From Candidatus Methanoperedens sp. (GTDB lineage Archaea > Halobacteriota > Methanosarcinia > Methanosarcinales > Methanoperedenaceae): a stretch of 52,014 nt of DNA. Both the position numbers and the translations under genes were made by a program. Under the pieces are notes generated by a model, which made no database searches, was not told the origin of the DNA, and saw nothing but the letters and a program-made list of their open reading frames with translations. The stretch spans positions 1 through 52,014 of the forward strand of contig JAUSDC010000181.1 of the NCBI GenBank assembly GCA_030650845.1, given 5' to 3'. How positions within the stretch are numbered: the first letter of the stretch is position 1; every line of letters starts with the position of its first letter. This document shows positions 1 through 52,014 of this stretch, piece by piece.

Positions 1-741
1 GAGGGAAGAAACATAGCAAAAAAAGCTGAAAGAGCTCACGAATCAGGCAATCTTGAGCTTGCAAGAGAGTTATACCTAAAGTCGATCGCAAAATTCAGAC
101 AGGCATGTGATATGTCCGGGGATTTCAATGAAGTCAACATCCTTCGAAGTCTGATCAGTTATTATAATGAGCGAGTCAATTCGATAGAACAGGAACCGTC
201 CATTAATTCTCTTTCAGAAGCACCGGTTATTGCTCCAGCGAAAAAAGAAACTGCAAGTGTTGACTTATCAGAACTGTTAAGAGGTAGCGGTGTCCAGCAA
301 TTCGTATTTGAAGAAGTTCTTGAGATAGCAATGGAAATAAGCATTGAAGGGCGGGAAGGACACGCCATAGGAACTGCATTCATAGTGGGTGATTCAGCCA
401 ATGTAATGGCACGGTCAAGACAACTTGTAGTGAACCCATTCGATGGGCACAACAGGGAAAAAATGAAATTGTCAGACCCGGAGATAAAGGATAGTATAAA
501 GGAATTTGCGCAGATCGATGGAGTTTTCGTGGTTTCAGAAGACGGGTCTGTGGAATCTGCGGGGAGGTATATCACAATAGATACCGGCAAGGTCAGATTA
601 CCCGGAGGACTGGGAACAAGACATTCATCTGTCGCTGCCATAACTTCGGTAACGAATGCATTGGGGGTCGTGGTCTCCCAGAGCGGCGGTGTTATCAGGA
701 TTTTCAAAAATGGTAAGATTGCATTAAAAATAAAGACCTGA
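1..741 (+). CDS. Diadenylate cyclase-like protein (DisA_N domain), 5' partial
   Basis: The frame is open from the first base, so the true start lies outside the window; the ATG at 112 is internal. The visible N-terminal part is a charged, Ala-rich helical segment resembling MIT/TPR-type helices. The C-terminal ~140 residues look like a DisA_N domain, which in archaeal DacZ-type proteins makes cyclic di-AMP from two ATP. The two signature motifs are present but altered: DGV in place of DGA, and GTRHS in place of GTRHR, followed by the usual NALGVVVSQSGG strand. Activity is therefore likely but not certain. The next gene, on the same strand, follows after about 70 bases. Confidence 0.75.
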   Translation, partial: EGRNIAKKAERAHESGNLELARELYLKSIAKFRQACDMSGDFNEVNILRSLISYYNERVNSIEQEPSINSLSEAPVIAPAKKETASVDLSELLRGSGVQQFVFEEVLEIAMEISIEGREGHAIGTAFIVGDSANVMARSRQLVVNPFDGHNREKMKLSDPEIKDSIKEFAQIDGVFVVSEDGSVESAGRYITIDTGKVRLPGGLGTRHSSVAAITSVTNALGVVVSQSGGVIRIFKNGKIALKIKT

Positions 742-813
742 ACTTCCTTATTCGAAACATTCATGTCATATATCGACCTTTGGATATCAAAATTCCAGGT
801 CTAATGATCAAAA

Positions 814-2130
814 ATGGTTGAAATAACCCCCTTTAAAGCTACGATAATAAATCCTGCCCTCGAGATAGAAAAGCTCGTCTGTCCGGTATATGATACCATA
901 GATGCCGTTGCTTATCAGAAATTTGCACAGGAAAAGAACAACATCATCCATGCAACCTCACGAAGAAAAGATATGGATAGGGATGAATTCATCGAACATG
1001 CGAAAAATAACCTTGATAGGCTTATTAGAACTGGCGTACTTGTTGAAAGGAAGAAGCCTGCTTTTTATATCTACGGGATAATGTACACGCTATCTCCCGA
1101 AATCCTTGCCCAGCTTCCTGAAAAAGCGAGGAGAAACCAGTATTTCGCCTTCGGGCTTGTATGCCTTGTAAAAACACAGGAGCTCGGGAAAGGAAATATT
1201 GTCGGGCATGAGAACATCTTTGAGGTCAATACCAGAGAACGGTACAGGCTGATGAAAGCTGCAATGATGAACTTCTCACCCATTGCAGTAGAGTACAGCA
1301 TGCCTGACCATGCTCTTAACAATCTCTTTGAGGAATATCTGGGATTTAAGCGCCCGCATTTTGTGCCTGGATCTGAAAAACCACCTCTTGTAGATGTTTC
1401 ATTAAATGGCAGCAGGCATCTTCTCTGGGAAGTTACTGACAAGTTTCTTATTGAAAAGATCATGAAGATGGTTTCTGGGTTGAATATCCTTATTCTTGAC
1501 GGGCATCATAGATATACCGCCTCCAATATGATGCGGGAAAAGGATGGCATTGAATATACTATGATGATGCTTATGGAAGGAGGCGATCGGGCGCTGCAGC
1601 TTCTTCCATGGCACAGGGCTGTGCGCAATTTTAGCGCAGATAATCTTGGAAAAAAGATAAAAGAGAAATTTTCGGTAGAATGGGAAGGCAAAGGCACAGA
1701 GGAGTTCTATTCACATTTGAGGGAGCGCCGCAGTGAATTCGATGTAAAACTTGGATTGTATGATGGGAAAAAATATCAAATCATCAGAGCTGATGAAAAA
1801 GAAGTAAAAGAGCTATCGGAAAAGCGGGGTGAGATCGTAGGTCTTGACCTTATTGTTCTTCATGAATGGCTCATAAATCCAGTAATAAGGGGTAAACCTG
1901 AAGAAGATGTATCATTCAATGCCAGTCCAAAAGAGGCTGTGGCAAGGGTGGACAGCGGAGAATTCGATATTGCATTTCTCCTGAATCCTTTTTCGATAAA
2001 AGATGTTGAGAAGAAAGCTTTTGTGGAAAAGAAGAATTTTCCCCAGAAGTCAACCTTATTCCTGCCAAAGGTAGCAGAGGGCATTGTGATGAGAAAAATC
2101 ATTATACCCAGAATTTCTCATAAAGTATAA
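814..2130 (+). CDS. DUF1015 family protein
   Basis: A 438-residue soluble protein, close to the usual DUF1015 length. The N-terminus (MVEITPFKATIINP) matches the start of that family, whose members typically begin by describing a Pro-rich strand followed by P-x-Y-D-x-I; here VCPVYDTIDAV. The hallmark LDGHHRYTAS lies near residue 228 and the second half keeps the MMMLMEGGD / LLPWHRAV strand-turn pattern. The biochemical role of DUF1015 is not known to me; the HHR motif suggests a catalytic or metal site (inference). No membrane segments. It is followed by small membrane-protein genes that have their own promoter-like region. Confidence 0.85.
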   Translation: MVEITPFKATIINPALEIEKLVCPVYDTIDAVAYQKFAQEKNNIIHATSRRKDMDRDEFIEHAKNNLDRLIRTGVLVERKKPAFYIYGIMYTLSPEILAQLPEKARRNQYFAFGLVCLVKTQELGKGNIVGHENIFEVNTRERYRLMKAAMMNFSPIAVEYSMPDHALNNLFEEYLGFKRPHFVPGSEKPPLVDVSLNGSRHLLWEVTDKFLIEKIMKMVSGLNILILDGHHRYTASNMMREKDGIEYTMMMLMEGGDRALQLLPWHRAVRNFSADNLGKKIKEKFSVEWEGKGTEEFYSHLRERRSEFDVKLGLYDGKKYQIIRADEKEVKELSEKRGEIVGLDLIVLHEWLINPVIRGKPEEDVSFNASPKEAVARVDSGEFDIAFLLNPFSIKDVEKKAFVEKKNFPQKSTLFLPKVAEGIVMRKIIIPRISHKV

Positions 2131-2175
2131 CATAACCAGACGCCATCGGGCGCTGGAATTCCATGACACGATAAC

Positions 2176-2212
2176 TTTATAAATAATAAATATGTATCGG
2201 TCATTAAGGAGG
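2176..2212 (+). promoter_or_regulatory. TATA-like element and strong Shine-Dalgarno before the small membrane gene
   Basis: An AT-rich TTTATAAATAATAAAT stretch (from about 2176) fits an archaeal box A. AAGGAGG at 2206-2212 stands 8 bases before the ATG at 2221 and decides that start over an upstream TTG at 2215. Confidence 0.55.
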
Positions 2213-2220
2213 TTTTGTTT

Positions 2221-2469
2221 ATGGTTGAATTAAGTAAAAATGAAATTAGAAAGACGATGGCAACGTCTTTAGGTACCGCATTTGGAATAGTTATCGGCAT
2301 GGTCTGGACGCAGGTTGTACTCTCGGCGTTCGCTACAGGAGGAATACCTTTAACAAGTATAGGTGGAACATGGACTCAATGGGGTATTTTTGTTTTCACC
2401 GCGATAATTGTAACATTAATATGCGTTATTGCAATTGTAATGATAAGCAGATGGGGAGGAAAGGAATAA
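2221..2469 (+). CDS. Small two-helix membrane protein, DUF5654-like
   Basis: An 82-residue protein with a charged N-terminus (VELSKNEIRK) and two hydrophobic helices, GTAFGIVIGMVWTQVVL and WGIFVFTAIIVTLICVIAIVMI, ending in RWGGKE. The pattern of a short amphipathic start, an AFG-x-V helix with a Trp and a second C-terminal helix resembles archaeal DUF5654 proteins. The function is unknown. It sits two bases ahead of a 20-codon hydrophobic reading frame and upstream of another tiny membrane protein, suggesting a cluster of membrane-associated, possibly stress-related peptides (inference). Confidence 0.65.
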   Translation: MVELSKNEIRKTMATSLGTAFGIVIGMVWTQVVLSAFATGGIPLTSIGGTWTQWGIFVFTAIIVTLICVIAIVMISRWGGKE

Positions 2470-2470
2470 T

Positions 2471-2533
2471 ATGAACAATGCAGTCTGGATAGTAGTAATA
2501 TTATTAATAGTCCAATTGATATTTGGAAAATAA
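2471..2533 (+). CDS. Possible 20-residue hydrophobic microprotein
   Basis: ATG to TAA gives 20 residues, MNNAVWIVVILLIVQLIFGK: a single membrane helix with a terminal Lys. A purine-rich GGAGGAAAGG lies just before the ATG, overlapping the end of the preceding gene, so translation could be coupled. It has no family I recognise and could be chance; the helix-only composition and a suitable ribosome site are the support. Confidence 0.4.
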   Translation: MNNAVWIVVILLIVQLIFGK

Positions 2534-2610
2534 AGTAATATCTAATTGGAAAAACCAAGCGAAAAGGTTATTAACATTCGGTTAAATAACATCAATGAGG
2601 AGTTTAGATC

Positions 2611-2760
2611 ATGGATTTAATTACGACATTAGTTGTGATTCTGTTGATCCTATGGCTATTGGGATACCTCGGTTCAGTTGGTGGCTTAATCAATATATTG
2701 CTGGTCATTGCTATCATCTTGATACTGCTCAGAATCATTGAAGGGCGCAGGCCTTTATAG
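2611..2760 (+). CDS. lmo0937-family small membrane protein (DUF5670-like)
   Basis: A 49-residue protein. The sequence ILLILWLLGYLG, then LINILLVIAIILILLRII and a closing EGRRPL, matches the lmo0937/DUF5670 pattern: two hydrophobic helices separated by a Gly-rich turn and a basic RRP tail. The family is widespread in bacteria and archaea and its function is not established. GAGG about 11 bases ahead of the ATG supports the start. It lies on the same strand as the two small membrane ORFs before it. Confidence 0.75.
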   Translation: MDLITTLVVILLILWLLGYLGSVGGLINILLVIAIILILLRIIEGRRPL

Positions 2761-2848
2761 AAGGCTCGATCTGAGGGTTCATCTAAAAATAACCAGAACG
2801 GGACGATTTCAGGGGAAGGTTTGAATGAGGTCAGCGTGCCTGTACCTT

Positions 2849-3499
2849 TCACTTAACGTTAAATACTTTTTTATTCAAAATAATAAAATTTTTATTATCC
2901 TGATATATGATATCAAATCCAAACTCATTTGCTAACCATTCAAATGTGCGCGCGCCAAGAAAACATATGTGCGTGGGATCGTTCTTATACCACCAGTTCT
3001 CAAAATCACTGACAACATCATGCTGTGAAGTCATAACTGCAAGATAACCCTTTGGTTTGATCATTGTGCGAATCCTTTGTAACTCTGCCTTTATTTCCCT
3101 TAAATGCTCAAATACCTCGGTTGATATCACAAGGTCATAAGAACCTTCTGGAATCGTGGGAAAGAAAAATGGGTCATATACATCGCATGAAAATCCCTCT
3201 CTCTTTAAAAGCTCAGCAAGGACAGGCGATGGCCCGCAACCGAAATCCAGTACTGAATTAACCCCGGGGCAATATTTGTGCACTATGGCGATCTTCTCAA
3301 GGAACATCCCCACATACCCTTCATTGGAAAGCGTGTTTCTGTGAAGTCTGTAGCGTGCTACTTCTTCATCCGGTTGGAGGTGTTGGCTTTCAGGTACGAA
3401 AATGAGATCGCATTGGGGGCATCTCAGGAATACACGCTTTGAAGGTTTTAAAAATTCAAGAGGAAATACAGAGTCACAACTACAGAGAACGCACTTCAA
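2849..3499 (-). CDS. Class I SAM-dependent methyltransferase with N-terminal zinc-ribbon-like motif
   Basis: A 216-residue protein. C3-x2-C6 and C27-x2-C30 at the start form a probable small zinc knuckle. A Rossmann methyltransferase domain follows: motif I VLDFGCGPSP (about residue 83), an acidic residue in VYDPF, and YDLVISTEVFEHL as motif IV/post-I, then the KPKGYLAVMTS strand. This is the layout of Methyltransf_23-type enzymes that follow a metal-binding module; the substrate is unknown. It is the last gene of the minus-strand information-processing cluster, six bases after the PAC2 gene. Confidence 0.8.
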   Translation of the reverse strand: MKCVLCSCDSVFPLEFLKPSKRVFLRCPQCDLIFVPESQHLQPDEEVARYRLHRNTLSNEGYVGMFLEKIAIVHKYCPGVNSVLDFGCGPSPVLAELLKREGFSCDVYDPFFFPTIPEGSYDLVISTEVFEHLREIKAELQRIRTMIKPKGYLAVMTSQHDVVSDFENWWYKNDPTHICFLGARTFEWLANEFGFDIIYQDNKNFIILNKKVFNVK

Positions 3500-3505
3500 A
3501 GGGTT

Positions 3506-4267
3506 TCACCCTATATACCTCAGATCCTCATCAGATGTCACCGGAGTCTTCCCCTCTTCCATTTCCCGAAGTTTTGCCACTATCTTTTCCATCTCAGCAG
3601 CCCTCTCTTCAAGCGCTGCCATATCCACATCTATCTCAAGGATCTTACACAGCACTTTAAGAACAGCCTGAGCGCTTTTTGGATCGACCAGATAACCTGA
3701 AGTCACACCCATCAGGCATGCTGCTTCTATTCCCCGGAGCGCTCCAAGACCAAGCATCAATCCTGATGCTCCCACAATGCCCCCGCCGGGTTCATTAGCC
3801 CTGAATTCCACACCGAATTCCTTGAGTTCACGTACAAGCTCTATGTTATTTGCAGCGCCAAGAACTGTGTCAGTCTCAACAAGCTGCCCCACGCCGTACC
3901 CACCCAGCGCGTAAACTCTCTTGACCTTGAATTCCTCAACTATATCCAGGAATACACCGCACAGCTCATAATGACCCTCGTTCGATGTGCTCTGGTGGTC
4001 TCCGACCAGTATTAACAGGTCGTGTTTGCCTTTTGTTTTATAGGCGTACAGTTCATTACTCACAAGCCTTACAGTGCCATCGTCCTCAACTATGACCTGG
4101 GGTGGAAAATGGGGGGAGAATATCTCCATTATTTTTTTAGCTCCCAGCTCAGCGACCATATGCTCTGCAACCAGCTTTCCGACATGCCCGACCCCTGGCA
4201 GTCCTTCAATAAGTATCGGGTCTTTCAGTCTGGGTTTTTTAGACCTTATAATGGTTGTTTTTATCAT
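3506..4267 (-). CDS. PAC2 family protein (proteasome assembly chaperone-like)
   Basis: A 253-residue protein with the PAC2 fold signatures: LIEGLPGVGHVGKLVAEHMV near the start, the DLLILVGDHQS strand-turn and YALGGYGVGQ. Archaeal members of COG2047 are related to eukaryotic proteasome assembly chaperones PAC1/PAC2 and are often encoded beside nop10 and aIF2-alpha, as here. The C-terminal ~50 residues are a charged helix that could form a coiled coil. The start ATG lies 3 bases after the stop of nop10, so the two are probably co-transcribed. A direct role in archaeal proteasome assembly is inferred from the family. Confidence 0.85.
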   Translation of the reverse strand: MIKTTIIRSKKPRLKDPILIEGLPGVGHVGKLVAEHMVAELGAKKIMEIFSPHFPPQVIVEDDGTVRLVSNELYAYKTKGKHDLLILVGDHQSTSNEGHYELCGVFLDIVEEFKVKRVYALGGYGVGQLVETDTVLGAANNIELVRELKEFGVEFRANEPGGGIVGASGLMLGLGALRGIEAACLMGVTSGYLVDPKSAQAVLKVLCKILEIDVDMAALEERAAEMEKIVAKLREMEEGKTPVTSDEDLRYIG

Positions 4268-4270
4268 AAA

Positions 4271-4423
4271 CTACCTCTTTTTGGCTATTCTTCTGTATTT
4301 CCCGTATCTATCCTCAAGAGAGAAACGTGCAGGCTGTGAATAGGTTGTGGTTCTACCGCACAAGGGACATATCTCATTCAGAGTATATCTCCCGCAAGAA
4401 CATCTTCTTATTTTGGATACCAT
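4271..4423 (-). CDS. nop10: Ribosome biogenesis protein Nop10
   Basis: A 50-residue protein beginning MVSKIRRC. Cysteines at 8, 10, 19 and 22 form the single zinc-binding site of archaeal Nop10, and the PARFSLEDRYGKYRR motif towards the C-terminus is diagnostic. Nop10 is a core part of H/ACA ribonucleoproteins that make pseudouridine in rRNA, with Cbf5, Gar1 and L7Ae. It sits in the conserved archaeal order S27e, aIF2-alpha, nop10, PAC2. Confidence 0.95.
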   Translation of the reverse strand: MVSKIRRCSCGRYTLNEICPLCGRTTTYSQPARFSLEDRYGKYRRIAKKR

Positions 4424-4453
4424 AACATCCCAAGTATTCCAATTTTATTCTGA

Positions 4454-5254
4454 TCAGGCTTTTTCTTCAGTGTGTCTGTGGAACTCACCGGTCCCACCTG
4501 CCTTTTCTATAATTTCAATGGCTGCATTTGCTGATTTTTTAAGAAAATTTTCGGCTTTCTTATAATCCGGAGCTATAACACGCAACCTGTATCTTGGCGC
4601 ACCAGTATATGTTATATCGATACTGATATCTTCCCCATTCCCATTTATTTCTTCTGCTGCTTTCAATGCCTTCTTTATATGTTCTATACCATCAGGCAGG
4701 GGGTTGGTAAGGTCAACATATCCTGCGATCTCGACCTGGGGTTTTTTCAGGTTCTCTTCGGCAACCTTTTTTACCATTTCGGCGAACTGCTTATCAATGC
4801 CTATGCTTGTAAGAAAAGAAGTCCCGCTTATCCTTGATCTTTCAAAAACCGAATAAACACTGCCGAACTTTTCATAAAATTGTTTTATCAATCCGTTAAG
4901 CTCTTCAGTACCTGTTTTGGTAGTGCTTGCAACGTATTGTATCCATTTCTCAGCTTTCTGTTCATTCTTCCAGAGCTGGATCTTTTCACGGCGCTGGTGC
5001 TCATTAACATCTTTTAGAGATAGATCTATATGGTGTTTGCTTTCATCAACATAAAGAACTTTACAAACTATCTTCTGACCTTCCCTGACATGGTCTCTTA
5101 TGTATTTGACCCATCCAGAGGCAACCTCTGAAATGTGGATCAAACCTTCTTTCTGTCCGTATTCGTCCAGTTCTACGAACGCACCGAAATCGGTGACCTT
5201 TTTAACGGAACAAACGACAAGTTCGTCCTCTTCAGGCCATCCGCTTTTCTCCAT
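4454..5254 (-). CDS. eif2a: Translation initiation factor aIF2 subunit alpha
   Basis: A 266-residue protein, the normal length. The N-terminal S1/OB domain is clear: ELVVCSVKKVTDFGAFVELDEYG, then EGLIHISEVASGWV and the LSLKDVNEHQRREK exit. A helical domain and a C-terminal alpha-beta domain (ISIDITYTGAPRYRLRVIAPDYK) follow. With beta and gamma subunits it delivers initiator Met-tRNA to the small ribosomal subunit. Its ATG overlaps the S27e stop codon (TAATG), which implies coupled translation. Confidence 0.96.
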   Translation of the reverse strand: MEKSGWPEEDELVVCSVKKVTDFGAFVELDEYGQKEGLIHISEVASGWVKYIRDHVREGQKIVCKVLYVDESKHHIDLSLKDVNEHQRREKIQLWKNEQKAEKWIQYVASTTKTGTEELNGLIKQFYEKFGSVYSVFERSRISGTSFLTSIGIDKQFAEMVKKVAEENLKKPQVEIAGYVDLTNPLPDGIEHIKKALKAAEEINGNGEDISIDITYTGAPRYRLRVIAPDYKKAENFLKKSANAAIEIIEKAGGTGEFHRHTEEKA

Positions 5255-5427
5255 TACTCGAGAACCTCGATTATCTGCGTTTTTACGAACGCCTTTCCAC
5301 CTGTGGGTTCAGAAAGTGTTCTTCCGCATATCAGGCAGGTGACTGGTTTACTTGCACACCCGAAAATGACCTGCTCATTCTGGCAGTCATTGCATTTTAC
5401 TTTTAAGAATCTGCTCTTTGGTTCCAT
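5254..5427 (-). CDS. rps27e: 30S ribosomal protein S27e
   Basis: A 57-residue zinc-ribbon protein, starting [12 protein letters not shown]. Cys12, Cys15, Cys31 and Cys34 are the four zinc ligands. The [10 protein letters not shown] loop and SEPTGGKA segment are typical of S27e. It stands between L44e and aIF2-alpha, the usual euryarchaeal arrangement, with two bases between it and the L44e stop. Confidence 0.96.
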
Positions 5428-5429
5428 GT

Positions 5430-5711
5430 TCAGCTCTCCACAAGCTCAAATTTTCCTGCCCTGAAGCATTTTCTGATATGAGCTTTCTTGCATGTTGAAC
5501 ATCTATATCTGAGGTGGATCCTCTTTGTGGGTTTATCTCCACCAGGCACTTTTGAGAATTTTCCTGAGTTGCCTATTCCCGTATGCCTATACTTTTGCCG
5601 TGTTATCCTGGTTAACGTCGATGCCTGTCCCTTTTTTACTCTTTCCACTACATGCGGTGTATGAGCTTTGCAATAAGGACAGTATGTATTGAATTTCTTG
5701 GGTATTTTCAT
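5430..5711 (-). CDS. rpl44e: 50S ribosomal protein L44e
   Basis: A 93-residue basic protein, starting [20 protein letters not shown] as in other archaeal L44e (L36a/L42 family). Zinc ligands are the CPYC pair and CSTC pair. An upstream in-frame ATG would add MII, but AGGTGAT stands 5 bases before the ATG used here and family members start at MK-x-PKKFNTYC. It follows the GINS gene by five bases. Confidence 0.96.
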
Positions 5712-5716
5712 GATGA

Positions 5717-6364
5717 TCACCTTTTAACAGAGATCTGGATAGCCGCATTGCGGTTTATTAATGCTTTAGCATTCACAGCCGATAGAACTGCAACATCTTC
5801 TTTTGCCAGTGTGTAGTTGCGTCCGTCGGCTCCAACAAATGTCGGGATATCTTTTAGCAGACGCACCACAATGTACTCTTTACATATATCCTTTTTGCCT
5901 TCGGAAAACGTCTCTTTTGGCCCGGTTTCCTGACTTACCTGTGGCTGCAATGGGACTGCCTGCTTTTCTTTTTTGATAAATATCCGGTCCATAAGTTCGC
6001 TGCGGTATCCGGTCATCAGTTGAAGGAGTTTATTATAGAATTCTCGCTCACCCGGTGTCATGGAGTCGATCTCTTTCTGTTCCTTGGGTTTTGATGATGA
6101 ATGGATGGACGCCAGGTTGATTATCTTGGCAGTTCGCCGTTCCACGATGTTATCTATGGCTTTGCGAGCGGTCTTGAGTTCATCTTCAAGAATTGCATAT
6201 TTTGTGCTATAGAAGTCCTCGATCTTTCTTTTCTCGTCTTCAATTTCGCGTATCTGTGCAGCTACGGTTTCATAAAAGCCACTCTCAAGCGGTACAAGTT
6301 TTGACCTTGTTTTTCTTTCATCCCTTAAAATATCGTTCAGTTTGATCCGTGGGCTATCAGGCAT
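5717..6364 (-). CDS. DNA replication GINS complex subunit (Gins51/Gins15 type)
   Basis: A 215-residue protein with a helical A-domain in the first ~120 residues, including [24 protein letters not shown] and [16 protein letters not shown], a flexible Gln/Glu-rich linker, then a small B-domain at the C-terminus ([28 protein letters not shown]). This A-then-B order is that of the Gins51 subunit, which with Gins23 links the MCM helicase and Cdc45/RecJ at the fork. It overlaps priS by 8 bases, the standard archaeal gins-priS pairing. Confidence 0.9.
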
Positions 6365-7742
6365 ATTCAGCTGCTCCCCTGCACATGAGGTATATTCCAG
6401 CGTATTCAGGTACGGTATTGATGCCTTCCACGACTTTAATACTTTTTCCTTTCATCTCGACCAGGGCGTTCTGGGGTTTTAGCGGAGGGATAACTTCGAT
6501 CTTTATCTCCTTTTCACTGAAAACCACAGCATCACTAAGGGGCTCGAATGTCTTGAATTCAGAAAGTGTAAGCGGGACAACACGCATCCCTGAACCGCCG
6601 TGTAGCGAGGTGGGCATGCGGATGAGACGCCGGATGTCGGCTGTGACGGGTTCGTCTGTTTTAGCACTCATTTGAACACCAAATTCCCTTATAGTATCTT
6701 CCAAAATAATTTCAAAGAATTCAGGAACACCTTTAAAATCCACAATTCCCTCATTTTGAATCATATTTATCGCATTTTCACTTTTTGCAATGTTAATAAT
6801 TTTTCTTGCTTTACCTTCATAGGACATAATATCTTTAATAAATGATTCCGATGCTGAATTGTCTGCCACTTCAAAAGCTATTCGTTGGGAGTTCCAAGAT
6901 GGATGCTCCAATTTATTTTTAAATATTTGACAAGCTATAGTTTCCATGTTTGCAGGGGTTTCTTCAAAATGTTGAAAATATAAAAAAATTTTACATGAAA
7001 CTTCCCCTAATGCAAGATATTTTTCTTTGGAGGATAATTTTCTTAAATAGGAGACCAGATATTGACTAACACGCTTTCCCCATCCATATCCACCCACCTG
7101 ATCTTCAAAAGATATAATTTTCTTGGGTGAGCCGAATTCTTTTCTTCTTATTCTTCCCGTATCATGAACCACATATTTTGCCTGTTTAAACAAAGAATCA
7201 ACACTTAATCCAGTCCCGCTCAAATAATCCACTATCTCTCGCCTCTGGGCACTCTCAAGCGTCAGCACCCTTTTATCATGCACATGGATATGATACCCGC
7301 GCCCGCCAGAGAACGCTACCCTGATGTTCTCCTCGTCGAACCCGAAGTCCTCAAGCAGGAAATCAAGAAGCTTTCCAGTTTCAGCTTTCACGTTCGAAAG
7401 CATCTCTGCATACGACTTCACTTTCTGCGGGAGGTGGTCTGCATCAAGATCAAATATGAGGTCTGCGCCTTCCCACTTTTTCTCCTTCATAGTGCCTGCG
7501 CCCGGGAACTGGTAATAAGCAGCTGAATGATACGCATGAGCCGGAACCATGCCGCGCAGGTATTCGATCGCTTCTCCTTCTGAAGAAAAAGCTTTGTGGC
7601 GGCGCATCACGACCTCTGGTAATTCGTCAAAGAAAATGAAACCCCATTCACGCCTTTTGAAATCATGGGGCAGAGGGAGTTCTGAAGAGTTATAATAATC
7701 CCCGAATCTTTTGCGAAGATAGCTCTTTGTCCTGAAGTTCAC
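6357..7742 (-). CDS. priS: DNA primase catalytic small subunit PriS
   Basis: A 461-residue archaeo-eukaryotic primase small subunit. The catalytic acidic motif LIFDLDADHLP lies near residue 95, followed by VAFSGGRGYHIHVHD, which contributes to nucleotide binding, and the C-terminal RRLIRMPTSLHGGSGMRV segment. PriS makes RNA/DNA primers with PriL, which is not in the window. The length is slightly above many archaeal PriS proteins. The middle of the gene, roughly 6700-7160, is visibly more AT-rich than either end, suggesting mosaic ancestry, though the reading frame is intact. Confidence 0.95.
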   Translation of the reverse strand: MNFRTKSYLRKRFGDYYNSSELPLPHDFKRREWGFIFFDELPEVVMRRHKAFSSEGEAIEYLRGMVPAHAYHSAAYYQFPGAGTMKEKKWEGADLIFDLDADHLPQKVKSYAEMLSNVKAETGKLLDFLLEDFGFDEENIRVAFSGGRGYHIHVHDKRVLTLESAQRREIVDYLSGTGLSVDSLFKQAKYVVHDTGRIRRKEFGSPKKIISFEDQVGGYGWGKRVSQYLVSYLRKLSSKEKYLALGEVSCKIFLYFQHFEETPANMETIACQIFKNKLEHPSWNSQRIAFEVADNSASESFIKDIMSYEGKARKIINIAKSENAINMIQNEGIVDFKGVPEFFEIILEDTIREFGVQMSAKTDEPVTADIRRLIRMPTSLHGGSGMRVVPLTLSEFKTFEPLSDAVVFSEKEIKIEVIPPLKPQNALVEMKGKSIKVVEGINTVPEYAGIYLMCRGAAEYA

Positions 7743-7846
7743 CAGGTTTTATTGGCGTACAAGCTTAAAATCATATTTATTTTCGGTCTCGAATTATTCA
7801 CAGAATGTTTTATATTTTAGAAAGTACTCTTATCATCAGTGACGTT

Positions 7847-8452
7847 ATGAAAAGATCAAAATCAGCTTTAGCTTTAATTGGACTGTTATTTATTATTCTA
7901 CTTACCCCGTACGCAGCTGTTGCTGCGCCTTCGGTTTACACAGTGCTCGTGGATGACAATTTCGGTTTCAAGAAAGTGCGTGTTGAACCAATCGATCCTG
8001 CTTTCAAATATGATAACCTTACATTAATGATCAATCCCGGGGATTCAGTCAAATGGATGAATTATATTTATGATCCCAGCGGGATCGCATATAAGAACAA
8101 TGTACCTATTACCATTGTTAGTGTGCAAAATCTCTGGGATAACCAGAGCGGTTATTTAAGAAATTTCGGTCGTTCTTTCAATTATACCTTCGATCGGCCT
8201 GGTTCATATGAAGTATATATGAAAGAGTTTCCGAAAGTTCGCCACCAGACTATCATAGTTGCTCAATTGGAGACACCAGTTGCCACAACATTGCCCCCGA
8301 CACCCACTGAAACACAGACGCCAGCTCCAACTGCATCAGTGACCCAGACACCCCAGGCAGCTACGCCAGGATTCGATCTATGGTATATTCTACTGGCATT
8401 TATTGTGGTTGCGATATTAGTTGTATTAATATATTCTTTTAAAAAGAAATAG
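7847..8452 (+). CDS. Membrane-anchored cupredoxin-like exported protein
   Basis: A 201-residue protein from the ATG at 7847, chosen because it begins with a proper signal peptide: basic MKRSKSA, then ALIGLLFIILLTPYAAVA, cleavage likely after AVAA. A beta-rich domain follows with MINPGDSVKWMNY and FNYTFDRPGSYEVYM, the layout of plastocyanin/azurin-like folds, with a His in VRHQTII. I see no Cys in the mature domain, so a type 1 copper site is unlikely. A Thr/Pro-rich stalk (PTPTETQTPAPTASVTQTP) and a C-terminal membrane helix with a KKK end anchor it outside the cell. It may support electron transfer or surface structure (inference). Confidence 0.65.
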   Translation: MKRSKSALALIGLLFIILLTPYAAVAAPSVYTVLVDDNFGFKKVRVEPIDPAFKYDNLTLMINPGDSVKWMNYIYDPSGIAYKNNVPITIVSVQNLWDNQSGYLRNFGRSFNYTFDRPGSYEVYMKEFPKVRHQTIIVAQLETPVATTLPPTPTETQTPAPTASVTQTPQAATPGFDLWYILLAFIVVAILVVLIYSFKKK

Positions 8453-8643
8453 TAAAAAACCCGAAATAACTGAAAAACATGCAAAAGTATAAAAGGACAA
8501 CAGCTATTATCAGGAGATAACAACTATTAAGTGGTAAATTAATCTTAACTTTTATAAAGTTGTGTTTATAGCTCTTAATTGTTTTAATAAATGAATTAAC
8601 GAGGTTAATAAGAAATAGCATTACGCTTTTTCAAAAAGAAATT
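8453..8643 (+). other. Long AT-rich leader before the DEAD-box helicase gene
   Basis: No gene is visible. The stretch has several short self-complementary runs, such as AACTTTATAAAGTT-like sequence near 8548 and CTTTTTCAAAAAG at about 8625-8637, directly before the ATG. No clear Shine-Dalgarno site is present. A structured 5' leader controlling the helicase is possible but unproven. Confidence 0.3.
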
Positions 8644-9867
8644 ATGGAAAGTTTTAAAAATCTAGGCGTCAGTGAGCCTGTTTTAAGGTCAATAAATGAT
8701 GCGAAGTTTGAAAGTCCCAGCGAGATACAGGAAAAATCAATACCCTTGATCATTGCCGGGAAAGATGTCATTGCAGGGTCTGCTACCGGTTCGGGAAAGA
8801 CACTTGCATTTGGTACCGGTATTATACAGAATTGCGAAAAAGGAAAGGGGCTTCAGTCTCTCGTCCTGGTTCCCACAAGGGAACTGGCTGAGCAGGTTTC
8901 AAAAGCTTTAACAAAATTCTCAAAATACAGACCACTTGGAATTATTGCGGTCTATGGTGGTGTGGGGATAAATCCACAGATCCAGGGATTGAGGACTGCA
9001 GATGTCGTGGTAGGAACACCAGGACGGTTGCTCGACCATATTGCCAGGAATACCATCAGACTAAACAAGGTAAAGATCCTTGTGCTTGATGAGGCAGACC
9101 GGATGTTCGATATGGGATTTAAGGAAGATGTAGAGAAGATCATCAGGAAATGCCCCCAGGAAAGACAGACCCTTCTGTTCTCAGCAACGATAACAAAAGA
9201 TGTTGTCCGGCTTTCCCGCGCGCATATGAATCAACCGCTTCAGGTCTCAGCAGAGTCTCAGGTTGACCCGGAAAAACTACATCAGACCTATTATGATGTT
9301 GGAGAGGATATGAAATTCTCTTTGCTTGTGCATCTTCTGAAGCATGAGGAATCAAATCTTGTAATGGTTTTCTGCAATACCAAACGAAATACAGACAAAG
9401 TTGCAAAGAACCTGAGATTTGCAGAAGTAGATGCCATGGCGATCCATGGCGGATTGCCCCAGGGCAAAAGGAACAATATTATGGAAAGGTTCCATGAAGG
9501 GGGGAAAGCCTGCGTCCTTGTATGCACAGATGTAGCTGCAAGAGGTCTTGATATCCCGGATGTTTCCCATGTCTACAATTATGATATTCCACGGGAAAGC
9601 AAGCAATATATCCACAGGATAGGAAGAACTGCAAGAGCCGGTGCGGATGGAAAAGCGATAAATATCCTTTCAAGTAAGGATTATGATAATTTTTCACAGG
9701 TTTTGAAAGAAAACAATGTGGATGTAATGGAAGAGAAATTACCTGCTTTCAATAAGGTCGCGGCAAGAATGCCTGAAGGAATGGGAAATAAGTCTGGTGA
9801 AGGGAGAACGAATAAATCCACTATCAGAAGAAAACCCCAAAATAACAGGCGCAGACGGTTATATTAA
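8644..9867 (+). CDS. DEAD-box RNA helicase
   Basis: A 407-residue ATP-dependent RNA helicase with all core motifs: Q motif (FESPSEIQEKSIPLI), Walker A GSATGSGKT, PTRELAEQ, GTPGRLLDH, VLDEADRMFDMGF, SAT, a second RecA domain with VMVFCNTKR, VLVCTDVAARGLD and HRIGRTARAG. The C-terminal ~40 residues are basic (NNRRRRLY), typical for RNA contact. It resembles the RhlE/CsdA branch that unwinds structured RNA, often during cold growth in archaea (family knowledge; the specific role is inferred). A hairpin with a T-run follows the stop. Confidence 0.95.
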   Translation: MESFKNLGVSEPVLRSINDAKFESPSEIQEKSIPLIIAGKDVIAGSATGSGKTLAFGTGIIQNCEKGKGLQSLVLVPTRELAEQVSKALTKFSKYRPLGIIAVYGGVGINPQIQGLRTADVVVGTPGRLLDHIARNTIRLNKVKILVLDEADRMFDMGFKEDVEKIIRKCPQERQTLLFSATITKDVVRLSRAHMNQPLQVSAESQVDPEKLHQTYYDVGEDMKFSLLVHLLKHEESNLVMVFCNTKRNTDKVAKNLRFAEVDAMAIHGGLPQGKRNNIMERFHEGGKACVLVCTDVAARGLDIPDVSHVYNYDIPRESKQYIHRIGRTARAGADGKAINILSSKDYDNFSQVLKENNVDVMEEKLPAFNKVAARMPEGMGNKSGEGRTNKSTIRRKPQNNRRRRLY

Positions 9868-9887
9868 GTTAAAATTAAAAAAACCCT

Positions 9888-9920
9888 GGTGCTCTGCATA
9901 GCGAGGCACCATTTTTTTTT
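9888..9920 (+). terminator. Hairpin plus T-run after the helicase gene
   Basis: GGTGCTC and GAGGCACC pair around a short loop with one bulged base, followed by nine Ts at 9912-9920. It lies 20 bases after the helicase stop and before the converging HTH gene, the form of an intrinsic-style terminator. Confidence 0.65.
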
Positions 9921-9938
9921 GAGGATGAGAAAAAAAAG

Positions 9939-10316
9939 TTAGTATCCTCCCATTTCCTTTAATTTGTCGATTTTTGTCTGGGCAGCATCAACGGCTTTCA
10001 TCTGTTGCTTTTCCAGCTGAGAGATTATATCGTTAAAGCTTACCTTGAGCGAGTATATCTTATATGGTCTGCCTTTGCCTGTTTTTTTCTTTTCGCGCTC
10101 ATTTATCCAGTCACGTTCTTTCAATTGTTTCATGGCAATGCTTACTTCAGGTTGATGTAATCTGACAACCCTTTCAAGCTCAACCGATGTAGCTTCATCC
10201 ACATTCTGTAGATAGCTGAGCGTTCTTGCGATATTTCTGCTCATGCCTATAGCGATCAGTGCATCAGCGATCTCTTCATCTTTTTCATCCAGTTGTTTTA
10301 CTATAACGTTTCTCAT
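9939..10316 (-). CDS. Winged-helix transcriptional regulator (predicted)
   Basis: A 125-residue protein. The ATG at 10316 follows GGAGG by four bases and gives MRNVIVKQLDEKDEE; an earlier in-frame ATG is less well placed. The helix-turn-helix lies in about residues 30-80 (RTLSYLQNVDEATSVELERVVRL then QPEVSIAMKQLKERDWI), followed by a wing (GRPYKIYSL) and a C-terminal helix that could dimerise. The pattern resembles small archaeal TrmB/ArsR-like regulators. The target is unknown. It converges with the helicase gene. Confidence 0.75.
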   Translation of the reverse strand: MRNVIVKQLDEKDEEIADALIAIGMSRNIARTLSYLQNVDEATSVELERVVRLHQPEVSIAMKQLKERDWINEREKKKTGKGRPYKIYSLKVSFNDIISQLEKQQMKAVDAAQTKIDKLKEMGGY

Positions 10317-10452
10317 ACGTCCTCCATTAATAATTAAGTGCAAATAATTACTCTTATTATTTTAATGTTTCCATGATTCAAATGAGAAATAATATTAAAT
10401 AGTTTAAATAATTTAATAGAGATTTTGTCCCTCAATTAATATAAAACAATAG

Positions 10453-10526
10453 CGGGCTGGGGGGGATTTGAACCCACGACCGTCGGATTAAGAGTCCGAC
10501 GCTCTACCTGTCTAAGCTACCAGCCC
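10453..10526 (-). tRNA. tRNA-Lys (anticodon CTT)
   Basis: The minus strand folds as a full cloverleaf: acceptor GGGCTGG/CCAGCCC, D-arm GCTT...AGC, anticodon stem TCGGA/TCCGA with loop CTCTTAA (anticodon CTT, Lys), and T-loop TTCAAAT. There is no intron and no encoded CCA; the discriminator base is G. The T-stem GTGGG/CCCCC has one non-pairing position (T opposite C). Confidence 0.95.
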
Positions 10527-10633
10527 ATCAGGGCTTTCCTCTAATATTGCTCTCTTTAATATATACGTTTCGAAGCCCTGCTGAAAATCTATTTATACGA
10601 ACCTGCCATCTAAAATCCTCTGAGGGTTTTAAA

Positions 10634-11902
10634 ATGACAAAAACTTCAAAGATATCAGGTTTCTATAAACTCGCTCCAGAGGAAAGACTTAAACTCGTTT
10701 CGGATTTTGCAGGGCTCACGCAGGAAGAGGCAACTTGTATACGTTCTTCAGGCGCATTGTCGCTTGAAGCCGCAGACAGGATGGTAGAGAATCTTATCGG
10801 GGTGATGGAAGTGCCAATGGGCGTGGCTGTGAATTTCCTGATCAACGGGAAGGATTACCTGATCCCGATGGCGATCGAAGAGCCATCAGTGATAGCAGCA
10901 GCAAGTAATTCCGCCAAGATGGCTCGCGAAGGAGGCGGGTTCACAACAAGTAACACGGGTCCTGTGATGATAGGCCAGATACAGGCTGTGGGTATAGCTG
11001 ATCCCGCTGGCGCCAGGATGAGCATACTTGAAAAGAAAGATGAGATCATAAGGCGCGCTAATGTTGTCGACCCAGTGCTAGTCAAGTTCGGAGGGGGAGC
11101 AAAGGAAGTGGAAGTGCGTGTCATTGATACCCCCGGCGGAAAGATGCTGATCACTCATCTAATAGTGGACTGCCGCGATGCAATGGGAGCCAATGCCGTG
11201 AACACGATGGCAGAAACCGTGGCGCCATATATCGAAGAGTTGACTGGCGGGCGCGTGTACCTGCGCATAATTTCCAATTTTGCTGATAAGCGCATAATAC
11301 GGGCAAAAGCGGTTTTCACGAAAGAAGCCATTGGCGGTGAAGAGGTCGTGGACGGGATAATCGCAGCATATAATTTCGCATTCTCAGACCCATATCGCGC
11401 AGCAACCCACAATAAGGGCATTATGAACGGCGTCACTGCGGCTGTGCTTGCAACAGGTAACGATACAAGAGCCATAGAGGCAGGAGCGCACGTTTATGCC
11501 TCACGAGGCGGCACATATCGACCGCTATCTTGTTATGAGAAGAACGCAAATGGCGACCTTGTTGCAACGATCGAGATGCCAATGGCTGTCGGTCTTGTCG
11601 GAGGCGCCACGAAGACGAACCCCATCGCCCGAGCTGCAGTAAAGATACTGGGTGTGAAGACCGCAACAGAGATGGGTGAAGTGTTCGCAGCTCTTGGTCT
11701 TGCTCAGAATTTCGCAGCCATGCGCGCGCTTGCAACAGAGGGGATACAGAGAGGTCACATGGGGCTTCATTCAAGGAACGTGGCGATACAGGCTGGAGCG
11801 ACAGGAGAGCTTGCTGATAAGATCGCGGAGATAATGGTGAAAGAGAAAAAAGTCAGGGCTGACAGGGCAAAGGAACTGCTTGATGAGATTATGGGGAAAT
11901 GA
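10634..11902 (+). CDS. hmgA: Hydroxymethylglutaryl-CoA reductase, class II type
   Basis: A 422-residue enzyme reducing HMG-CoA to mevalonate, the committed step to isoprenoid lipids. The start at 10634 gives [19 protein letters not shown]; upstream in-frame codons fall in the tRNA-side spacer. Key segments are [17 protein letters not shown] (catalytic Glu in the first), [16 protein letters not shown] (Asp), THNKGIMNG (Lys), and GHMGLHSRN near the C-terminus with the catalytic His. The [20 protein letters not shown] and compact layout match the class II (Pseudomonas mevalonii-like) branch, which is found in Archaeoglobus and Thermoplasma and not the usual archaeal class I. Transfer from bacteria is the known explanation for archaeal class II. 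Confidence 0.93.
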
Positions 11903-11944
11903 CCCAAGTTAGCTATGAACCTTCGGTACGTTAGATGAACATGA

Positions 11945-12040
11945 AAAAAACAACGAACTGGTACGAAATAAAACGAACTCCGGTGGCGTGAGTTCGTATC
12001 GAGTTCGTTGTGTTCGTTGCTATTTTTTTTCATACCAGAG
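11945..12040. repeat. Nested-palindrome dispersed repeat, copy 1
   Basis: An outer arm ACAACGAACT pairs with AGTTCGTTGT and an inner arm ACGAACTC pairs with GAGTTCGT, with CGGTGGCGT in the inner loop. A shorter copy with the same inner part and the trailing TTTTCATACCAG lies upstream of purB at 22738-22790. The sharing of loop and flank, not only the arms, marks it as one dispersed element. Confidence 0.7.
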
Positions 12041-12147
12041 CGCAAAGTCCTCAAAGATAGTTTGAATTGTTAGGTTTTTAACTATAATGACTACAATCTG
12101 GTTGAATCTATAGACTGAACCTTTTGGCAGTCTTTTCAGAATAAACA

Positions 12148-12194
12148 GGGTGTACAGGATTTGCTCGTGTCCTGTCGATCATGTTATCCTGTCT
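12148..12194. repeat. ACAGGAT/ATCCTGT inverted repeat element
   Basis: ACAGGAT, GTCCTGTC and ATCCTGTC words recur within about 45 bases and can pair as a hairpin. It is similar in style to other short-word repeats in this window. No second copy is seen here. Confidence 0.4.
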
Positions 12195-12275
12195 TCAATT
12201 TGCTTTTTCTTGACAAACCATAAGTTTTAATTGCTTTATCGCAATACTACCCCCCATTATCTGGAGATCATTTTC

Positions 12276-15200
12276 ATGCTAAAAGAAGCTTCACAATATG
12301 ATGCAAAAGTATTAGAGCAGAATATCCAAAAATTCTGGGATGAAATAGATGCTTATTCACGTGTCAGAGAACTCAGGAAGAATGGCAAAAAGTTCTTTTT
12401 TGTGGACGGTCCTCCCTACACAACAGGCAGGATACATCTAGGGACTGCCTGGAATAAAATAATCAAGGATTCCGTACTGCGCTACCGCTCCATGAGCGGA
12501 TATCACATACTCGAACGTGCAGGATGGGATATGCACGGTCTTCCCATCGAGGTAAAAGTGGAAGGGGTACTGGGGTTCAAATCGAAAAAGGACATCGAAA
12601 CATACGGAGTAGGGAACTTCGTGGCTAAATGCAAGGAATTTGCGCTCTCTCACAGGGATGAGATGACAGTCCAGTTCAGGAACCTGGGCGTCTGGCTCAA
12701 CTGGAAAGAGCCGTACATGACGCTTCGCGATGAGTACATAGAAGCAGCATGGTGGACTCTGAAACAGGCACACGAGAAAAAGTTACTTGAAAAGGGTTTG
12801 CGTGTGGTGAACTGGTGTCCGCGGTGTGAAACAGCAATTGCTGATTCTGAAGTGGAATACGCAGACGAGACTGACCCTTCCGTATATATAAAATTCCCTG
12901 TAAAAGGAGAAGAAAATACATATATTGTGATATGGACTACAACACCTTGGACTATTCCTGCCAATATCGCGGTCGCCGTGCATCCATCCTTTGAGTATGT
13001 AAAAGTCAGGGTAAAGAAGGACGGAAAAGAAGAGATTCTGATAATGGCAGAGCAGCTCATGAAGAATGTGCTCAAACAGGGCAGGTACAAAGAGCATGAG
13101 GTCATTGAAACCATGCTCGGTGAAGATCTGCATATCGAATATGAGGCTCCCCTTGGTGAAAAAGTGCCTCTTCAGAAAACTTTCTCCCATAACGTTTATC
13201 TTGCAGATTTTGTCACCGCAGAGAACACAGGATGCGTTCACATAGCACCCGGTCACGGTATTGATGACTTTGAACTCGGGAAAAAGAACAACCTCCCCAT
13301 CTTCTGCCCGGTCGGTCCTGACGGCAGGTACACCGAAGAAGCAGGGGAATACCAGGGAATGCATGTCAGGGAAGCTAATCAAGTAGTGCTTGACGACCTA
13401 ACTGAGAACGGATTGCTGCTTGCAAGCGGGAAGATCTCACACAGGTATGGTCACTGCTGGAGGTGCAAGACATCCATAATATATCTTGCCACTGAGCAAT
13501 GGTTCCTGCGCGTAACTGACATCAAGGAACAGATGCTTTCAGAAATTGAAAAGGTCAAATGGTATCCAAAATGGGCAGGATCGGCTCGCTTTGCCGACTG
13601 GGTCAAAGGTTCGCGCGACTGGTGTATATCGCGCCAGAGATACTGGGGTATCCCTATTCCTGTCTGGATATGTGATTCATGCGGCAACATCGAGGTAATG
13701 GGAACAAGGAAAGAACTGGAGTTGCGCACTGGCACATCAAAACTTCCAGACCTGCACAGACCCAATGTAGATAATATCCATATCAAATGCAAATGCGGTG
13801 GGCAGATGAGCCGCGTTCCTGACGTGTTTGACGTATGGTTTGACTCTGCTGTGGCATCATGGGCGACACTGAATTTCCCGCATGATGAAAAGGCATTAAA
13901 AGAATGGTGGCCTGCGGATTTTATCACAGAAGGTCACGACCAGACGCGCGGCTGGTTCTACTCCCAACTGGGCGCAAGCATGATAGCCTTCGGTAGGGCG
14001 CCGTACAAGAGCGTGCTGATGCATGGTTTCACGCTTGATACTGAAGGAAAGAAGATGTCAAAGAGCCTGGGTAATGTTGTGTCGCCTGAGGAAGTGATAG
14101 CGAAGGTCGGTGCAGAATCGCTGCGATTATATGTGCTTTCGCAAAATGCGCCATGGGACGACCTGAAATTTAGCTGGGATGAGGTGGGCAACGTACACAG
14201 GATGCTGAATATCCTCTGGAACGTTTACCGGTTCCCGCTGCCATATATGGTTCTTGATAAATTCGGCCCTCTTGAGATAAAAGAGACACCCACAGCGCTG
14301 CGGCTTGAGGATAGATGGCTCCTGTCGCGCGTTCAATCGCTCATAAAACTGGTAGATGCTGCCATGCTGGAATATAACTTACACAAAGCAACTCGACCCA
14401 TATCCGAATTTATTCTCGAAGACCTCTCGCGCTGGTATATCCAGCTCATTCGACCACGGACGTGGCGCGAATCAAACGACCCTGACAAGCTGGCTGCGTA
14501 TTATACTCTTTATGAGGTATTGGTCACCCTGACAAAGCTCATAGCGCCTTTTGCTCCCCACATCTCTGAGGAGATGTACCAGAACCTTGTTCGAAACGTT
14601 GACCCTGAAGCTCCTGAAAGCGTTCACATGTGCGACCGTGCGACGCCAAGAGAGGAATTCATCGATACAGAACTTGAAAAACAGATGAACATAATCCGGG
14701 AGATAGTTGAAGCCTCATCCAACGCACGGCAGAAATTAAAGCGAAAACTCAGATGGCCAGTGAAAAAGATAGTGGTGGCGCCAAAGAAAGAAGATGTCGC
14801 CGCAGCGGTCAGGAGACTTGAAGAAGTATTAAAGGAACAGACCAACGCAAAGGAGATAGTGCTTCTAGCACCCGGGGAAACGTGGGAGCAACTCGGAGTC
14901 GAAGTGCTTCCAGTTCATGCAGCTCTTGGTCCTGCCTTTAAAAAAGAGGCTGGAAAGGTACTTGCTGAGTTAAAGAATGCAGATGGAAAAGCCATCCGTA
15001 AAGCTATCACTGAAAATGGCAGTTTTAACCTGAAGGAATGGACGCTTACACCTGACATGGTAACTTTTAAGGACTCAATACCGCAGGAGATCGCCCATGC
15101 AGGATTCTCAACCGGTGATGTCTATGTGGACACTGAACTCACGCACGAGATAGAATGCGAAGGCTATGCTCGCGAGGTAATACGCAGGCTTCAGGATATG

Positions 15201-15425
15201 CGTAAGGAGCTTGATCTTCTTGTGGAAGAGGAGATGAACGCAGTTGTTGAGATAAGGGATGAAAGGGTGCTGGAACTTGTCTTGGGATCAAAAGATTTCA
15301 TTTCAGGTGAAGTGCGTGCGCAGTCTCTTGTTCTTGGTTCTGGCATCGAAGTAGAAGGAGACCTTGTCAAAGACTGGGATGTTGAGGATGTTAAAATGAA
15401 GATGGGTATAGTTAGAATAAAATGA
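12276..15425 (+). CDS. ileS: Isoleucyl-tRNA synthetase
   Basis: A 1049-residue class Ia synthetase charging tRNA-Ile. The start at 12276 gives [21 protein letters not shown] and is preceded by CTGGAGA. The HIGH-type motif is [16 protein letters not shown] near residue 47, the editing domain includes [15 protein letters not shown], and the KMSKS loop is [14 protein letters not shown] near residue 590. Paired cysteines (NWCPRCE, CDSC, CKCG) suggest bound zinc. The long C-terminal domain and length match the archaeal/eukaryotic-like IleS branch. Confidence 0.97.
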
Positions 15426-15453
15426 AATACTTGCAGCAAATAAAAGAGATACA

Positions 15454-16200
15454 ATGGAATTACTGCAAATAATATCCATCGCATTCTTTATAGCTGTCCT
15501 TTTCTCCCTCCTCGGTCTTGGGGGAGCCATAATATATACTCCACTTTTATACTGGAGCGGTCTGCCTCTTCTTGCCGCTATCCCCATGGCCCTGCTATTG
15601 AACATGATAACAACGGCCTCATCTGCCATAACATATCAAAGATTGCGATTAATTGATTTCAAGATCGCCCTTCCGATCATTCTAACCTCAATACCAGGAG
15701 CTTATGTTGGCTCCAAACTTGCCCGAATAATTGACCTGCAGCTATTGATCCTCTTGCTATCCATTATCATCATATTTGCAGGAATAAGGATACTCTTCTT
15801 TCAGATCAAGAGCACTTCCATCATTAGCCCGGATAAAAGAAATCTTGCAGGAGCTATTGCCGGCTTTTTCATCAGCACGTTGTCATCGCTTGTTGGCATC
15901 GGGGGCGGTACATTCATTATGCCTCTGCTTTTTTTATTCGGTCTTGATACAAAAAAAGCTGTTGGAACATCTGCTTTTATCGTCACTTTCATCTCTCTTT
16001 CAGGCTTCCTGAGCCATATGAGCCAGGGGGGGCAGAATATTGATGTGAATATCCTGATATTTGCTGGTCTTGCTGCATTTGCAGGAGCTCAGGCAGGTTC
16101 AAGACTGATATTCAAAAAGACCTCACCAAGGTCAATAGAAATAATGTTCGCGCTGGTAATTCTTCTTGTGGGAAGTAAGCTCTTATACGGGCTTTTTTGA
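15454..16200 (+). CDS. TauE/SafE family membrane permease
   Basis: A 248-residue, strongly hydrophobic protein with about eight helices. The two halves repeat the family motif: GLGGAIIYTPLL near the N-terminus and LVGIGGGTFIMPLL in the middle, each followed by KAVGTSAF- or AIPMALLL-like helices. Family members export sulfite, sulfoacetate or related organosulfur anions; the substrate here is unknown. It starts 28 bases after ileS on the same strand and converges with nrpR. Confidence 0.9.
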   Translation: MELLQIISIAFFIAVLFSLLGLGGAIIYTPLLYWSGLPLLAAIPMALLLNMITTASSAITYQRLRLIDFKIALPIILTSIPGAYVGSKLARIIDLQLLILLLSIIIIFAGIRILFFQIKSTSIISPDKRNLAGAIAGFFISTLSSLVGIGGGTFIMPLLFLFGLDTKKAVGTSAFIVTFISLSGFLSHMSQGGQNIDVNILIFAGLAAFAGAQAGSRLIFKKTSPRSIEIMFALVILLVGSKLLYGLF

Positions 16201-16202
16201 AC

Positions 16203-17195
16203 TTATTCCAGTTTCTTCAATTCACTGAAATCCAAAACTGTTGATATTGGATGTGTGTCCACATTAATACCCGATTCTTCAACCGCAGCCATTCCGTTTA
16301 CTCCTGCATACGCAACTACTCCGATCCTGCCAGCATCCACGGATGCATTAAGCACAGACTTTCCAGGTTTTCCTATCTCTGCAATGCCCCCGATCCCTAG
16401 ATCCATAATAGAATCAAGCACCTTTTGCGCTTCAATTATCGACGACTCTGGTATCTCCCTCATGTTGGAAAGGAGCACCCCGTTTCCGGTGTTCACTGCA
16501 TCAAGCACACGCGTCATCTTTCGAGATATGAATATCTTCATCGGGTCTATGGTAGTCCCTGTATAAACGATGAGTTCCTCAAAGCCCACCGGTTTTCTGT
16601 CTTTCACTTCCAGTATCCCACCATATCTTGTATTGACAGGGATCCCACTTTTCATAAGTATCCCGTCAATTGTGATGCTGCACATCGTAGCAATTGCGAC
16701 TTTTCCGGGTTGTATCTTTATATCTGAAGCTATCGTGCCCTCATCAATTATTTTTATGTACGGGCTGATGGAAAAACCATTATTTACTACCTCACTGAGT
16801 ATCTCCATTGTCCTGTCAAAATCATCTTTATCAATGATCGATGTATTTGTTATTACTCTCCCCTGCCCTGTTTTCAGGTCAAACGTAGTGTCATAGATGA
16901 GTTTCTCGATCTTGGTTATAATGAAACCCAGCCTGTCCCCGACAAGCGCATTTTTGAGTTCATTGATCCCGGGCTCAGTAATAATGCGTCCATCATAACC
17001 CTGTCTGCTGGTAAGACCCCGCTCATCCAGGATGCGCAGGTGATATCGGACACCCCGTTCTCCTATGGGGTATCCGCGTTCGTTCATCCTGTCTGCAATA
17101 AGCCGCGCGCCTATCGGCTCCTGGTTCTCATGGAGTATCCTGAGTATCTCTATGAGCTTTCTCTGCACCATCGAGTCGATAGTCGTTGTTGTCAT
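16203..17195 (-). CDS. nrpR: NrpR-type global nitrogen regulator (HTH plus one NrpR domain)
   Basis: A 330-residue regulator. Residues ~10-75 form a winged helix (LIEILRILHENQEPIGARLIADRMNERGYPIGERGVRYHLRIL); one DUF128/NrpR effector domain follows, ending LNASVDAGRIGVVAYAGVNGMAAVEESGI. In methanogens NrpR represses nif, glnA and glnK genes and is released by 2-oxoglutarate. Having one effector domain fits the NrpRI form of Methanosarcinales, where a second protein, NrpRII, completes the repressor; none is seen here. It lies four bases after glnA, in an operon with its best-known target. Confidence 0.92.
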   Translation of the reverse strand: MTTTTIDSMVQRKLIEILRILHENQEPIGARLIADRMNERGYPIGERGVRYHLRILDERGLTSRQGYDGRIITEPGINELKNALVGDRLGFIITKIEKLIYDTTFDLKTGQGRVITNTSIIDKDDFDRTMEILSEVVNNGFSISPYIKIIDEGTIASDIKIQPGKVAIATMCSITIDGILMKSGIPVNTRYGGILEVKDRKPVGFEELIVYTGTTIDPMKIFISRKMTRVLDAVNTGNGVLLSNMREIPESSIIEAQKVLDSIMDLGIGGIAEIGKPGKSVLNASVDAGRIGVVAYAGVNGMAAVEESGINVDTHPISTVLDFSELKKLE

Positions 17196-17199
17196 TTTT

Positions 17200-18531
17200 T
17201 CAGATTATGTTCAGGTAGCGGTTTATTTCCCAGCCATGGACGCTTATCCTGTATGCATCCCATTCTGCTCTGCCAAGTCTCATGAAGTCTGCATATACGT
17301 GTTCTCCGAGCGCATTCCTTACGGTGCTATCTGTTTCAAGATTATCCAGCGCTTCCTTAAGGCTTCCTGGGAGTGATTCTATCCCATGTTCCTTTCGTCC
17401 TTCTTCGTTCAGGTGGAACAGGTTCAGTGTGGTCGGCTCGCCTGGATCTATCTGGTTATCAACACCGTCAAGTCCTGCCATCAATATAACAGCGAACGAC
17501 AGGTATGGATTGCATGAGGGATCAGGGCTTCGCAGTTCGACGCGCGTGCTCATACCCTTTGCTGCAGGGATGCGTATCATCGATGAGCGGTTCGCACCCG
17601 ACCATGCGATATACACAGGGGCTTCATAACCCGGAACAATCCTCTTATATGAGTTCACGATCGGATTTGTTACAGCAGTGAATGATTTTACATGTGTCTT
17701 CAATCCACCTACGAAGTATCGCAATGTATCGCTCACTTCCATGTCCTTTGATTCGTCGTAGAAGGCATTCTTGTTACCCTTGAACAGCGAGATGTTTGTG
17801 TGCATACCTGATCCGTTAATGCCGAATATGGGTTTGGGCATAAAAGATGCATGCAGGTCGTTTTGTTGTGCGATGGTCTTTGTAACGAATTTGAATGTGA
17901 TGACATTGTCCGCTGTCTTTAATGCATCTGCATATTTGAAATCGATCTCGTGCTGCCCAATTGAAACCTCATGATGAGATGCTTCAATGTTGAAACCCAT
18001 TTTCTCAAGAGCCACAACTATATTCTGTCTTGTTTCTTCAGCCTGGTCTACTGGTGGGAAATCAAAGTATCCGCCGACGTCATGTGGTACTGGCGGAGTG
18101 ATAGCATTTCCATTCAGTCTCTTGAAGAAAAAGAACTCAAGTTCAGGTCCGGTATTCATGACATAGCCGCGCTTTTCAGCTTCTTGAATTGCTCTCTTCA
18201 GGACATACCGCGGGTCACCTTCGAATGGTTTGCCGTTTGGCTTTTGAACATCACAGATAATCCTTGCTACCTTGCCGCCGCTCACATCCCATGGAAGGAT
18301 CATGTAAGTATTGATATCCGGTTTGAGTGTCATGTCGGACTCTTCTATCCTGACAAAACCTTCGATCGAGGAGCCGTCGAACATTATTCCTTTTGTTAAC
18401 GCCTTCTCAGCCTGTGATACCGGGATGCCAACGTTCTTGACCATCCCTGCTATGTCAACAAATTGCAGTCTTAAAAATCGTACCTGATTTTCCTCTATTG
18501 ATCTTAATACGTCTTCGTTTGTCTTGATCAT
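17200..18531 (-). CDS. glnA: Glutamine synthetase, type I
   Basis: A 443-residue enzyme making glutamine from glutamate, ammonia and ATP. Motifs include MFDGSSIEGF, NTGPELEFFFF, HHEVSIGQHEIDFKY, NGSGMHTNISLF, TNPIVNSYKRIVPGYEAP and the RISVHGWEINRYL tail. The short GSI-alpha form lacks the adenylylation region of enteric enzymes, so control is expected through transcription and feedback. It is the first gene of a glnA-nrpR unit. Confidence 0.97.
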   Translation of the reverse strand: MIKTNEDVLRSIEENQVRFLRLQFVDIAGMVKNVGIPVSQAEKALTKGIMFDGSSIEGFVRIEESDMTLKPDINTYMILPWDVSGGKVARIICDVQKPNGKPFEGDPRYVLKRAIQEAEKRGYVMNTGPELEFFFFKRLNGNAITPPVPHDVGGYFDFPPVDQAEETRQNIVVALEKMGFNIEASHHEVSIGQHEIDFKYADALKTADNVITFKFVTKTIAQQNDLHASFMPKPIFGINGSGMHTNISLFKGNKNAFYDESKDMEVSDTLRYFVGGLKTHVKSFTAVTNPIVNSYKRIVPGYEAPVYIAWSGANRSSMIRIPAAKGMSTRVELRSPDPSCNPYLSFAVILMAGLDGVDNQIDPGEPTTLNLFHLNEEGRKEHGIESLPGSLKEALDNLETDSTVRNALGEHVYADFMRLGRAEWDAYRISVHGWEINRYLNII

Positions 18532-18586
18532 ATTTTTCTCTCTCTGTTTTTAACTTAAATTACTATCTGTGCTAATAAATCATTCG

Positions 18587-18606
18587 GGAATTCAGTATTC
18601 TTTTCC
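18587..18606. promoter_or_regulatory. Weak candidate nitrogen operator upstream of glnA
   Basis: GGAATTCAGTATTCTTTTCC begins with GGAA and ends with TTCC and contains GAAT-N5-ATTC. Published NrpR operators are GGAA-N6-TTCC or relatives; the spacing here is wrong, so this is only a suggestion, based on its position about 60 bases before the glnA start. Confidence 0.2.
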
Positions 18607-18641
18607 GAAGTTAGCCATTGTACTATATCTCCTGTGTAGTT

Positions 18642-18716
18642 TCGGCTCGACTACCCTTTTTAAATTATTTATACAGGCCCAACCTGAGAGGTAATTCAAA
18701 CCGGGAGACGAGCCGA
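18642..18716. other. Long-range inverted repeat between the radical SAM gene and glnA
   Basis: TCGGCTCG at 18642-18649 is exactly complementary to CGAGCCGA at 18709-18716. A local GTAGT/ACTAC stem encloses the first arm. The AT-rich TTTAAATTATTTATA between the arms could be a box A. The whole could be a structured transcript end for the radical SAM operon or a two-site operator for glnA. Confidence 0.35.
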
Positions 18717-18730
18717 CTATAAGCTACCGT

Positions 18731-19741
18731 TTACCTATGATATATAGTTTTCGCTAAGTAAATACCATCCACCACCCTCTCAATCCTGACATTCACTTCA
18801 GACCCGGAATGAAACCTGTCAGCATCAACGATAGTGACTACCCTGTCCCGCGCAACTGCCAGCTTTTCTCCTTTCATCCAGCCCGGTCCAACAACCTTCA
18901 CTTTCACTTTCTCATATCGTTTGAACACCCGGGGAATGGCTTTACTTTCAAAACTGCCGAAATCTTCAGGTTTTAGGACAAGCTTTGTGCTGTATTCATC
19001 TTCCCAATCATGCAGCTGAGAATAAAACTCATCCCAGCCCATCGGCTTTATTCCCTGTTTCCTTCCGTTCTTGTGAGGCAGGAATTTCTGTATCCCAAGA
19101 GCAGGAAATCGTTTCCCTGCGCCTATGCGAAGAGCGAACTCTATCAATTTTGGTATCTCTTCATCGTTTATTCCGGGCAGCCACACTGGCGCGATAAGAA
19201 GGTCGATGTCTGTGTTCCTGGCAATATACTCCGCGTTCTCAAGCACCCGTGCCAGGTTGTAAGAATCCGTGCCAGCTATAGTTTTTGCAAGTTCGGGATC
19301 AAGTGATTCTATGGACATATTGATGCGTGAGAGCCCTGCAACTTCCAGCTTATCGATCAGTTTCGATGAGAGAAGCATGCCGTTCGTCTGCATTGAGATG
19401 GTTTTTACATGTTTGTTCTTCGAGAGTGCCTCGACCAGTTCAACAAGCTGCGGATACATAGCAGGCTCCCCCACGGTATCGATATGCGCTTCGATATCTT
19501 TCGTCTCCTTGTAAGAGGCAGCCCAATCGAATGCGGCAAGCAATTGCGGCAGGTCAACCATATATTCGGATATCCTCTGCTTTGTCCGGGGGCCTGCATC
19601 AGTAGAACAAAAGATACACGAGAGCGGACACTCACTTATCGGGCGCACCTGCAGAACATTTGTCCCGCGGTCGATCATGCCAAAGGCTATGCAGCCCAGT
19701 AGGGGAATATCGCGGATGAGGATGTTGTTACATTTTGTCAT
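18731..19741 (-). CDS. Radical SAM protein with C-terminal TRAM-like domain
   Basis: A 336-residue protein. The start at 19741 gives MTKCNNILIRDIPLLGCIAFG and overlaps the end of the endonuclease gene by 14 bases; extending upstream would run through that gene. The cluster motif is CPLSCIFCSTDAG (C-x3-C-x2-C), followed by GEPAMYPQ and SMQTNG as SAM-binding strands. The last ~60 residues, VKVKVVGPGWMKGEKLAVARDRVVTIV and following, look like a small beta-barrel of the TRAM type that binds RNA. The family is an uncharacterised archaeal radical SAM group (COG2100-like); an RNA-modification role is inferred from the TRAM-like end. Confidence 0.85.
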   Translation of the reverse strand: MTKCNNILIRDIPLLGCIAFGMIDRGTNVLQVRPISECPLSCIFCSTDAGPRTKQRISEYMVDLPQLLAAFDWAASYKETKDIEAHIDTVGEPAMYPQLVELVEALSKNKHVKTISMQTNGMLLSSKLIDKLEVAGLSRINMSIESLDPELAKTIAGTDSYNLARVLENAEYIARNTDIDLLIAPVWLPGINDEEIPKLIEFALRIGAGKRFPALGIQKFLPHKNGRKQGIKPMGWDEFYSQLHDWEDEYSTKLVLKPEDFGSFESKAIPRVFKRYEKVKVKVVGPGWMKGEKLAVARDRVVTIVDADRFHSGSEVNVRIERVVDGIYLAKTIYHR

Positions 19742-20378
19742 TTTCAACCAATACGCATTCAAGGCATCTTTTTTTCCCGCAGAACTGTTTTCCGTACTCC
19801 ACAATAAGCGCATGGAATTCTTTATAAAGAGGAACTTCCTGCGGTATAGAACTCTCGAAAAGCGATTGCAGTTCCACGTAATCACCCTCAATACCCATGC
19901 ACGCACATATTCTCTTCGTATATGCATCTATCACGAACTTTGGTTTATCTGCCGCATACAGTACTATGCTGTCTGCAGTTTCTTCACCTACGCCGTTTTG
20001 TGAAAGAAGAATATTGCGCAATTCATCGACCGGTTTATCAAAGATTCCGGGATTCTCATAGAAAAATATCGAAATATCCTTCAACCTCTTTGCTTTCTGT
20101 CTGTAGAACCCGGTGCATCGAACATATCCTTCAAGTTTTTCAAGCTCAGCTCTAGCCAGCGATTCCGCAGCCATAAGCCCGTTCTCTTTAAGGTTTCTTA
20201 TCGCTTTCTCCACATTCTCCCATTTTGTCTGCTGGGTGAGGATCGTTCCCACCACAACCTCAAATGGAGTATCGGCAGGCCACCAGTCCTTATGACCGAA
20301 CAGGTTGAGAAATATGTCATAAAGGTCAATGATCCTTTGTGATCTTTTTTTATCAATATTAATTATTTTCTTATTCAT
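19728..20378 (-). CDS. Endonuclease III-related HhH-GPD DNA glycosylase
   Basis: A 216-residue protein of the HhH-GPD fold, COG2231-like. TILTQQTKWENVEKAIRNLK is the first helical motif and LLSQNGVGEETADSIVLYA the helix-hairpin-helix, ending with KPKFVIDAYTKRI, whose Asp is catalytic. The Lys expected in GVGxKTA of true endonuclease III is Glu here, so AP-lyase activity is unlikely. The C-terminal iron-sulfur loop, CGKKRCLEC, has three closely spaced Cys and lacks a fourth at the end, because the protein stops five residues later. A base-excision repair role is likely; the lesion is unknown. Confidence 0.85.
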   Translation of the reverse strand: MNKKIINIDKKRSQRIIDLYDIFLNLFGHKDWWPADTPFEVVVGTILTQQTKWENVEKAIRNLKENGLMAAESLARAELEKLEGYVRCTGFYRQKAKRLKDISIFFYENPGIFDKPVDELRNILLSQNGVGEETADSIVLYAADKPKFVIDAYTKRICACMGIEGDYVELQSLFESSIPQEVPLYKEFHALIVEYGKQFCGKKRCLECVLVENDKM

Positions 20379-20389
20379 TCAAATGTTTA

Positions 20390-21046
20390 TCAAACGAACT
20401 TTACGCCAAGATCCGAGAATCCATTTCTAATTGCAAGATTAATTAAAAATGGTGTCAGGGACTCGATCATATATGAAGAGGAAAGACCACCCCCATCCAG
20501 AGGATGAAGGGTTTTGATCTCTTCAGTCAGTTTCATAACCGTTCTCTTTGCTTTCTCATCATCCCCACAGACCACAACATCATAATCAAGCCTCAATTCA
20601 AGATTTGCCAGTTTCTTTGCAGAGATATTATGATATGCAGAGACCACTTTTACGGTCTTCGGAAGAATATCTTTTATTTCAAGGGCGGCGCTACCCTGTT
20701 TGGGTGGAGTATATTCAAACCAGGTGTTCTTTTTCATGGGAACGACAAGCGATATGACGATCTGGTCATTGAAATGAGGGCAAAGGCTTTTCAAAAGCGA
20801 TATCACACCATTGTATGGCACTGAAAGCACAACAACATCAGCGTCGCTGATCCCCAAGTCGTTCGTGCATCCACCTATGCCCCTGCAGGGGATACCCTTG
20901 TCCTCGAGCATGCACTTGAATTCATCCGCGGCTTTTATGGCCTTGTCCGCCTCTCGCGAGCATACTGTAATTTCGTGTTCTCCAGCCCATCGCAGCGCAA
21001 AACCCTCTCCAATGCTGCCAGTTCCGCCAAGTATTGCAATCTTCAT
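20390..21046 (-). CDS. npdG: F420H2:NADP oxidoreductase (NADPH-dependent F420 reductase)
   Basis: A 218-residue enzyme moving hydride between coenzyme F420 and NADP. MKIAILGGTGSIGEGFALRW is the Rossmann start binding NADP, with SREADKA for the 2'-phosphate, VLSVPYNG, and VVPMKKN/VVSAYHNISAKKL lining the F420 pocket. Length and motifs match methanogen Fno/NpdG. Its ATG overlaps the glycosyltransferase stop (ATGA), so both are in one transcript. It supplies NADPH from F420 for biosynthesis. Confidence 0.93.
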   Translation of the reverse strand: MKIAILGGTGSIGEGFALRWAGEHEITVCSREADKAIKAADEFKCMLEDKGIPCRGIGGCTNDLGISDADVVVLSVPYNGVISLLKSLCPHFNDQIVISLVVPMKKNTWFEYTPPKQGSAALEIKDILPKTVKVVSAYHNISAKKLANLELRLDYDVVVCGDDEKAKRTVMKLTEEIKTLHPLDGGGLSSSYMIESLTPFLINLAIRNGFSDLGVKFV

Positions 21047-21966
21047 TTTTTCTCCTTTTCTTTCAGGATCTTGCTCATCATATGCATGTTTTCCCTGTGC
21101 ATAGAAACCATCAGGTCGCTCACGACCATTAAAATGAACACCTGTATCCCTGTGACTATGAGCAGGGTGGCAAGTATTGTCAGGGGGATGTGGTCTATTT
21201 TTTTAAACCACTCATCCACCACATAAATGCCAATAGCTATACCGCTAATTGTAAGAAAACTCCCTATCACTCCAAAATAAAACAGAGGGTTGTGCATACG
21301 GGCAAGTAGAAATATGGTCGAAGCTATCCTGAAACCGTCCCTGATCGGTTTTAACTTTGTTTCTGCACCGCTCACCCTTGAAAGATATGTTATTGGTACT
21401 TCGACGATCTTCAAATTCTTTTTAACGCATTCCACTGTTATCTCTGTTTCAACCTCAAAACCCGTCCTGTTAAGTTCTATTTGTTTTATCGCATCGTAGC
21501 TGAACACTCTGTAGCCAGAAAGTATGTCTTCAAGCCAGACGCCGTATGCGAACCCGAATATCTTATTTAAAAAATAGTTTCCGAAAAGGTTCAATCTTGT
21601 AAATGCTCCTTTCTGGAAATTAGCTGTCCTTCCCCCGATAACGTGGTCTGCCAATCCCGATGTGACAGGTTCCAGGAGCTTATAGACCTCTTCGGGAAGA
21701 TACGTTCCATCCCCATCTATCATGACCACATATTTGTTATTGATTATCTGGAACGCCTGGTTTACAGCCTGCCCCTTTCCTTTTCCGCTTTGCAGTACGA
21801 CCTTTGCACCCGCTTTTTCGGCATTCTTTACTGTACCATCCTTACTGTGTCCGTCAATGACGAGAATGTTGGAAAAACCCATTGACCTGAATTCACTAAC
21901 TATCCCACCTATCGTTTTACCCTCATTGAGCGTGGGAATTAAGATACAAACATCCTCTTTGTTCAT
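21043..21966 (-). CDS. Family 2 glycosyltransferase, dolichol-phosphate sugar synthase-like
   Basis: A 307-residue membrane-bound GT-A enzyme. ILIPTLNEGKTIGGIV is the nucleotide-binding start, DGHSKDGT and MIDGDGTYLPE give the D-x-D metal motif, and LSGYRVFSYDA the acceptor region. Two C-terminal hydrophobic helices (FYFGVIGSFLTISGIAIGIYVV and LTILATLLIVTGIQVFILMVV) anchor it. The layout is that of enzymes that load hexose onto polyprenyl phosphate for surface glycans or N-glycosylation; the sugar is not predictable. It overlaps fno. Confidence 0.88.
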   Translation of the reverse strand: MNKEDVCILIPTLNEGKTIGGIVSEFRSMGFSNILVIDGHSKDGTVKNAEKAGAKVVLQSGKGKGQAVNQAFQIINNKYVVMIDGDGTYLPEEVYKLLEPVTSGLADHVIGGRTANFQKGAFTRLNLFGNYFLNKIFGFAYGVWLEDILSGYRVFSYDAIKQIELNRTGFEVETEITVECVKKNLKIVEVPITYLSRVSGAETKLKPIRDGFRIASTIFLLARMHNPLFYFGVIGSFLTISGIAIGIYVVDEWFKKIDHIPLTILATLLIVTGIQVFILMVVSDLMVSMHRENMHMMSKILKEKEKK

Positions 21967-22016
21967 TTAAAGTCTTTATTTATCTGAATCTACTTAATAG
22001 TTTAGTGATTGGCTTG

Positions 22017-22700
22017 CTAATTCTTCAACTTGCTACCCACATAAACTGTGACGATACCGAAGGTCAGATCATAATACTGAATATTTCGCATCCCAGATAC
22101 CTTCATTAATTCAACGAACTCCTCTCGTTTCGGGAATGCCATTACAGATGATGGCAAATAACTGTAAGGTCCTGTTTTTTTTGAAATTAAACTACCGACA
22201 ACAGGCAAGAGTTTTTGAAAATAAAGATAATACATCGACCTGAAAAAGCGATTCTGCGGCTGCGAGAATTCAAGCACCACGATCCTGCCCCCATTCCTGA
22301 CCACCCTGTGCATCTCAGAGAGGGCTTTATTAATATCTGCCACGTTCCTGATGCCAAAAGCCACGATAGCGCCGTCAAAACTATTGTCTTTGAAAGACAG
22401 GTTCTCAGCATCGTTCTGGATGCAGCAGACATTTCTCAGGCAGCTTTTCTTGATCTTCATGTCGCACAGCTTCAGCATTTCCACGCAGAAATCCGAGGCT
22501 ACAGCATGGCTTCTTTTTGATACTTCAATCGCCACATCCCCTGTTCCAGAACAGACATCAAGGATGCGCCCTGATGGAAGTTTTTCCGCTGCGAACCTGC
22601 GCCAGTATTTGTCACGCCTTAAACTCAAAAGGGAATTTAGAAAATCATAACTTTGTGAAATCCCTGCAAACATCTTCTGGATATATTCCTTTTTCTGCAC
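22017..22700 (-). CDS. UbiE/MenG family quinone-ring C-methyltransferase
   Basis: A 227-residue SAM-dependent enzyme. It carries the family N-terminus (YIQKMFAGISQSYDFLNSLLSLRRDKYWRR), motif I RILDVCSGTGDVAIEV, NDAENLSFKDNSFDGAIVAFGIRNV, and VVLEFSQP followed by YYLYFQKLLPVVG. These are the two Prosite-type signatures of UbiE/COQ5, which in menaquinone makers converts demethylmenaquinone to menaquinone. No other men or mqn gene is in the window, so the pathway is inferred. Its presence fits the quinone-type membrane proteins of the cytochrome operons. Confidence 0.85.
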   Translation of the reverse strand: MQKKEYIQKMFAGISQSYDFLNSLLSLRRDKYWRRFAAEKLPSGRILDVCSGTGDVAIEVSKRSHAVASDFCVEMLKLCDMKIKKSCLRNVCCIQNDAENLSFKDNSFDGAIVAFGIRNVADINKALSEMHRVVRNGGRIVVLEFSQPQNRFFRSMYYLYFQKLLPVVGSLISKKTGPYSYLPSSVMAFPKREEFVELMKVSGMRNIQYYDLTFGIVTVYVGSKLKN

Positions 22701-22737
22701 TGTTGCCTCGCTTAATTATAGTCTCCCGCATTACATC

Positions 22738-22790
22738 AAACTCCGGTGGCGTGAGTTCGTACGAGTTCGTTGTTAATTTTCATACCAGTT
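22738..22790. repeat. Nested-palindrome dispersed repeat, copy 2 (short)
   Basis: It shares the AACTCCGGTGGCGTGAGTTCGT core, the GAGTTCGTTGT arm and the TTTTCATACCAG tail with the element after hmgA, but lacks the left outer arm. It lies in the spacer between the UbiE-like gene and purB. Confidence 0.7.
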
Positions 22791-22926
22791 TCCTGATTCA
22801 CTTACTATTATCCAGGGAAACCATCTTTAAGCCTACTTTTTAAGGTTTAAATATTGCTATTGGACTTCTATGATTTCACCCAAACATCGATAGTTTCTTT
22901 AAACCAGACCGACATTTAGTAACCAT

Positions 22927-24264
22927 ATGGCAATCCATCCTATTGAATACCGCTATGGACACAGTGAAATGAAATCTGTCTGGAGCGAAGAGACGCGCCT
23001 TGTCAAAATGCTTGAGGTCGAAGCTGCTCTTGCAAAAGCTGAAGTCAAGGCAGGTTACATCCCGAAAGGAGTTGAGGAAAAAATAAAACGGGGCGCAGGA
23101 AAGGTAAAACTGGAGCGTGTCAAGGCAATAGAGGATGAGATACACCACGATGTTATGGCAGTGGTGCATGCACTTTCTGAACAGTCCGAAGATGCAGGAA
23201 AATGGGTGCATTTTGGGGCCACCTCGAACGATATTCTGGATACCGCAACTGCGCTTCAAATAAAAGATGCAATAATGATCTTTAGAAAAGAGACGGCAAA
23301 ATTGCGCTCTGTGCTTATTGATACTGCTCTGCTGCACAAGAACACCGTATGTGCGGGGCGCACCCACGGGCAGATCGGCGTTCCCACAACTTATGGTCTG
23401 CGCTTTGCGATATGGGCATCCGAGATGGACAGGCACATGGAGCGGCTTGACCAGCTCACACCGCGTGCCACAGCAGGAAAGATGAGCGGCGCTGTCGGGA
23501 CGCAGGCAGCCTTCGGGAAAAAGGGCATCGAGATACAGAAGAGGACTATGGAAGAACTGGGTATCGAACCTGCTGACGTCTCGAACCAGATAATCCAGAG
23601 GGACAGGCATGCTGAGTTCGTGATGTGGATGGCGAACACGGTCACAACGCTTGATAAGATATGTGTGGAGATAAGAAGCCTCGCAAGAAGCGAGATAGCA
23701 GAGGTGGAAGAAAGTTTTGGCAAGAAACAGGTTGGCTCATCCACGATGCCTCATAAGCGTAACCCAATAAAATCAGAGCAGGTATGCGGACTTGCACGGA
23801 TCGTGAGGGCGATGGTGGAGCCAGAGCTGCTGAATAACACACTGTGGGATGAACGCGACCTTACAAACTCATCGTGCGAGCGGATAGTGTTCCCTGAATC
23901 CTGCGTGCTTACTGACCATGTGATAAGGCTTACAACAACAATTATCCAGAACCTGCGCTTCTACCCTGAGAACATCAGGAAGAACCTGGATTTGCTCAAC
24001 GGCCTGAACATGGGCGAGGCAGTAATGATCGAACTCACAAAGAAAGGCGTGGGAAGGCAGGAAGCTCATGAGATAGTTCGGCAGTCCGCAATGACCGCGC
24101 GCGAGACACAGGGACAAATGAAAGACGCACTGCTTGGAAACGAAACAGTATCAAAATATTTGAGCGATGATGATATCACAGGTATAATGGACCCGGAAAA
24201 ATATATAGGTACAGCGGTAGAACAGGTGGAATCCCTTGCAGCAAAATTGAAAAAACGAAAATAA
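22927..24264 (+). CDS. purB: Adenylosuccinate lyase
   Basis: A 445-residue lyase acting twice in purine synthesis, on SAICAR and on adenylosuccinate. MAIHPIEYRYGHSEMKSVW is a typical archaeal start. TSNDILDTATALQ, GRTHGQIGVPTTYG with the general acid His, and the signature SSTMPHKRNPIKSEQ with the catalytic Ser loop are all present. It is followed after 12 bases by an acetyltransferase gene. Confidence 0.96.
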   Translation: MAIHPIEYRYGHSEMKSVWSEETRLVKMLEVEAALAKAEVKAGYIPKGVEEKIKRGAGKVKLERVKAIEDEIHHDVMAVVHALSEQSEDAGKWVHFGATSNDILDTATALQIKDAIMIFRKETAKLRSVLIDTALLHKNTVCAGRTHGQIGVPTTYGLRFAIWASEMDRHMERLDQLTPRATAGKMSGAVGTQAAFGKKGIEIQKRTMEELGIEPADVSNQIIQRDRHAEFVMWMANTVTTLDKICVEIRSLARSEIAEVEESFGKKQVGSSTMPHKRNPIKSEQVCGLARIVRAMVEPELLNNTLWDERDLTNSSCERIVFPESCVLTDHVIRLTTTIIQNLRFYPENIRKNLDLLNGLNMGEAVMIELTKKGVGRQEAHEIVRQSAMTARETQGQMKDALLGNETVSKYLSDDDITGIMDPEKYIGTAVEQVESLAAKLKKRK

Positions 24265-24276
24265 GAGGAAAAACAT

Positions 24277-24729
24277 TTGTTAAGAAAAGCCACGATCAAA
24301 GACGTCGAAAAGATGTGGAAGCTGATAAACAGTTATGCTGATAAGCGCATGATGCTTCCCAGGTCGCTGAGCGAACTGTATGAGAACCTGCGGGATTTTT
24401 TTGTTATCATTCAGGATGATAAAATGGTTGGTTGCGGTGCGCTCCATATTACATGGGAAGACTATGGGGAGATACTTTCACTTGCTGTCGAGCCTGAACT
24501 GGTAAGGAAGGGAATAGGTTCCCAGATCCTGAAAGCATGTGAGGAGGAAGCCAGGACTCTTGGACTGAACAAGCTCATCACGCTGACATATATTCCGGAG
24601 TTCTTTGAGAAGCATGATTTTGTCAGGGTGAAAAAAAGTACGCTGCCTCACAAGATATGGAGCATGTGCATAAAGTGCCCCAAGTTCCCTGACTGCGATG
24701 AGATACCACTTGTGAAGAAGATAAGTTAG
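24277..24729 (+). CDS. GNAT N-acetyltransferase, probable short amino-acid N-acetyltransferase (ArgA-like)
   Basis: A 150-residue GNAT protein from a TTG start behind AGAGGAAAA. LRKATIKDVEKMWKLINSYA opens the fold, and EILSLAVEPELVRKGIGSQIL is the acetyl-CoA-binding motif. The length, VGCGALHITWEDYGEI strand and C-terminal PKFPDCDE match the short N-acetylglutamate synthase-like group of archaea. The gene converges with argH with only two bases between stops, which supports an arginine role (inference). Confidence 0.78.
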   Translation: MLRKATIKDVEKMWKLINSYADKRMMLPRSLSELYENLRDFFVIIQDDKMVGCGALHITWEDYGEILSLAVEPELVRKGIGSQILKACEEEARTLGLNKLITLTYIPEFFEKHDFVRVKKSTLPHKIWSMCIKCPKFPDCDEIPLVKKIS

Positions 24730-24731
24730 AA

Positions 24732-26204
24732 CTAAACCTGTAAAACATTCTTGCATGCATTTTCAAGTTCCTCGGCTGCAGCATTTACCTTTTTACGCAT
24801 CAGCCTGATATCTCCCGCGATGCTACCAAGCTTCTTTGCAAGAGCCATCACCTGTCGCTTTGTCTCTTTCGGTGCAGGACCTCCTGTTACTGCGCGTTTG
24901 TTGATATTGGCAGCCGGGTCAAGAGCCTCTATAATATCTTTTTCAGAAAGTCCCCTGGCGCTCAGTTTCTCGTGAATGAGCTTCATGGAAATAGCATCCA
25001 GGTCACGGAGTGATGGGATTTTTCCTGTGCGTGCGACCGCTCCCACAATATGATGAGCTGTCCTGAACGGGATTCCCGTTGTCCGAACGATTGTGTCTGC
25101 AAGTTCTGTGGCTGTCATGAATCCCTTTTCGGACGACAGCTTCATGTTCTCTTTTTTCACCTTCATGGTGCTTATCATGCCATGCGCCATGCGCACTGAA
25201 GACCGGACTGCATCGGCGGAGCGCCACAGATGCGGCGTAGCTTCCTGCAAATCGCGGTTGTAGCTGTATGGAAGAGCTTTGCATATAGTCAGCACTGACA
25301 TTAGGGCGCCATTCACAGTCCCCGTTTTTGCCCGCATGAGTTCTGCAATATCCGGGTTTTTCTTCTGCGGCATTATGGAAGACGTTGAAGAATAACTGTC
25401 ATCAAGTTCTATAAGATCAAATTCCGTTGTGCTCCAGAGTATCAACTCTTCAGCCATTCTGGAAAGCGAAGTCATTAAATTCGAGAAGCAGCTCATGCTC
25501 TCTATCATGAAATCCCGCGTACTCACTGCATCCATGGAATTCCTGAGCATGCCTTCAAAACCCAGGAGTTCAGTCGTCCTCTTCCTGTCGATCGGAAACC
25601 CGGTGGATGCAAATGCAGCTGCTCCGAGCGGGTTCAGGTTCGTGCGCCCGTAAGCGCCGTTCAGCCTTTCAATATCGCGAACAAAAGCTGTTGAATGGGC
25701 AAGGAGATTATGAGCAAGCGTAGTGGGCTGGGCATGCTGGGTATGGGTATATCCAGGCATAATGGTATCATGGTGTTTTGATGCAGTTCCTATCAGCGAG
25801 GCAACAAGGTCATGAACCTCTTCCATAAGAGCCATGAGTTCAGCACGAAGCGCAAGGCGTATACACGTTGCAACCTCATCGTTCCTTGAGCGCGCAGAGT
25901 GCATCCTTCCACCCGTATCCTCGCCCACCATTTCTATGAGCCGTGCCTCAAGGGCGATGTGTACGTCCTCGTATGAAGTGTCAAGAGCAGAAATTCCTTC
26001 AGCTTTTATTTTTTCAAGTCCGCATAGTATCGCAGCGCAATCACTGGCATTGATGATATCCTGTTCCCGCAACATGATAACATGCGCCCTGTCCACTTCG
26101 ATATCAGCATCAAATAGTCGCCTGTCAGCTTCCATGGATGAAGTAAACCGTTCAATGTCCTCGTCTGGCTCAGCAGACAGCCGCCCTCGCCTTAAAATAT
26201 TCAT
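24732..26204 (-). CDS. argH: Argininosuccinate lyase
   Basis: A 490-residue enzyme of the fumarase/aspartase family giving arginine and fumarate. MHSARSRNDEVAT, GYTHTQHAQPTTLAH, and the signature SSIMPQKKNPDIAELMR are intact, as is the start motif of RLSAEPDEDIERFTSS. Length is at the upper end of the usual 460-490. It diverges from artA across a spacer with an inverted repeat. Confidence 0.96.
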   Translation of the reverse strand: MNILRRGRLSAEPDEDIERFTSSMEADRRLFDADIEVDRAHVIMLREQDIINASDCAAILCGLEKIKAEGISALDTSYEDVHIALEARLIEMVGEDTGGRMHSARSRNDEVATCIRLALRAELMALMEEVHDLVASLIGTASKHHDTIMPGYTHTQHAQPTTLAHNLLAHSTAFVRDIERLNGAYGRTNLNPLGAAAFASTGFPIDRKRTTELLGFEGMLRNSMDAVSTRDFMIESMSCFSNLMTSLSRMAEELILWSTTEFDLIELDDSYSSTSSIMPQKKNPDIAELMRAKTGTVNGALMSVLTICKALPYSYNRDLQEATPHLWRSADAVRSSVRMAHGMISTMKVKKENMKLSSEKGFMTATELADTIVRTTGIPFRTAHHIVGAVARTGKIPSLRDLDAISMKLIHEKLSARGLSEKDIIEALDPAANINKRAVTGGPAPKETKRQVMALAKKLGSIAGDIRLMRKKVNAAAEELENACKNVLQV

Positions 26205-26262
26205 AGTTTCATCATCTAAGATGTGTCGCAGAGAATAAAAGACTTTTTGGATAAAAACTATA

Positions 26263-26294
26263 TAATGTAATGTGAACTATTAGAGATTACATTA
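26263..26294. promoter_or_regulatory. 9-bp inverted repeat between argH and artA
   Basis: TAATGTAAT at 26263-26271 and ATTACATTA at 26286-26294 are perfect complements with 14 bases between. The site lies 14 bases ahead of the artA ATG and about 60 bases from the argH start, so it could be an operator for either gene. Confidence 0.45.
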
Positions 26295-26308
26295 ATTAGG
26301 GATACATT

Positions 26309-27124
26309 ATGATAGAAAATATTCTCTGGCTTGCACTGGGATTGCTCATCGCAGCTTCACTCATACCAGCAGAGAAAAGGCTAAAATTCACAGTAGCCGG
26401 AGCAGGCTGGGCATTTTTTTCAGTGCACTGGGCGCTGCAGTGGCAGCACTATGTCGACGTGGGTGATTATGTCAACGTGCTGCTTATCGTTCTTGCCTCT
26501 ATTGGCTGTCTTCTATTGGGTTTCTTCCTTATAAAACAGGATAGGCGCATCATGAAAGAAATTAACGGTATAAGCGTCATACGATCCATTTTTATGGCTA
26601 CTACAGCATCTGCAGTTGGAGGAATATCTTACTTTGCTTTTTCCGAGATCATGCCGTTGAATCAGTGGCTCATCACAACGGTCACTGACCAGACCGTATG
26701 GCTCGGTTCACTTTTCGGGATCGTGATAACTAGACTTGACACCAACCTGATATCTATAAATGGGTACAGGGTAGAGATAATCCTTGCCTGCACTGCGATC
26801 GAGAGTATAGCACTGTTCATGGGTATTATCGCAAGCGCGCATGCGTCATTTGAAAGGACCGCGAAAGCATTCATTGTTTCAGTTCCCATAATTTACGCTC
26901 TGAACCTGATACGCAACGTTTTCGTAGCTGATGCCTATGCAATGAACTGGTTCGGCGATCCTGAAATGAGCTTTTATATTGCCCACACTATAATAGCAAA
27001 GGCAGGCTCCCTCATAGCGCTTTTTGTGATAGCCTATGCTGTTATGAAAATACTTCCGGAGATAATTGATATGATAGATGGGATTATTAATCTGTTCAGG
27101 GGTATCTTCAAAAATGCTGGCTAA
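26309..27124 (+). CDS. artA: Archaeosortase A
   Basis: A 271-residue multispan membrane protein of the exosortase/archaeosortase family. About seven or eight helices are seen. The catalytic Cys is in ILACTAIES, the conserved Arg in NLIRNVFVA and a His in YIAHTII. ArtA cleaves and lipid-anchors surface proteins that carry a C-terminal PGF-type sorting signal. The next two genes encode archaetidylserine decarboxylase and synthase, the same partnership known from Haloferax, where their lipid is needed for ArtA-dependent anchoring. Confidence 0.9.
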   Translation: MIENILWLALGLLIAASLIPAEKRLKFTVAGAGWAFFSVHWALQWQHYVDVGDYVNVLLIVLASIGCLLLGFFLIKQDRRIMKEINGISVIRSIFMATTASAVGGISYFAFSEIMPLNQWLITTVTDQTVWLGSLFGIVITRLDTNLISINGYRVEIILACTAIESIALFMGIIASAHASFERTAKAFIVSVPIIYALNLIRNVFVADAYAMNWFGDPEMSFYIAHTIIAKAGSLIALFVIAYAVMKILPEIIDMIDGIINLFRGIFKNAG

Positions 27125-27746
27125 GGGGTCATTGTCCTGGATAAGCACAGCAATTCTATTCACCGCTGCAACAGGATATTTTTCAATTAATTCAAGCGGG
27201 ATGACAAATGTATTGCTCCTGGGTTTTTCCATTATCGGATTATTGCTGACTCTATTTTTATTGATATTTTTTCGTGACCCTGAACGTAAGCCAGCCGGGG
27301 ACGAAGATGATGCGGTTTCGCCAGCAGACGGAAGGGTTATATCAATAAATGACAGGACAATAGGCATTTTCATGAACGTCCACAACGTGCATGTGAATCG
27401 TGCTCCCCTTTCAGGCACAGTAATGGAGATCGATTATAAACCCGGAGGCTACATCCCGGCTTCAAATAAGGATTCAGATGTTAATGAGCGCAACCATGTT
27501 AAAATAAATACAGAATACGGGAGTATCGAATTGACGCAAATAGCTGGTGTACTTATCAGGCGAATCGTTTCATACATCAGTGAAGGAAGTCAGGTAAAAA
27601 GGGGTGAGCGCATCGGAATGATCCGATTCGGCTCGCGCGTGGATGTCATTATCCCTGAAGTTTACGTTTATACCGTGAATGTGGGAGATAAGGTAAAAGC
27701 CGGAGAGAGCATCATTGCTAGAAAGAAGGAGAAAATTAGGGGATAA
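27114..27746 (+). CDS. asd: Archaetidylserine decarboxylase (phosphatidylserine decarboxylase family)
   Basis: A 210-residue short-form PSD-type proenzyme that turns archaetidylserine into archaetidylethanolamine. The ATG at 27114 overlaps the artA stop. Two N-terminal helices are followed by FRDPERKP, DAVSPADGRV, FMNVHNVHVNRAP and the self-cleavage site IRFGSRVDVI, where the Ser would become the pyruvoyl group. The protein is active at the membrane. Confidence 0.92.
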   Translation: MLAKGSLSWISTAILFTAATGYFSINSSGMTNVLLLGFSIIGLLLTLFLLIFFRDPERKPAGDEDDAVSPADGRVISINDRTIGIFMNVHNVHVNRAPLSGTVMEIDYKPGGYIPASNKDSDVNERNHVKINTEYGSIELTQIAGVLIRRIVSYISEGSQVKRGERIGMIRFGSRVDVIIPEVYVYTVNVGDKVKAGESIIARKKEKIRG

Positions 27747-27748
27747 CA

Positions 27749-28435
27749 ATGGGCGAGAACATGATCAAACTCATAAAACCCGCAGATATTATCACGCTTT
27801 TATGCGCGCTCCTGGGTTTCGGTTCAATAATAATGAGCGGAAGCGGGCAGAACGATGCTGCACTTGTGCTTATTCTTGCAGCTGTAATAGCTGATGCAGC
27901 TGATGGTGCAATGGCGAGATACTCAGGTTGCGGTGTACTGGGTGCAAACCTTGACTCGCTTGCTGACGTCATATCGTTTGGAGTTGCTCCTGCTGTTGCA
28001 GCTTTAATATTTCTTAATGAACTTGGAGCACTGGCCTGGGCGTCAGCGGGATTTTTTTTGGTATGCGGGATACTGCGTCTTGCCCGTTTCAACGTTGCTG
28101 GGAAGAAGGACGGTTTTGAAGGCATACCAATAACCTCGGCAGGCTTTATTGTGGCTTTATTTCTGCTTGTGAGAGAGATCGTACCATATGCTGAGTATGT
28201 TTTTATTCTCCTCTTAATCATCGTGTCCTTCCTCATGGTAAGCTCCGTAAGTTACCCGAAACTGAAGAGACCTGTAATACTTGCTCCAATGGGAATTCTG
28301 CTTGTCCTTGACATCGTGGTTTTTTATCTGGGCTACAAAGATATGGTCAAAACAGCATCATTTATACTACTTGTATTCGTTCTTGCATATTTCCTGAGTC
28401 CACTCGGGAGGAGATTTTATGACAGAGATCAATGA
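27749..28435 (+). CDS. Archaetidylserine synthase-like CDP-alcohol phosphatidyltransferase
   Basis: A 228-residue integral membrane enzyme with five to seven helices. The CDP-alcohol motif D-G-x2-A-R-x8-G-x3-D-x3-D is present as DGAMARYSGCGVLGANLDSLAD. Next to asd it should transfer archaetidyl from CDP-archaeol to serine. Two bases separate it from asd; it overlaps mptD by 17 bases at its end. Confidence 0.9.
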   Translation: MGENMIKLIKPADIITLLCALLGFGSIIMSGSGQNDAALVLILAAVIADAADGAMARYSGCGVLGANLDSLADVISFGVAPAVAALIFLNELGALAWASAGFFLVCGILRLARFNVAGKKDGFEGIPITSAGFIVALFLLVREIVPYAEYVFILLLIIVSFLMVSSVSYPKLKRPVILAPMGILLVLDIVVFYLGYKDMVKTASFILLVFVLAYFLSPLGRRFYDRDQ

Positions 28436-28775
28436 AAGGGACCGCGCAGTTTTTGAGGCAGGCATCAAGCTCGGAGCGATGTACCACCAGTTCGTGGGAA
28501 CACCCATTAGTTCAGATACAGTTGAAGGACTTGAAAGAATTATAGAGGATAGCATAGCATTACAGCCTCATGTCAGGAGTGTGAGTGTTTTGATAGACCG
28601 CGATATGGTCGAAAAAAAGTTGAATCCAAAGTTCAAATACTGTGAACTTGAGGGAAGGATGCTTCATGTTAGCCTGCAGATCCTGTATAAGAATATGATA
28701 GCACATGTGGAACTTGCTTACGATGAGATACAGGATTATCCCCTCATGAGCATAAAGAAGATAGAAGAAATGTAA
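28419..28775 (+). CDS. mptD: Dihydroneopterin aldolase MptD
   Basis: A 118-residue protein matching the archaeal MptD (DUF381) family: FEAGIKLGAMYHQFVGTPIS, then ALQPHVRSVSVLIDR and a C-terminal YDEIQDYPLMSIKKI. MptD makes 6-hydroxymethyl-dihydropterin from dihydroneopterin in tetrahydromethanopterin synthesis, so the organism has the methanogen C1 carrier. It overlaps the end of the lipid synthase gene, suggesting coupled translation. Confidence 0.92.
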   Translation: MTEINERDRAVFEAGIKLGAMYHQFVGTPISSDTVEGLERIIEDSIALQPHVRSVSVLIDRDMVEKKLNPKFKYCELEGRMLHVSLQILYKNMIAHVELAYDEIQDYPLMSIKKIEEM

Positions 28776-28842
28776 TTATTATTCATTTTCAAATATCCTT
28801 AAATATTTGAAAAGAGTAATATTGATTGAAGGAAACTAGATA

Positions 28843-29037
28843 ATGGACATTTTCGATGTATTAGCCGCTATTTCAACAAGAAAGAACTCATTTATTCATA
28901 GCGGGGTAAATGAAAACAAGGCTCTAATGAAAGCAGAACGTTATGTATCAAATGAATATCACATATCTCTGCTTGATATCAAGAGGCTTGTCGGGGAGAA
29001 CAGAACTCAGAAGGAAATCCAGCGATATCGCAGTTAA
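28843..29037 (+). CDS. Small protein of unknown function
   Basis: A 64-residue, mostly helical and charged protein (MDIFDVLAAISTRKNSFIHSG...). A purine run GAAGGAAACTAG precedes the ATG and CTTAAATATTT is a possible box A about 45 bases upstream. I recognise no family. It has no Cys and no membrane helix. Confidence 0.5.
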   Translation: MDIFDVLAAISTRKNSFIHSGVNENKALMKAERYVSNEYHISLLDIKRLVGENRTQKEIQRYRS

Positions 29038-29100
29038 ATCTGATAAAGTATTTTGACTTTTGTCATTTAAGGATTTCAATTTAGCTGTGCTTTTTTCTGA

Positions 29101-29138
29101 AAAAAAAAAGATCAGGGCAACACACCACTGCCCTGATC
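29101..29138 (-). terminator. Strong hairpin terminator of the NrfD operon
   Basis: GATCAGGGCA at 29110-29119 pairs perfectly with TGCCCTGATC at 29129-29138. Read on the minus strand the hairpin is followed by at least nine Ts. It stands about 20 bases after the nrfD stop. Confidence 0.8.
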
Positions 29139-29157
29139 AAATCCTATCCGATCAACT

Positions 29158-30402
29158 TCATCCGTGCTCTTCACCTATGAAATCAGGATGCTGCCTAAGC
29201 ACTGGCATCCTGTTAACTATCCAGCGATATACAAGAACCTCGATGATAAGAACAGCTATCACCACAATGACCTCTTTCCAGTAGAAGAGTTCTCTGTGGG
29301 GTAGTTGCCAGTTGAAAGTTATGTAAACTGTGTTGAGCCTGTTCAGGATTATTGCTATCATGGTCACTAGAGCCGAGACCTGAACAAAACCAACGTTCTT
29401 TTTCTGCACCCCATAGAAGAACATCAGAGGAGCCATAGCGAACAGCAAGAACTCAACAAGGAACAACATACCATATGGTCCTTCCAGATAACCCCAGGCA
29501 TTTTCATAAGTAATACTTGTAAGTCTCAGGCCCACATACGTGAACAGTATCAGGGCGCAGGCTTTCCCGATGCCAAGAGTGATCTCATCAAGACTTGAGA
29601 GGTATTTCTCGTCAGCCCTGTTCTTCATGAACATCTGGGTCAGTTTGCTAACAATTATCACATACACAAGCCCGGCAGCAAGCGCTGACACAAAGAACAG
29701 CCAGGGCATATACGAACTCCACCACAGCGGGTGCACTTTTCCAGGAGCAAGAAGGAACATTGCACCCAGGGCTGATTGATGAAGTGTGGAGAGCATGATG
29801 CCAGCGATCGTAAGTCCCAGTGTTGCACTGACAATAAGTTTTCGTAGACCGCGTAAGCCCAGCCACTCAAATGCAGATGATGAGAATTCAAGCGCCTGCA
29901 CCGAGAGATAAAGAGCCACATGCCATGCTACAAGGAACATGACTGAAGCAGGACCGAACGACAGGATCATAGGATAATAGATCCTCCATGGTCTTCCCAG
30001 ATCTGTCATCAGGAATACCACGGCGAACAGGTAACCCAGGAATCCCAACAGAATTGCATTTGTGACAACAGGCTGGTATTTCTTAAGCCCGAAGATGTAC
30101 ACAGCAGTCCCCATAACGAATCCGGAAGCTGAGAACGGGACACCTACGAACAGCCCGACGCCAAGAAATAGTCCCCAGGCCTGAGTATTCGAGGAATCTG
30201 TAATCTGCTCAAGACCAAAGGCAAATCGCATGAAAATAAATGCCAGCCCGATAAGGACAATGATCCCTGCAAAAATATTGAAAGGATTGATCAGCGATTT
30301 CACATAATCTTTTATGCTGAGCCTGTTAAAGAACAGGTCATTGATCCAGAATTCAACAGTCTCCGTTTTCCTCATATCTTCAATTTCTATCATATCAGTC
30401 AT
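29158..30402 (-). CDS. NrfD/PsrC family quinone-interacting membrane subunit
   Basis: A 414-residue protein with about nine or ten hydrophobic helices, for example NIFAGIIVLIGLAFIFMRFAF, FASGFV-like helices and VIVVIAVLIIEVLVYRWIV. The MTDLGRPWRIYYP and STLHQSALGAMFLLAPGKVHPLW segments are NrfD/PsrC hallmarks near the quinone site. It carries no cofactors itself and exchanges electrons with the adjacent four-cluster protein. Last gene of its operon; its ATG overlaps the ferredoxin gene stop. Confidence 0.92.
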   Translation of the reverse strand: MTDMIEIEDMRKTETVEFWINDLFFNRLSIKDYVKSLINPFNIFAGIIVLIGLAFIFMRFAFGLEQITDSSNTQAWGLFLGVGLFVGVPFSASGFVMGTAVYIFGLKKYQPVVTNAILLGFLGYLFAVVFLMTDLGRPWRIYYPMILSFGPASVMFLVAWHVALYLSVQALEFSSSAFEWLGLRGLRKLIVSATLGLTIAGIMLSTLHQSALGAMFLLAPGKVHPLWWSSYMPWLFFVSALAAGLVYVIIVSKLTQMFMKNRADEKYLSSLDEITLGIGKACALILFTYVGLRLTSITYENAWGYLEGPYGMLFLVEFLLFAMAPLMFFYGVQKKNVGFVQVSALVTMIAIILNRLNTVYITFNWQLPHRELFYWKEVIVVIAVLIIEVLVYRWIVNRMPVLRQHPDFIGEEHG

Positions 30403-31301
30403 TTCTGTACCTCCTTTTCCTCACCATGAGATTTTTTATCCTTATGGTTCATGAGATAAATCCCTCCAAATACTGCCGGCCAGGAGACCAGAGTGAGATT
30501 GACTATGGAGAGAAAGTCTTTTGTCAATTCAGGATATGCTGTTGTTCCTATATCCATCTGGAAATCAAGTTTTGAGAACGGGACTCCAGATATATACATC
30601 CATCCTGTGCCTCCGGCTTCTCGCTCGCCATAAACATGGTCTATATACTTGTCAGGTTCACCCCATATCCTTGACTTAGCAAGTTTCAGAAGTTTGTCTC
30701 TCTTTCCGAATGTGATCGCTTCCACCGGACAGGCTTCAGCACATGCTGGAACTATACCATTTGTGATCCTCTGATGGCACATGAAGCACTTCTGTATCTT
30801 TGGGTCAAAAGCGCTTGAATACTCAAATGCAGGTATGTAGAAAGGACATGCTGTCATACAGTATCTGCATCCGATGCACACCTTTTCGTTCCAGGTTACT
30901 GGTCCTTCAGGGCTCTTCTGCAGGGCTCCGACAAGGCAGGCTGAAACACATGCTGGCTCCTCACAGTGCATGCACTGCACTTTGCAGTAAACTGTTTTTC
31001 CATCTACCTCGAAGCGGTTGACCGCAGTATAGGATCCAACATCCGCAACATAAGGTCTTCTTTTTTCCTCGAACACCGATGTATCTTCAAACGAGGTCTT
31101 TGGTGTACCAAGATTGTTGGCCTTGTTGCATGCAGCCTCACATCTGCGGCATCCAATGCACCTTGTCAGGTCAGAAAGCATGCCATAGCGGTCTGGATAG
31201 CCTGTGAAACTGTGGGTTCCTGCTGCTGCAGTATTTCCCATAAGGCTCATTGCTACAATAGATCCTCCGATCTTTACAAAATCGCGTCTGCTCATTTTCA
31301 T
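30399..31301 (-). CDS. Tat-exported four-cluster ferredoxin subunit (HybA/NrfC-like) with C-terminal anchor
   Basis: A 300-residue protein opening with a twin-arginine signal (SRRDFVKIGGSIVAMSLMG), so it faces outward. Four iron-sulfur motifs follow: CIGCRRCEAAC, CMHCEEPACVSAC, CIGCRYCMTAC and CFMC...CAEACP, giving 16 Cys. The last ~45 residues contain one helix (LVSWPAVFGGIYLM), as in HybA. It should carry electrons between NrfD and the seven-haem protein. No molybdopterin catalytic subunit is present next to it. Confidence 0.93.
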   Translation of the reverse strand: MKMSRRDFVKIGGSIVAMSLMGNTAAAGTHSFTGYPDRYGMLSDLTRCIGCRRCEAACNKANNLGTPKTSFEDTSVFEEKRRPYVADVGSYTAVNRFEVDGKTVYCKVQCMHCEEPACVSACLVGALQKSPEGPVTWNEKVCIGCRYCMTACPFYIPAFEYSSAFDPKIQKCFMCHQRITNGIVPACAEACPVEAITFGKRDKLLKLAKSRIWGEPDKYIDHVYGEREAGGTGWMYISGVPFSKLDFQMDIGTTAYPELTKDFLSIVNLTLVSWPAVFGGIYLMNHKDKKSHGEEKEVQK

Positions 31302-31304
31302 GAT

Positions 31305-32126
31305 TTACCCTCCTGCTGGCTTATGGCAGCCCTGGCATGTTTCGCCGGTTCGACCTGCGTGATCAGATGGCAGCTTATTAACTCCATCAATGCCTTTAGT
31401 ATGGCACTTGATACAGAAGTCGTGATAGACTATTTTTATACTCTGTCCGCCTGGTATCCCGTCCGGATGACAGCGCAGACATTGATCCCATGTCAATGAA
31501 TGGGGTATTTCTGGGGCCGGAAATACCACGGCACTCACAGACTCCTGAGTATGGCATAGCTTGCAACCATCTGGACCTCCAAATATTTCAGTATGACAGC
31601 CCTGGCACCTTTCATGAACAGCAGCCTTGAGCCCTGGTTTTGTCATATCATCTGGATTAAATGGAGTGCCATGACAATCCTTGCAGGCATGGATCTCATC
31701 ACCGCTGTTATGGTGACAGTCCGTACATGCTATTTTGTTACTCATAATAGCATGGAAATCCGTCGCCTGGCCGTAGCTTATTGAACTATATTCAGAACTG
31801 TTCACCTCCATCCACTTTTCCGCACGGTGTGCGGTTATGGTGGCTGGGCTTCCATTGCTGTAATACTCAGGAAATGCTGGCGCTGTGACCACAGGTTCTG
31901 CAATGGTATCCGCAGTCACATTATTTCCATTAGAATTACCTGAAATAACCGCTGATGCGCCTCCGAACAACAGCCATACTACTACGATCACAGGAACGCT
32001 TTTTACAAAATCTTTATTTTTCGTATGAACAAGCATCCAGAAAGCAATGAATGCAAACAGGAATGCCACTACAAGCAAATATCCGATCCCTTTTACATAT
32101 GTCATGTATTCAACAAATGTTTCCAT
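31305..32126 (-). CDS. Seven-haem c-type cytochrome with two N-terminal membrane helices
   Basis: A 273-residue protein. Two hydrophobic helices (YLLVVAFLFAFIAFWMLV and VPVIVVVWLLFGGASAVI) come first, then an exported domain with seven CxxCH sites: CTDCH, CKDCH, CQGCH, CKLCH, CLRCH, CIKCH and CQGCH. Extra His residues between them can serve as distal ligands. Three bases before the ferredoxin gene, it is probably the terminal carrier of this complex, passing electrons to or from extracellular cytochromes. Confidence 0.92.
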   Translation of the reverse strand: METFVEYMTYVKGIGYLLVVAFLFAFIAFWMLVHTKNKDFVKSVPVIVVVWLLFGGASAVISGNSNGNNVTADTIAEPVVTAPAFPEYYSNGSPATITAHRAEKWMEVNSSEYSSISYGQATDFHAIMSNKIACTDCHHNSGDEIHACKDCHGTPFNPDDMTKPGLKAAVHERCQGCHTEIFGGPDGCKLCHTQESVSAVVFPAPEIPHSLTWDQCLRCHPDGIPGGQSIKIVYHDFCIKCHTKGIDGVNKLPSDHAGRTGETCQGCHKPAGG

Positions 32127-32198
32127 AATATCCTCCGTATTTCACTGTATTTTTCCCTATCCTTTCCATTATTTTTTGATCTTCGAACCTTTCCATTC

Positions 32199-33641
32199 TC
32201 ATGGTACTCGTATTAACACCTCACAACATTTGTCACCGTGAGTTAACAAATTCCTGACCTCTAACTGCGCCTGTGTGCCGAAAGCGTGACTGATAGCCCC
32301 TTTGAAAGTTTCTCGTATTGTCTGGCACACATATTTATCGACAGTGCTCCCTTCAGCAACGATATTGCATTTACTGACAAGGTACACGAGATTGTTCTTG
32401 TCCATTTTCCACTCGCTTTCCCTGTGAAGCCTGGAATCTATTGCCCCAAAAGCGCTCTGGAATGTTGCCAGGTTCCATTTCGTGATATTGTTCTCCTTTT
32501 CATATTCCTGCATCAGCGACTTTCCCATCCTTCTGCCCAGGAACGTTAGCGACATAGGAATGTCAGGCATGTTTTTTAGTCCTTTGAGGAAAGCCATGAA
32601 CATTATTAATTCCTGGTCAACTCTACTGTTGCTGATCTTCAGGTTGCTGACGATCTCGTTTATTTTTATTCCAACGTCAGGTCTGTGGGTCAGGACGATC
32701 ATATTGGCTGTTGACTTTGCGTCATATAAATGACCGTTCGCTTCCAGGAGCGCAACAAGGCTTTTCTTTAATTTGTCGATCACTTCTATGTTCCTGTAAT
32801 TATGGAACAGAATTACTGTCTCCCTGTCGATCTCAACCCTGTCCACTACCCTTGATGTCTCATAAACTTCTTTTATCAGCGGAAGCATCTCTTTTAAGGG
32901 TATTTCCCCGATGGGTTTTTTTGCAAGTGTTTCGATGGTTATCTCACCCATTGGTATTTTTCCTGCCAGTAAGTCCTCCAGATAATTCCTGTGTACAGTG
33001 ACCATGCTGTAATTGCTCAAAATATGCCCATCTATGACAGTCTTCCAGAACGAAGGACGGCTCTTTATTGCCTGTATCACTTCATCCATTGCCCCAAAAA
33101 AATTATCCAGGCTATTCATTGCATCTTTTTTATTGGATCGTGAAAGTTCGATCTTCAGACTGTCACTGAAATTGCTGACCGACCTTATCCCGAGTGCGCA
33201 GGGTTCATTTGAATTTTTCACCAGGTACTGACAGATAAGGCATGCAATGAATTTGATCTTTTGAGGGGCTCCTTTCAGTTCAATAAGTACATCAGAAGGA
33301 GATGAATCACTGTCAGACTTTATTGAAAGGTCAATGTTCCATTCAAGTTCATTGAACCTTTGATGCAGCTGTTTCTCCAGTCCCCTTATTGAATCTATCT
33401 GCGATGGATCTATTATCTCGTCCAGAACATTGTTCGGGATAAGTCTGCCATCTATTTCTGCCAGCATCCATTTGAATAAGGAACTGTCAATAGAAGAGGA
33501 ATTCTGGAGGGAACTATATTTTCCTGCCCTGTCAATTATCTCTCTTACAGCAGCGCTGAAATTGCCATTGTTCTTTTCGACATACGGCTGCATCTTATCG
33601 ATGCAGTCGTTGTCAAGAGATATGTGTCTGGTTACGATCAT
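32199..33641 (-). CDS. RHH/V4R-like predicted regulator, paralogue 1
   Basis: A 480-residue protein, one of four paralogues here. The start (MIVTRHISLDNDCIDKMQPYVEKNNGNFSAAVREII) has the strand-helix-helix pattern of ribbon-helix-helix DNA-binding domains. The core holds a strongly conserved block (NYSMVTVHRNYLEDLL; MIVLTHRPDVGIKINEI). The last ~120 residues (LGRRMGKSLMQEYEKEN ... VDKYVCQTIRETFKGAISHAFG ... GDKCCEVLI) resemble a V4R small-molecule domain, with three Cys kept in all copies. GATAGGAGGG before the ATG supports the start. It lies between a small membrane protein and the seven-haem gene, so I infer a redox- or ligand-sensing regulator of this operon. Confidence 0.65.
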   Translation of the reverse strand: MIVTRHISLDNDCIDKMQPYVEKNNGNFSAAVREIIDRAGKYSSLQNSSSIDSSLFKWMLAEIDGRLIPNNVLDEIIDPSQIDSIRGLEKQLHQRFNELEWNIDLSIKSDSDSSPSDVLIELKGAPQKIKFIACLICQYLVKNSNEPCALGIRSVSNFSDSLKIELSRSNKKDAMNSLDNFFGAMDEVIQAIKSRPSFWKTVIDGHILSNYSMVTVHRNYLEDLLAGKIPMGEITIETLAKKPIGEIPLKEMLPLIKEVYETSRVVDRVEIDRETVILFHNYRNIEVIDKLKKSLVALLEANGHLYDAKSTANMIVLTHRPDVGIKINEIVSNLKISNSRVDQELIMFMAFLKGLKNMPDIPMSLTFLGRRMGKSLMQEYEKENNITKWNLATFQSAFGAIDSRLHRESEWKMDKNNLVYLVSKCNIVAEGSTVDKYVCQTIRETFKGAISHAFGTQAQLEVRNLLTHGDKCCEVLIRVP

Positions 33642-33661
33642 ATTATTCCCTCCTATCCCTT

Positions 33662-33952
33662 TTATTTCTGGAGCTCTTCATACAGGAGCTCTTTTTCTTT
33701 GATAAGCGCCGCTTCCCTGCGTGCAAGCGCTTTCATGGCTTCCGTAGGTTTTACAGACACTACTATCCTGTTCTTCCTGTCCTGCATGTATTCTCTCAAT
33801 GAGAACAGCATGTATACAGCAAAGGTCGCCGGAATGAGGAACAACCACCCTATCACGAAAGCCTGAAAGGTTCCCATGGGTAGGAGATAGGCTGCTCCCA
33901 TCACTGTGGCGCCGACTACAATTGTTGCGACATACTTAACCCAAGTTTTCAT
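33662..33952 (-). CDS. Small two-helix membrane protein, paralogue s1
   Basis: A 96-residue protein: two helices (YVATIVVGATVMGAAYLL and FVIGWLFLIPATFAVYMLF) and a charged C-terminal helix (VSVKPTEAMKALARREAALIKEKELLYEEL) likely in the cytoplasm as a coiled coil. The motif G-W-L-F-x-I-P-x-x-x-x-V-Y recurs in the other copies in this window. It is the first gene of the NrfD operon and is followed after 20 bases by an RHH/V4R-like gene. No known family is recognised. Confidence 0.75.
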   Translation of the reverse strand: MKTWVKYVATIVVGATVMGAAYLLPMGTFQAFVIGWLFLIPATFAVYMLFSLREYMQDRKNRIVVSVKPTEAMKALARREAALIKEKELLYEELQK

Positions 33953-33973
33953 ATACTATCACCATACTTGATT

Positions 33974-34075
33974 ATCCAATGCCAATCTCAAAACCATATT
34001 TGTCATTAAATTAGCATTAAAATCATGAAATGACATAAAATGGCAAAAAAATCGTTTTTATGACAATACTTGGCA
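33974..34075. promoter_or_regulatory. Helically phased TGRCA/TGYCA array upstream of s1
   Basis: Half-sites occur at 33980 (TGCCA), 34001 (TGTCA), 34031 (TGACA), 34041 (TGGCA), 34061 (TGACA) and 34071 (TGGCA). All starts fall within one base of a 10-base grid, so they lie on roughly the same DNA face. Read on the minus strand, the proximal site is TGGCATTGGAT, a degenerate form of the palindrome found before s2 and s3. Confidence 0.55.
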
Positions 34076-34135
34076 TCAAGAGCACAAAGTTACTTTTAAC
34101 AAGCTGCAACACCAGCAGATTTGACAAGTACAGTA

Positions 34136-35578
34136 TTATGGTATTCTTATGGACACTTCACAGAAACTATCTCCGCGCGACATCAGATTATTTATCTTCA
34201 ATTCCGCCTTATTCCCAAATGCCTGGCTCAATACTCCTTTGAAAGCCTCCCTGATTGTATGGCAGATATAACGGTCAAAGGTATTCCCGGTTTCTGAAAT
34301 GCTGCATTGCCTGATTGTATATATTAGATCTCTGTTTTCTAATTTCCATTCACTCACCCTGTGGAGCCTTGAGTCAATGGTTTCCATGGCCTTCTTGAAG
34401 GATTCAAGATCCCAGGTCTTAATGTTGTTCTCTTTTTCGTACTCCTTTAACAGTGACCTGCCGATCCTTCTTCCAAGAGTTGTGAGGGAAATGGGAATGT
34501 CAGGGATCTCGCGAAGGCCTTCAAGAAAAGCTATGAACATCATCAATTCCTGATCCACCGTGCTGTTGCTTGATCTTAGATGGTCGACTATTTCATTCAT
34601 TTTCATCCCGACATCAGGTCTGTGGCTTAGCATTATCATATTGGTGGTAGTCTTTGCATCAAATAGATGACCATTGGATTCAAGGAGCATGACAAGGCCA
34701 TTTTTTAATCTCTCAACAGCATTCTTATTTCTAAAATAATGGGACACGATTATCATTTCATTTTCGATGTTCACTCTATCCACAACCCTGGCGGCCTCAT
34801 ATACCTCCTTTATGAGAATGAGCAGCTCTTTTAATGGGATTTCTTGTACCGGTTTTTTTGCCATTGTCTCTATCATTATTTCTCCATGGGGGATCTTATC
34901 TGTAAAAATATCTTCGAGATAATTCCTGTGGACAGTGACCATATTGTAATTGCTTGCCACGTGCCTGTGGACAAGGTTTTTCCAGAAATCAGGACGGTTC
35001 TTGATAACGTTCATTATTTCATTCAAATTTCCAAAAAAGGTGTTGAGACTAATCTGGGAATCTTTTTTATTTGATCTGAAAAACCCGATTTTCATACATG
35101 TATTAATGTTGACTACGAATTTTATCTCAAGTGGCGCATATTCCAGTGAGTTCTTGACAAGATACTGTGACAGTATACATGCCAGGAATTTTGTTTTTTG
35201 AGGGGCACCTCTCATTTCGATCAATATCTCTGATGGAAAAGTTACAGAATCATATTTGAAGACTATGTCAATATCCCACTCAAGCTCTTCTATCCTCTGC
35301 TTTACGAACTTTTCAAATTTTTCCATCGAAGTAATAAGCCCGGGATCAAGTATTTCATCAAGTACCTTATCCGGGAGGAAAATATCCTCTGCTTCTTTAA
35401 GCAACCAGTCAAGCAAAACGGTATCAATAGCACACGAATTCGTGCGCAAGCTGTACTTTCCAGCCTGTCCTAAAATCTCCTTGAATGAAGTGCATAGATT
35501 ACCGCCATTTTTTTCCAGATAGGGTTTCATTTTCTCTATATGGTCATCATCCAGTGATATGTGCCTCAATACTGGCAA
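34136..35578 (-). CDS. RHH/V4R-like predicted regulator, paralogue 2
   Basis: A 480-residue protein from a TTG at 35578 (MPVLRHISLDDDHIEKMKPYL), preceded by GGGGTG. An upstream TTG would add eight residues, but this start gives the same length and N-terminus as the paralogues. It has the RHH-like start, the VTVHRNYLEDIF and MIMLSHRPDVGMKMNEI core, and the V4R-like end (LGRRIGRSLLKEYEKEN, YICHTIREAFKGVL, GDSFCEVSI). It stands alone between the two respiratory operons without a small membrane gene directly before it. A TGACAATGGTA element lies about 60 bases upstream. Confidence 0.65.
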   Translation of the reverse strand: MPVLRHISLDDDHIEKMKPYLEKNGGNLCTSFKEILGQAGKYSLRTNSCAIDTVLLDWLLKEAEDIFLPDKVLDEILDPGLITSMEKFEKFVKQRIEELEWDIDIVFKYDSVTFPSEILIEMRGAPQKTKFLACILSQYLVKNSLEYAPLEIKFVVNINTCMKIGFFRSNKKDSQISLNTFFGNLNEIMNVIKNRPDFWKNLVHRHVASNYNMVTVHRNYLEDIFTDKIPHGEIMIETMAKKPVQEIPLKELLILIKEVYEAARVVDRVNIENEMIIVSHYFRNKNAVERLKNGLVMLLESNGHLFDAKTTTNMIMLSHRPDVGMKMNEIVDHLRSSNSTVDQELMMFIAFLEGLREIPDIPISLTTLGRRIGRSLLKEYEKENNIKTWDLESFKKAMETIDSRLHRVSEWKLENRDLIYTIRQCSISETGNTFDRYICHTIREAFKGVLSQAFGNKAELKINNLMSRGDSFCEVSIRIP

Positions 35579-35641
35579 TTTAACACCCCGCTTTTTGTTC
35601 AATTCAAAACAACATGAACACTATTATGTTTGTTTATGCTA

Positions 35642-35652
35642 TGACAATGGTA
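35642..35652. promoter_or_regulatory. TGACA-A-TGGTA operator-like site upstream of paralogue 2
   Basis: This matches the TGACAWTGTCA palindrome at eight or nine of eleven positions. Further TGACA (35695), TGGCA (35714) and TGCCA (35744) half-sites follow in the same spacer. Confidence 0.45.
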
Positions 35653-35804
35653 AAAATATATTTGATATCAATTGTTCCCGTATTCCAGCATTTATGACAT
35701 AATATTACTGTGATGGCAAAAATCTGAACAATAAACTTGAATTTGCCATCGATGGATCATTCTGAAAAAAAAAGTCTGATCAGAGTATATTGATTCAGAG
35801 TATA

Positions 35805-36617
35805 TCATAGTATATATGTAGTTACTGCATCAACCAATACCTTATACGAGATCCAAAGCATCCAGACCGTAATAGCCAGGAAGATAACTGTGAACACTAA
35901 CTTTGCCAATATTGTAACAGGTCCTGTGTTATTCCCATGGTTTGTTTCTGTTCCTTCTTCAGGTTCCCGATCTTTCATCACAGCTTCATATTCTAAGGCA
36001 TGCTCATGGTGCATCTCTTGTGCTGATATATTCCCTGTGATCCAGGAAATATTCGGGAATTTCCCGATGTGTTCATCATAGAAATGACCTATGAACACTG
36101 CAAGAGATGCAAGGACTGCTTCCCAGGTGTGGAACAGGTTAGCTATCTGGACTACACCGATCGGAAAATACTGCATGGCTTCGAATGGTTTCCACATCAA
36201 TATTCCGGTGAAGCCCATGACTACAGCTCCAAACCCTGCTCCGAAATATTCGAACTTCTGTTTCCAGGTATATCTTCCGAATTTGGGATGCTGATCCGTT
36301 AGCCTCAGGTAATACCGCATCTGCTGCATGAAGTCTTTGATGTCCTGCAGATTGAACAATACATCAAATCGCGGCTTCTCCAGGATATGGAACACCACAT
36401 GGTAAACAGATACACCTATCATCAGCAGACCTGAATATTGGTGAATAAGCGTCCTGTTATCAAAACCGCCCACAGAATCTATCATCCATTTCGCCCACCA
36501 CTCATCAGGGAACTTCAATGGAAAACCAGTGTATGCAAGCAGTATAAAGGTCGTAAAGAAAATTATATGCTGTACACGCTGGTTGACCGTGAATCGTCTG
36601 AATTTTAATTCACTCAT
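35805..36617 (-). CDS. Membrane cytochrome b (formate dehydrogenase gamma-like)
   Basis: A 270-residue protein with five hydrophobic helices: VQHIIFFTTFILLAYTGFPL, YSGLLMIGVSVYHVVFHIL, FGAGFGAVVMGFTGILMW, LFHTWEAVLASLAVFIGHFY and VFTVIFLAITVWMLW. Paired His residues in helices 1, 2 and 4 can bind two b haems, as in FdnI/HydC-type subunits that oxidise or reduce quinones. It overlaps the seven-haem gene by 8 bases. Together they make a minimal quinone:cytochrome c module without a catalytic subunit. Confidence 0.88.
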   Translation of the reverse strand: MSELKFRRFTVNQRVQHIIFFTTFILLAYTGFPLKFPDEWWAKWMIDSVGGFDNRTLIHQYSGLLMIGVSVYHVVFHILEKPRFDVLFNLQDIKDFMQQMRYYLRLTDQHPKFGRYTWKQKFEYFGAGFGAVVMGFTGILMWKPFEAMQYFPIGVVQIANLFHTWEAVLASLAVFIGHFYDEHIGKFPNISWITGNISAQEMHHEHALEYEAVMKDREPEEGTETNHGNNTGPVTILAKLVFTVIFLAITVWMLWISYKVLVDAVTTYIL

Positions 36618-37506
36618 GATTTTTCCTCCCTTTTAAGTCAAGTCCTGAAGTAATGCCCAGGAAAATAAGCCCGAATGTAAATACCAGTTCAAACAGTATC
36701 ATAACTATGTAGAAGTATGTTACAAGGGATTTGACATCTATGAATAACAGGTTAACTGACTGCTCTTCATGGATCTTGCCGCCATAAACATAGACATTGT
36801 TAGCGCCTGGATGACAATTTGTTTTCCCGCAGGTTGCGGGCAGGTTAGCCGGATTTATTGCAGATTCAGGATCATCTTGGGGTTTTGTATCGTGGTTCTC
36901 ATGACAATCAGAGCATGTTGCAAGTACTTTTCCACCACCCAGGTAAGACTTGTAATGATACGACTTTTTATAGGTGTCAAATCGGTCTGTTTTTATTCCA
37001 TAGTACCAGGCTTGCATTTTCGTCTGGTTTTCATGACAGCCTCCGCACATCAATGGTATATTTTCAAGATGTGTTGGAGAGGTCTGTTCTGTTGAAGGTA
37101 TGATATTATGGACTCCATGGCAGTCGATGCACGATGCTGCTTCAGGTCTTCCCTCCAGGACTTTTTTCCAGTGTATGCTTTTTTTGTATTTCTCGGTTGC
37201 CTGCATATGGCATCTGGAACAGATATCTGTCAGATTAGTCCGTGAAGGCGAGCCTGTAAAATCCTTAGACATCACGTCTATAGATACTACGCTGCCGTTG
37301 ATCTTTATGTCTCCGCCATGGCAGTCAGTACACGAAATATTATTATTAAAGTGTACACTTTTTTCAAACTCGTTTACCTGTTTTGTATGGCAGTGAGAAC
37401 AGGATGCATCCACCACCCTGTCCTGCGCTAATGCAACCCCGGTCAAGAACATTCCAGCAAGGAAAATCAAAGCAATTATTTTAATTCTCCCTGCCCTCAA
37501 ATACAT
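36610..37506 (-). CDS. Seven-haem c-type cytochrome with signal peptide and C-terminal helix
   Basis: A 298-residue protein: signal peptide (IKIIALIFLAGMFLTGVALA), then six CxxCH sites (CSHCH, CTDCH, CSRCH, CIDCH, CGGCH, CSDCH) and one CGKTNCH, a C-x4-CH site, then a membrane helix (FYIVMILFELVFTFGLIFLG) and basic tail. The layout resembles NrfH/NapC-neighbour type multihaem donors and proteins of quinol:cytochrome c modules in anaerobic methane oxidisers. It starts five bases after paralogue 3 of the RHH/V4R-like family. Confidence 0.92.
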   Translation of the reverse strand: MYLRAGRIKIIALIFLAGMFLTGVALAQDRVVDASCSHCHTKQVNEFEKSVHFNNNISCTDCHGGDIKINGSVVSIDVMSKDFTGSPSRTNLTDICSRCHMQATEKYKKSIHWKKVLEGRPEAASCIDCHGVHNIIPSTEQTSPTHLENIPLMCGGCHENQTKMQAWYYGIKTDRFDTYKKSYHYKSYLGGGKVLATCSDCHENHDTKPQDDPESAINPANLPATCGKTNCHPGANNVYVYGGKIHEEQSVNLLFIDVKSLVTYFYIVMILFELVFTFGLIFLGITSGLDLKGRKNHE

Positions 37507-37511
37507 TTCTT

Positions 37512-38954
37512 CTATGGTATTCGTATCATCACCTCACACAAATTATCACCTTGAATAACGGATTTATTGACAATGAATTCTGCTTTACTTCCAAATGCAT
37601 AATGCAGCGCTCCTTTGAAGGTCTCTCTTATTGTATGACATATATATTTATCAAACGAATTCCCTTCTGTGACAAGGCTGCATTTCTTGATAGTATATAG
37701 CAGATCGTTTCCCTCTAAATTCCATTCACTCTCCCTGTGAAGCCGGGAATCGATAATAGTAATTGCTTTGCTGAAGTTATCCAGGTCCCATTTCTTGATG
37801 CTGTTCTCACGTTCGTATTCTTGCATCAGGTAAATGCCTGTCCTCCTGCCAAGTGAGGTCAGGGTCAGGGGAATATCCGGGATATCCCTTATTCCCTTTA
37901 GATATGCCATGAACACAAGCAATTCCTTGTCAAACGTGCTTTTACTCGTCTTAAGATTAGATACTATCTCGTTTATTTTCGTACCCACATCAGGTCTGTG
38001 CCTGAGCACTATCATATTAGCGACAGTTGCAGCGTCGTATAAATGACCGCTGGATTCCAGAAGCAGTACAAGACTATTTTTCAGCTTTTCAATTGCCTCT
38101 TTTGTCCTGAAATTGTGGAACAATGCTATGGTGTCTTTGTCTATTTCCACCCTGTCTGCGATCCTTGATGTTTCGTAAACCTCTTTTATCAGATAGAGCA
38201 TCTCTGGTAATGGTATATCTCGTACCGGCTTTTTTGCCAGATTCTCTATCATTATCTCTCCCAGGGGTACCCTGTCTGAAAGGATATCTTCAAAATAGTT
38301 CCTGTGGACAGTGACCATATTGTAGTTGCTGATCAAATGCCTGTCGATCAAAGCCTTCCAGAAAGCAGGGCGGCTCTTTATCGTTTTCATTACTTCATCC
38401 CGCTCTCCGAAAAAAGTACACAGGCTCTTTTTCGCATCCTTAATACTTGATCTTAACAGTTCGACCTTTACGCACTCATTAGATCCTGTTACCTTCTTTA
38501 TCTCAAGTGGCGCCTGGATAAGTGAGTTTTTCACCAGGTACTGGCAGATAATACAAGCCACGAATTTTATTCTTTGAGAGTGACCTTTTATTTCGACCAA
38601 TACATCAGAAGGGAATGAGTCGCGGTCATATTTCAGAACAATATCTGTACCCCATTCGAGTTCAGAGAACCTGCGTTTCAGGTATTCTTCCAGTTCTCCC
38701 ATAGAATTGATCAGCGTCGGGTTTATTGTTTCGTCCAGTATTTCATCAGGAATAAGAATGCCATCTATCTCCGAAAGTATCCAGTTGAGTAAAGATATAT
38801 CTATGGCAGATGAATTCGAACGATAGCTGTATTTTTCTGCCAGATTTATCATTTCTCTCAGCGCAGCTCCGAAGTTGCCATTTTGTTTATCGATATATTG
38901 TTTCATTTTTTCAATATGGTCATCGTCAAGAGAGATGTGTCTGGTAATATTCAT
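37512..38954 (-). CDS. RHH/V4R-like predicted regulator, paralogue 3
   Basis: A 480-residue protein (MNITRHISLDDDHIEKMKQYIDKQNGNF...). The RHH-like N-terminus, the SNYNMVTVHRNYFEDIL and MIVLRHRPDVGTKINEI core and the C-terminal V4R-like part (YICHTIRETFKGALHYAFG, GDNLCEVMI) are all intact. It stands between the small membrane gene s2 and the second seven-haem gene, repeating the order of the NrfD operon. This repeated order is the best evidence that the protein serves these operons. Confidence 0.65.
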   Translation of the reverse strand: MNITRHISLDDDHIEKMKQYIDKQNGNFGAALREMINLAEKYSYRSNSSAIDISLLNWILSEIDGILIPDEILDETINPTLINSMGELEEYLKRRFSELEWGTDIVLKYDRDSFPSDVLVEIKGHSQRIKFVACIICQYLVKNSLIQAPLEIKKVTGSNECVKVELLRSSIKDAKKSLCTFFGERDEVMKTIKSRPAFWKALIDRHLISNYNMVTVHRNYFEDILSDRVPLGEIMIENLAKKPVRDIPLPEMLYLIKEVYETSRIADRVEIDKDTIALFHNFRTKEAIEKLKNSLVLLLESSGHLYDAATVANMIVLRHRPDVGTKINEIVSNLKTSKSTFDKELLVFMAYLKGIRDIPDIPLTLTSLGRRTGIYLMQEYERENSIKKWDLDNFSKAITIIDSRLHRESEWNLEGNDLLYTIKKCSLVTEGNSFDKYICHTIRETFKGALHYAFGSKAEFIVNKSVIQGDNLCEVMIRIP

Positions 38955-39022
38955 TGCAGATCAACCCCGCATATTTCATATTCCTTTTTCTCTCTATGAC
39001 GATCCATCGATATCCACCGCTC

Positions 39023-39205
39023 TTATGTTCTTGCAACCTTCTGCACGAAGTATACAAAGAATGCCACCGGGATCAGGAATAATCCTGCAGCAAAGATGCC
39101 AAAGAAGGTTTCAGTCGGTAGGCTATACGCAGCTGCCAGAAAAACAAGGGCAGCAGCAACCACTCCCAGATATTTTATCTGAGTTTCTAATGTCCGGTTC
39201 TCCAT
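39023..39205 (-). CDS. Small two-helix membrane protein, paralogue s2 (short form)
   Basis: A 60-residue protein with two helices (YLGVVAAALVFLAAAYSL and IFAAGLFLIPVAFFVYFV), ending QKVART. It lacks the charged C-terminal helix of s1 and s3. The GLFLIPVAFFVY segment is the shared motif. GGGTGATATAAT precedes the ATG, close to the leader of s3. It heads the cytochrome b operon. Confidence 0.7.
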   Translation of the reverse strand: MENRTLETQIKYLGVVAAALVFLAAAYSLPTETFFGIFAAGLFLIPVAFFVYFVQKVART

Positions 39206-39234
39206 ATTATATCACCCTGAACTAACATATAAAA

Positions 39235-39245
39235 TGACAATGTTA
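39235..39245. promoter_or_regulatory. TGACA-A-TGTTA operator-like palindrome before s2
   Basis: Eleven bases, one mismatch from the perfect palindrome before s3. It ends 29 bases before the s2 ATG on the minus strand. Confidence 0.6.
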
Positions 39246-39359
39246 TAGACGTGTTTGAGAACATCCTGTGACTGATCTGCCTTTTTTCGTCACGATGAAC
39301 TATATTGTGGAGCGTGTGCGACAAAATAAAAAAATAATGTACGTTTTCACCTTATTTTT

Positions 39360-39411
39360 CCATGATTATCTGATTCATGGTCTATTCTTCCATGATTATT
39401 CGAATTCATGG
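39360..39411. repeat. Two tandem CCATGA-N-TCATGG palindromes
   Basis: CCATGATTATCTGATTCATGG at 39360-39380 and a near copy at 39390-39411, 30 bases apart. Each has perfect six-base arms. They lie in the middle of the divergent spacer. Confidence 0.55.
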
Positions 39412-39556
39412 TTTTAAAGAGCCAAATACGCTTTAATTATGGACGCAAATCCTGATACATTTTTAAATATCTGTATTATTGGAGTTCATACGCCATTATT
39501 TCGCTTCTGTGGCGTTACGTGCTGATTTGTGACCTTAGCATTACCAAATACACTTT

Positions 39557-39567
39557 TGACATTGTCA
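39557..39567. promoter_or_regulatory. TGACA-T-TGTCA perfect palindrome before s3
   Basis: A perfect 11-base palindrome ending 32 bases before the s3 ATG. The leader that follows, GAGGTGATATAAT, is nearly that of s2. Confidence 0.65.
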
Positions 39568-39599
39568 TCAGATAGATTAGATTGACGAGGTGATATAAT

Positions 39600-39905
39600 A
39601 TGGACACACGGTTAAAATATATTGTGGCAATAACTGCGGCAATGGGTTTTATGATGGCGGCATATTTTTATCCCGCAGAAACTTTCATCACCTTTACCGT
39701 AGGGTGGCTGTTCTTCATACCGGCTGCATTCGTTGTATATATGACCTGGAGTTTCCTTGAATACATGAAGGAACGGAAACACATGATCACTGTGGGTATC
39801 AAACCTACCGAAGCTATGAGAGTTCTGGCACGCAGGGAAGCAGAATTGAAGAAAGAAAAGGAAATGATGTACGAAGAGCTGGGGAGAGGGATACAGCCCA
39901 GGTAG
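39600..39905 (+). CDS. Small two-helix membrane protein, paralogue s3
   Basis: A 101-residue protein, close to s1 over its whole length: two helices (YIVAITAAMGFMMAAYFY and FTVGWLFFIPAAFVVYMTW) and a charged helix (GIKPTEAMRVLARREAELKKEKEMMYEEL). GAGGTGAT precedes the ATG. Unlike s1 and s2 it is transcribed towards its neighbouring RHH/V4R-like gene, with 21 bases between their ends. Confidence 0.75.
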   Translation: MDTRLKYIVAITAAMGFMMAAYFYPAETFITFTVGWLFFIPAAFVVYMTWSFLEYMKERKHMITVGIKPTEAMRVLARREAELKKEKEMMYEELGRGIQPR

Positions 39906-39926
39906 GTCCCTTTCCTTTTTTTGCTC

Positions 39927-41366
39927 TCATGGTAGAGTTATTACGACCTGGCAAAATTCGTCCCCATGTGAGATTAATTTCTTGATCTCTAATTTTGCTG
40001 TATTTCCGAATGCATGGTTCAATGCGCCTTTGAAGGTTTCCCTGGAAGTATGGCAGACGCAAGTATCTAATTTATTTCCTTCATTGGCGATATTGCATCT
40101 TTTCACCGTATAGAGCAGAATGTTCCCGTCAAGTTTCCATTCGCTTTCGGTGTGGAGTTTGGAATTGATGATCTCAAATGCCTTTTTGAAGCTTGCAAGG
40201 TCCCATTTCCTGATGACATTCTCCTTTTCGTATTCCTGCATCAGGGTTTTACCCATTCTTCTTCCCAGGGAGGTAAGGGACAGAGGGATGTCCGGGATGT
40301 TCTTTAGCCCTTTAAGGAAAGCCATGAACATCATCAATTCCTGATCCACTCTACTGTTGCTTGTTTTCAGATTATCCACGACCTCATTGATCTTCAATCC
40401 CACATCTGGCCTGTGAGTCAGCACGATCATGTTGGCTGTGGATTTTGCATCATATAAATGACCGTTGGTCTCCAACAATGCAACAAGGATCTTTTTTAGT
40501 TTTTCTATAGCATCCTTGTTTCTATAATTATGGAATAAAATAACATTTTCGTTATCGATCTCCACCCGGTCTACGACCCTTGCGGTCTCATACACTTCTT
40601 TTATTAGAGGAAGCATCTGCGCCAATGGAATTTCCTGGATGGGTTTTTTTGCCAGGTTCTCTATTGTTATTTCCCCGAGCGGTATGTTGTTCGCCAGAAG
40701 TTCTTCAAAATAATTCCTGTGGACAGTGATCATGTTGTAATTACTTAAATGATGTCTGCAAATTATGGCTTTCCAGAAGGTTGGATAGCCTTTTATGATC
40801 TTTATTACTTCATCCATCCCTCCGAAAAATGTGGTAAGGCTGTTGAGCGCATCATTTTTATTAGATCGGGAAAGTTCGATCTTCATTCCTTCATTAAAAT
40901 TTAAGACAGAATTTATCTCAAGAGGAGATCGTTCAAGCGAATTTTTGACGAGATATTGGGACATGATGCAGGAGATGAATTTTACTTTCTGGTTATCACC
41001 CTTTATTTCCATCAAAATATCAGAAGGAAATGAATCATTATCACATTTTAATGAAATATCTGTATTCCATCCAAGGTCCTGGAATCTGAAATTAACGAAC
41101 CCTTCGAGCTTTCTCACTGAATTTATCAGCATTGGATCGATCATTTCGTTCATCACGTCGTCCGGAATGAAGGTGCATACCTCAGTGAGTATCCATTTAA
41201 AAATAGAGTTATCTAATGCAGAGGAGTTAAATGGCAGCCCGGATTTTCCTGCCTTATCTATTATTTCCCTCATCGCAGCGCTGAAATTACCCTGATGTCG
41301 TTCGACATAAGGTCTCATCTTTTCAACGCAGTCCTTATCAAGGGAAATATGCTTAGTAACGATCAT
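39927..41366 (-). CDS. RHH/V4R-like predicted regulator, paralogue 4
   Basis: A 479-residue protein (MIVTKHISLDKDCVEKMRPYVERHQGNFSAAMREII). The RHH-like start, VTVHRNYFEELL and MIVLTHRPDVGLKINEV core, and V4R-like C-terminus (CVCHTSRETFKGALNHAFG, GDEFCQVVI) are conserved. It is closest to paralogue 1 by eye. No cytochrome gene follows; the gene converges with s3 and diverges from s4. Confidence 0.65.
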   Translation of the reverse strand: MIVTKHISLDKDCVEKMRPYVERHQGNFSAAMREIIDKAGKSGLPFNSSALDNSIFKWILTEVCTFIPDDVMNEMIDPMLINSVRKLEGFVNFRFQDLGWNTDISLKCDNDSFPSDILMEIKGDNQKVKFISCIMSQYLVKNSLERSPLEINSVLNFNEGMKIELSRSNKNDALNSLTTFFGGMDEVIKIIKGYPTFWKAIICRHHLSNYNMITVHRNYFEELLANNIPLGEITIENLAKKPIQEIPLAQMLPLIKEVYETARVVDRVEIDNENVILFHNYRNKDAIEKLKKILVALLETNGHLYDAKSTANMIVLTHRPDVGLKINEVVDNLKTSNSRVDQELMMFMAFLKGLKNIPDIPLSLTSLGRRMGKTLMQEYEKENVIRKWDLASFKKAFEIINSKLHTESEWKLDGNILLYTVKRCNIANEGNKLDTCVCHTSRETFKGALNHAFGNTAKLEIKKLISHGDEFCQVVITLP

Positions 41367-41494
41367 TTCTTTTAAACCTGAAGTTAAATCTATACCCGTT
41401 ATCTTTACCCGTTTTCCCCATTTTTACAGATTTAGGTTTTTATCCTACCATATATTCATCGACTTTATCACCATATATAGTTTGCTGTTTGATT

Positions 41495-41504
41495 TGCCAA
41501 GGCA
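41495..41504. promoter_or_regulatory. TGCC-AA-GGCA palindrome between paralogue 4 and s4
   Basis: A perfect palindrome of TGCCA-type half-sites in the divergent spacer, about 130 bases from the paralogue 4 start and 90 from s4. A direct repeat of GATACATTTTA lies at about 41535-41557. Functional link to the other operators is uncertain. Confidence 0.35.
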
Positions 41505-41594
41505 TAGCCTTTAAAATAATCATTTTGCGAAAAGATACATTTTAGATACATTTTATATAGTCCCTGCAGTATAGAACTTGTGGGGCGACCTGTA

Positions 41595-41849
41595 ATGATG
41601 AATAGAACTATGAAAGTAGCTGTCTTTTTAAGTATCATTATTTTATTATTTGTTTCGATCTCATGGACAGTGATGATCCTGATACTTGGATTATTGTTTA
41701 TTCCACCGTTAGCTGTTATTATTTATGCGTTCCTGCATGGTACGCCAGTTATTCGAAGGGAGATAGAGGCTGTTTTGTCTTCAGGAAAAGATTTCTTCCT
41801 GATCTCAGTTTCAAAAAAATATATTACGCTAGAACCGCAGTTTAGATAA
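41595..41849 (+). CDS. Small two-helix membrane protein, divergent paralogue s4
   Basis: An 84-residue protein from the ATG at 41595 (MMNRTMKVAVFLS); a GTG at 41580 could add five residues. Two helices (VAVFLSIIILLFVSI and MILILGLLFIPPLAVIIYAFL) and a polar C-terminal part. The GLLFIPPLAVIIY segment matches the G-x-L-F-x-I-P motif of s1-s3, but the rest differs, so kinship is tentative. Transcribed away from paralogue 4. Confidence 0.5.
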   Translation: MMNRTMKVAVFLSIIILLFVSISWTVMILILGLLFIPPLAVIIYAFLHGTPVIRREIEAVLSSGKDFFLISVSKKYITLEPQFR

Positions 41850-41880
41850 TCTATTTATCATGAAGGTCTGGAAATAATAA

Positions 41881-42450
41881 ATGAAATCCATCGCAATAGT
41901 CAGAGCAACAGATATCTTGAAAATCAGGTCTACACTGCTTGAAATGAACCGGGCGGGCATAGAATTTGATGGGGGACCTAAAGAGATCAATCCCGCTTCA
42001 GTTGAAAAAGTGTTATCCCGACCAACAGAGAAGAATTATGAATTTTGCTCCCTTGTCCCCATCATGCAGGATTACGATTTTTCCCGGGGAATAATAAAAG
42101 CTCTCACACTTTATTCTGAAGTTCTTCTAATTGATGAATCCTCTGAGCTTTTTAGCAGGTTCTCCAGGCTGATACAGGTATTACCTGACCTTGATCTTCC
42201 AGACCAGCCATACAAAGAAATTAAAAAACAAATTACTGCCCTGCAGGAGAAAACAACCAGTGTATATCTGGGCGTGTTCGTTAACAAAAAAGTACAATTA
42301 CATACGATCTCTGGAAAGGTAAATGATGGTATCCTCAGGAATGCTGATCCAATTGGTGTTTTTTTTGAGCCGCAGGATGGTTCATCCCCTGTTTTTTTTA
42401 CGTGGCACGATATCAAAAAGATCGTGATACCCAGGGAAGAAAAAGGTTAG
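41881..42450 (+). CDS. Conserved-looking protein of unknown function
   Basis: A 189-residue soluble alpha-beta protein (MKSIAIVRATDILKIRSTLLEMNRAG...). It begins like an Rossmann-type strand and ends with a compact beta region (VFFTWHDIKKIVIPREEKG). I recognise no family and no catalytic motif. It starts 31 bases after s4 on the same strand, so the two may be co-transcribed, and its end overlaps the cbiE stop by four bases. Confidence 0.6.
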   Translation: MKSIAIVRATDILKIRSTLLEMNRAGIEFDGGPKEINPASVEKVLSRPTEKNYEFCSLVPIMQDYDFSRGIIKALTLYSEVLLIDESSELFSRFSRLIQVLPDLDLPDQPYKEIKKQITALQEKTTSVYLGVFVNKKVQLHTISGKVNDGILRNADPIGVFFEPQDGSSPVFFTWHDIKKIVIPREEKG

Positions 42451-43031
42451 GAAACGCCAGCGATCATAAGGCAATAAAGCTCGGATCTCGCAACAGGTGG
42501 TCGCTCTGTCGTGCCTTCAAAGATACGTTCATCAGGATAGGCAAGATTCTCAAATACCCATATCCGTCTTGAAATACCACGTTGTTCCAGCATGGCAGCA
42601 ATTTCATTCACCCCGAACGTGGCGTCGGGAAGGAGAAAAACGTTTTTTCCAATTTCCAGCTCTTCTATTAACCTGGTTTTTACTGCCTCCACGTTCCTTG
42701 AATGGGCTGTTATGACTGCCACAATCTCAATATCCAGACGTAGATAGGAACACGCAAGTTGCAGTGAGGATATGCCGGGGATGACAATATCTCCTGGTTT
42801 TGCGAATTTTCCAAGCCCTGAAAGCATGGGATCACCAGTCGATAGTACGACTGCATCCCCGGGAAGGGATTTCAGCGTGTAATCCTCAATTTCGTGAACT
42901 TCGCATTTAATATGCTCACCTGCAAGTTCTATCGCCCTTCTTGAGCCAAAAATAATTCTTGCGCCCTCAATGGCAGACGCTGCTTCCGGGGTCAAGAGAT
43001 TGGGCCCCGCGCCCACGCCTACTATTTTCAT
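42447..43031 (-). CDS. cbiE: Cobalt-precorrin-7 C5-methyltransferase CbiE
   Basis: A 194-residue SAM enzyme of the tetrapyrrole methylase fold in anaerobic cobalamin synthesis. MKIVGVGAGPNLLTPEA is the family start and VVLSTGDPMLSGLGKF the second motif, followed by PGISSLQLAC. The ATG at 43031 follows AGAGGT and comes two bases after the cbiD stop; an upstream TTG would overlap it. The CbiT decarboxylase domain is not fused and not adjacent. Confidence 0.92.
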   Translation of the reverse strand: MKIVGVGAGPNLLTPEAASAIEGARIIFGSRRAIELAGEHIKCEVHEIEDYTLKSLPGDAVVLSTGDPMLSGLGKFAKPGDIVIPGISSLQLACSYLRLDIEIVAVITAHSRNVEAVKTRLIEELEIGKNVFLLPDATFGVNEIAAMLEQRGISRRIWVFENLAYPDERIFEGTTERPPVARSELYCLMIAGVS

Positions 43032-43033
43032 GA

Positions 43034-44071
43034 TCAATTACCTCTTTTTTTGCTCGGTTCATGTTTGCCCGAAGCGCAGCTCTGGAACGTGCTATCGCGA
43101 AGTATTGTTCCATTCCTGTTAAAAAGCACCACTCTTTTGCCAGATAGATCCACCGCCTTATCAAGCCCGGTATCTATAAGTGGGTTTTCTGGAGAGGCAT
43201 CGATCATTTCCTGCACTGTCAGATAACCGCTATCTTTCAGGATAACTGGATAAGACCATTTCAGTATCAAACCCGGAAGCCCTGATATTATTACATCGGC
43301 CTTTTCTTTTGCAGCAGAAAGACCACGGGTTATGTCGCTTCCTATGAGTATTATTGTATAGCCAGGAAACAGCATGTGTGAAAACCTTACTCCGAGACGT
43401 CCTGTTGTCAGGACCATTCTGTCTGCCTGCCTTATGAGTTCTTCTTTCATTTCTCCCAGATGCTCATTCCATGGTTCAACAAAACCAGTAGTACCAAGAA
43501 TTGATACCCCGCCGGTTATGCCCACCTGTGCGTTCAGCGTCTTTTTTGCTATCTCCTCACCTTCTGGAACTGATATTTCAACGCATGCACCTTTAAGACC
43601 CGTTTCAGCCAACGCCTCCTTTACAGCCTCTTCAATCTGGCGCATGGGGGACGGATTTATTGCGGATATGCCTTTTTTTGAACCTATTCCCCTGCCTGCT
43701 TTGATAATTATTCTATCACATTCTCTTGCTTTCGCCACGATCTCCATTCTTCCCGTGGCATCCGAGGCGTGATCTCCTGGATCCTTGATAGCAGAGGCTT
43801 TCCCGTTGTTCGCCCTGACCTGAAGAAGAACACGAATACCGGATGGCGTGGGAACAGAGACTTCTGAAATGCACTCTTTTAAAGAAAGGATAGATGCCTT
43901 TACTGCCGCGGCTGCAGTAGTTCCAGTTGTGAAGCCGCGCCTTAGAAGCGAACCATCTGAAAGTATGACATAACATCCGCTACGAACGCGCATTTCCAGC
44001 TCTTCAACAGGCATATTTGCCTTTTTTATCCATTCTTCAGGGATTTCAAAATTGTTGACAGGATCTATCAT
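43034..44071 (-). CDS. cbiD: Cobalt-precorrin-5B C1-methyltransferase CbiD
   Basis: A 345-residue enzyme of the CbiD family. LLRRGFTTGTTAAAAVKASIL is the diagnostic N-terminus, with DPGDHASDATGRMEIVA, GRGIGSKKGISAINPSPM, and TTGRLGVRFSHMLFPGYTIILIGS further on. It acts just before CbiE in the anaerobic corrin path, and cobamides are needed by the methyltransferases of methane metabolism. It precedes cbiE with two bases between them. Confidence 0.95.
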   Translation of the reverse strand: MIDPVNNFEIPEEWIKKANMPVEELEMRVRSGCYVILSDGSLLRRGFTTGTTAAAAVKASILSLKECISEVSVPTPSGIRVLLQVRANNGKASAIKDPGDHASDATGRMEIVAKARECDRIIIKAGRGIGSKKGISAINPSPMRQIEEAVKEALAETGLKGACVEISVPEGEEIAKKTLNAQVGITGGVSILGTTGFVEPWNEHLGEMKEELIRQADRMVLTTGRLGVRFSHMLFPGYTIILIGSDITRGLSAAKEKADVIISGLPGLILKWSYPVILKDSGYLTVQEMIDASPENPLIDTGLDKAVDLSGKRVVLFNRNGTILRDSTFQSCASGKHEPSKKRGN

Positions 44072-44108
44072 TTCAATCTAGTTTACAGTAGCTTTTTATT
44101 ATCAAATC

Positions 44109-45821
44109 TCAGCTTCTCTTGAACAGCTTATCCAGCGCTTCCCTGTTAAAAGACACCATCGTGGGTCTTCCATGAGGACAGGTATAAGGGTTCTCGGTCA
44201 TGAATAGCTGCTCTAACAGGCGCTCCATCTGTTCATAGGTGCAGTTCGCTCCAGCCTTTATCGCTCCTCTACAGGCGATACTTTTTGTTACGCGATCAAA
44301 GATCCCTGTCTCGTCTTTTATTTTTCCTTCTGAAAGTATGTCAATTATAATATCATGTACTAGCCCTGGATCTTCAAGCTTTCCCAGCACACTGGGGACT
44401 GCGACTATTGCAAATGCATCAGGTCCGAATACAGATATCTGAAAGCCGAATTCTTCAAGATAAGGAATGCATTCTTTCATCAGGACCTTCTCTTTTGGAT
44501 CAAGGTCAAGGTTTATGGGGACAATAAGCTCCTGCGAATCTGTGCGCTTTGAACCACGTACCTGTTCAAAAAGAATGCGTTCATGGGCTGCATGCTGGTC
44601 TATTATCACGAGGCCATCTTTTGTTTCCGCAACTACATACAGCGCATCTACCTGTCCCAGGACTTTTATGTGGGGTTTGTTTACATTCTCCCCGCTCCTC
44701 AGTTCAGTGCGCTGCAACCGCCTCTGGGTATCCTTCACAGGCGCCCTGAATTGCGGCCCTTCTTCCCTGACCATGGTTGGACTGTCGATCTTATCATAAA
44801 GAAGCGATTGTGTGGTTTTAACGGGTGGTACAAGGTCCTTATCTAAAAGCGCTTCATTCACAGCCAGAGTTAGCGCTTCTGCTATTTCCCATTCATGGCT
44901 CAGACGAACCTGGTTCTTTGTTGGATGAACATTCACGTCCACTTCTGCTGTGTCCACCGATATATTTAACACTGCAATGGGAAAGCGTCCCTGCGGTAAG
45001 AGGGTACCATATCCTTTTCGAAGGGCAAAGCTAAGAGCCCTTGACGTGACGTTCCTGCTGTTGATATAGAACGACTGGGCATCCATGTTCCCGCGGGTGA
45101 TCTCAGGTTTTGAGACAGTTCCGGTAATATTGGCAAAACGCGAATTGAAATTAACAGGAAGCATGGACCTTGACACTTCCTGCCCGTAGATTTGGAGTAT
45201 TGTTTCATTTAGCTGGGAGGCAGGAGAACGAATTAGTTCTTTCCCGTTATGGAGCAATGAAAAGCTCACATTATTATGACCCAGCGCGTTCTTTGTCACC
45301 ATATCTACGATGTGAGAAAGCTCGGTACTATCGGATTTCAGGTATTTTTTCCTTGCAGGTGTATTAAAGAAAAGCTCTTCAACAGTGACAGAAGTCCCGT
45401 CAGGTGCGCCTGTATCAATTATGCGAACTAATTTTCCTCCGTGGACAATGACCCTTGTGCCAGCAAGTTCATCTTTCGTTTTTGTGACTATCTCCACTTT
45501 TGCCACAGAGGTGATCGAGGATAATGCTTCCCCTCTGAATCCCATTGTCAATACATTCTCGATATCTTCTATCCTGTGTATCTTGCTTGTGGAATGCTTC
45601 ACAAAGGAAAGCGTTGCGTCTTCCCTGTCCATCCCGCAGCCGTTGTCTGTAACACGAATGAGCTTTTTTCCACCATTTTTGACATCTATCTTTATGTCTG
45701 TCGCGCCTGCATCAATGCTATTCTCAATGAGTTCCTTGACTATTGATGCGGGGCGCTCGATCACTTCGCCTGCTGCTATCTTGTTAACTGTGGCTTCGTC
45801 GAGGATGCGGATAGTTGGCAT
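44109..45821 (-). CDS. mutL: DNA mismatch repair protein MutL
   Basis: A 570-residue GHKL ATPase. The N-terminal motifs are ELIENSIDAGATDI, DNGCGMDREDA, FRGEALSSI and NTPARKKYLKS; the middle linker is short; the C-terminal dimerisation domain includes IIDQHAAHERILFE and ends with CPHGRPTMVSF, close to the zinc-site motifs of MutL endonucleases. I do not see the DQHAx2Ex4E motif in full strength except QHAAHERILFE, so nicking activity is likely. mutS is not in the window; mutL occurs in Methanosarcinales by bacterial transfer (family knowledge). Confidence 0.96.
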   Translation of the reverse strand: MPTIRILDEATVNKIAAGEVIERPASIVKELIENSIDAGATDIKIDVKNGGKKLIRVTDNGCGMDREDATLSFVKHSTSKIHRIEDIENVLTMGFRGEALSSITSVAKVEIVTKTKDELAGTRVIVHGGKLVRIIDTGAPDGTSVTVEELFFNTPARKKYLKSDSTELSHIVDMVTKNALGHNNVSFSLLHNGKELIRSPASQLNETILQIYGQEVSRSMLPVNFNSRFANITGTVSKPEITRGNMDAQSFYINSRNVTSRALSFALRKGYGTLLPQGRFPIAVLNISVDTAEVDVNVHPTKNQVRLSHEWEIAEALTLAVNEALLDKDLVPPVKTTQSLLYDKIDSPTMVREEGPQFRAPVKDTQRRLQRTELRSGENVNKPHIKVLGQVDALYVVAETKDGLVIIDQHAAHERILFEQVRGSKRTDSQELIVPINLDLDPKEKVLMKECIPYLEEFGFQISVFGPDAFAIVAVPSVLGKLEDPGLVHDIIIDILSEGKIKDETGIFDRVTKSIACRGAIKAGANCTYEQMERLLEQLFMTENPYTCPHGRPTMVSFNREALDKLFKRS

Positions 45822-46132
45822 GTTTTTTATTATATGTTGTGATAGCTATTTACTGTTTCGAGTGGTAAAGATACGAAATCCGTGCGTATCCGTGTGATAT
45901 GTGCAATCCGTGTTCCTTCGGAAGCGCCAGAAATTTATAACTCTTTAAATATTAATTCCCCGGCGCCGATACGTCCAAGCGAAACAACCTCACATTAAAA
46001 TTGAAAAACCACAGAGTTCACACATATTTTAACAGGGTCGGCGCTTTGAAGAATCGGAAGCGACCGCATGGCAATCCCTCCCCGCGTCCGCATCAAAGAG
46101 TTTATCAATATCAAGCATGAATAACAAAACAT
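45822..46132. other. Gene-free stretch with a hairpin-repeat remnant
   Basis: About 310 bases upstream of mutL. It contains the right half of the ATCCGTG repeat and a GC-rich GCGCC...GGCGCC stem-loop. The remainder, including TCCCCGCGTCCGC, has no coding support. Confidence 0.45.
45871..45970. repeat. ATCCGTG hairpin repeat, copy 1 (half)
   Basis: ATACGAAATCCGTGCGTATC is identical to part of copy 2 near 47273, and the following ~30 bases differ at only a few positions. Next comes GCGCC-AT-rich-GGCGCC, which also has a counterpart after copy 2. The left hairpin arm is missing. Confidence 0.65.
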
Positions 46133-46369
46133 ATGGAATATTTGAACAACATAGACTTGAAGATTAATGAAATCTATCTGAAACATGCTGAGGAGCTTGA
46201 AAAAGAACATGAGGGAGACATTGTTGCTATTGATTTTGTTAAAGAGACCATAGTTGGGGTTTTGAAACAGGAAAATATTCCAGAATAGCTTAAGAATCTC
46301 AAGAAAACTAAAAATACCGTTGCTTTTAGAAAAATTGGCTCCAAAGAAGCTGTGTACCGTTTCAGGTGA
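46133..46369 (+). pseudogene. Frameshifted small protein resembling DUF5678
   Basis: The first frame gives MEYLNNIDLKINEIYLKHAE then EGDIVAIDFVKETIVG and stops at 46288. A second frame from 46295 continues NLKKTKNTVAFRKIGSKEAVYRFR. The two halves together match the second copy at 46692-46949 (GKIIAIDV ... FMRRVGKNPATVRLR). A frameshift has split the gene. It precedes a retropepsin-like remnant. Confidence 0.6.
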
Positions 46370-46396
46370 ATCCTTGAGCCAAGAAATTTTATATGA

Positions 46397-46657
46397 TTAT
46401 ATAGATTCCGGGCTATTCCCAGAGAGCTCTGGGAGAAGCACGAATTATCTCATTATTACCCTGTTAGAATACAGAGTGTCACAGGGCTATCATGGTCGTA
46501 CATCGATACCATAAAAATTGAAATCTTTGGTGACAGGCATGAGGTTCCTGCTGTTATGTCGGATGACCCGGAGATTCTGATCGGTATGGAGATCCTTAAA
46601 AACTATATTATTTGCTTTGATGGTATTAAAAAAAGAGTTGCGGTCAGGAAAAGATAA
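46397..46657 (+). pseudogene. Retropepsin-like protease remnant, N-terminus lost
   Basis: 86 residues are readable after an in-frame stop: LYRFRAIPRELWEKHE, then YIDTIKIEIFGDRHEVPAVM and DPEILIGMEILKNYIICFDGIKKRVAV. The LIGMEIL-x5-ICFDG block is the second-half motif of retropepsin-like aspartic proteases. The active-site DTG region and a start codon are absent. Confidence 0.55.
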
Positions 46658-46691
46658 TTAAAAGCTTCAGCATTGAGAACCGATCAGCATA

Positions 46692-46949
46692 ATGATGTCA
46701 TATCAACGCGATTTCTTCCAGAAAATAGCAAGGAAGGATTATTAAGCATAAACCCACAGGGAAGAATGGGAGAAACTGTATAGTGGAAAGATCATTGCCA
46801 TAGATGTTGAAGATAATAACCTCGCTTCTGTTGGTGAAAACATTGGCAATGTTGATATCGAGGCCAGGAAAAAGCGACCTGGTCACAGGCTTTTCATGCG
46901 GAGGGTAGGTAAGAATCCAGCTACTGTCAGATTAAGGAAATATGCCTGA
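46692..46949 (+). pseudogene. Second DUF5678-like small protein with two in-frame stops
   Basis: MMSYQRDFFQKIARKDY is followed by TAA, one codon and TAA, then the same frame continues THREEWEKLYSGKIIAIDVE and ends RRVGKNPATVRLRKYA. Apart from the two stops the frame is whole, so decay is recent or the stops define a new start. Confidence 0.6.
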
Positions 46950-47046
46950 AAAATCTACTTATCTTGATACGGGTTCGGATACTGTGGTCATACCAAGGGA
47001 ATGGATGAATATTCAATTACCTTTGATGGCAGGAACTCGAATTTAA
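46942..47046 (+). pseudogene. Retropepsin-like protease remnant, C-terminus lost
   Basis: MPEKSTYLDTGSDTVVIPREW contains the DTGSD active site of aspartic proteases. The frame ends after 34 residues, so the second half is gone. The ATG overlaps the end of the preceding small gene, as expected for a translationally coupled pair. Confidence 0.55.
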
Positions 47047-47063
47047 CTATAACAATAAACACT

Positions 47064-47100
47064 CTCCCCGCGTCTTCTGTTCGCGCTCTGGGGCGGGGAG
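47064..47100. repeat. GC-rich hairpin
   Basis: CTCCCCGC at 47064-47071 and GCGGGGAG at 47093-47100 pair perfectly around a 21-base loop. It stands directly after the truncated protease frame and may mark the break point. Confidence 0.45.
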
Positions 47101-47194
47101 GGATGTATGGGTGGGTTGGCTGAGGAAGTGACGAGGGGAGGTTCTAATTTTGGAGAATCTTATAGTTTCAAGGCTCTGCTTTTTGAAAATAAAA

Positions 47195-47375
47195 AACCGC
47201 AGATGAACGCGGATGAACGCAGATTTACCACGACGGGGAACACAGATGACGCGGATCTGGCGGATTTCCACGGATACGAAATCCGTGCGTATCCGTGTGA
47301 TCTGTGCAATCTGTGTTCCGTCGGATGCGCCGGATAATTATAACAATCTAACAATTAAAATCCGGCGCCGTCCCC
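47195..47375. repeat. ATCCGTG hairpin repeat, copy 2 (full)
   Basis: A long imperfect hairpin: CGACGG...AACACAGAT (from 47231) pairs with ATCTGTGTTCCGTCG (to about 47323), with inner CACGGATACG/CGTATCCGTG. A second stem GCGCCGGAT / ATCCGGCGC follows at about 47327-47370. Upstream GCAGATGAACGC words also repeat. This stretch fills the gene-free interval before the next fragment. Confidence 0.65.
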
Positions 47376-47829
47376 GAAGCCACCGCATTTTTTAATCCGA
47401 ATAGAAGGGCACTGGAAGACCGGGACAAATCCGACCTGGAGGGATACAGTAAGGCGAACGCTTGCGCAGTACAGCATTTTTTACCAGGAGGAGAAGGGGA
47501 GCGGGATATGGTATCTCAGGGAAGAAAAGCCTATTGGGGAATTTGACCCTGAGAAAAATCCGAATCCGGCGCATGAAGATGTTCAGGGGATGCTGCTTGA
47601 ATTAGGGAAGATATACGGTTATGAGACCTCGGCTGCGATCAATGATGCCAAGAAGAAATTTATGAATATGCCCATTGATAAGATGGGCAAGTTTGATAAA
47701 GAGATAGGGCGCAGCCTTTTCAGAGATATAAAAGGGATTTGCAGGGCAAAGACTTATGAACCGCTGATCAATCTCTACAATCTGGCGAAGGAGCATAATT
47801 TACAGAAGACGGAATTTTTTGGGGAGTAA
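47357..47829 (+). pseudogene. Start-less gene of unknown function (QYSIFYQE family)
   Basis: One frame is open from about 47357 to the TAA at 47829, but has no usable start until ATG 47590. The translation runs EGHWKTGTNPTWRDTV, AQYSIFYQEEKGSGIWYLREEKP and MLLELGKIYGYETSAAIND, ending LQKTEFFGE. Coding character clearly extends before 47590. A decayed fragment of the same gene lies at 48753. I do not recognise the family. It may be a remnant, or use a non-standard start. Confidence 0.5.
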
Positions 47830-47928
47830 AGGGCAATGAAATTTTTAATTTTCTTCACATTATTTTGAAATTTTTGCAGTCTAGGTTTTCTTATAATCGA
47901 GAGGGGAGTTCAAAGAATCCCAATCATA

Positions 47929-47943
47929 TGTACATATTGTACA
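47929..47943. promoter_or_regulatory. Paired TGTACA sites before the BglII-like gene
   Basis: TGTACA at 47929-47934 and at 47938-47943, nine bases apart, about 50 bases before the nuclease ATG and just ahead of a TTTTTAAAATATAT box A. Confidence 0.5.
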
Positions 47944-47990
47944 GAAAATAATATTTTGATTTGATCCTTTTTAAAATATATAACTGGATC

Positions 47991-48494
47991 ATGAAATTTA
48001 AAGAAGAATATTTTTTTTGTAGTCCGCGCTTACTTCGTAATGTTGACGAAGTTCATGAAATATTTTCGTGCATCGATTCCATAAAATGGAAGCCTGATTT
48101 TGAAATTCAGCATTACGGTGCTGAATATAAACATCAAACAGCATACAATAAGGCATTTGATGCTGAATTTTTCAAATATAATTGGCGGCCACAACCAACG
48201 CTTTGTGAAAATCCAAAATTGATCGGTGATTATCAGAAAAACGATATTTTTGTTGAGATTCAATTTGGAAACAGTGCAACCATCTATCGTGATTATTATA
48301 AATTCCATTTTGGATTGACAAAAAATCTTTTGTCTTTAGCAGTTTTGATTGTTCCCACGAAACCAAAAGACTTTTTTCCAACTCGTCCTGCCAGTGTAAA
48401 CAACATGGCTGAATTTGATTTTGCATATCGGTATTTCAAATTATTACCCATTCCTGTACCGATACTTTTGTTAGGATTGCTTCCTGAAAATTAA
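47991..48494 (+). CDS. BglII-family restriction endonuclease-like protein
   Basis: A 167-residue protein from the ATG at 47991 (MKFKEEYFFCSPRLL). The central IFVEIQFGNSATIYRDYYKFHFGL resembles the BglII/BstYI catalytic strand, where E-x-Q coordinates metal, and the following ..FGN...RDYYKF is a family hallmark. Upstream acidic residues (FDAEFFKY; KNDIFVE) can complete the site. No methyltransferase gene is adjacent, so it is an orphan nuclease or part of a different system. The gene is AT-rich compared with the core of the window. Confidence 0.65.
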   Translation: MKFKEEYFFCSPRLLRNVDEVHEIFSCIDSIKWKPDFEIQHYGAEYKHQTAYNKAFDAEFFKYNWRPQPTLCENPKLIGDYQKNDIFVEIQFGNSATIYRDYYKFHFGLTKNLLSLAVLIVPTKPKDFFPTRPASVNNMAEFDFAYRYFKLLPIPVPILLLGLLPEN

Positions 48495-48507
48495 AATATG
48501 TGCATTA

Positions 48508-48531
48508 TGTACAGTAAATAAATTATGTACA
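48508..48531. promoter_or_regulatory. Paired TGTACA sites before the AbrB-type gene
   Basis: TGTACA at 48508-48513 and at 48526-48531, 18 bases apart, exactly twice the spacing before the nuclease gene. The second ends 18 bases before the ATG. Confidence 0.5.
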
Positions 48532-48549
48532 TGAAATTACTAAGAAAGC

Positions 48550-48732
48550 ATGGGTAAAAAATTCACTGTAAAAGCCCGCGCTCATCACGGTACAGATTCA
48601 CTGGATATTACAATACCAACACAGGTTTGCAAAGAAAATAAAATCAATGAAGGGGATGTCTTTTCTTTGGAAATTACAGATGAAGGAAAATTGACCGTTT
48701 TAAAATATACCCGAATTTTTGAAAATAAATGA
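48550..48732 (+). CDS. AbrB/SpoVT-type DNA-binding protein
   Basis: A 60-residue swapped-hairpin DNA-binding protein: FTVKARAHHGTDSLDITIPTQVCKENKINEGDVFSLEI has the SpoVT-AbrB strand-turn-helix (SLDITIPTQVCKE) and G-D-V-F-S-L-E strand. Such proteins act as antitoxins or regulators of restriction-like genes. Its own upstream region and that of the nuclease share TGTACA pairs, so it probably controls both. Confidence 0.82.
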   Translation: MGKKFTVKARAHHGTDSLDITIPTQVCKENKINEGDVFSLEITDEGKLTVLKYTRIFENK

Positions 48733-48752
48733 ACTTTTCCCAATAGTGTCAT

Positions 48753-48854
48753 ATGCACAAACCGCAGCAATACAGCATTTTTTATCAAGAGAGAAGGGGA
48801 GCAGGATATCGAAATGCGTTTAGAGAATTAAAAACCGTGGATTGGTGGGGATAG
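48753..48854 (+). pseudogene. Fragment of the QYSIFYQE gene
   Basis: ATG gives MHKPQQYSIFYQERRGAGYR and stops after 33 residues. The DNA from CAATACAGCATTTTTTATCA onwards matches the start of the larger remnant near 47483, except for a small deletion in the GAGGAGAAGG run that shifts the frame. It preserves the probable true N-terminus of that family. Confidence 0.5.
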
Positions 48855-48944
48855 CGAAAGGAGGGAGGGCCGTATGCAAGAAATAATGGTTGTAAGATCA
48901 AATAATCTCTTTGAAATGTACTTATAATAGTTACTAAATATTTA

Positions 48945-49841
48945 TCACATTTTCTCCCATTTTCTCTTAGAAATAATGGAATCTTTGATGCAATCTTCTA
49001 AGACTAAATCATATTTTGGCATAGAAAAAATATGAGTATTCATATCGAAAACGAAAATGCCCATATTAGATATTTGTTTACAGAAATTTGCTACATAATC
49101 TATTGAATCTTTGGAAAGATTTCCTTGGAAAATCTGCCAGAATAAATAGCTCAATTTTTGAGGGGAAATTTGATCACCATCAGAAATATCTAAATAATAT
49201 TGCATTTTTTTAGTTGCATGATATAATCCCTTAATTTTTCGTGTTAAATAGATATTATGTCTAAGAAGATTGACAACGTTATGTTCGGTTTTTGAGTTTC
49301 CAAGCAAGTCATCTTTAGCTTCTTTTATTATTTTCAATGATGTCAGTTTTTCATACGACATATCAAAGATTTGCATCCATGTATCTTGAGAAGTATCTTG
49401 TTTCAAATCTATTAAAGAATCTTTAGAAAATGTTCTAGCGGCAATCATTCCAAATAATATTACTTTCTCTCTATCCGTAATAGGTTTTGTTTTTTCTCCA
49501 ATTATAAAATATTCGCTATCCAAAAATGACATCAATGATTCTTCATTTAAGATATCCCTTTCTTTTTCAATAGTCCAAATCCCTTTTGCAGTGATCGTAT
49601 ACTTATCAATTTCATCGCTACTTTGAACTAATTTTTCCGATAGTAGAGTTTTTAATACATCTGTTGGAATATCGGATGATGATTTTGAAGATTCTCTTAG
49701 GATTTGTTGACGAGGTGTCAATGTTTTAATTCTTAACAGAGAAATTAAGACAGAATTTTTTTCTAATTTTCTATTTCTTTCGATGCTATCATATAAAAAA
49801 TTATAAAATTTGTTTAGAAAATGTAGAGTTTTTTCATCCAT
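48945..49841 (-). CDS. Unknown protein paired with the SMC-like ATPase
   Basis: A 298-residue, AT-rich, mainly helical protein. The N-terminal ~110 residues may include a winged helix (LKTLLSEKLVQSSDEIDKYTITAKGIWTIEKER), and the rest is helical with DREKVILFGMIAART. I recognise no family. It starts three bases after the ATPase gene, so the two are one unit. It could be an accessory such as a kleisin/wHTH partner (inference by context). Confidence 0.55.
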   Translation of the reverse strand: MDEKTLHFLNKFYNFLYDSIERNRKLEKNSVLISLLRIKTLTPRQQILRESSKSSSDIPTDVLKTLLSEKLVQSSDEIDKYTITAKGIWTIEKERDILNEESLMSFLDSEYFIIGEKTKPITDREKVILFGMIAARTFSKDSLIDLKQDTSQDTWMQIFDMSYEKLTSLKIIKEAKDDLLGNSKTEHNVVNLLRHNIYLTRKIKGLYHATKKMQYYLDISDGDQISPQKLSYLFWQIFQGNLSKDSIDYVANFCKQISNMGIFVFDMNTHIFSMPKYDLVLEDCIKDSIISKRKWEKM

Positions 49842-49844
49842 AAC

Positions 49845-51914
49845 TCAACTCATTTTTTGTGTTATTCTTATTTCATCCGCTTTCTGTACCACAATTCCAA
49901 CAAGGAGGCGATCTTCATCATAAAGTTCTTTGAATTTGTCGTAAATCGGTTCTAAAGAAAGACTATCCATCATTGCAACTTCATCAAACAATGCTATAAT
50001 TTTACGGTTGTCATTGGTATTTAATAATCCCAGTAGATATGCACTTTGACCTTGACCCGTTCCCATATCGTCTAGTCGAATCATCTGGTCATCTACAGTG
50101 AAAATTTTACGCGAAATTAAATCAACTCTAGCAGCTTTGTATGTTTTATCTATATGTCTAAATGAATCAATTCTTCTCCCGAGGTATTTAGATACTTCAA
50201 TAAAATATTTTTGATTTTTTACTTCTTTTAGCTTAGACAAATCGCTCTTTGAATCGGGCCTATCTATATTTATTAATGCCTTAATATTTTCATTATATTC
50301 GTTCAATAATTTTCCTTTTAATTTCTCGTAAACTTTATACAGTCTGTTTAATTCATCTGAATAATTTTGATATTTATGAGGTTCTTTTTCCTCCAATTTT
50401 TTTATGTCTCTCTCATAATCTCTTAGAAAAAGGTCATTTTCTTTTAGATCATTATTTTTTTCTTTTATTTCATTTTCTAATTGACTAATCTTTTCAGTCA
50501 ATGACTTTTCATTATAGCTAAAATATGGCGCCAAATCTGTATTCTTTTCCATCTCATGTATTTTTGAATTCATTGAATTTTCATCTAAAGAATCAACGTC
50601 AATATTCTTGGCCATACATCCTAAGTAATAAAATTTTATTTTGTCTTCGATTTCTTTCTTACGTTTTTTTAATTCATTGAGTTCACTTGTATTGTCAACG
50701 ATCTCAGTAGAATCCGAAGAATCCACATCTTTATTAAACAATACTTTAAGTTTGGGCAACTCCTTTTCTACTTCATTCCTTTTTTGATCTAAATCGTTGA
50801 GCAAATTTATTGCATAATCTAAGTTTTTAGAGTGATCAACTAATTTTTGATTCTTTTTGTTTTGTTTTTCCAATGCTTTAACAAAATCAGTTATTTTCAT
50901 ATCAACTCCGGGTAAAACAACTCCAGAGTTTTCATATTCTTTAAGGAAATTAATTAGATCTGAAATTACTTTTCCATCTTTTAAAGTCTCATTCTTTTCA
51001 TCCTGTGTTTTAATTTTATTCAAGACATTAAAAAAATGGGCAGACTCTCTTTTTAAACTCTCATCGAATGAAAAATCTACAAGAGAGTCATATAAATTTA
51101 TGCGATTCCAAATTTTTAAATGATTTTCCTCTTTCTTTGGAAGTATGCTGGTTATTAAAGAAGAAATAGTACGGAACTGATTATCCATTTCATTAACTAT
51201 ATTTTCTATTTCATCTTTTTTATTTTTATATTTTCCGACCAGAATTAATTTGCCTCTTGATTTTTTATTATGTTGCTTCTCGAGCTCTTCGATTCGATAT
51301 GTTGTATAAGCAACTTTATCTTGATACTCATTAAAAAATTTTAAAAATATATATTTTTCTAAAATATCTAAGACATTTTGTGTGTGGTCCTTTTCCACTA
51401 TTAATTCATCTTTATCAGTTTGAATTCCATCCTTCTTCTTTCTTAATTCACTTAATCGATTGGGATCTCCCGCTTCAGAAATTTGATTTATGATATTATT
51501 TATGGTAATATTTAAATTCCCTATTCTCTGACCATATCTTTGTTGTTCTTCTTTTATTTCTTCAGTAAGTTGATTTAATTTTTCAGTTGGCCTATCTGGT
51601 ATATCATAAATAAGATTATATTTATTTTTAAAATTTTCAGAACTGAGAGGTTTTTCTTTTTCACCATTCCTGCTTTCGAATACAAATATTTCTGGTATCT
51701 CTGGATTTTTTTTCTTTGATATAATTCTTATATTATCGTTTTTATTGGTTATATTTACTTCAAAACTTAATTTTTGGTATTGAGAATCCATTAGAGCATT
51801 CATCTTATTATGGAGTGCTGAATTTATTCTTTTATTTTCAAGTCCGTAAATACTTAATGCCAAGATATTAAGACCCAAGTTTCCCAACCAAAAATTTAAA
51901 CCACTATCAAGCAC
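49845..51914 (-). CDS. SMC/Rad50-like coiled-coil ATPase, N-terminal P-loop degenerate or missing
   Basis: A 689-residue protein from a GTG start. Long charged coiled coils (about residues 110-520) separate two head parts. The C-terminal half-head is convincing: signature-like LDDMGTGQGQS, Walker B IIALFDEVAMMD with D-loop SLSLEPIYDKF, then VGIVVQKADEI. At the N-terminus LNFWLGNLGLNILALSIYGL stands where GxxGxGKS is expected, but the Lys and Ser are lost. No CxxC hook is seen in the coil. The frame closes just upstream. Such ATPases serve in DNA repair, plasmid exclusion or phage defence. Confidence 0.7.
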   Translation of the reverse strand: MLDSGLNFWLGNLGLNILALSIYGLENKRINSALHNKMNALMDSQYQKLSFEVNITNKNDNIRIISKKKNPEIPEIFVFESRNGEKEKPLSSENFKNKYNLIYDIPDRPTEKLNQLTEEIKEEQQRYGQRIGNLNITINNIINQISEAGDPNRLSELRKKKDGIQTDKDELIVEKDHTQNVLDILEKYIFLKFFNEYQDKVAYTTYRIEELEKQHNKKSRGKLILVGKYKNKKDEIENIVNEMDNQFRTISSLITSILPKKEENHLKIWNRINLYDSLVDFSFDESLKRESAHFFNVLNKIKTQDEKNETLKDGKVISDLINFLKEYENSGVVLPGVDMKITDFVKALEKQNKKNQKLVDHSKNLDYAINLLNDLDQKRNEVEKELPKLKVLFNKDVDSSDSTEIVDNTSELNELKKRKKEIEDKIKFYYLGCMAKNIDVDSLDENSMNSKIHEMEKNTDLAPYFSYNEKSLTEKISQLENEIKEKNNDLKENDLFLRDYERDIKKLEEKEPHKYQNYSDELNRLYKVYEKLKGKLLNEYNENIKALINIDRPDSKSDLSKLKEVKNQKYFIEVSKYLGRRIDSFRHIDKTYKAARVDLISRKIFTVDDQMIRLDDMGTGQGQSAYLLGLLNTNDNRKIIALFDEVAMMDSLSLEPIYDKFKELYDEDRLLVGIVVQKADEIRITQKMS

Positions 51915-52014
51915 CCATGTGCCTTCAAAAATTTAGCTAATTTTTGGTCGTAGAAGTTTTACTTTAGTAATTTACTCCAATTGACTTCAAATAATTTTTC
52001 TCCACTATACCTTC

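Follow-up and report, generated by a model that had tools for sequence, protein, structure and literature searches.

Which protein decides when an oxidoreductase operon of Ca. Methanoperedens is transcribed? Nitrate, Fe(III) and Mn(IV) all serve these archaea as acceptors, and the oxidoreductases that they express differ from one acceptor to the next, according to the part of the study by Leu et al. 2020 drawn on here (PMC7327174); a regulator of this acceptor-dependent switch was not found in the literature searched. The stretch of 52,014 nucleotides analysed here (the window) carries two operons in which the electron-transfer genes are preceded by genes of a small membrane protein (s) and a large protein (P). 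The main text of the same study does not use the word ‘regulator’, and the part drawn on here does not describe s, P or the promoter elements reported below. We consider it probable that P is a one-component regulator of its own operons that acts via TGNCA boxes, and that s is its membrane anchor or gate.

Two operons with one gene order

The initial annotation had proposed that two minus-strand operons share one gene order, and all of its coordinates proved correct. The first operon (33952->29158) encodes s1 (33662..33952), a two-helix membrane protein with a conserved charged C-terminal helix; P1 (32199..33641); the multihaem cytochrome MHC1 (31305..32126), which has an HmcD-like N-terminal membrane segment and an HmcA-like c3 part; an HmcB-like 4Fe-4S subunit with a Tat-type N-terminus (30399..31301); and an HmcC-like, NrfD-type quinone subunit (29158..30402; Pfam NrfD, 3.5e-16). 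The second operon (39205->35805) encodes s2 (39023..39205), P3 (37512..38954), the NapC/NirT-like MHC2 (36610..37506) and a cytochrome b of the formate dehydrogenase gamma/Ni-hydrogenase type (35805..36617; Pfam Ni_hydr_CYTB, 3.9e-19). A seven-haem cytochrome had been claimed for both; MHC1 does contain 7 CxxCH motifs, whereas MHC2 reaches seven only if one CxxxxCH is added to its 6 CxxCH. As proposed, P2 (34136..35602, minus strand, start codon taken as TTG) and P4 (39927..41366, minus strand) are further large paralogues, with 57 and 67% identity to P1, respectively, and P3 is 60% identical to P1.

These clusters, NrfD+FeS+MHC and cytochrome b+MHC, fit the menaquinone:cytochrome c oxidoreductases of Methanoperedenaceae, a type to which Leu et al. 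2020 assign NrfD+FeS+multihaem and cytochrome b+multihaem clusters in the part of their study used here (PMC7327174), and operons with s/P probably serve electron transfer from the cell membrane to the outside. The FeS and NrfD subunits also match HmcB and HmcC of the Hmc complex of sulfate reducers over their full length, and both miss the curated NCBIfam cut-offs (390.9 of 420 bits, narrowly, and 386 of 550 bits). MHC1, in turn, combines similarity to HmcD with similarity to the end of HmcA. The window system differs from Hmc in that it is archaeal, has s/P upstream, and has 7 haems in MHC1 compared with 16 in the hexadecahaem HmcA.

Conservation and pairing of s and P

The module recurs across the genus Ca. 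Methanoperedens, and the arrangement is thus not due to chance. When P homologues were tabulated across genomes they were not scattered, and their attachment to membrane electron-transfer complexes was conserved, as the initial annotation had expected: of 95 close P genes, 45 are immediately followed by a multihaem cytochrome gene, 42 of those 45 have s directly upstream, and only 3 other multihaem genes are present within the same 1.06 Mb of loci. In the opposite direction, 45 of 46 MHC1/MHC2 genes have P upstream, a count that is biased by the selection of loci through P; neither the count from P to MHC nor the promoter scan of whole genomes is affected in this way. The genus or the order was the scope of most whole-genome pattern and profile searches. 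P homologues were not found in viral contigs.

Moreover, s and P have the features of a dedicated pair. Methanoperedens genomes with a close P contain s, which is absent from the two genomes that have distant P only (G025 and G029); a promoter signature is common to s and P genes; and two natural s-P fusion proteins were found, in which the RHH-like domain is placed next to the membrane and the V4R domain is absent. It is only in these two fusions that a transmembrane segment is joined to the RHH-like domain, and s and P of the window are separate genes. Many P genes, like some s genes, have no cytochrome gene near them, and P paralogues without s exist far from cytochrome genes; hence the role of the pair is not confined to cytochrome regulation.

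Oxidoreductase complexes often contain small membrane subunits, and s/P share an operon with the cytochrome genes, as would be expected if s were a small accessory subunit of the oxidoreductase and P helped in its assembly or maturation, with no role in transcription. The presence of ATC hydrolase among the relatives of MetOD1, a domain similar to the C-terminal domain of P, means that an enzymatic role of P is possible (PMC5847659). We regard this alternative as very improbable, because s and P also occur alone, because both are common to two oxidoreductases of different build (NrfD/FeS and cytochrome b), and because P has an RHH-like N-terminus.

Domains and cysteines of P

Neither s nor P has a significant full-length match in Pfam or NCBIfam. 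In P1–P4, an uncharacterised middle links an RHH-like N-terminus to a C-terminal domain of the V4R/H-NOX/Bet3 fold. The RHH/V4R label given to P earlier fails at the level of full-length Pfam matches, which for both V4R and RHH are under the cut-off, and is based on the cysteine register, the profile alignment and the predicted fold. An RHH-like, putatively DNA-binding N-terminus was weakly but repeatedly detected: the RHH_1 profile matches 6 of 19 N-terminal segments (best E 6e-4), and NikR in the PDB gave an E of 0.21. The AlphaFold model of the P monomer, which is of moderate confidence (pLDDT 71, pTM 0.38), gives this N-terminus two helices and no strand.

The C-terminal domain is predicted to have the characteristic fold of the V4R/MetOD1/H-NOX superfamily, which has been described previously (PMC5847659, PMC3729527). 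Foldseek searches with the modelled domain retrieved Bet3/TRAPPC3 (6.7e-4, prob 1.00), H-NOX (0.036) and the V4R domain of PoxR (0.044; both prob 0.99). Three cysteines are its most conserved feature, C439 being present in 114 of 114 P proteins and C425 and C473 each in 113 of 114, remote P included. All three align with cysteine positions of MsvR, the methanogen-specific V4R regulator, in a weak hhalign match (E 0.007, low probability), and the C439–C473 spacing of 34 equals that of C206–C240 in MaMsvR. Cysteines of the MaMsvR V4R domain affect redox-dependent DNA binding (PMC3729527). An hhalign search for additional V4R repeats in the middle segments of P found nothing.

MsvR (NF053755) is a described regulator that P would resemble in being of the archaeal one-component type with a C-terminal V4R-type domain and a DNA-binding N-terminus. 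However, the N-terminus of MsvR is a helix-turn-helix whereas that of P is RHH-like, P lacks a cysteine matching C232 of MaMsvR, and P carries ∼300 extra residues compared with MsvR, which has ∼240 residues and no known membrane partner. The NCBIfam MsvR model matched P only in the C-terminal part, with a best E of 0.06 and 13 bits against a cut-off of 220. MetOD1 (PF18546), the V4R/H-NOX-like domain of methanogen regulators, likewise has three conserved cysteines (PMC5847659), and matched one remote P homologue under the curated cut-off (E 0.0095); it occurs either fused to response-regulator REC domains or on its own, and a REC domain was not detected in P.

The fold class that P shares with the H-NOX gas sensors and the phenol sensor PoxR would also suit a regulator pair whose V4R-type domain does not respond to thiol redox state but to a ligand, such as NO, a lipid/quinone or an aromatic compound. 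With the three cysteines being the most conserved feature and in register with MsvR, and a haem-ligand pattern not identified in the V4R-type domain, we consider this unlikely, though less so than the other alternatives. The ligand-sensing reading is a variant of regulation by P and differs in the signal only.

A core promoter signature and a phased TGNCA array

One core-promoter signature is common to s1, s2, s3 and P2. On the minus strand it precedes the s1 operon (33973..34003; 3 mismatches compared with TCAAATANTNTTTTANNATTGNCATTNNATA), P2 (35635..35665; 2 mismatches) and the s2-P3-MHC2-cytochrome b operon (39228..39258; 4 mismatches), and on the plus strand it precedes s3 (39544..39574; 4 mismatches). 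A scan of 31 whole genomes returned 62 matches, with 61 before s or P genes (orphan s included) and 0 in the reversed control; the signature thus occurs almost only at s/P genes, and it allows the s/P regulon to be read from Methanoperedens genomes. Rfam gave no match within 28000–43000.

In addition, an operator-like array of 7 TGNCA boxes lies in front of s1 (33980..34126, strand unassigned), with box starts at 33980, 34001, 34031, 34041, 34061, 34071 and 34122 (offsets 0, 21, 51, 61, 81, 91 and 142). Its period is 10.15 bp, and its phasing score is 0.76 compared with ≤0.22 in 300 random placements. Within 1.29 Mb of loci we found 24 such arrays, every one in front of s1, and 0 in the control. 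Three consecutive 10-bp WTGNCAW boxes gave 0 matches genome-wide because the window array skips positions, and pairs at 10–11 and 20–21 bp revealed no second dense phased array in the same genome.

Co-occurrence of the array with P does not name the protein that binds the candidate boxes; the boxes and core signature could be the site of another regulator or of chromatin proteins, with P and s mere regulon members that have another task. MsvR is encoded in the same genome, and TG/CA steps that recur in phase might promote bending of the DNA or suit histone-like proteins. We judge this to be improbable: enrichment covers the whole TGNCA pentamer and its AT-rich flanks, and no arrays are obtained with the reversed pentamer; MsvR has a published motif, TTCG-N7-9-CGAA, that is unlike TGNCA (PMC3729527); and confinement of the signature to s/P genes in 31 genomes is what autoregulation predicts. 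MetJ, omega and ParG are RHH/CopG-type repressors that act on repeated operators and have a beta-alpha-alpha N-terminus. P, weakly RHH-like by profile, may share this N-terminus, and arrays of short boxes would likewise suit cooperative dimers, although the candidate boxes at s1, 5 bp at a 10.15-bp phase, are unlike the operators of these repressors.

A model for membrane-coupled regulation

In the model that we consider most likely, P senses redox state or a ligand and regulates the operons in which it lies, with s as its tether or gate. P proteins would be archaeal one-component transcription regulators whose RHH-like N-terminal domain binds DNA and whose V4R/MetOD1-type domain, with its three cysteines, may respond to redox state or to a small ligand in a way similar to MsvR. 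The membrane hairpin of s would contact P as a separate protein and anchor or gate it, thereby coupling it to the membrane (the quinone pool or respiratory activity). In s operons and some P operons, the core promoter has a TGNCA box at a constant position, with a TATA-like TTTTA on one side and the probable start site on the other, and P would bind there; upstream of s1 it would also bind the further boxes, whose phasing places them on the same face of the helix. Binding to these boxes, or release from them, would let P regulate the s/P genes themselves as well as the presumably cotranscribed menaquinone:cytochrome c oxidoreductase genes, either by repression or by activation. At the sequence level the model draws on module conservation, cysteines, fold class, promoter signature, array and fusions.

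The earlier proposal that no described system has this set needs narrowing. Electron-transfer units of this kind have already been published (PMC7327174), and the V4R/MetOD1/H-NOX superfamily, to which the C-terminal domain of P belongs, is likewise described (PMC5847659, PMC3729527), whereas we know of no description of the s/P pair; new here are the promoter signature, the phased TGNCA array and the s-P fusions. The s/P pair may be the missing switch for metal- and nitrate-dependent respiration. We give about even chances to the broader proposal that a membrane-coupled RHH-V4R sensor pair, in this form found in Methanoperedenaceae only, detects redox state or a ligand at the membrane and controls entire oxidoreductase operons by way of helically phased TGNCA arrays; if true, no earlier dedicated regulator of extracellular electron transfer would be known from methane-oxidising archaea. 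A candidate regulator, a candidate membrane partner, promoter boxes and target operons are hereby named for testing with purified protein and short DNA.

Other small membrane proteins and the P4 upstream region

The small proteins of the locus are not all of one family. As claimed, s3 (39600..39905, plus strand, convergent with P4) is a true, full-length homologue of s1 (55% identity). The description of s2 as a small two-helix protein holds for its two-helix core, but the conserved C-terminal tail is absent. A fold search with s1 gave no match, and the idea that the s tail is a degenerate RHH pairing with P was rejected, since hhalign gave no alignment and shuffled controls scored higher. The assignment of s4 (41580..41849, plus strand) as a further paralogue has to be withdrawn: the whole-genome profile search returned s1, s2 and s3 only, and s4 scored 6 bits with heavy bias, which rules it out as an s-family member. 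Rather, s4 is a small membrane protein of another kind, with DUF356 and P4 as conserved neighbours. The core signature is missing at P4 and at other stand-alone P genes, and an GGGGAAAACGGG-type element distinct from it is conserved at stand-alone P genes and lies 5′ of P4 at 41391..41420 on the minus strand.

Module genes and their linkage to cytochrome genes

All genes that the initial annotation had placed in the module at 29158-41849 were present in the ORF listing of the window, whose source genome belongs to the Ca. Methanoperedens group. The large proteins P1-P4 are full-length paralogues with 57-67% identity to P1, and of the small two-helix membrane proteins s1 and s3 are 55% identical, while s2 is a short form of 60 residues. 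A profile built from 30 s proteins retrieved exactly s1, s2 and s3 from the whole 3.4-Mb genome, thus s4, previously counted as a further member, falls outside the s family. The stretch s4 - DUF356 - tetrapyrrole methylase - CbiD - MutL (41580-45821) adjoins P4, from which s4 is divergent, and its order is kept in several genomes. The electron-transfer parts of the first operon are NrfD, a 4Fe-4S protein (390.9 bits against HmcB) and a 7-haem protein, and the second unit has cytochrome b and a 6+1-haem protein; the description of a seven-haem cytochrome in both operons therefore holds for the NrfD operon and becomes 6+1 haems in the other. These cytochrome parts are of kinds already known in the group. 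Three more NrfD genes are found in the same genome on contigs C60, C70 and C176, and no s gene or P match was present on these contigs. Hence, the s/P pair marks only some of the genome's complexes. Over 48000-52000, at the right-hand edge of the window, GC content drops to 0.28-0.31 vs 0.38-0.48 elsewhere.

P homologues were present in 50 of 60 relatives, and ∼80 loci were mapped around P genes, many of them interrupted by MAG contig ends. Roughly 26 genomes repeat the order s-P-MHC1-FeS-NrfD (MHC, multihaem cytochrome), and roughly 17 repeat s-P-MHC2-cyt b. In the tally of s and multihaem neighbours that the initial annotation had proposed, a multihaem gene lay directly downstream of P in 45 of 95 close P genes (1.06 Mb of loci), and 42 of these 45 had s directly upstream, in support of the linkage; s was ≤450 bp away in 78 of the 95. 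The same 1.06 Mb contained only three further multihaem genes; because loci were selected by P, the linkage read from cytochrome to P is biased. The P proteins of 24 of the 26 MHC1 modules form one clade (support 0.95), and the partners of MHC2 are spread over several. Very large multihaem ORFs (36 and 21 haem motifs; 3-5828 and 15702-20000) flank the module in a sister genus (L087). Stop codons interrupt P genes in one Methanoperedens genome (G009:C211 and G009:C97), which may mean that surplus modules are degenerating or that the assembly is at fault.

The s gene is restricted to the family, with 30 of 34 family genomes carrying it and 0 of 86 other genomes sampled in the order. Other families have remote P homologues (26-38% identity). 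In five loci, all from one other family of the order (L091, L094, L095, L110 and L111), a cluster of Rnf, methano7heme cytochrome and cytochrome b genes lies tail-to-tail with remote P, thus P may have been in contact with electron-transfer genes before it was paired with s. Universal stress protein and antiporter genes also lie near remote P in these loci. Complete genomes of a third family of the order (G090, G094, G105 and G106) carry multiple, partly tandem copies of P relatives that lack V4R.

Promoter elements upstream of s and P genes

A 31-bp core, TCAAATANTNTTTTANNATTGNCATTNNATA, is common to s1, s2, s3 and P2, with its box ∼35 bp ahead of the s start codon, and only these four sites were found in the window at ≤6 mismatches. 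In 31 whole genomes the signature gave 62 matches at ≤3 mismatches vs 0 control matches, and by coordinates every match except one lies ahead of an s or P gene; the off-locus matches that were checked lie ahead of orphan or additional s genes, save one 3-mismatch match within an ORF. Such exclusiveness would be expected of an autoregulated system, but the signature itself does not tell which protein binds it. The core signature is absent from P4 and further stand-alone P genes, which carry a different, often repeated element of GGGGAAAACGGG type (41391-41420, minus strand, for P4), hence the regulon logic is not complete. This element lies upstream of 23 P genes, and 26 of its 39 matches in 1.06 Mb are just upstream of a P start.

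Moreover, TGYCA/TGRCA boxes are abundant upstream of s and P genes. The s promoters of the cytochrome operons hold 182 sites in 42 regions, spaced 10-11, 20-21, 30-31, 40-41, 50-52 and 60; the regions share descent, but the repeats are internal to each sequence. The best period was 10.15 bp (score 0.76 vs ≤0.22 in 300 random placements). The seven window boxes (starts 33980, 34001, 34031, 34041, 34061, 34071 and 34122) are all in phase. Scanning 1.29 Mb of loci gave 24 phased arrays, every one in front of s1, and no phased arrays with the reversed motif.

Domains of P and s and a possible mechanism

N-terminal segments of 6 of 19 diverse P members matched RHH_1 (best 6e-4), and NikR was among weak PDB matches (E 0.21). 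The AlphaFold model was moderate (pLDDT 71, pTM 0.38); part of it, by alignment length and secondary structure probably the C-terminal domain, matches Bet3/TRAPPC3 (6.7e-4), H-NOX (0.036) and the PoxR V4R sensor (0.044). Pfam itself does not call V4R in P, thus the earlier V4R-like label is a good reading yet unproven. Of 114 family members, 113 to 114 retain C425, C439 and C473, and these three cysteines all align on cysteines of MsvR, the archaeal redox regulator, as does GD470 of P on the MsvR GD, in a weak profile alignment (31 MsvR proteins, E 0.007). The C439-C473 spacing of 34 equals that of C206-C240 in M. acetivorans MsvR, whose C206A variant binds DNA under non-reducing conditions, while the native protein does not (PMC3729527). 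One remote P matches MetOD1 (E 0.0095), which has been described as a relative of V4R and H-NOX that has three conserved cysteines (PMC5847659).

The s protein has two helices that span the membrane and a charged helix at its C-terminus, which is probably cytoplasmic by the positive-inside rule. In two natural fusions, both without the V4R domain (L116 7325-8509, genome G004; L250 5758-7047, genome G001), an s-like hairpin runs straight into the RHH and middle region of P. These fusions give the strongest evidence that the two proteins work together and that s can position P at the membrane. On the simplest reading of these sequences, P would bind TGNCA boxes as an RHH protein, sense through its V4R-type domain and be anchored or gated by s. 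The core box lies after a TATA-like element and ahead of the presumed start site, a position that suggests repression there, and the upstream array suggests cooperative occupancy; the direction of control, the signal and a contact between s and P are inferred. According to published work, which menaquinone:cytochrome c oxidoreductases are expressed depends on the acceptor, and the text consulted names no regulator (PMC7327174).
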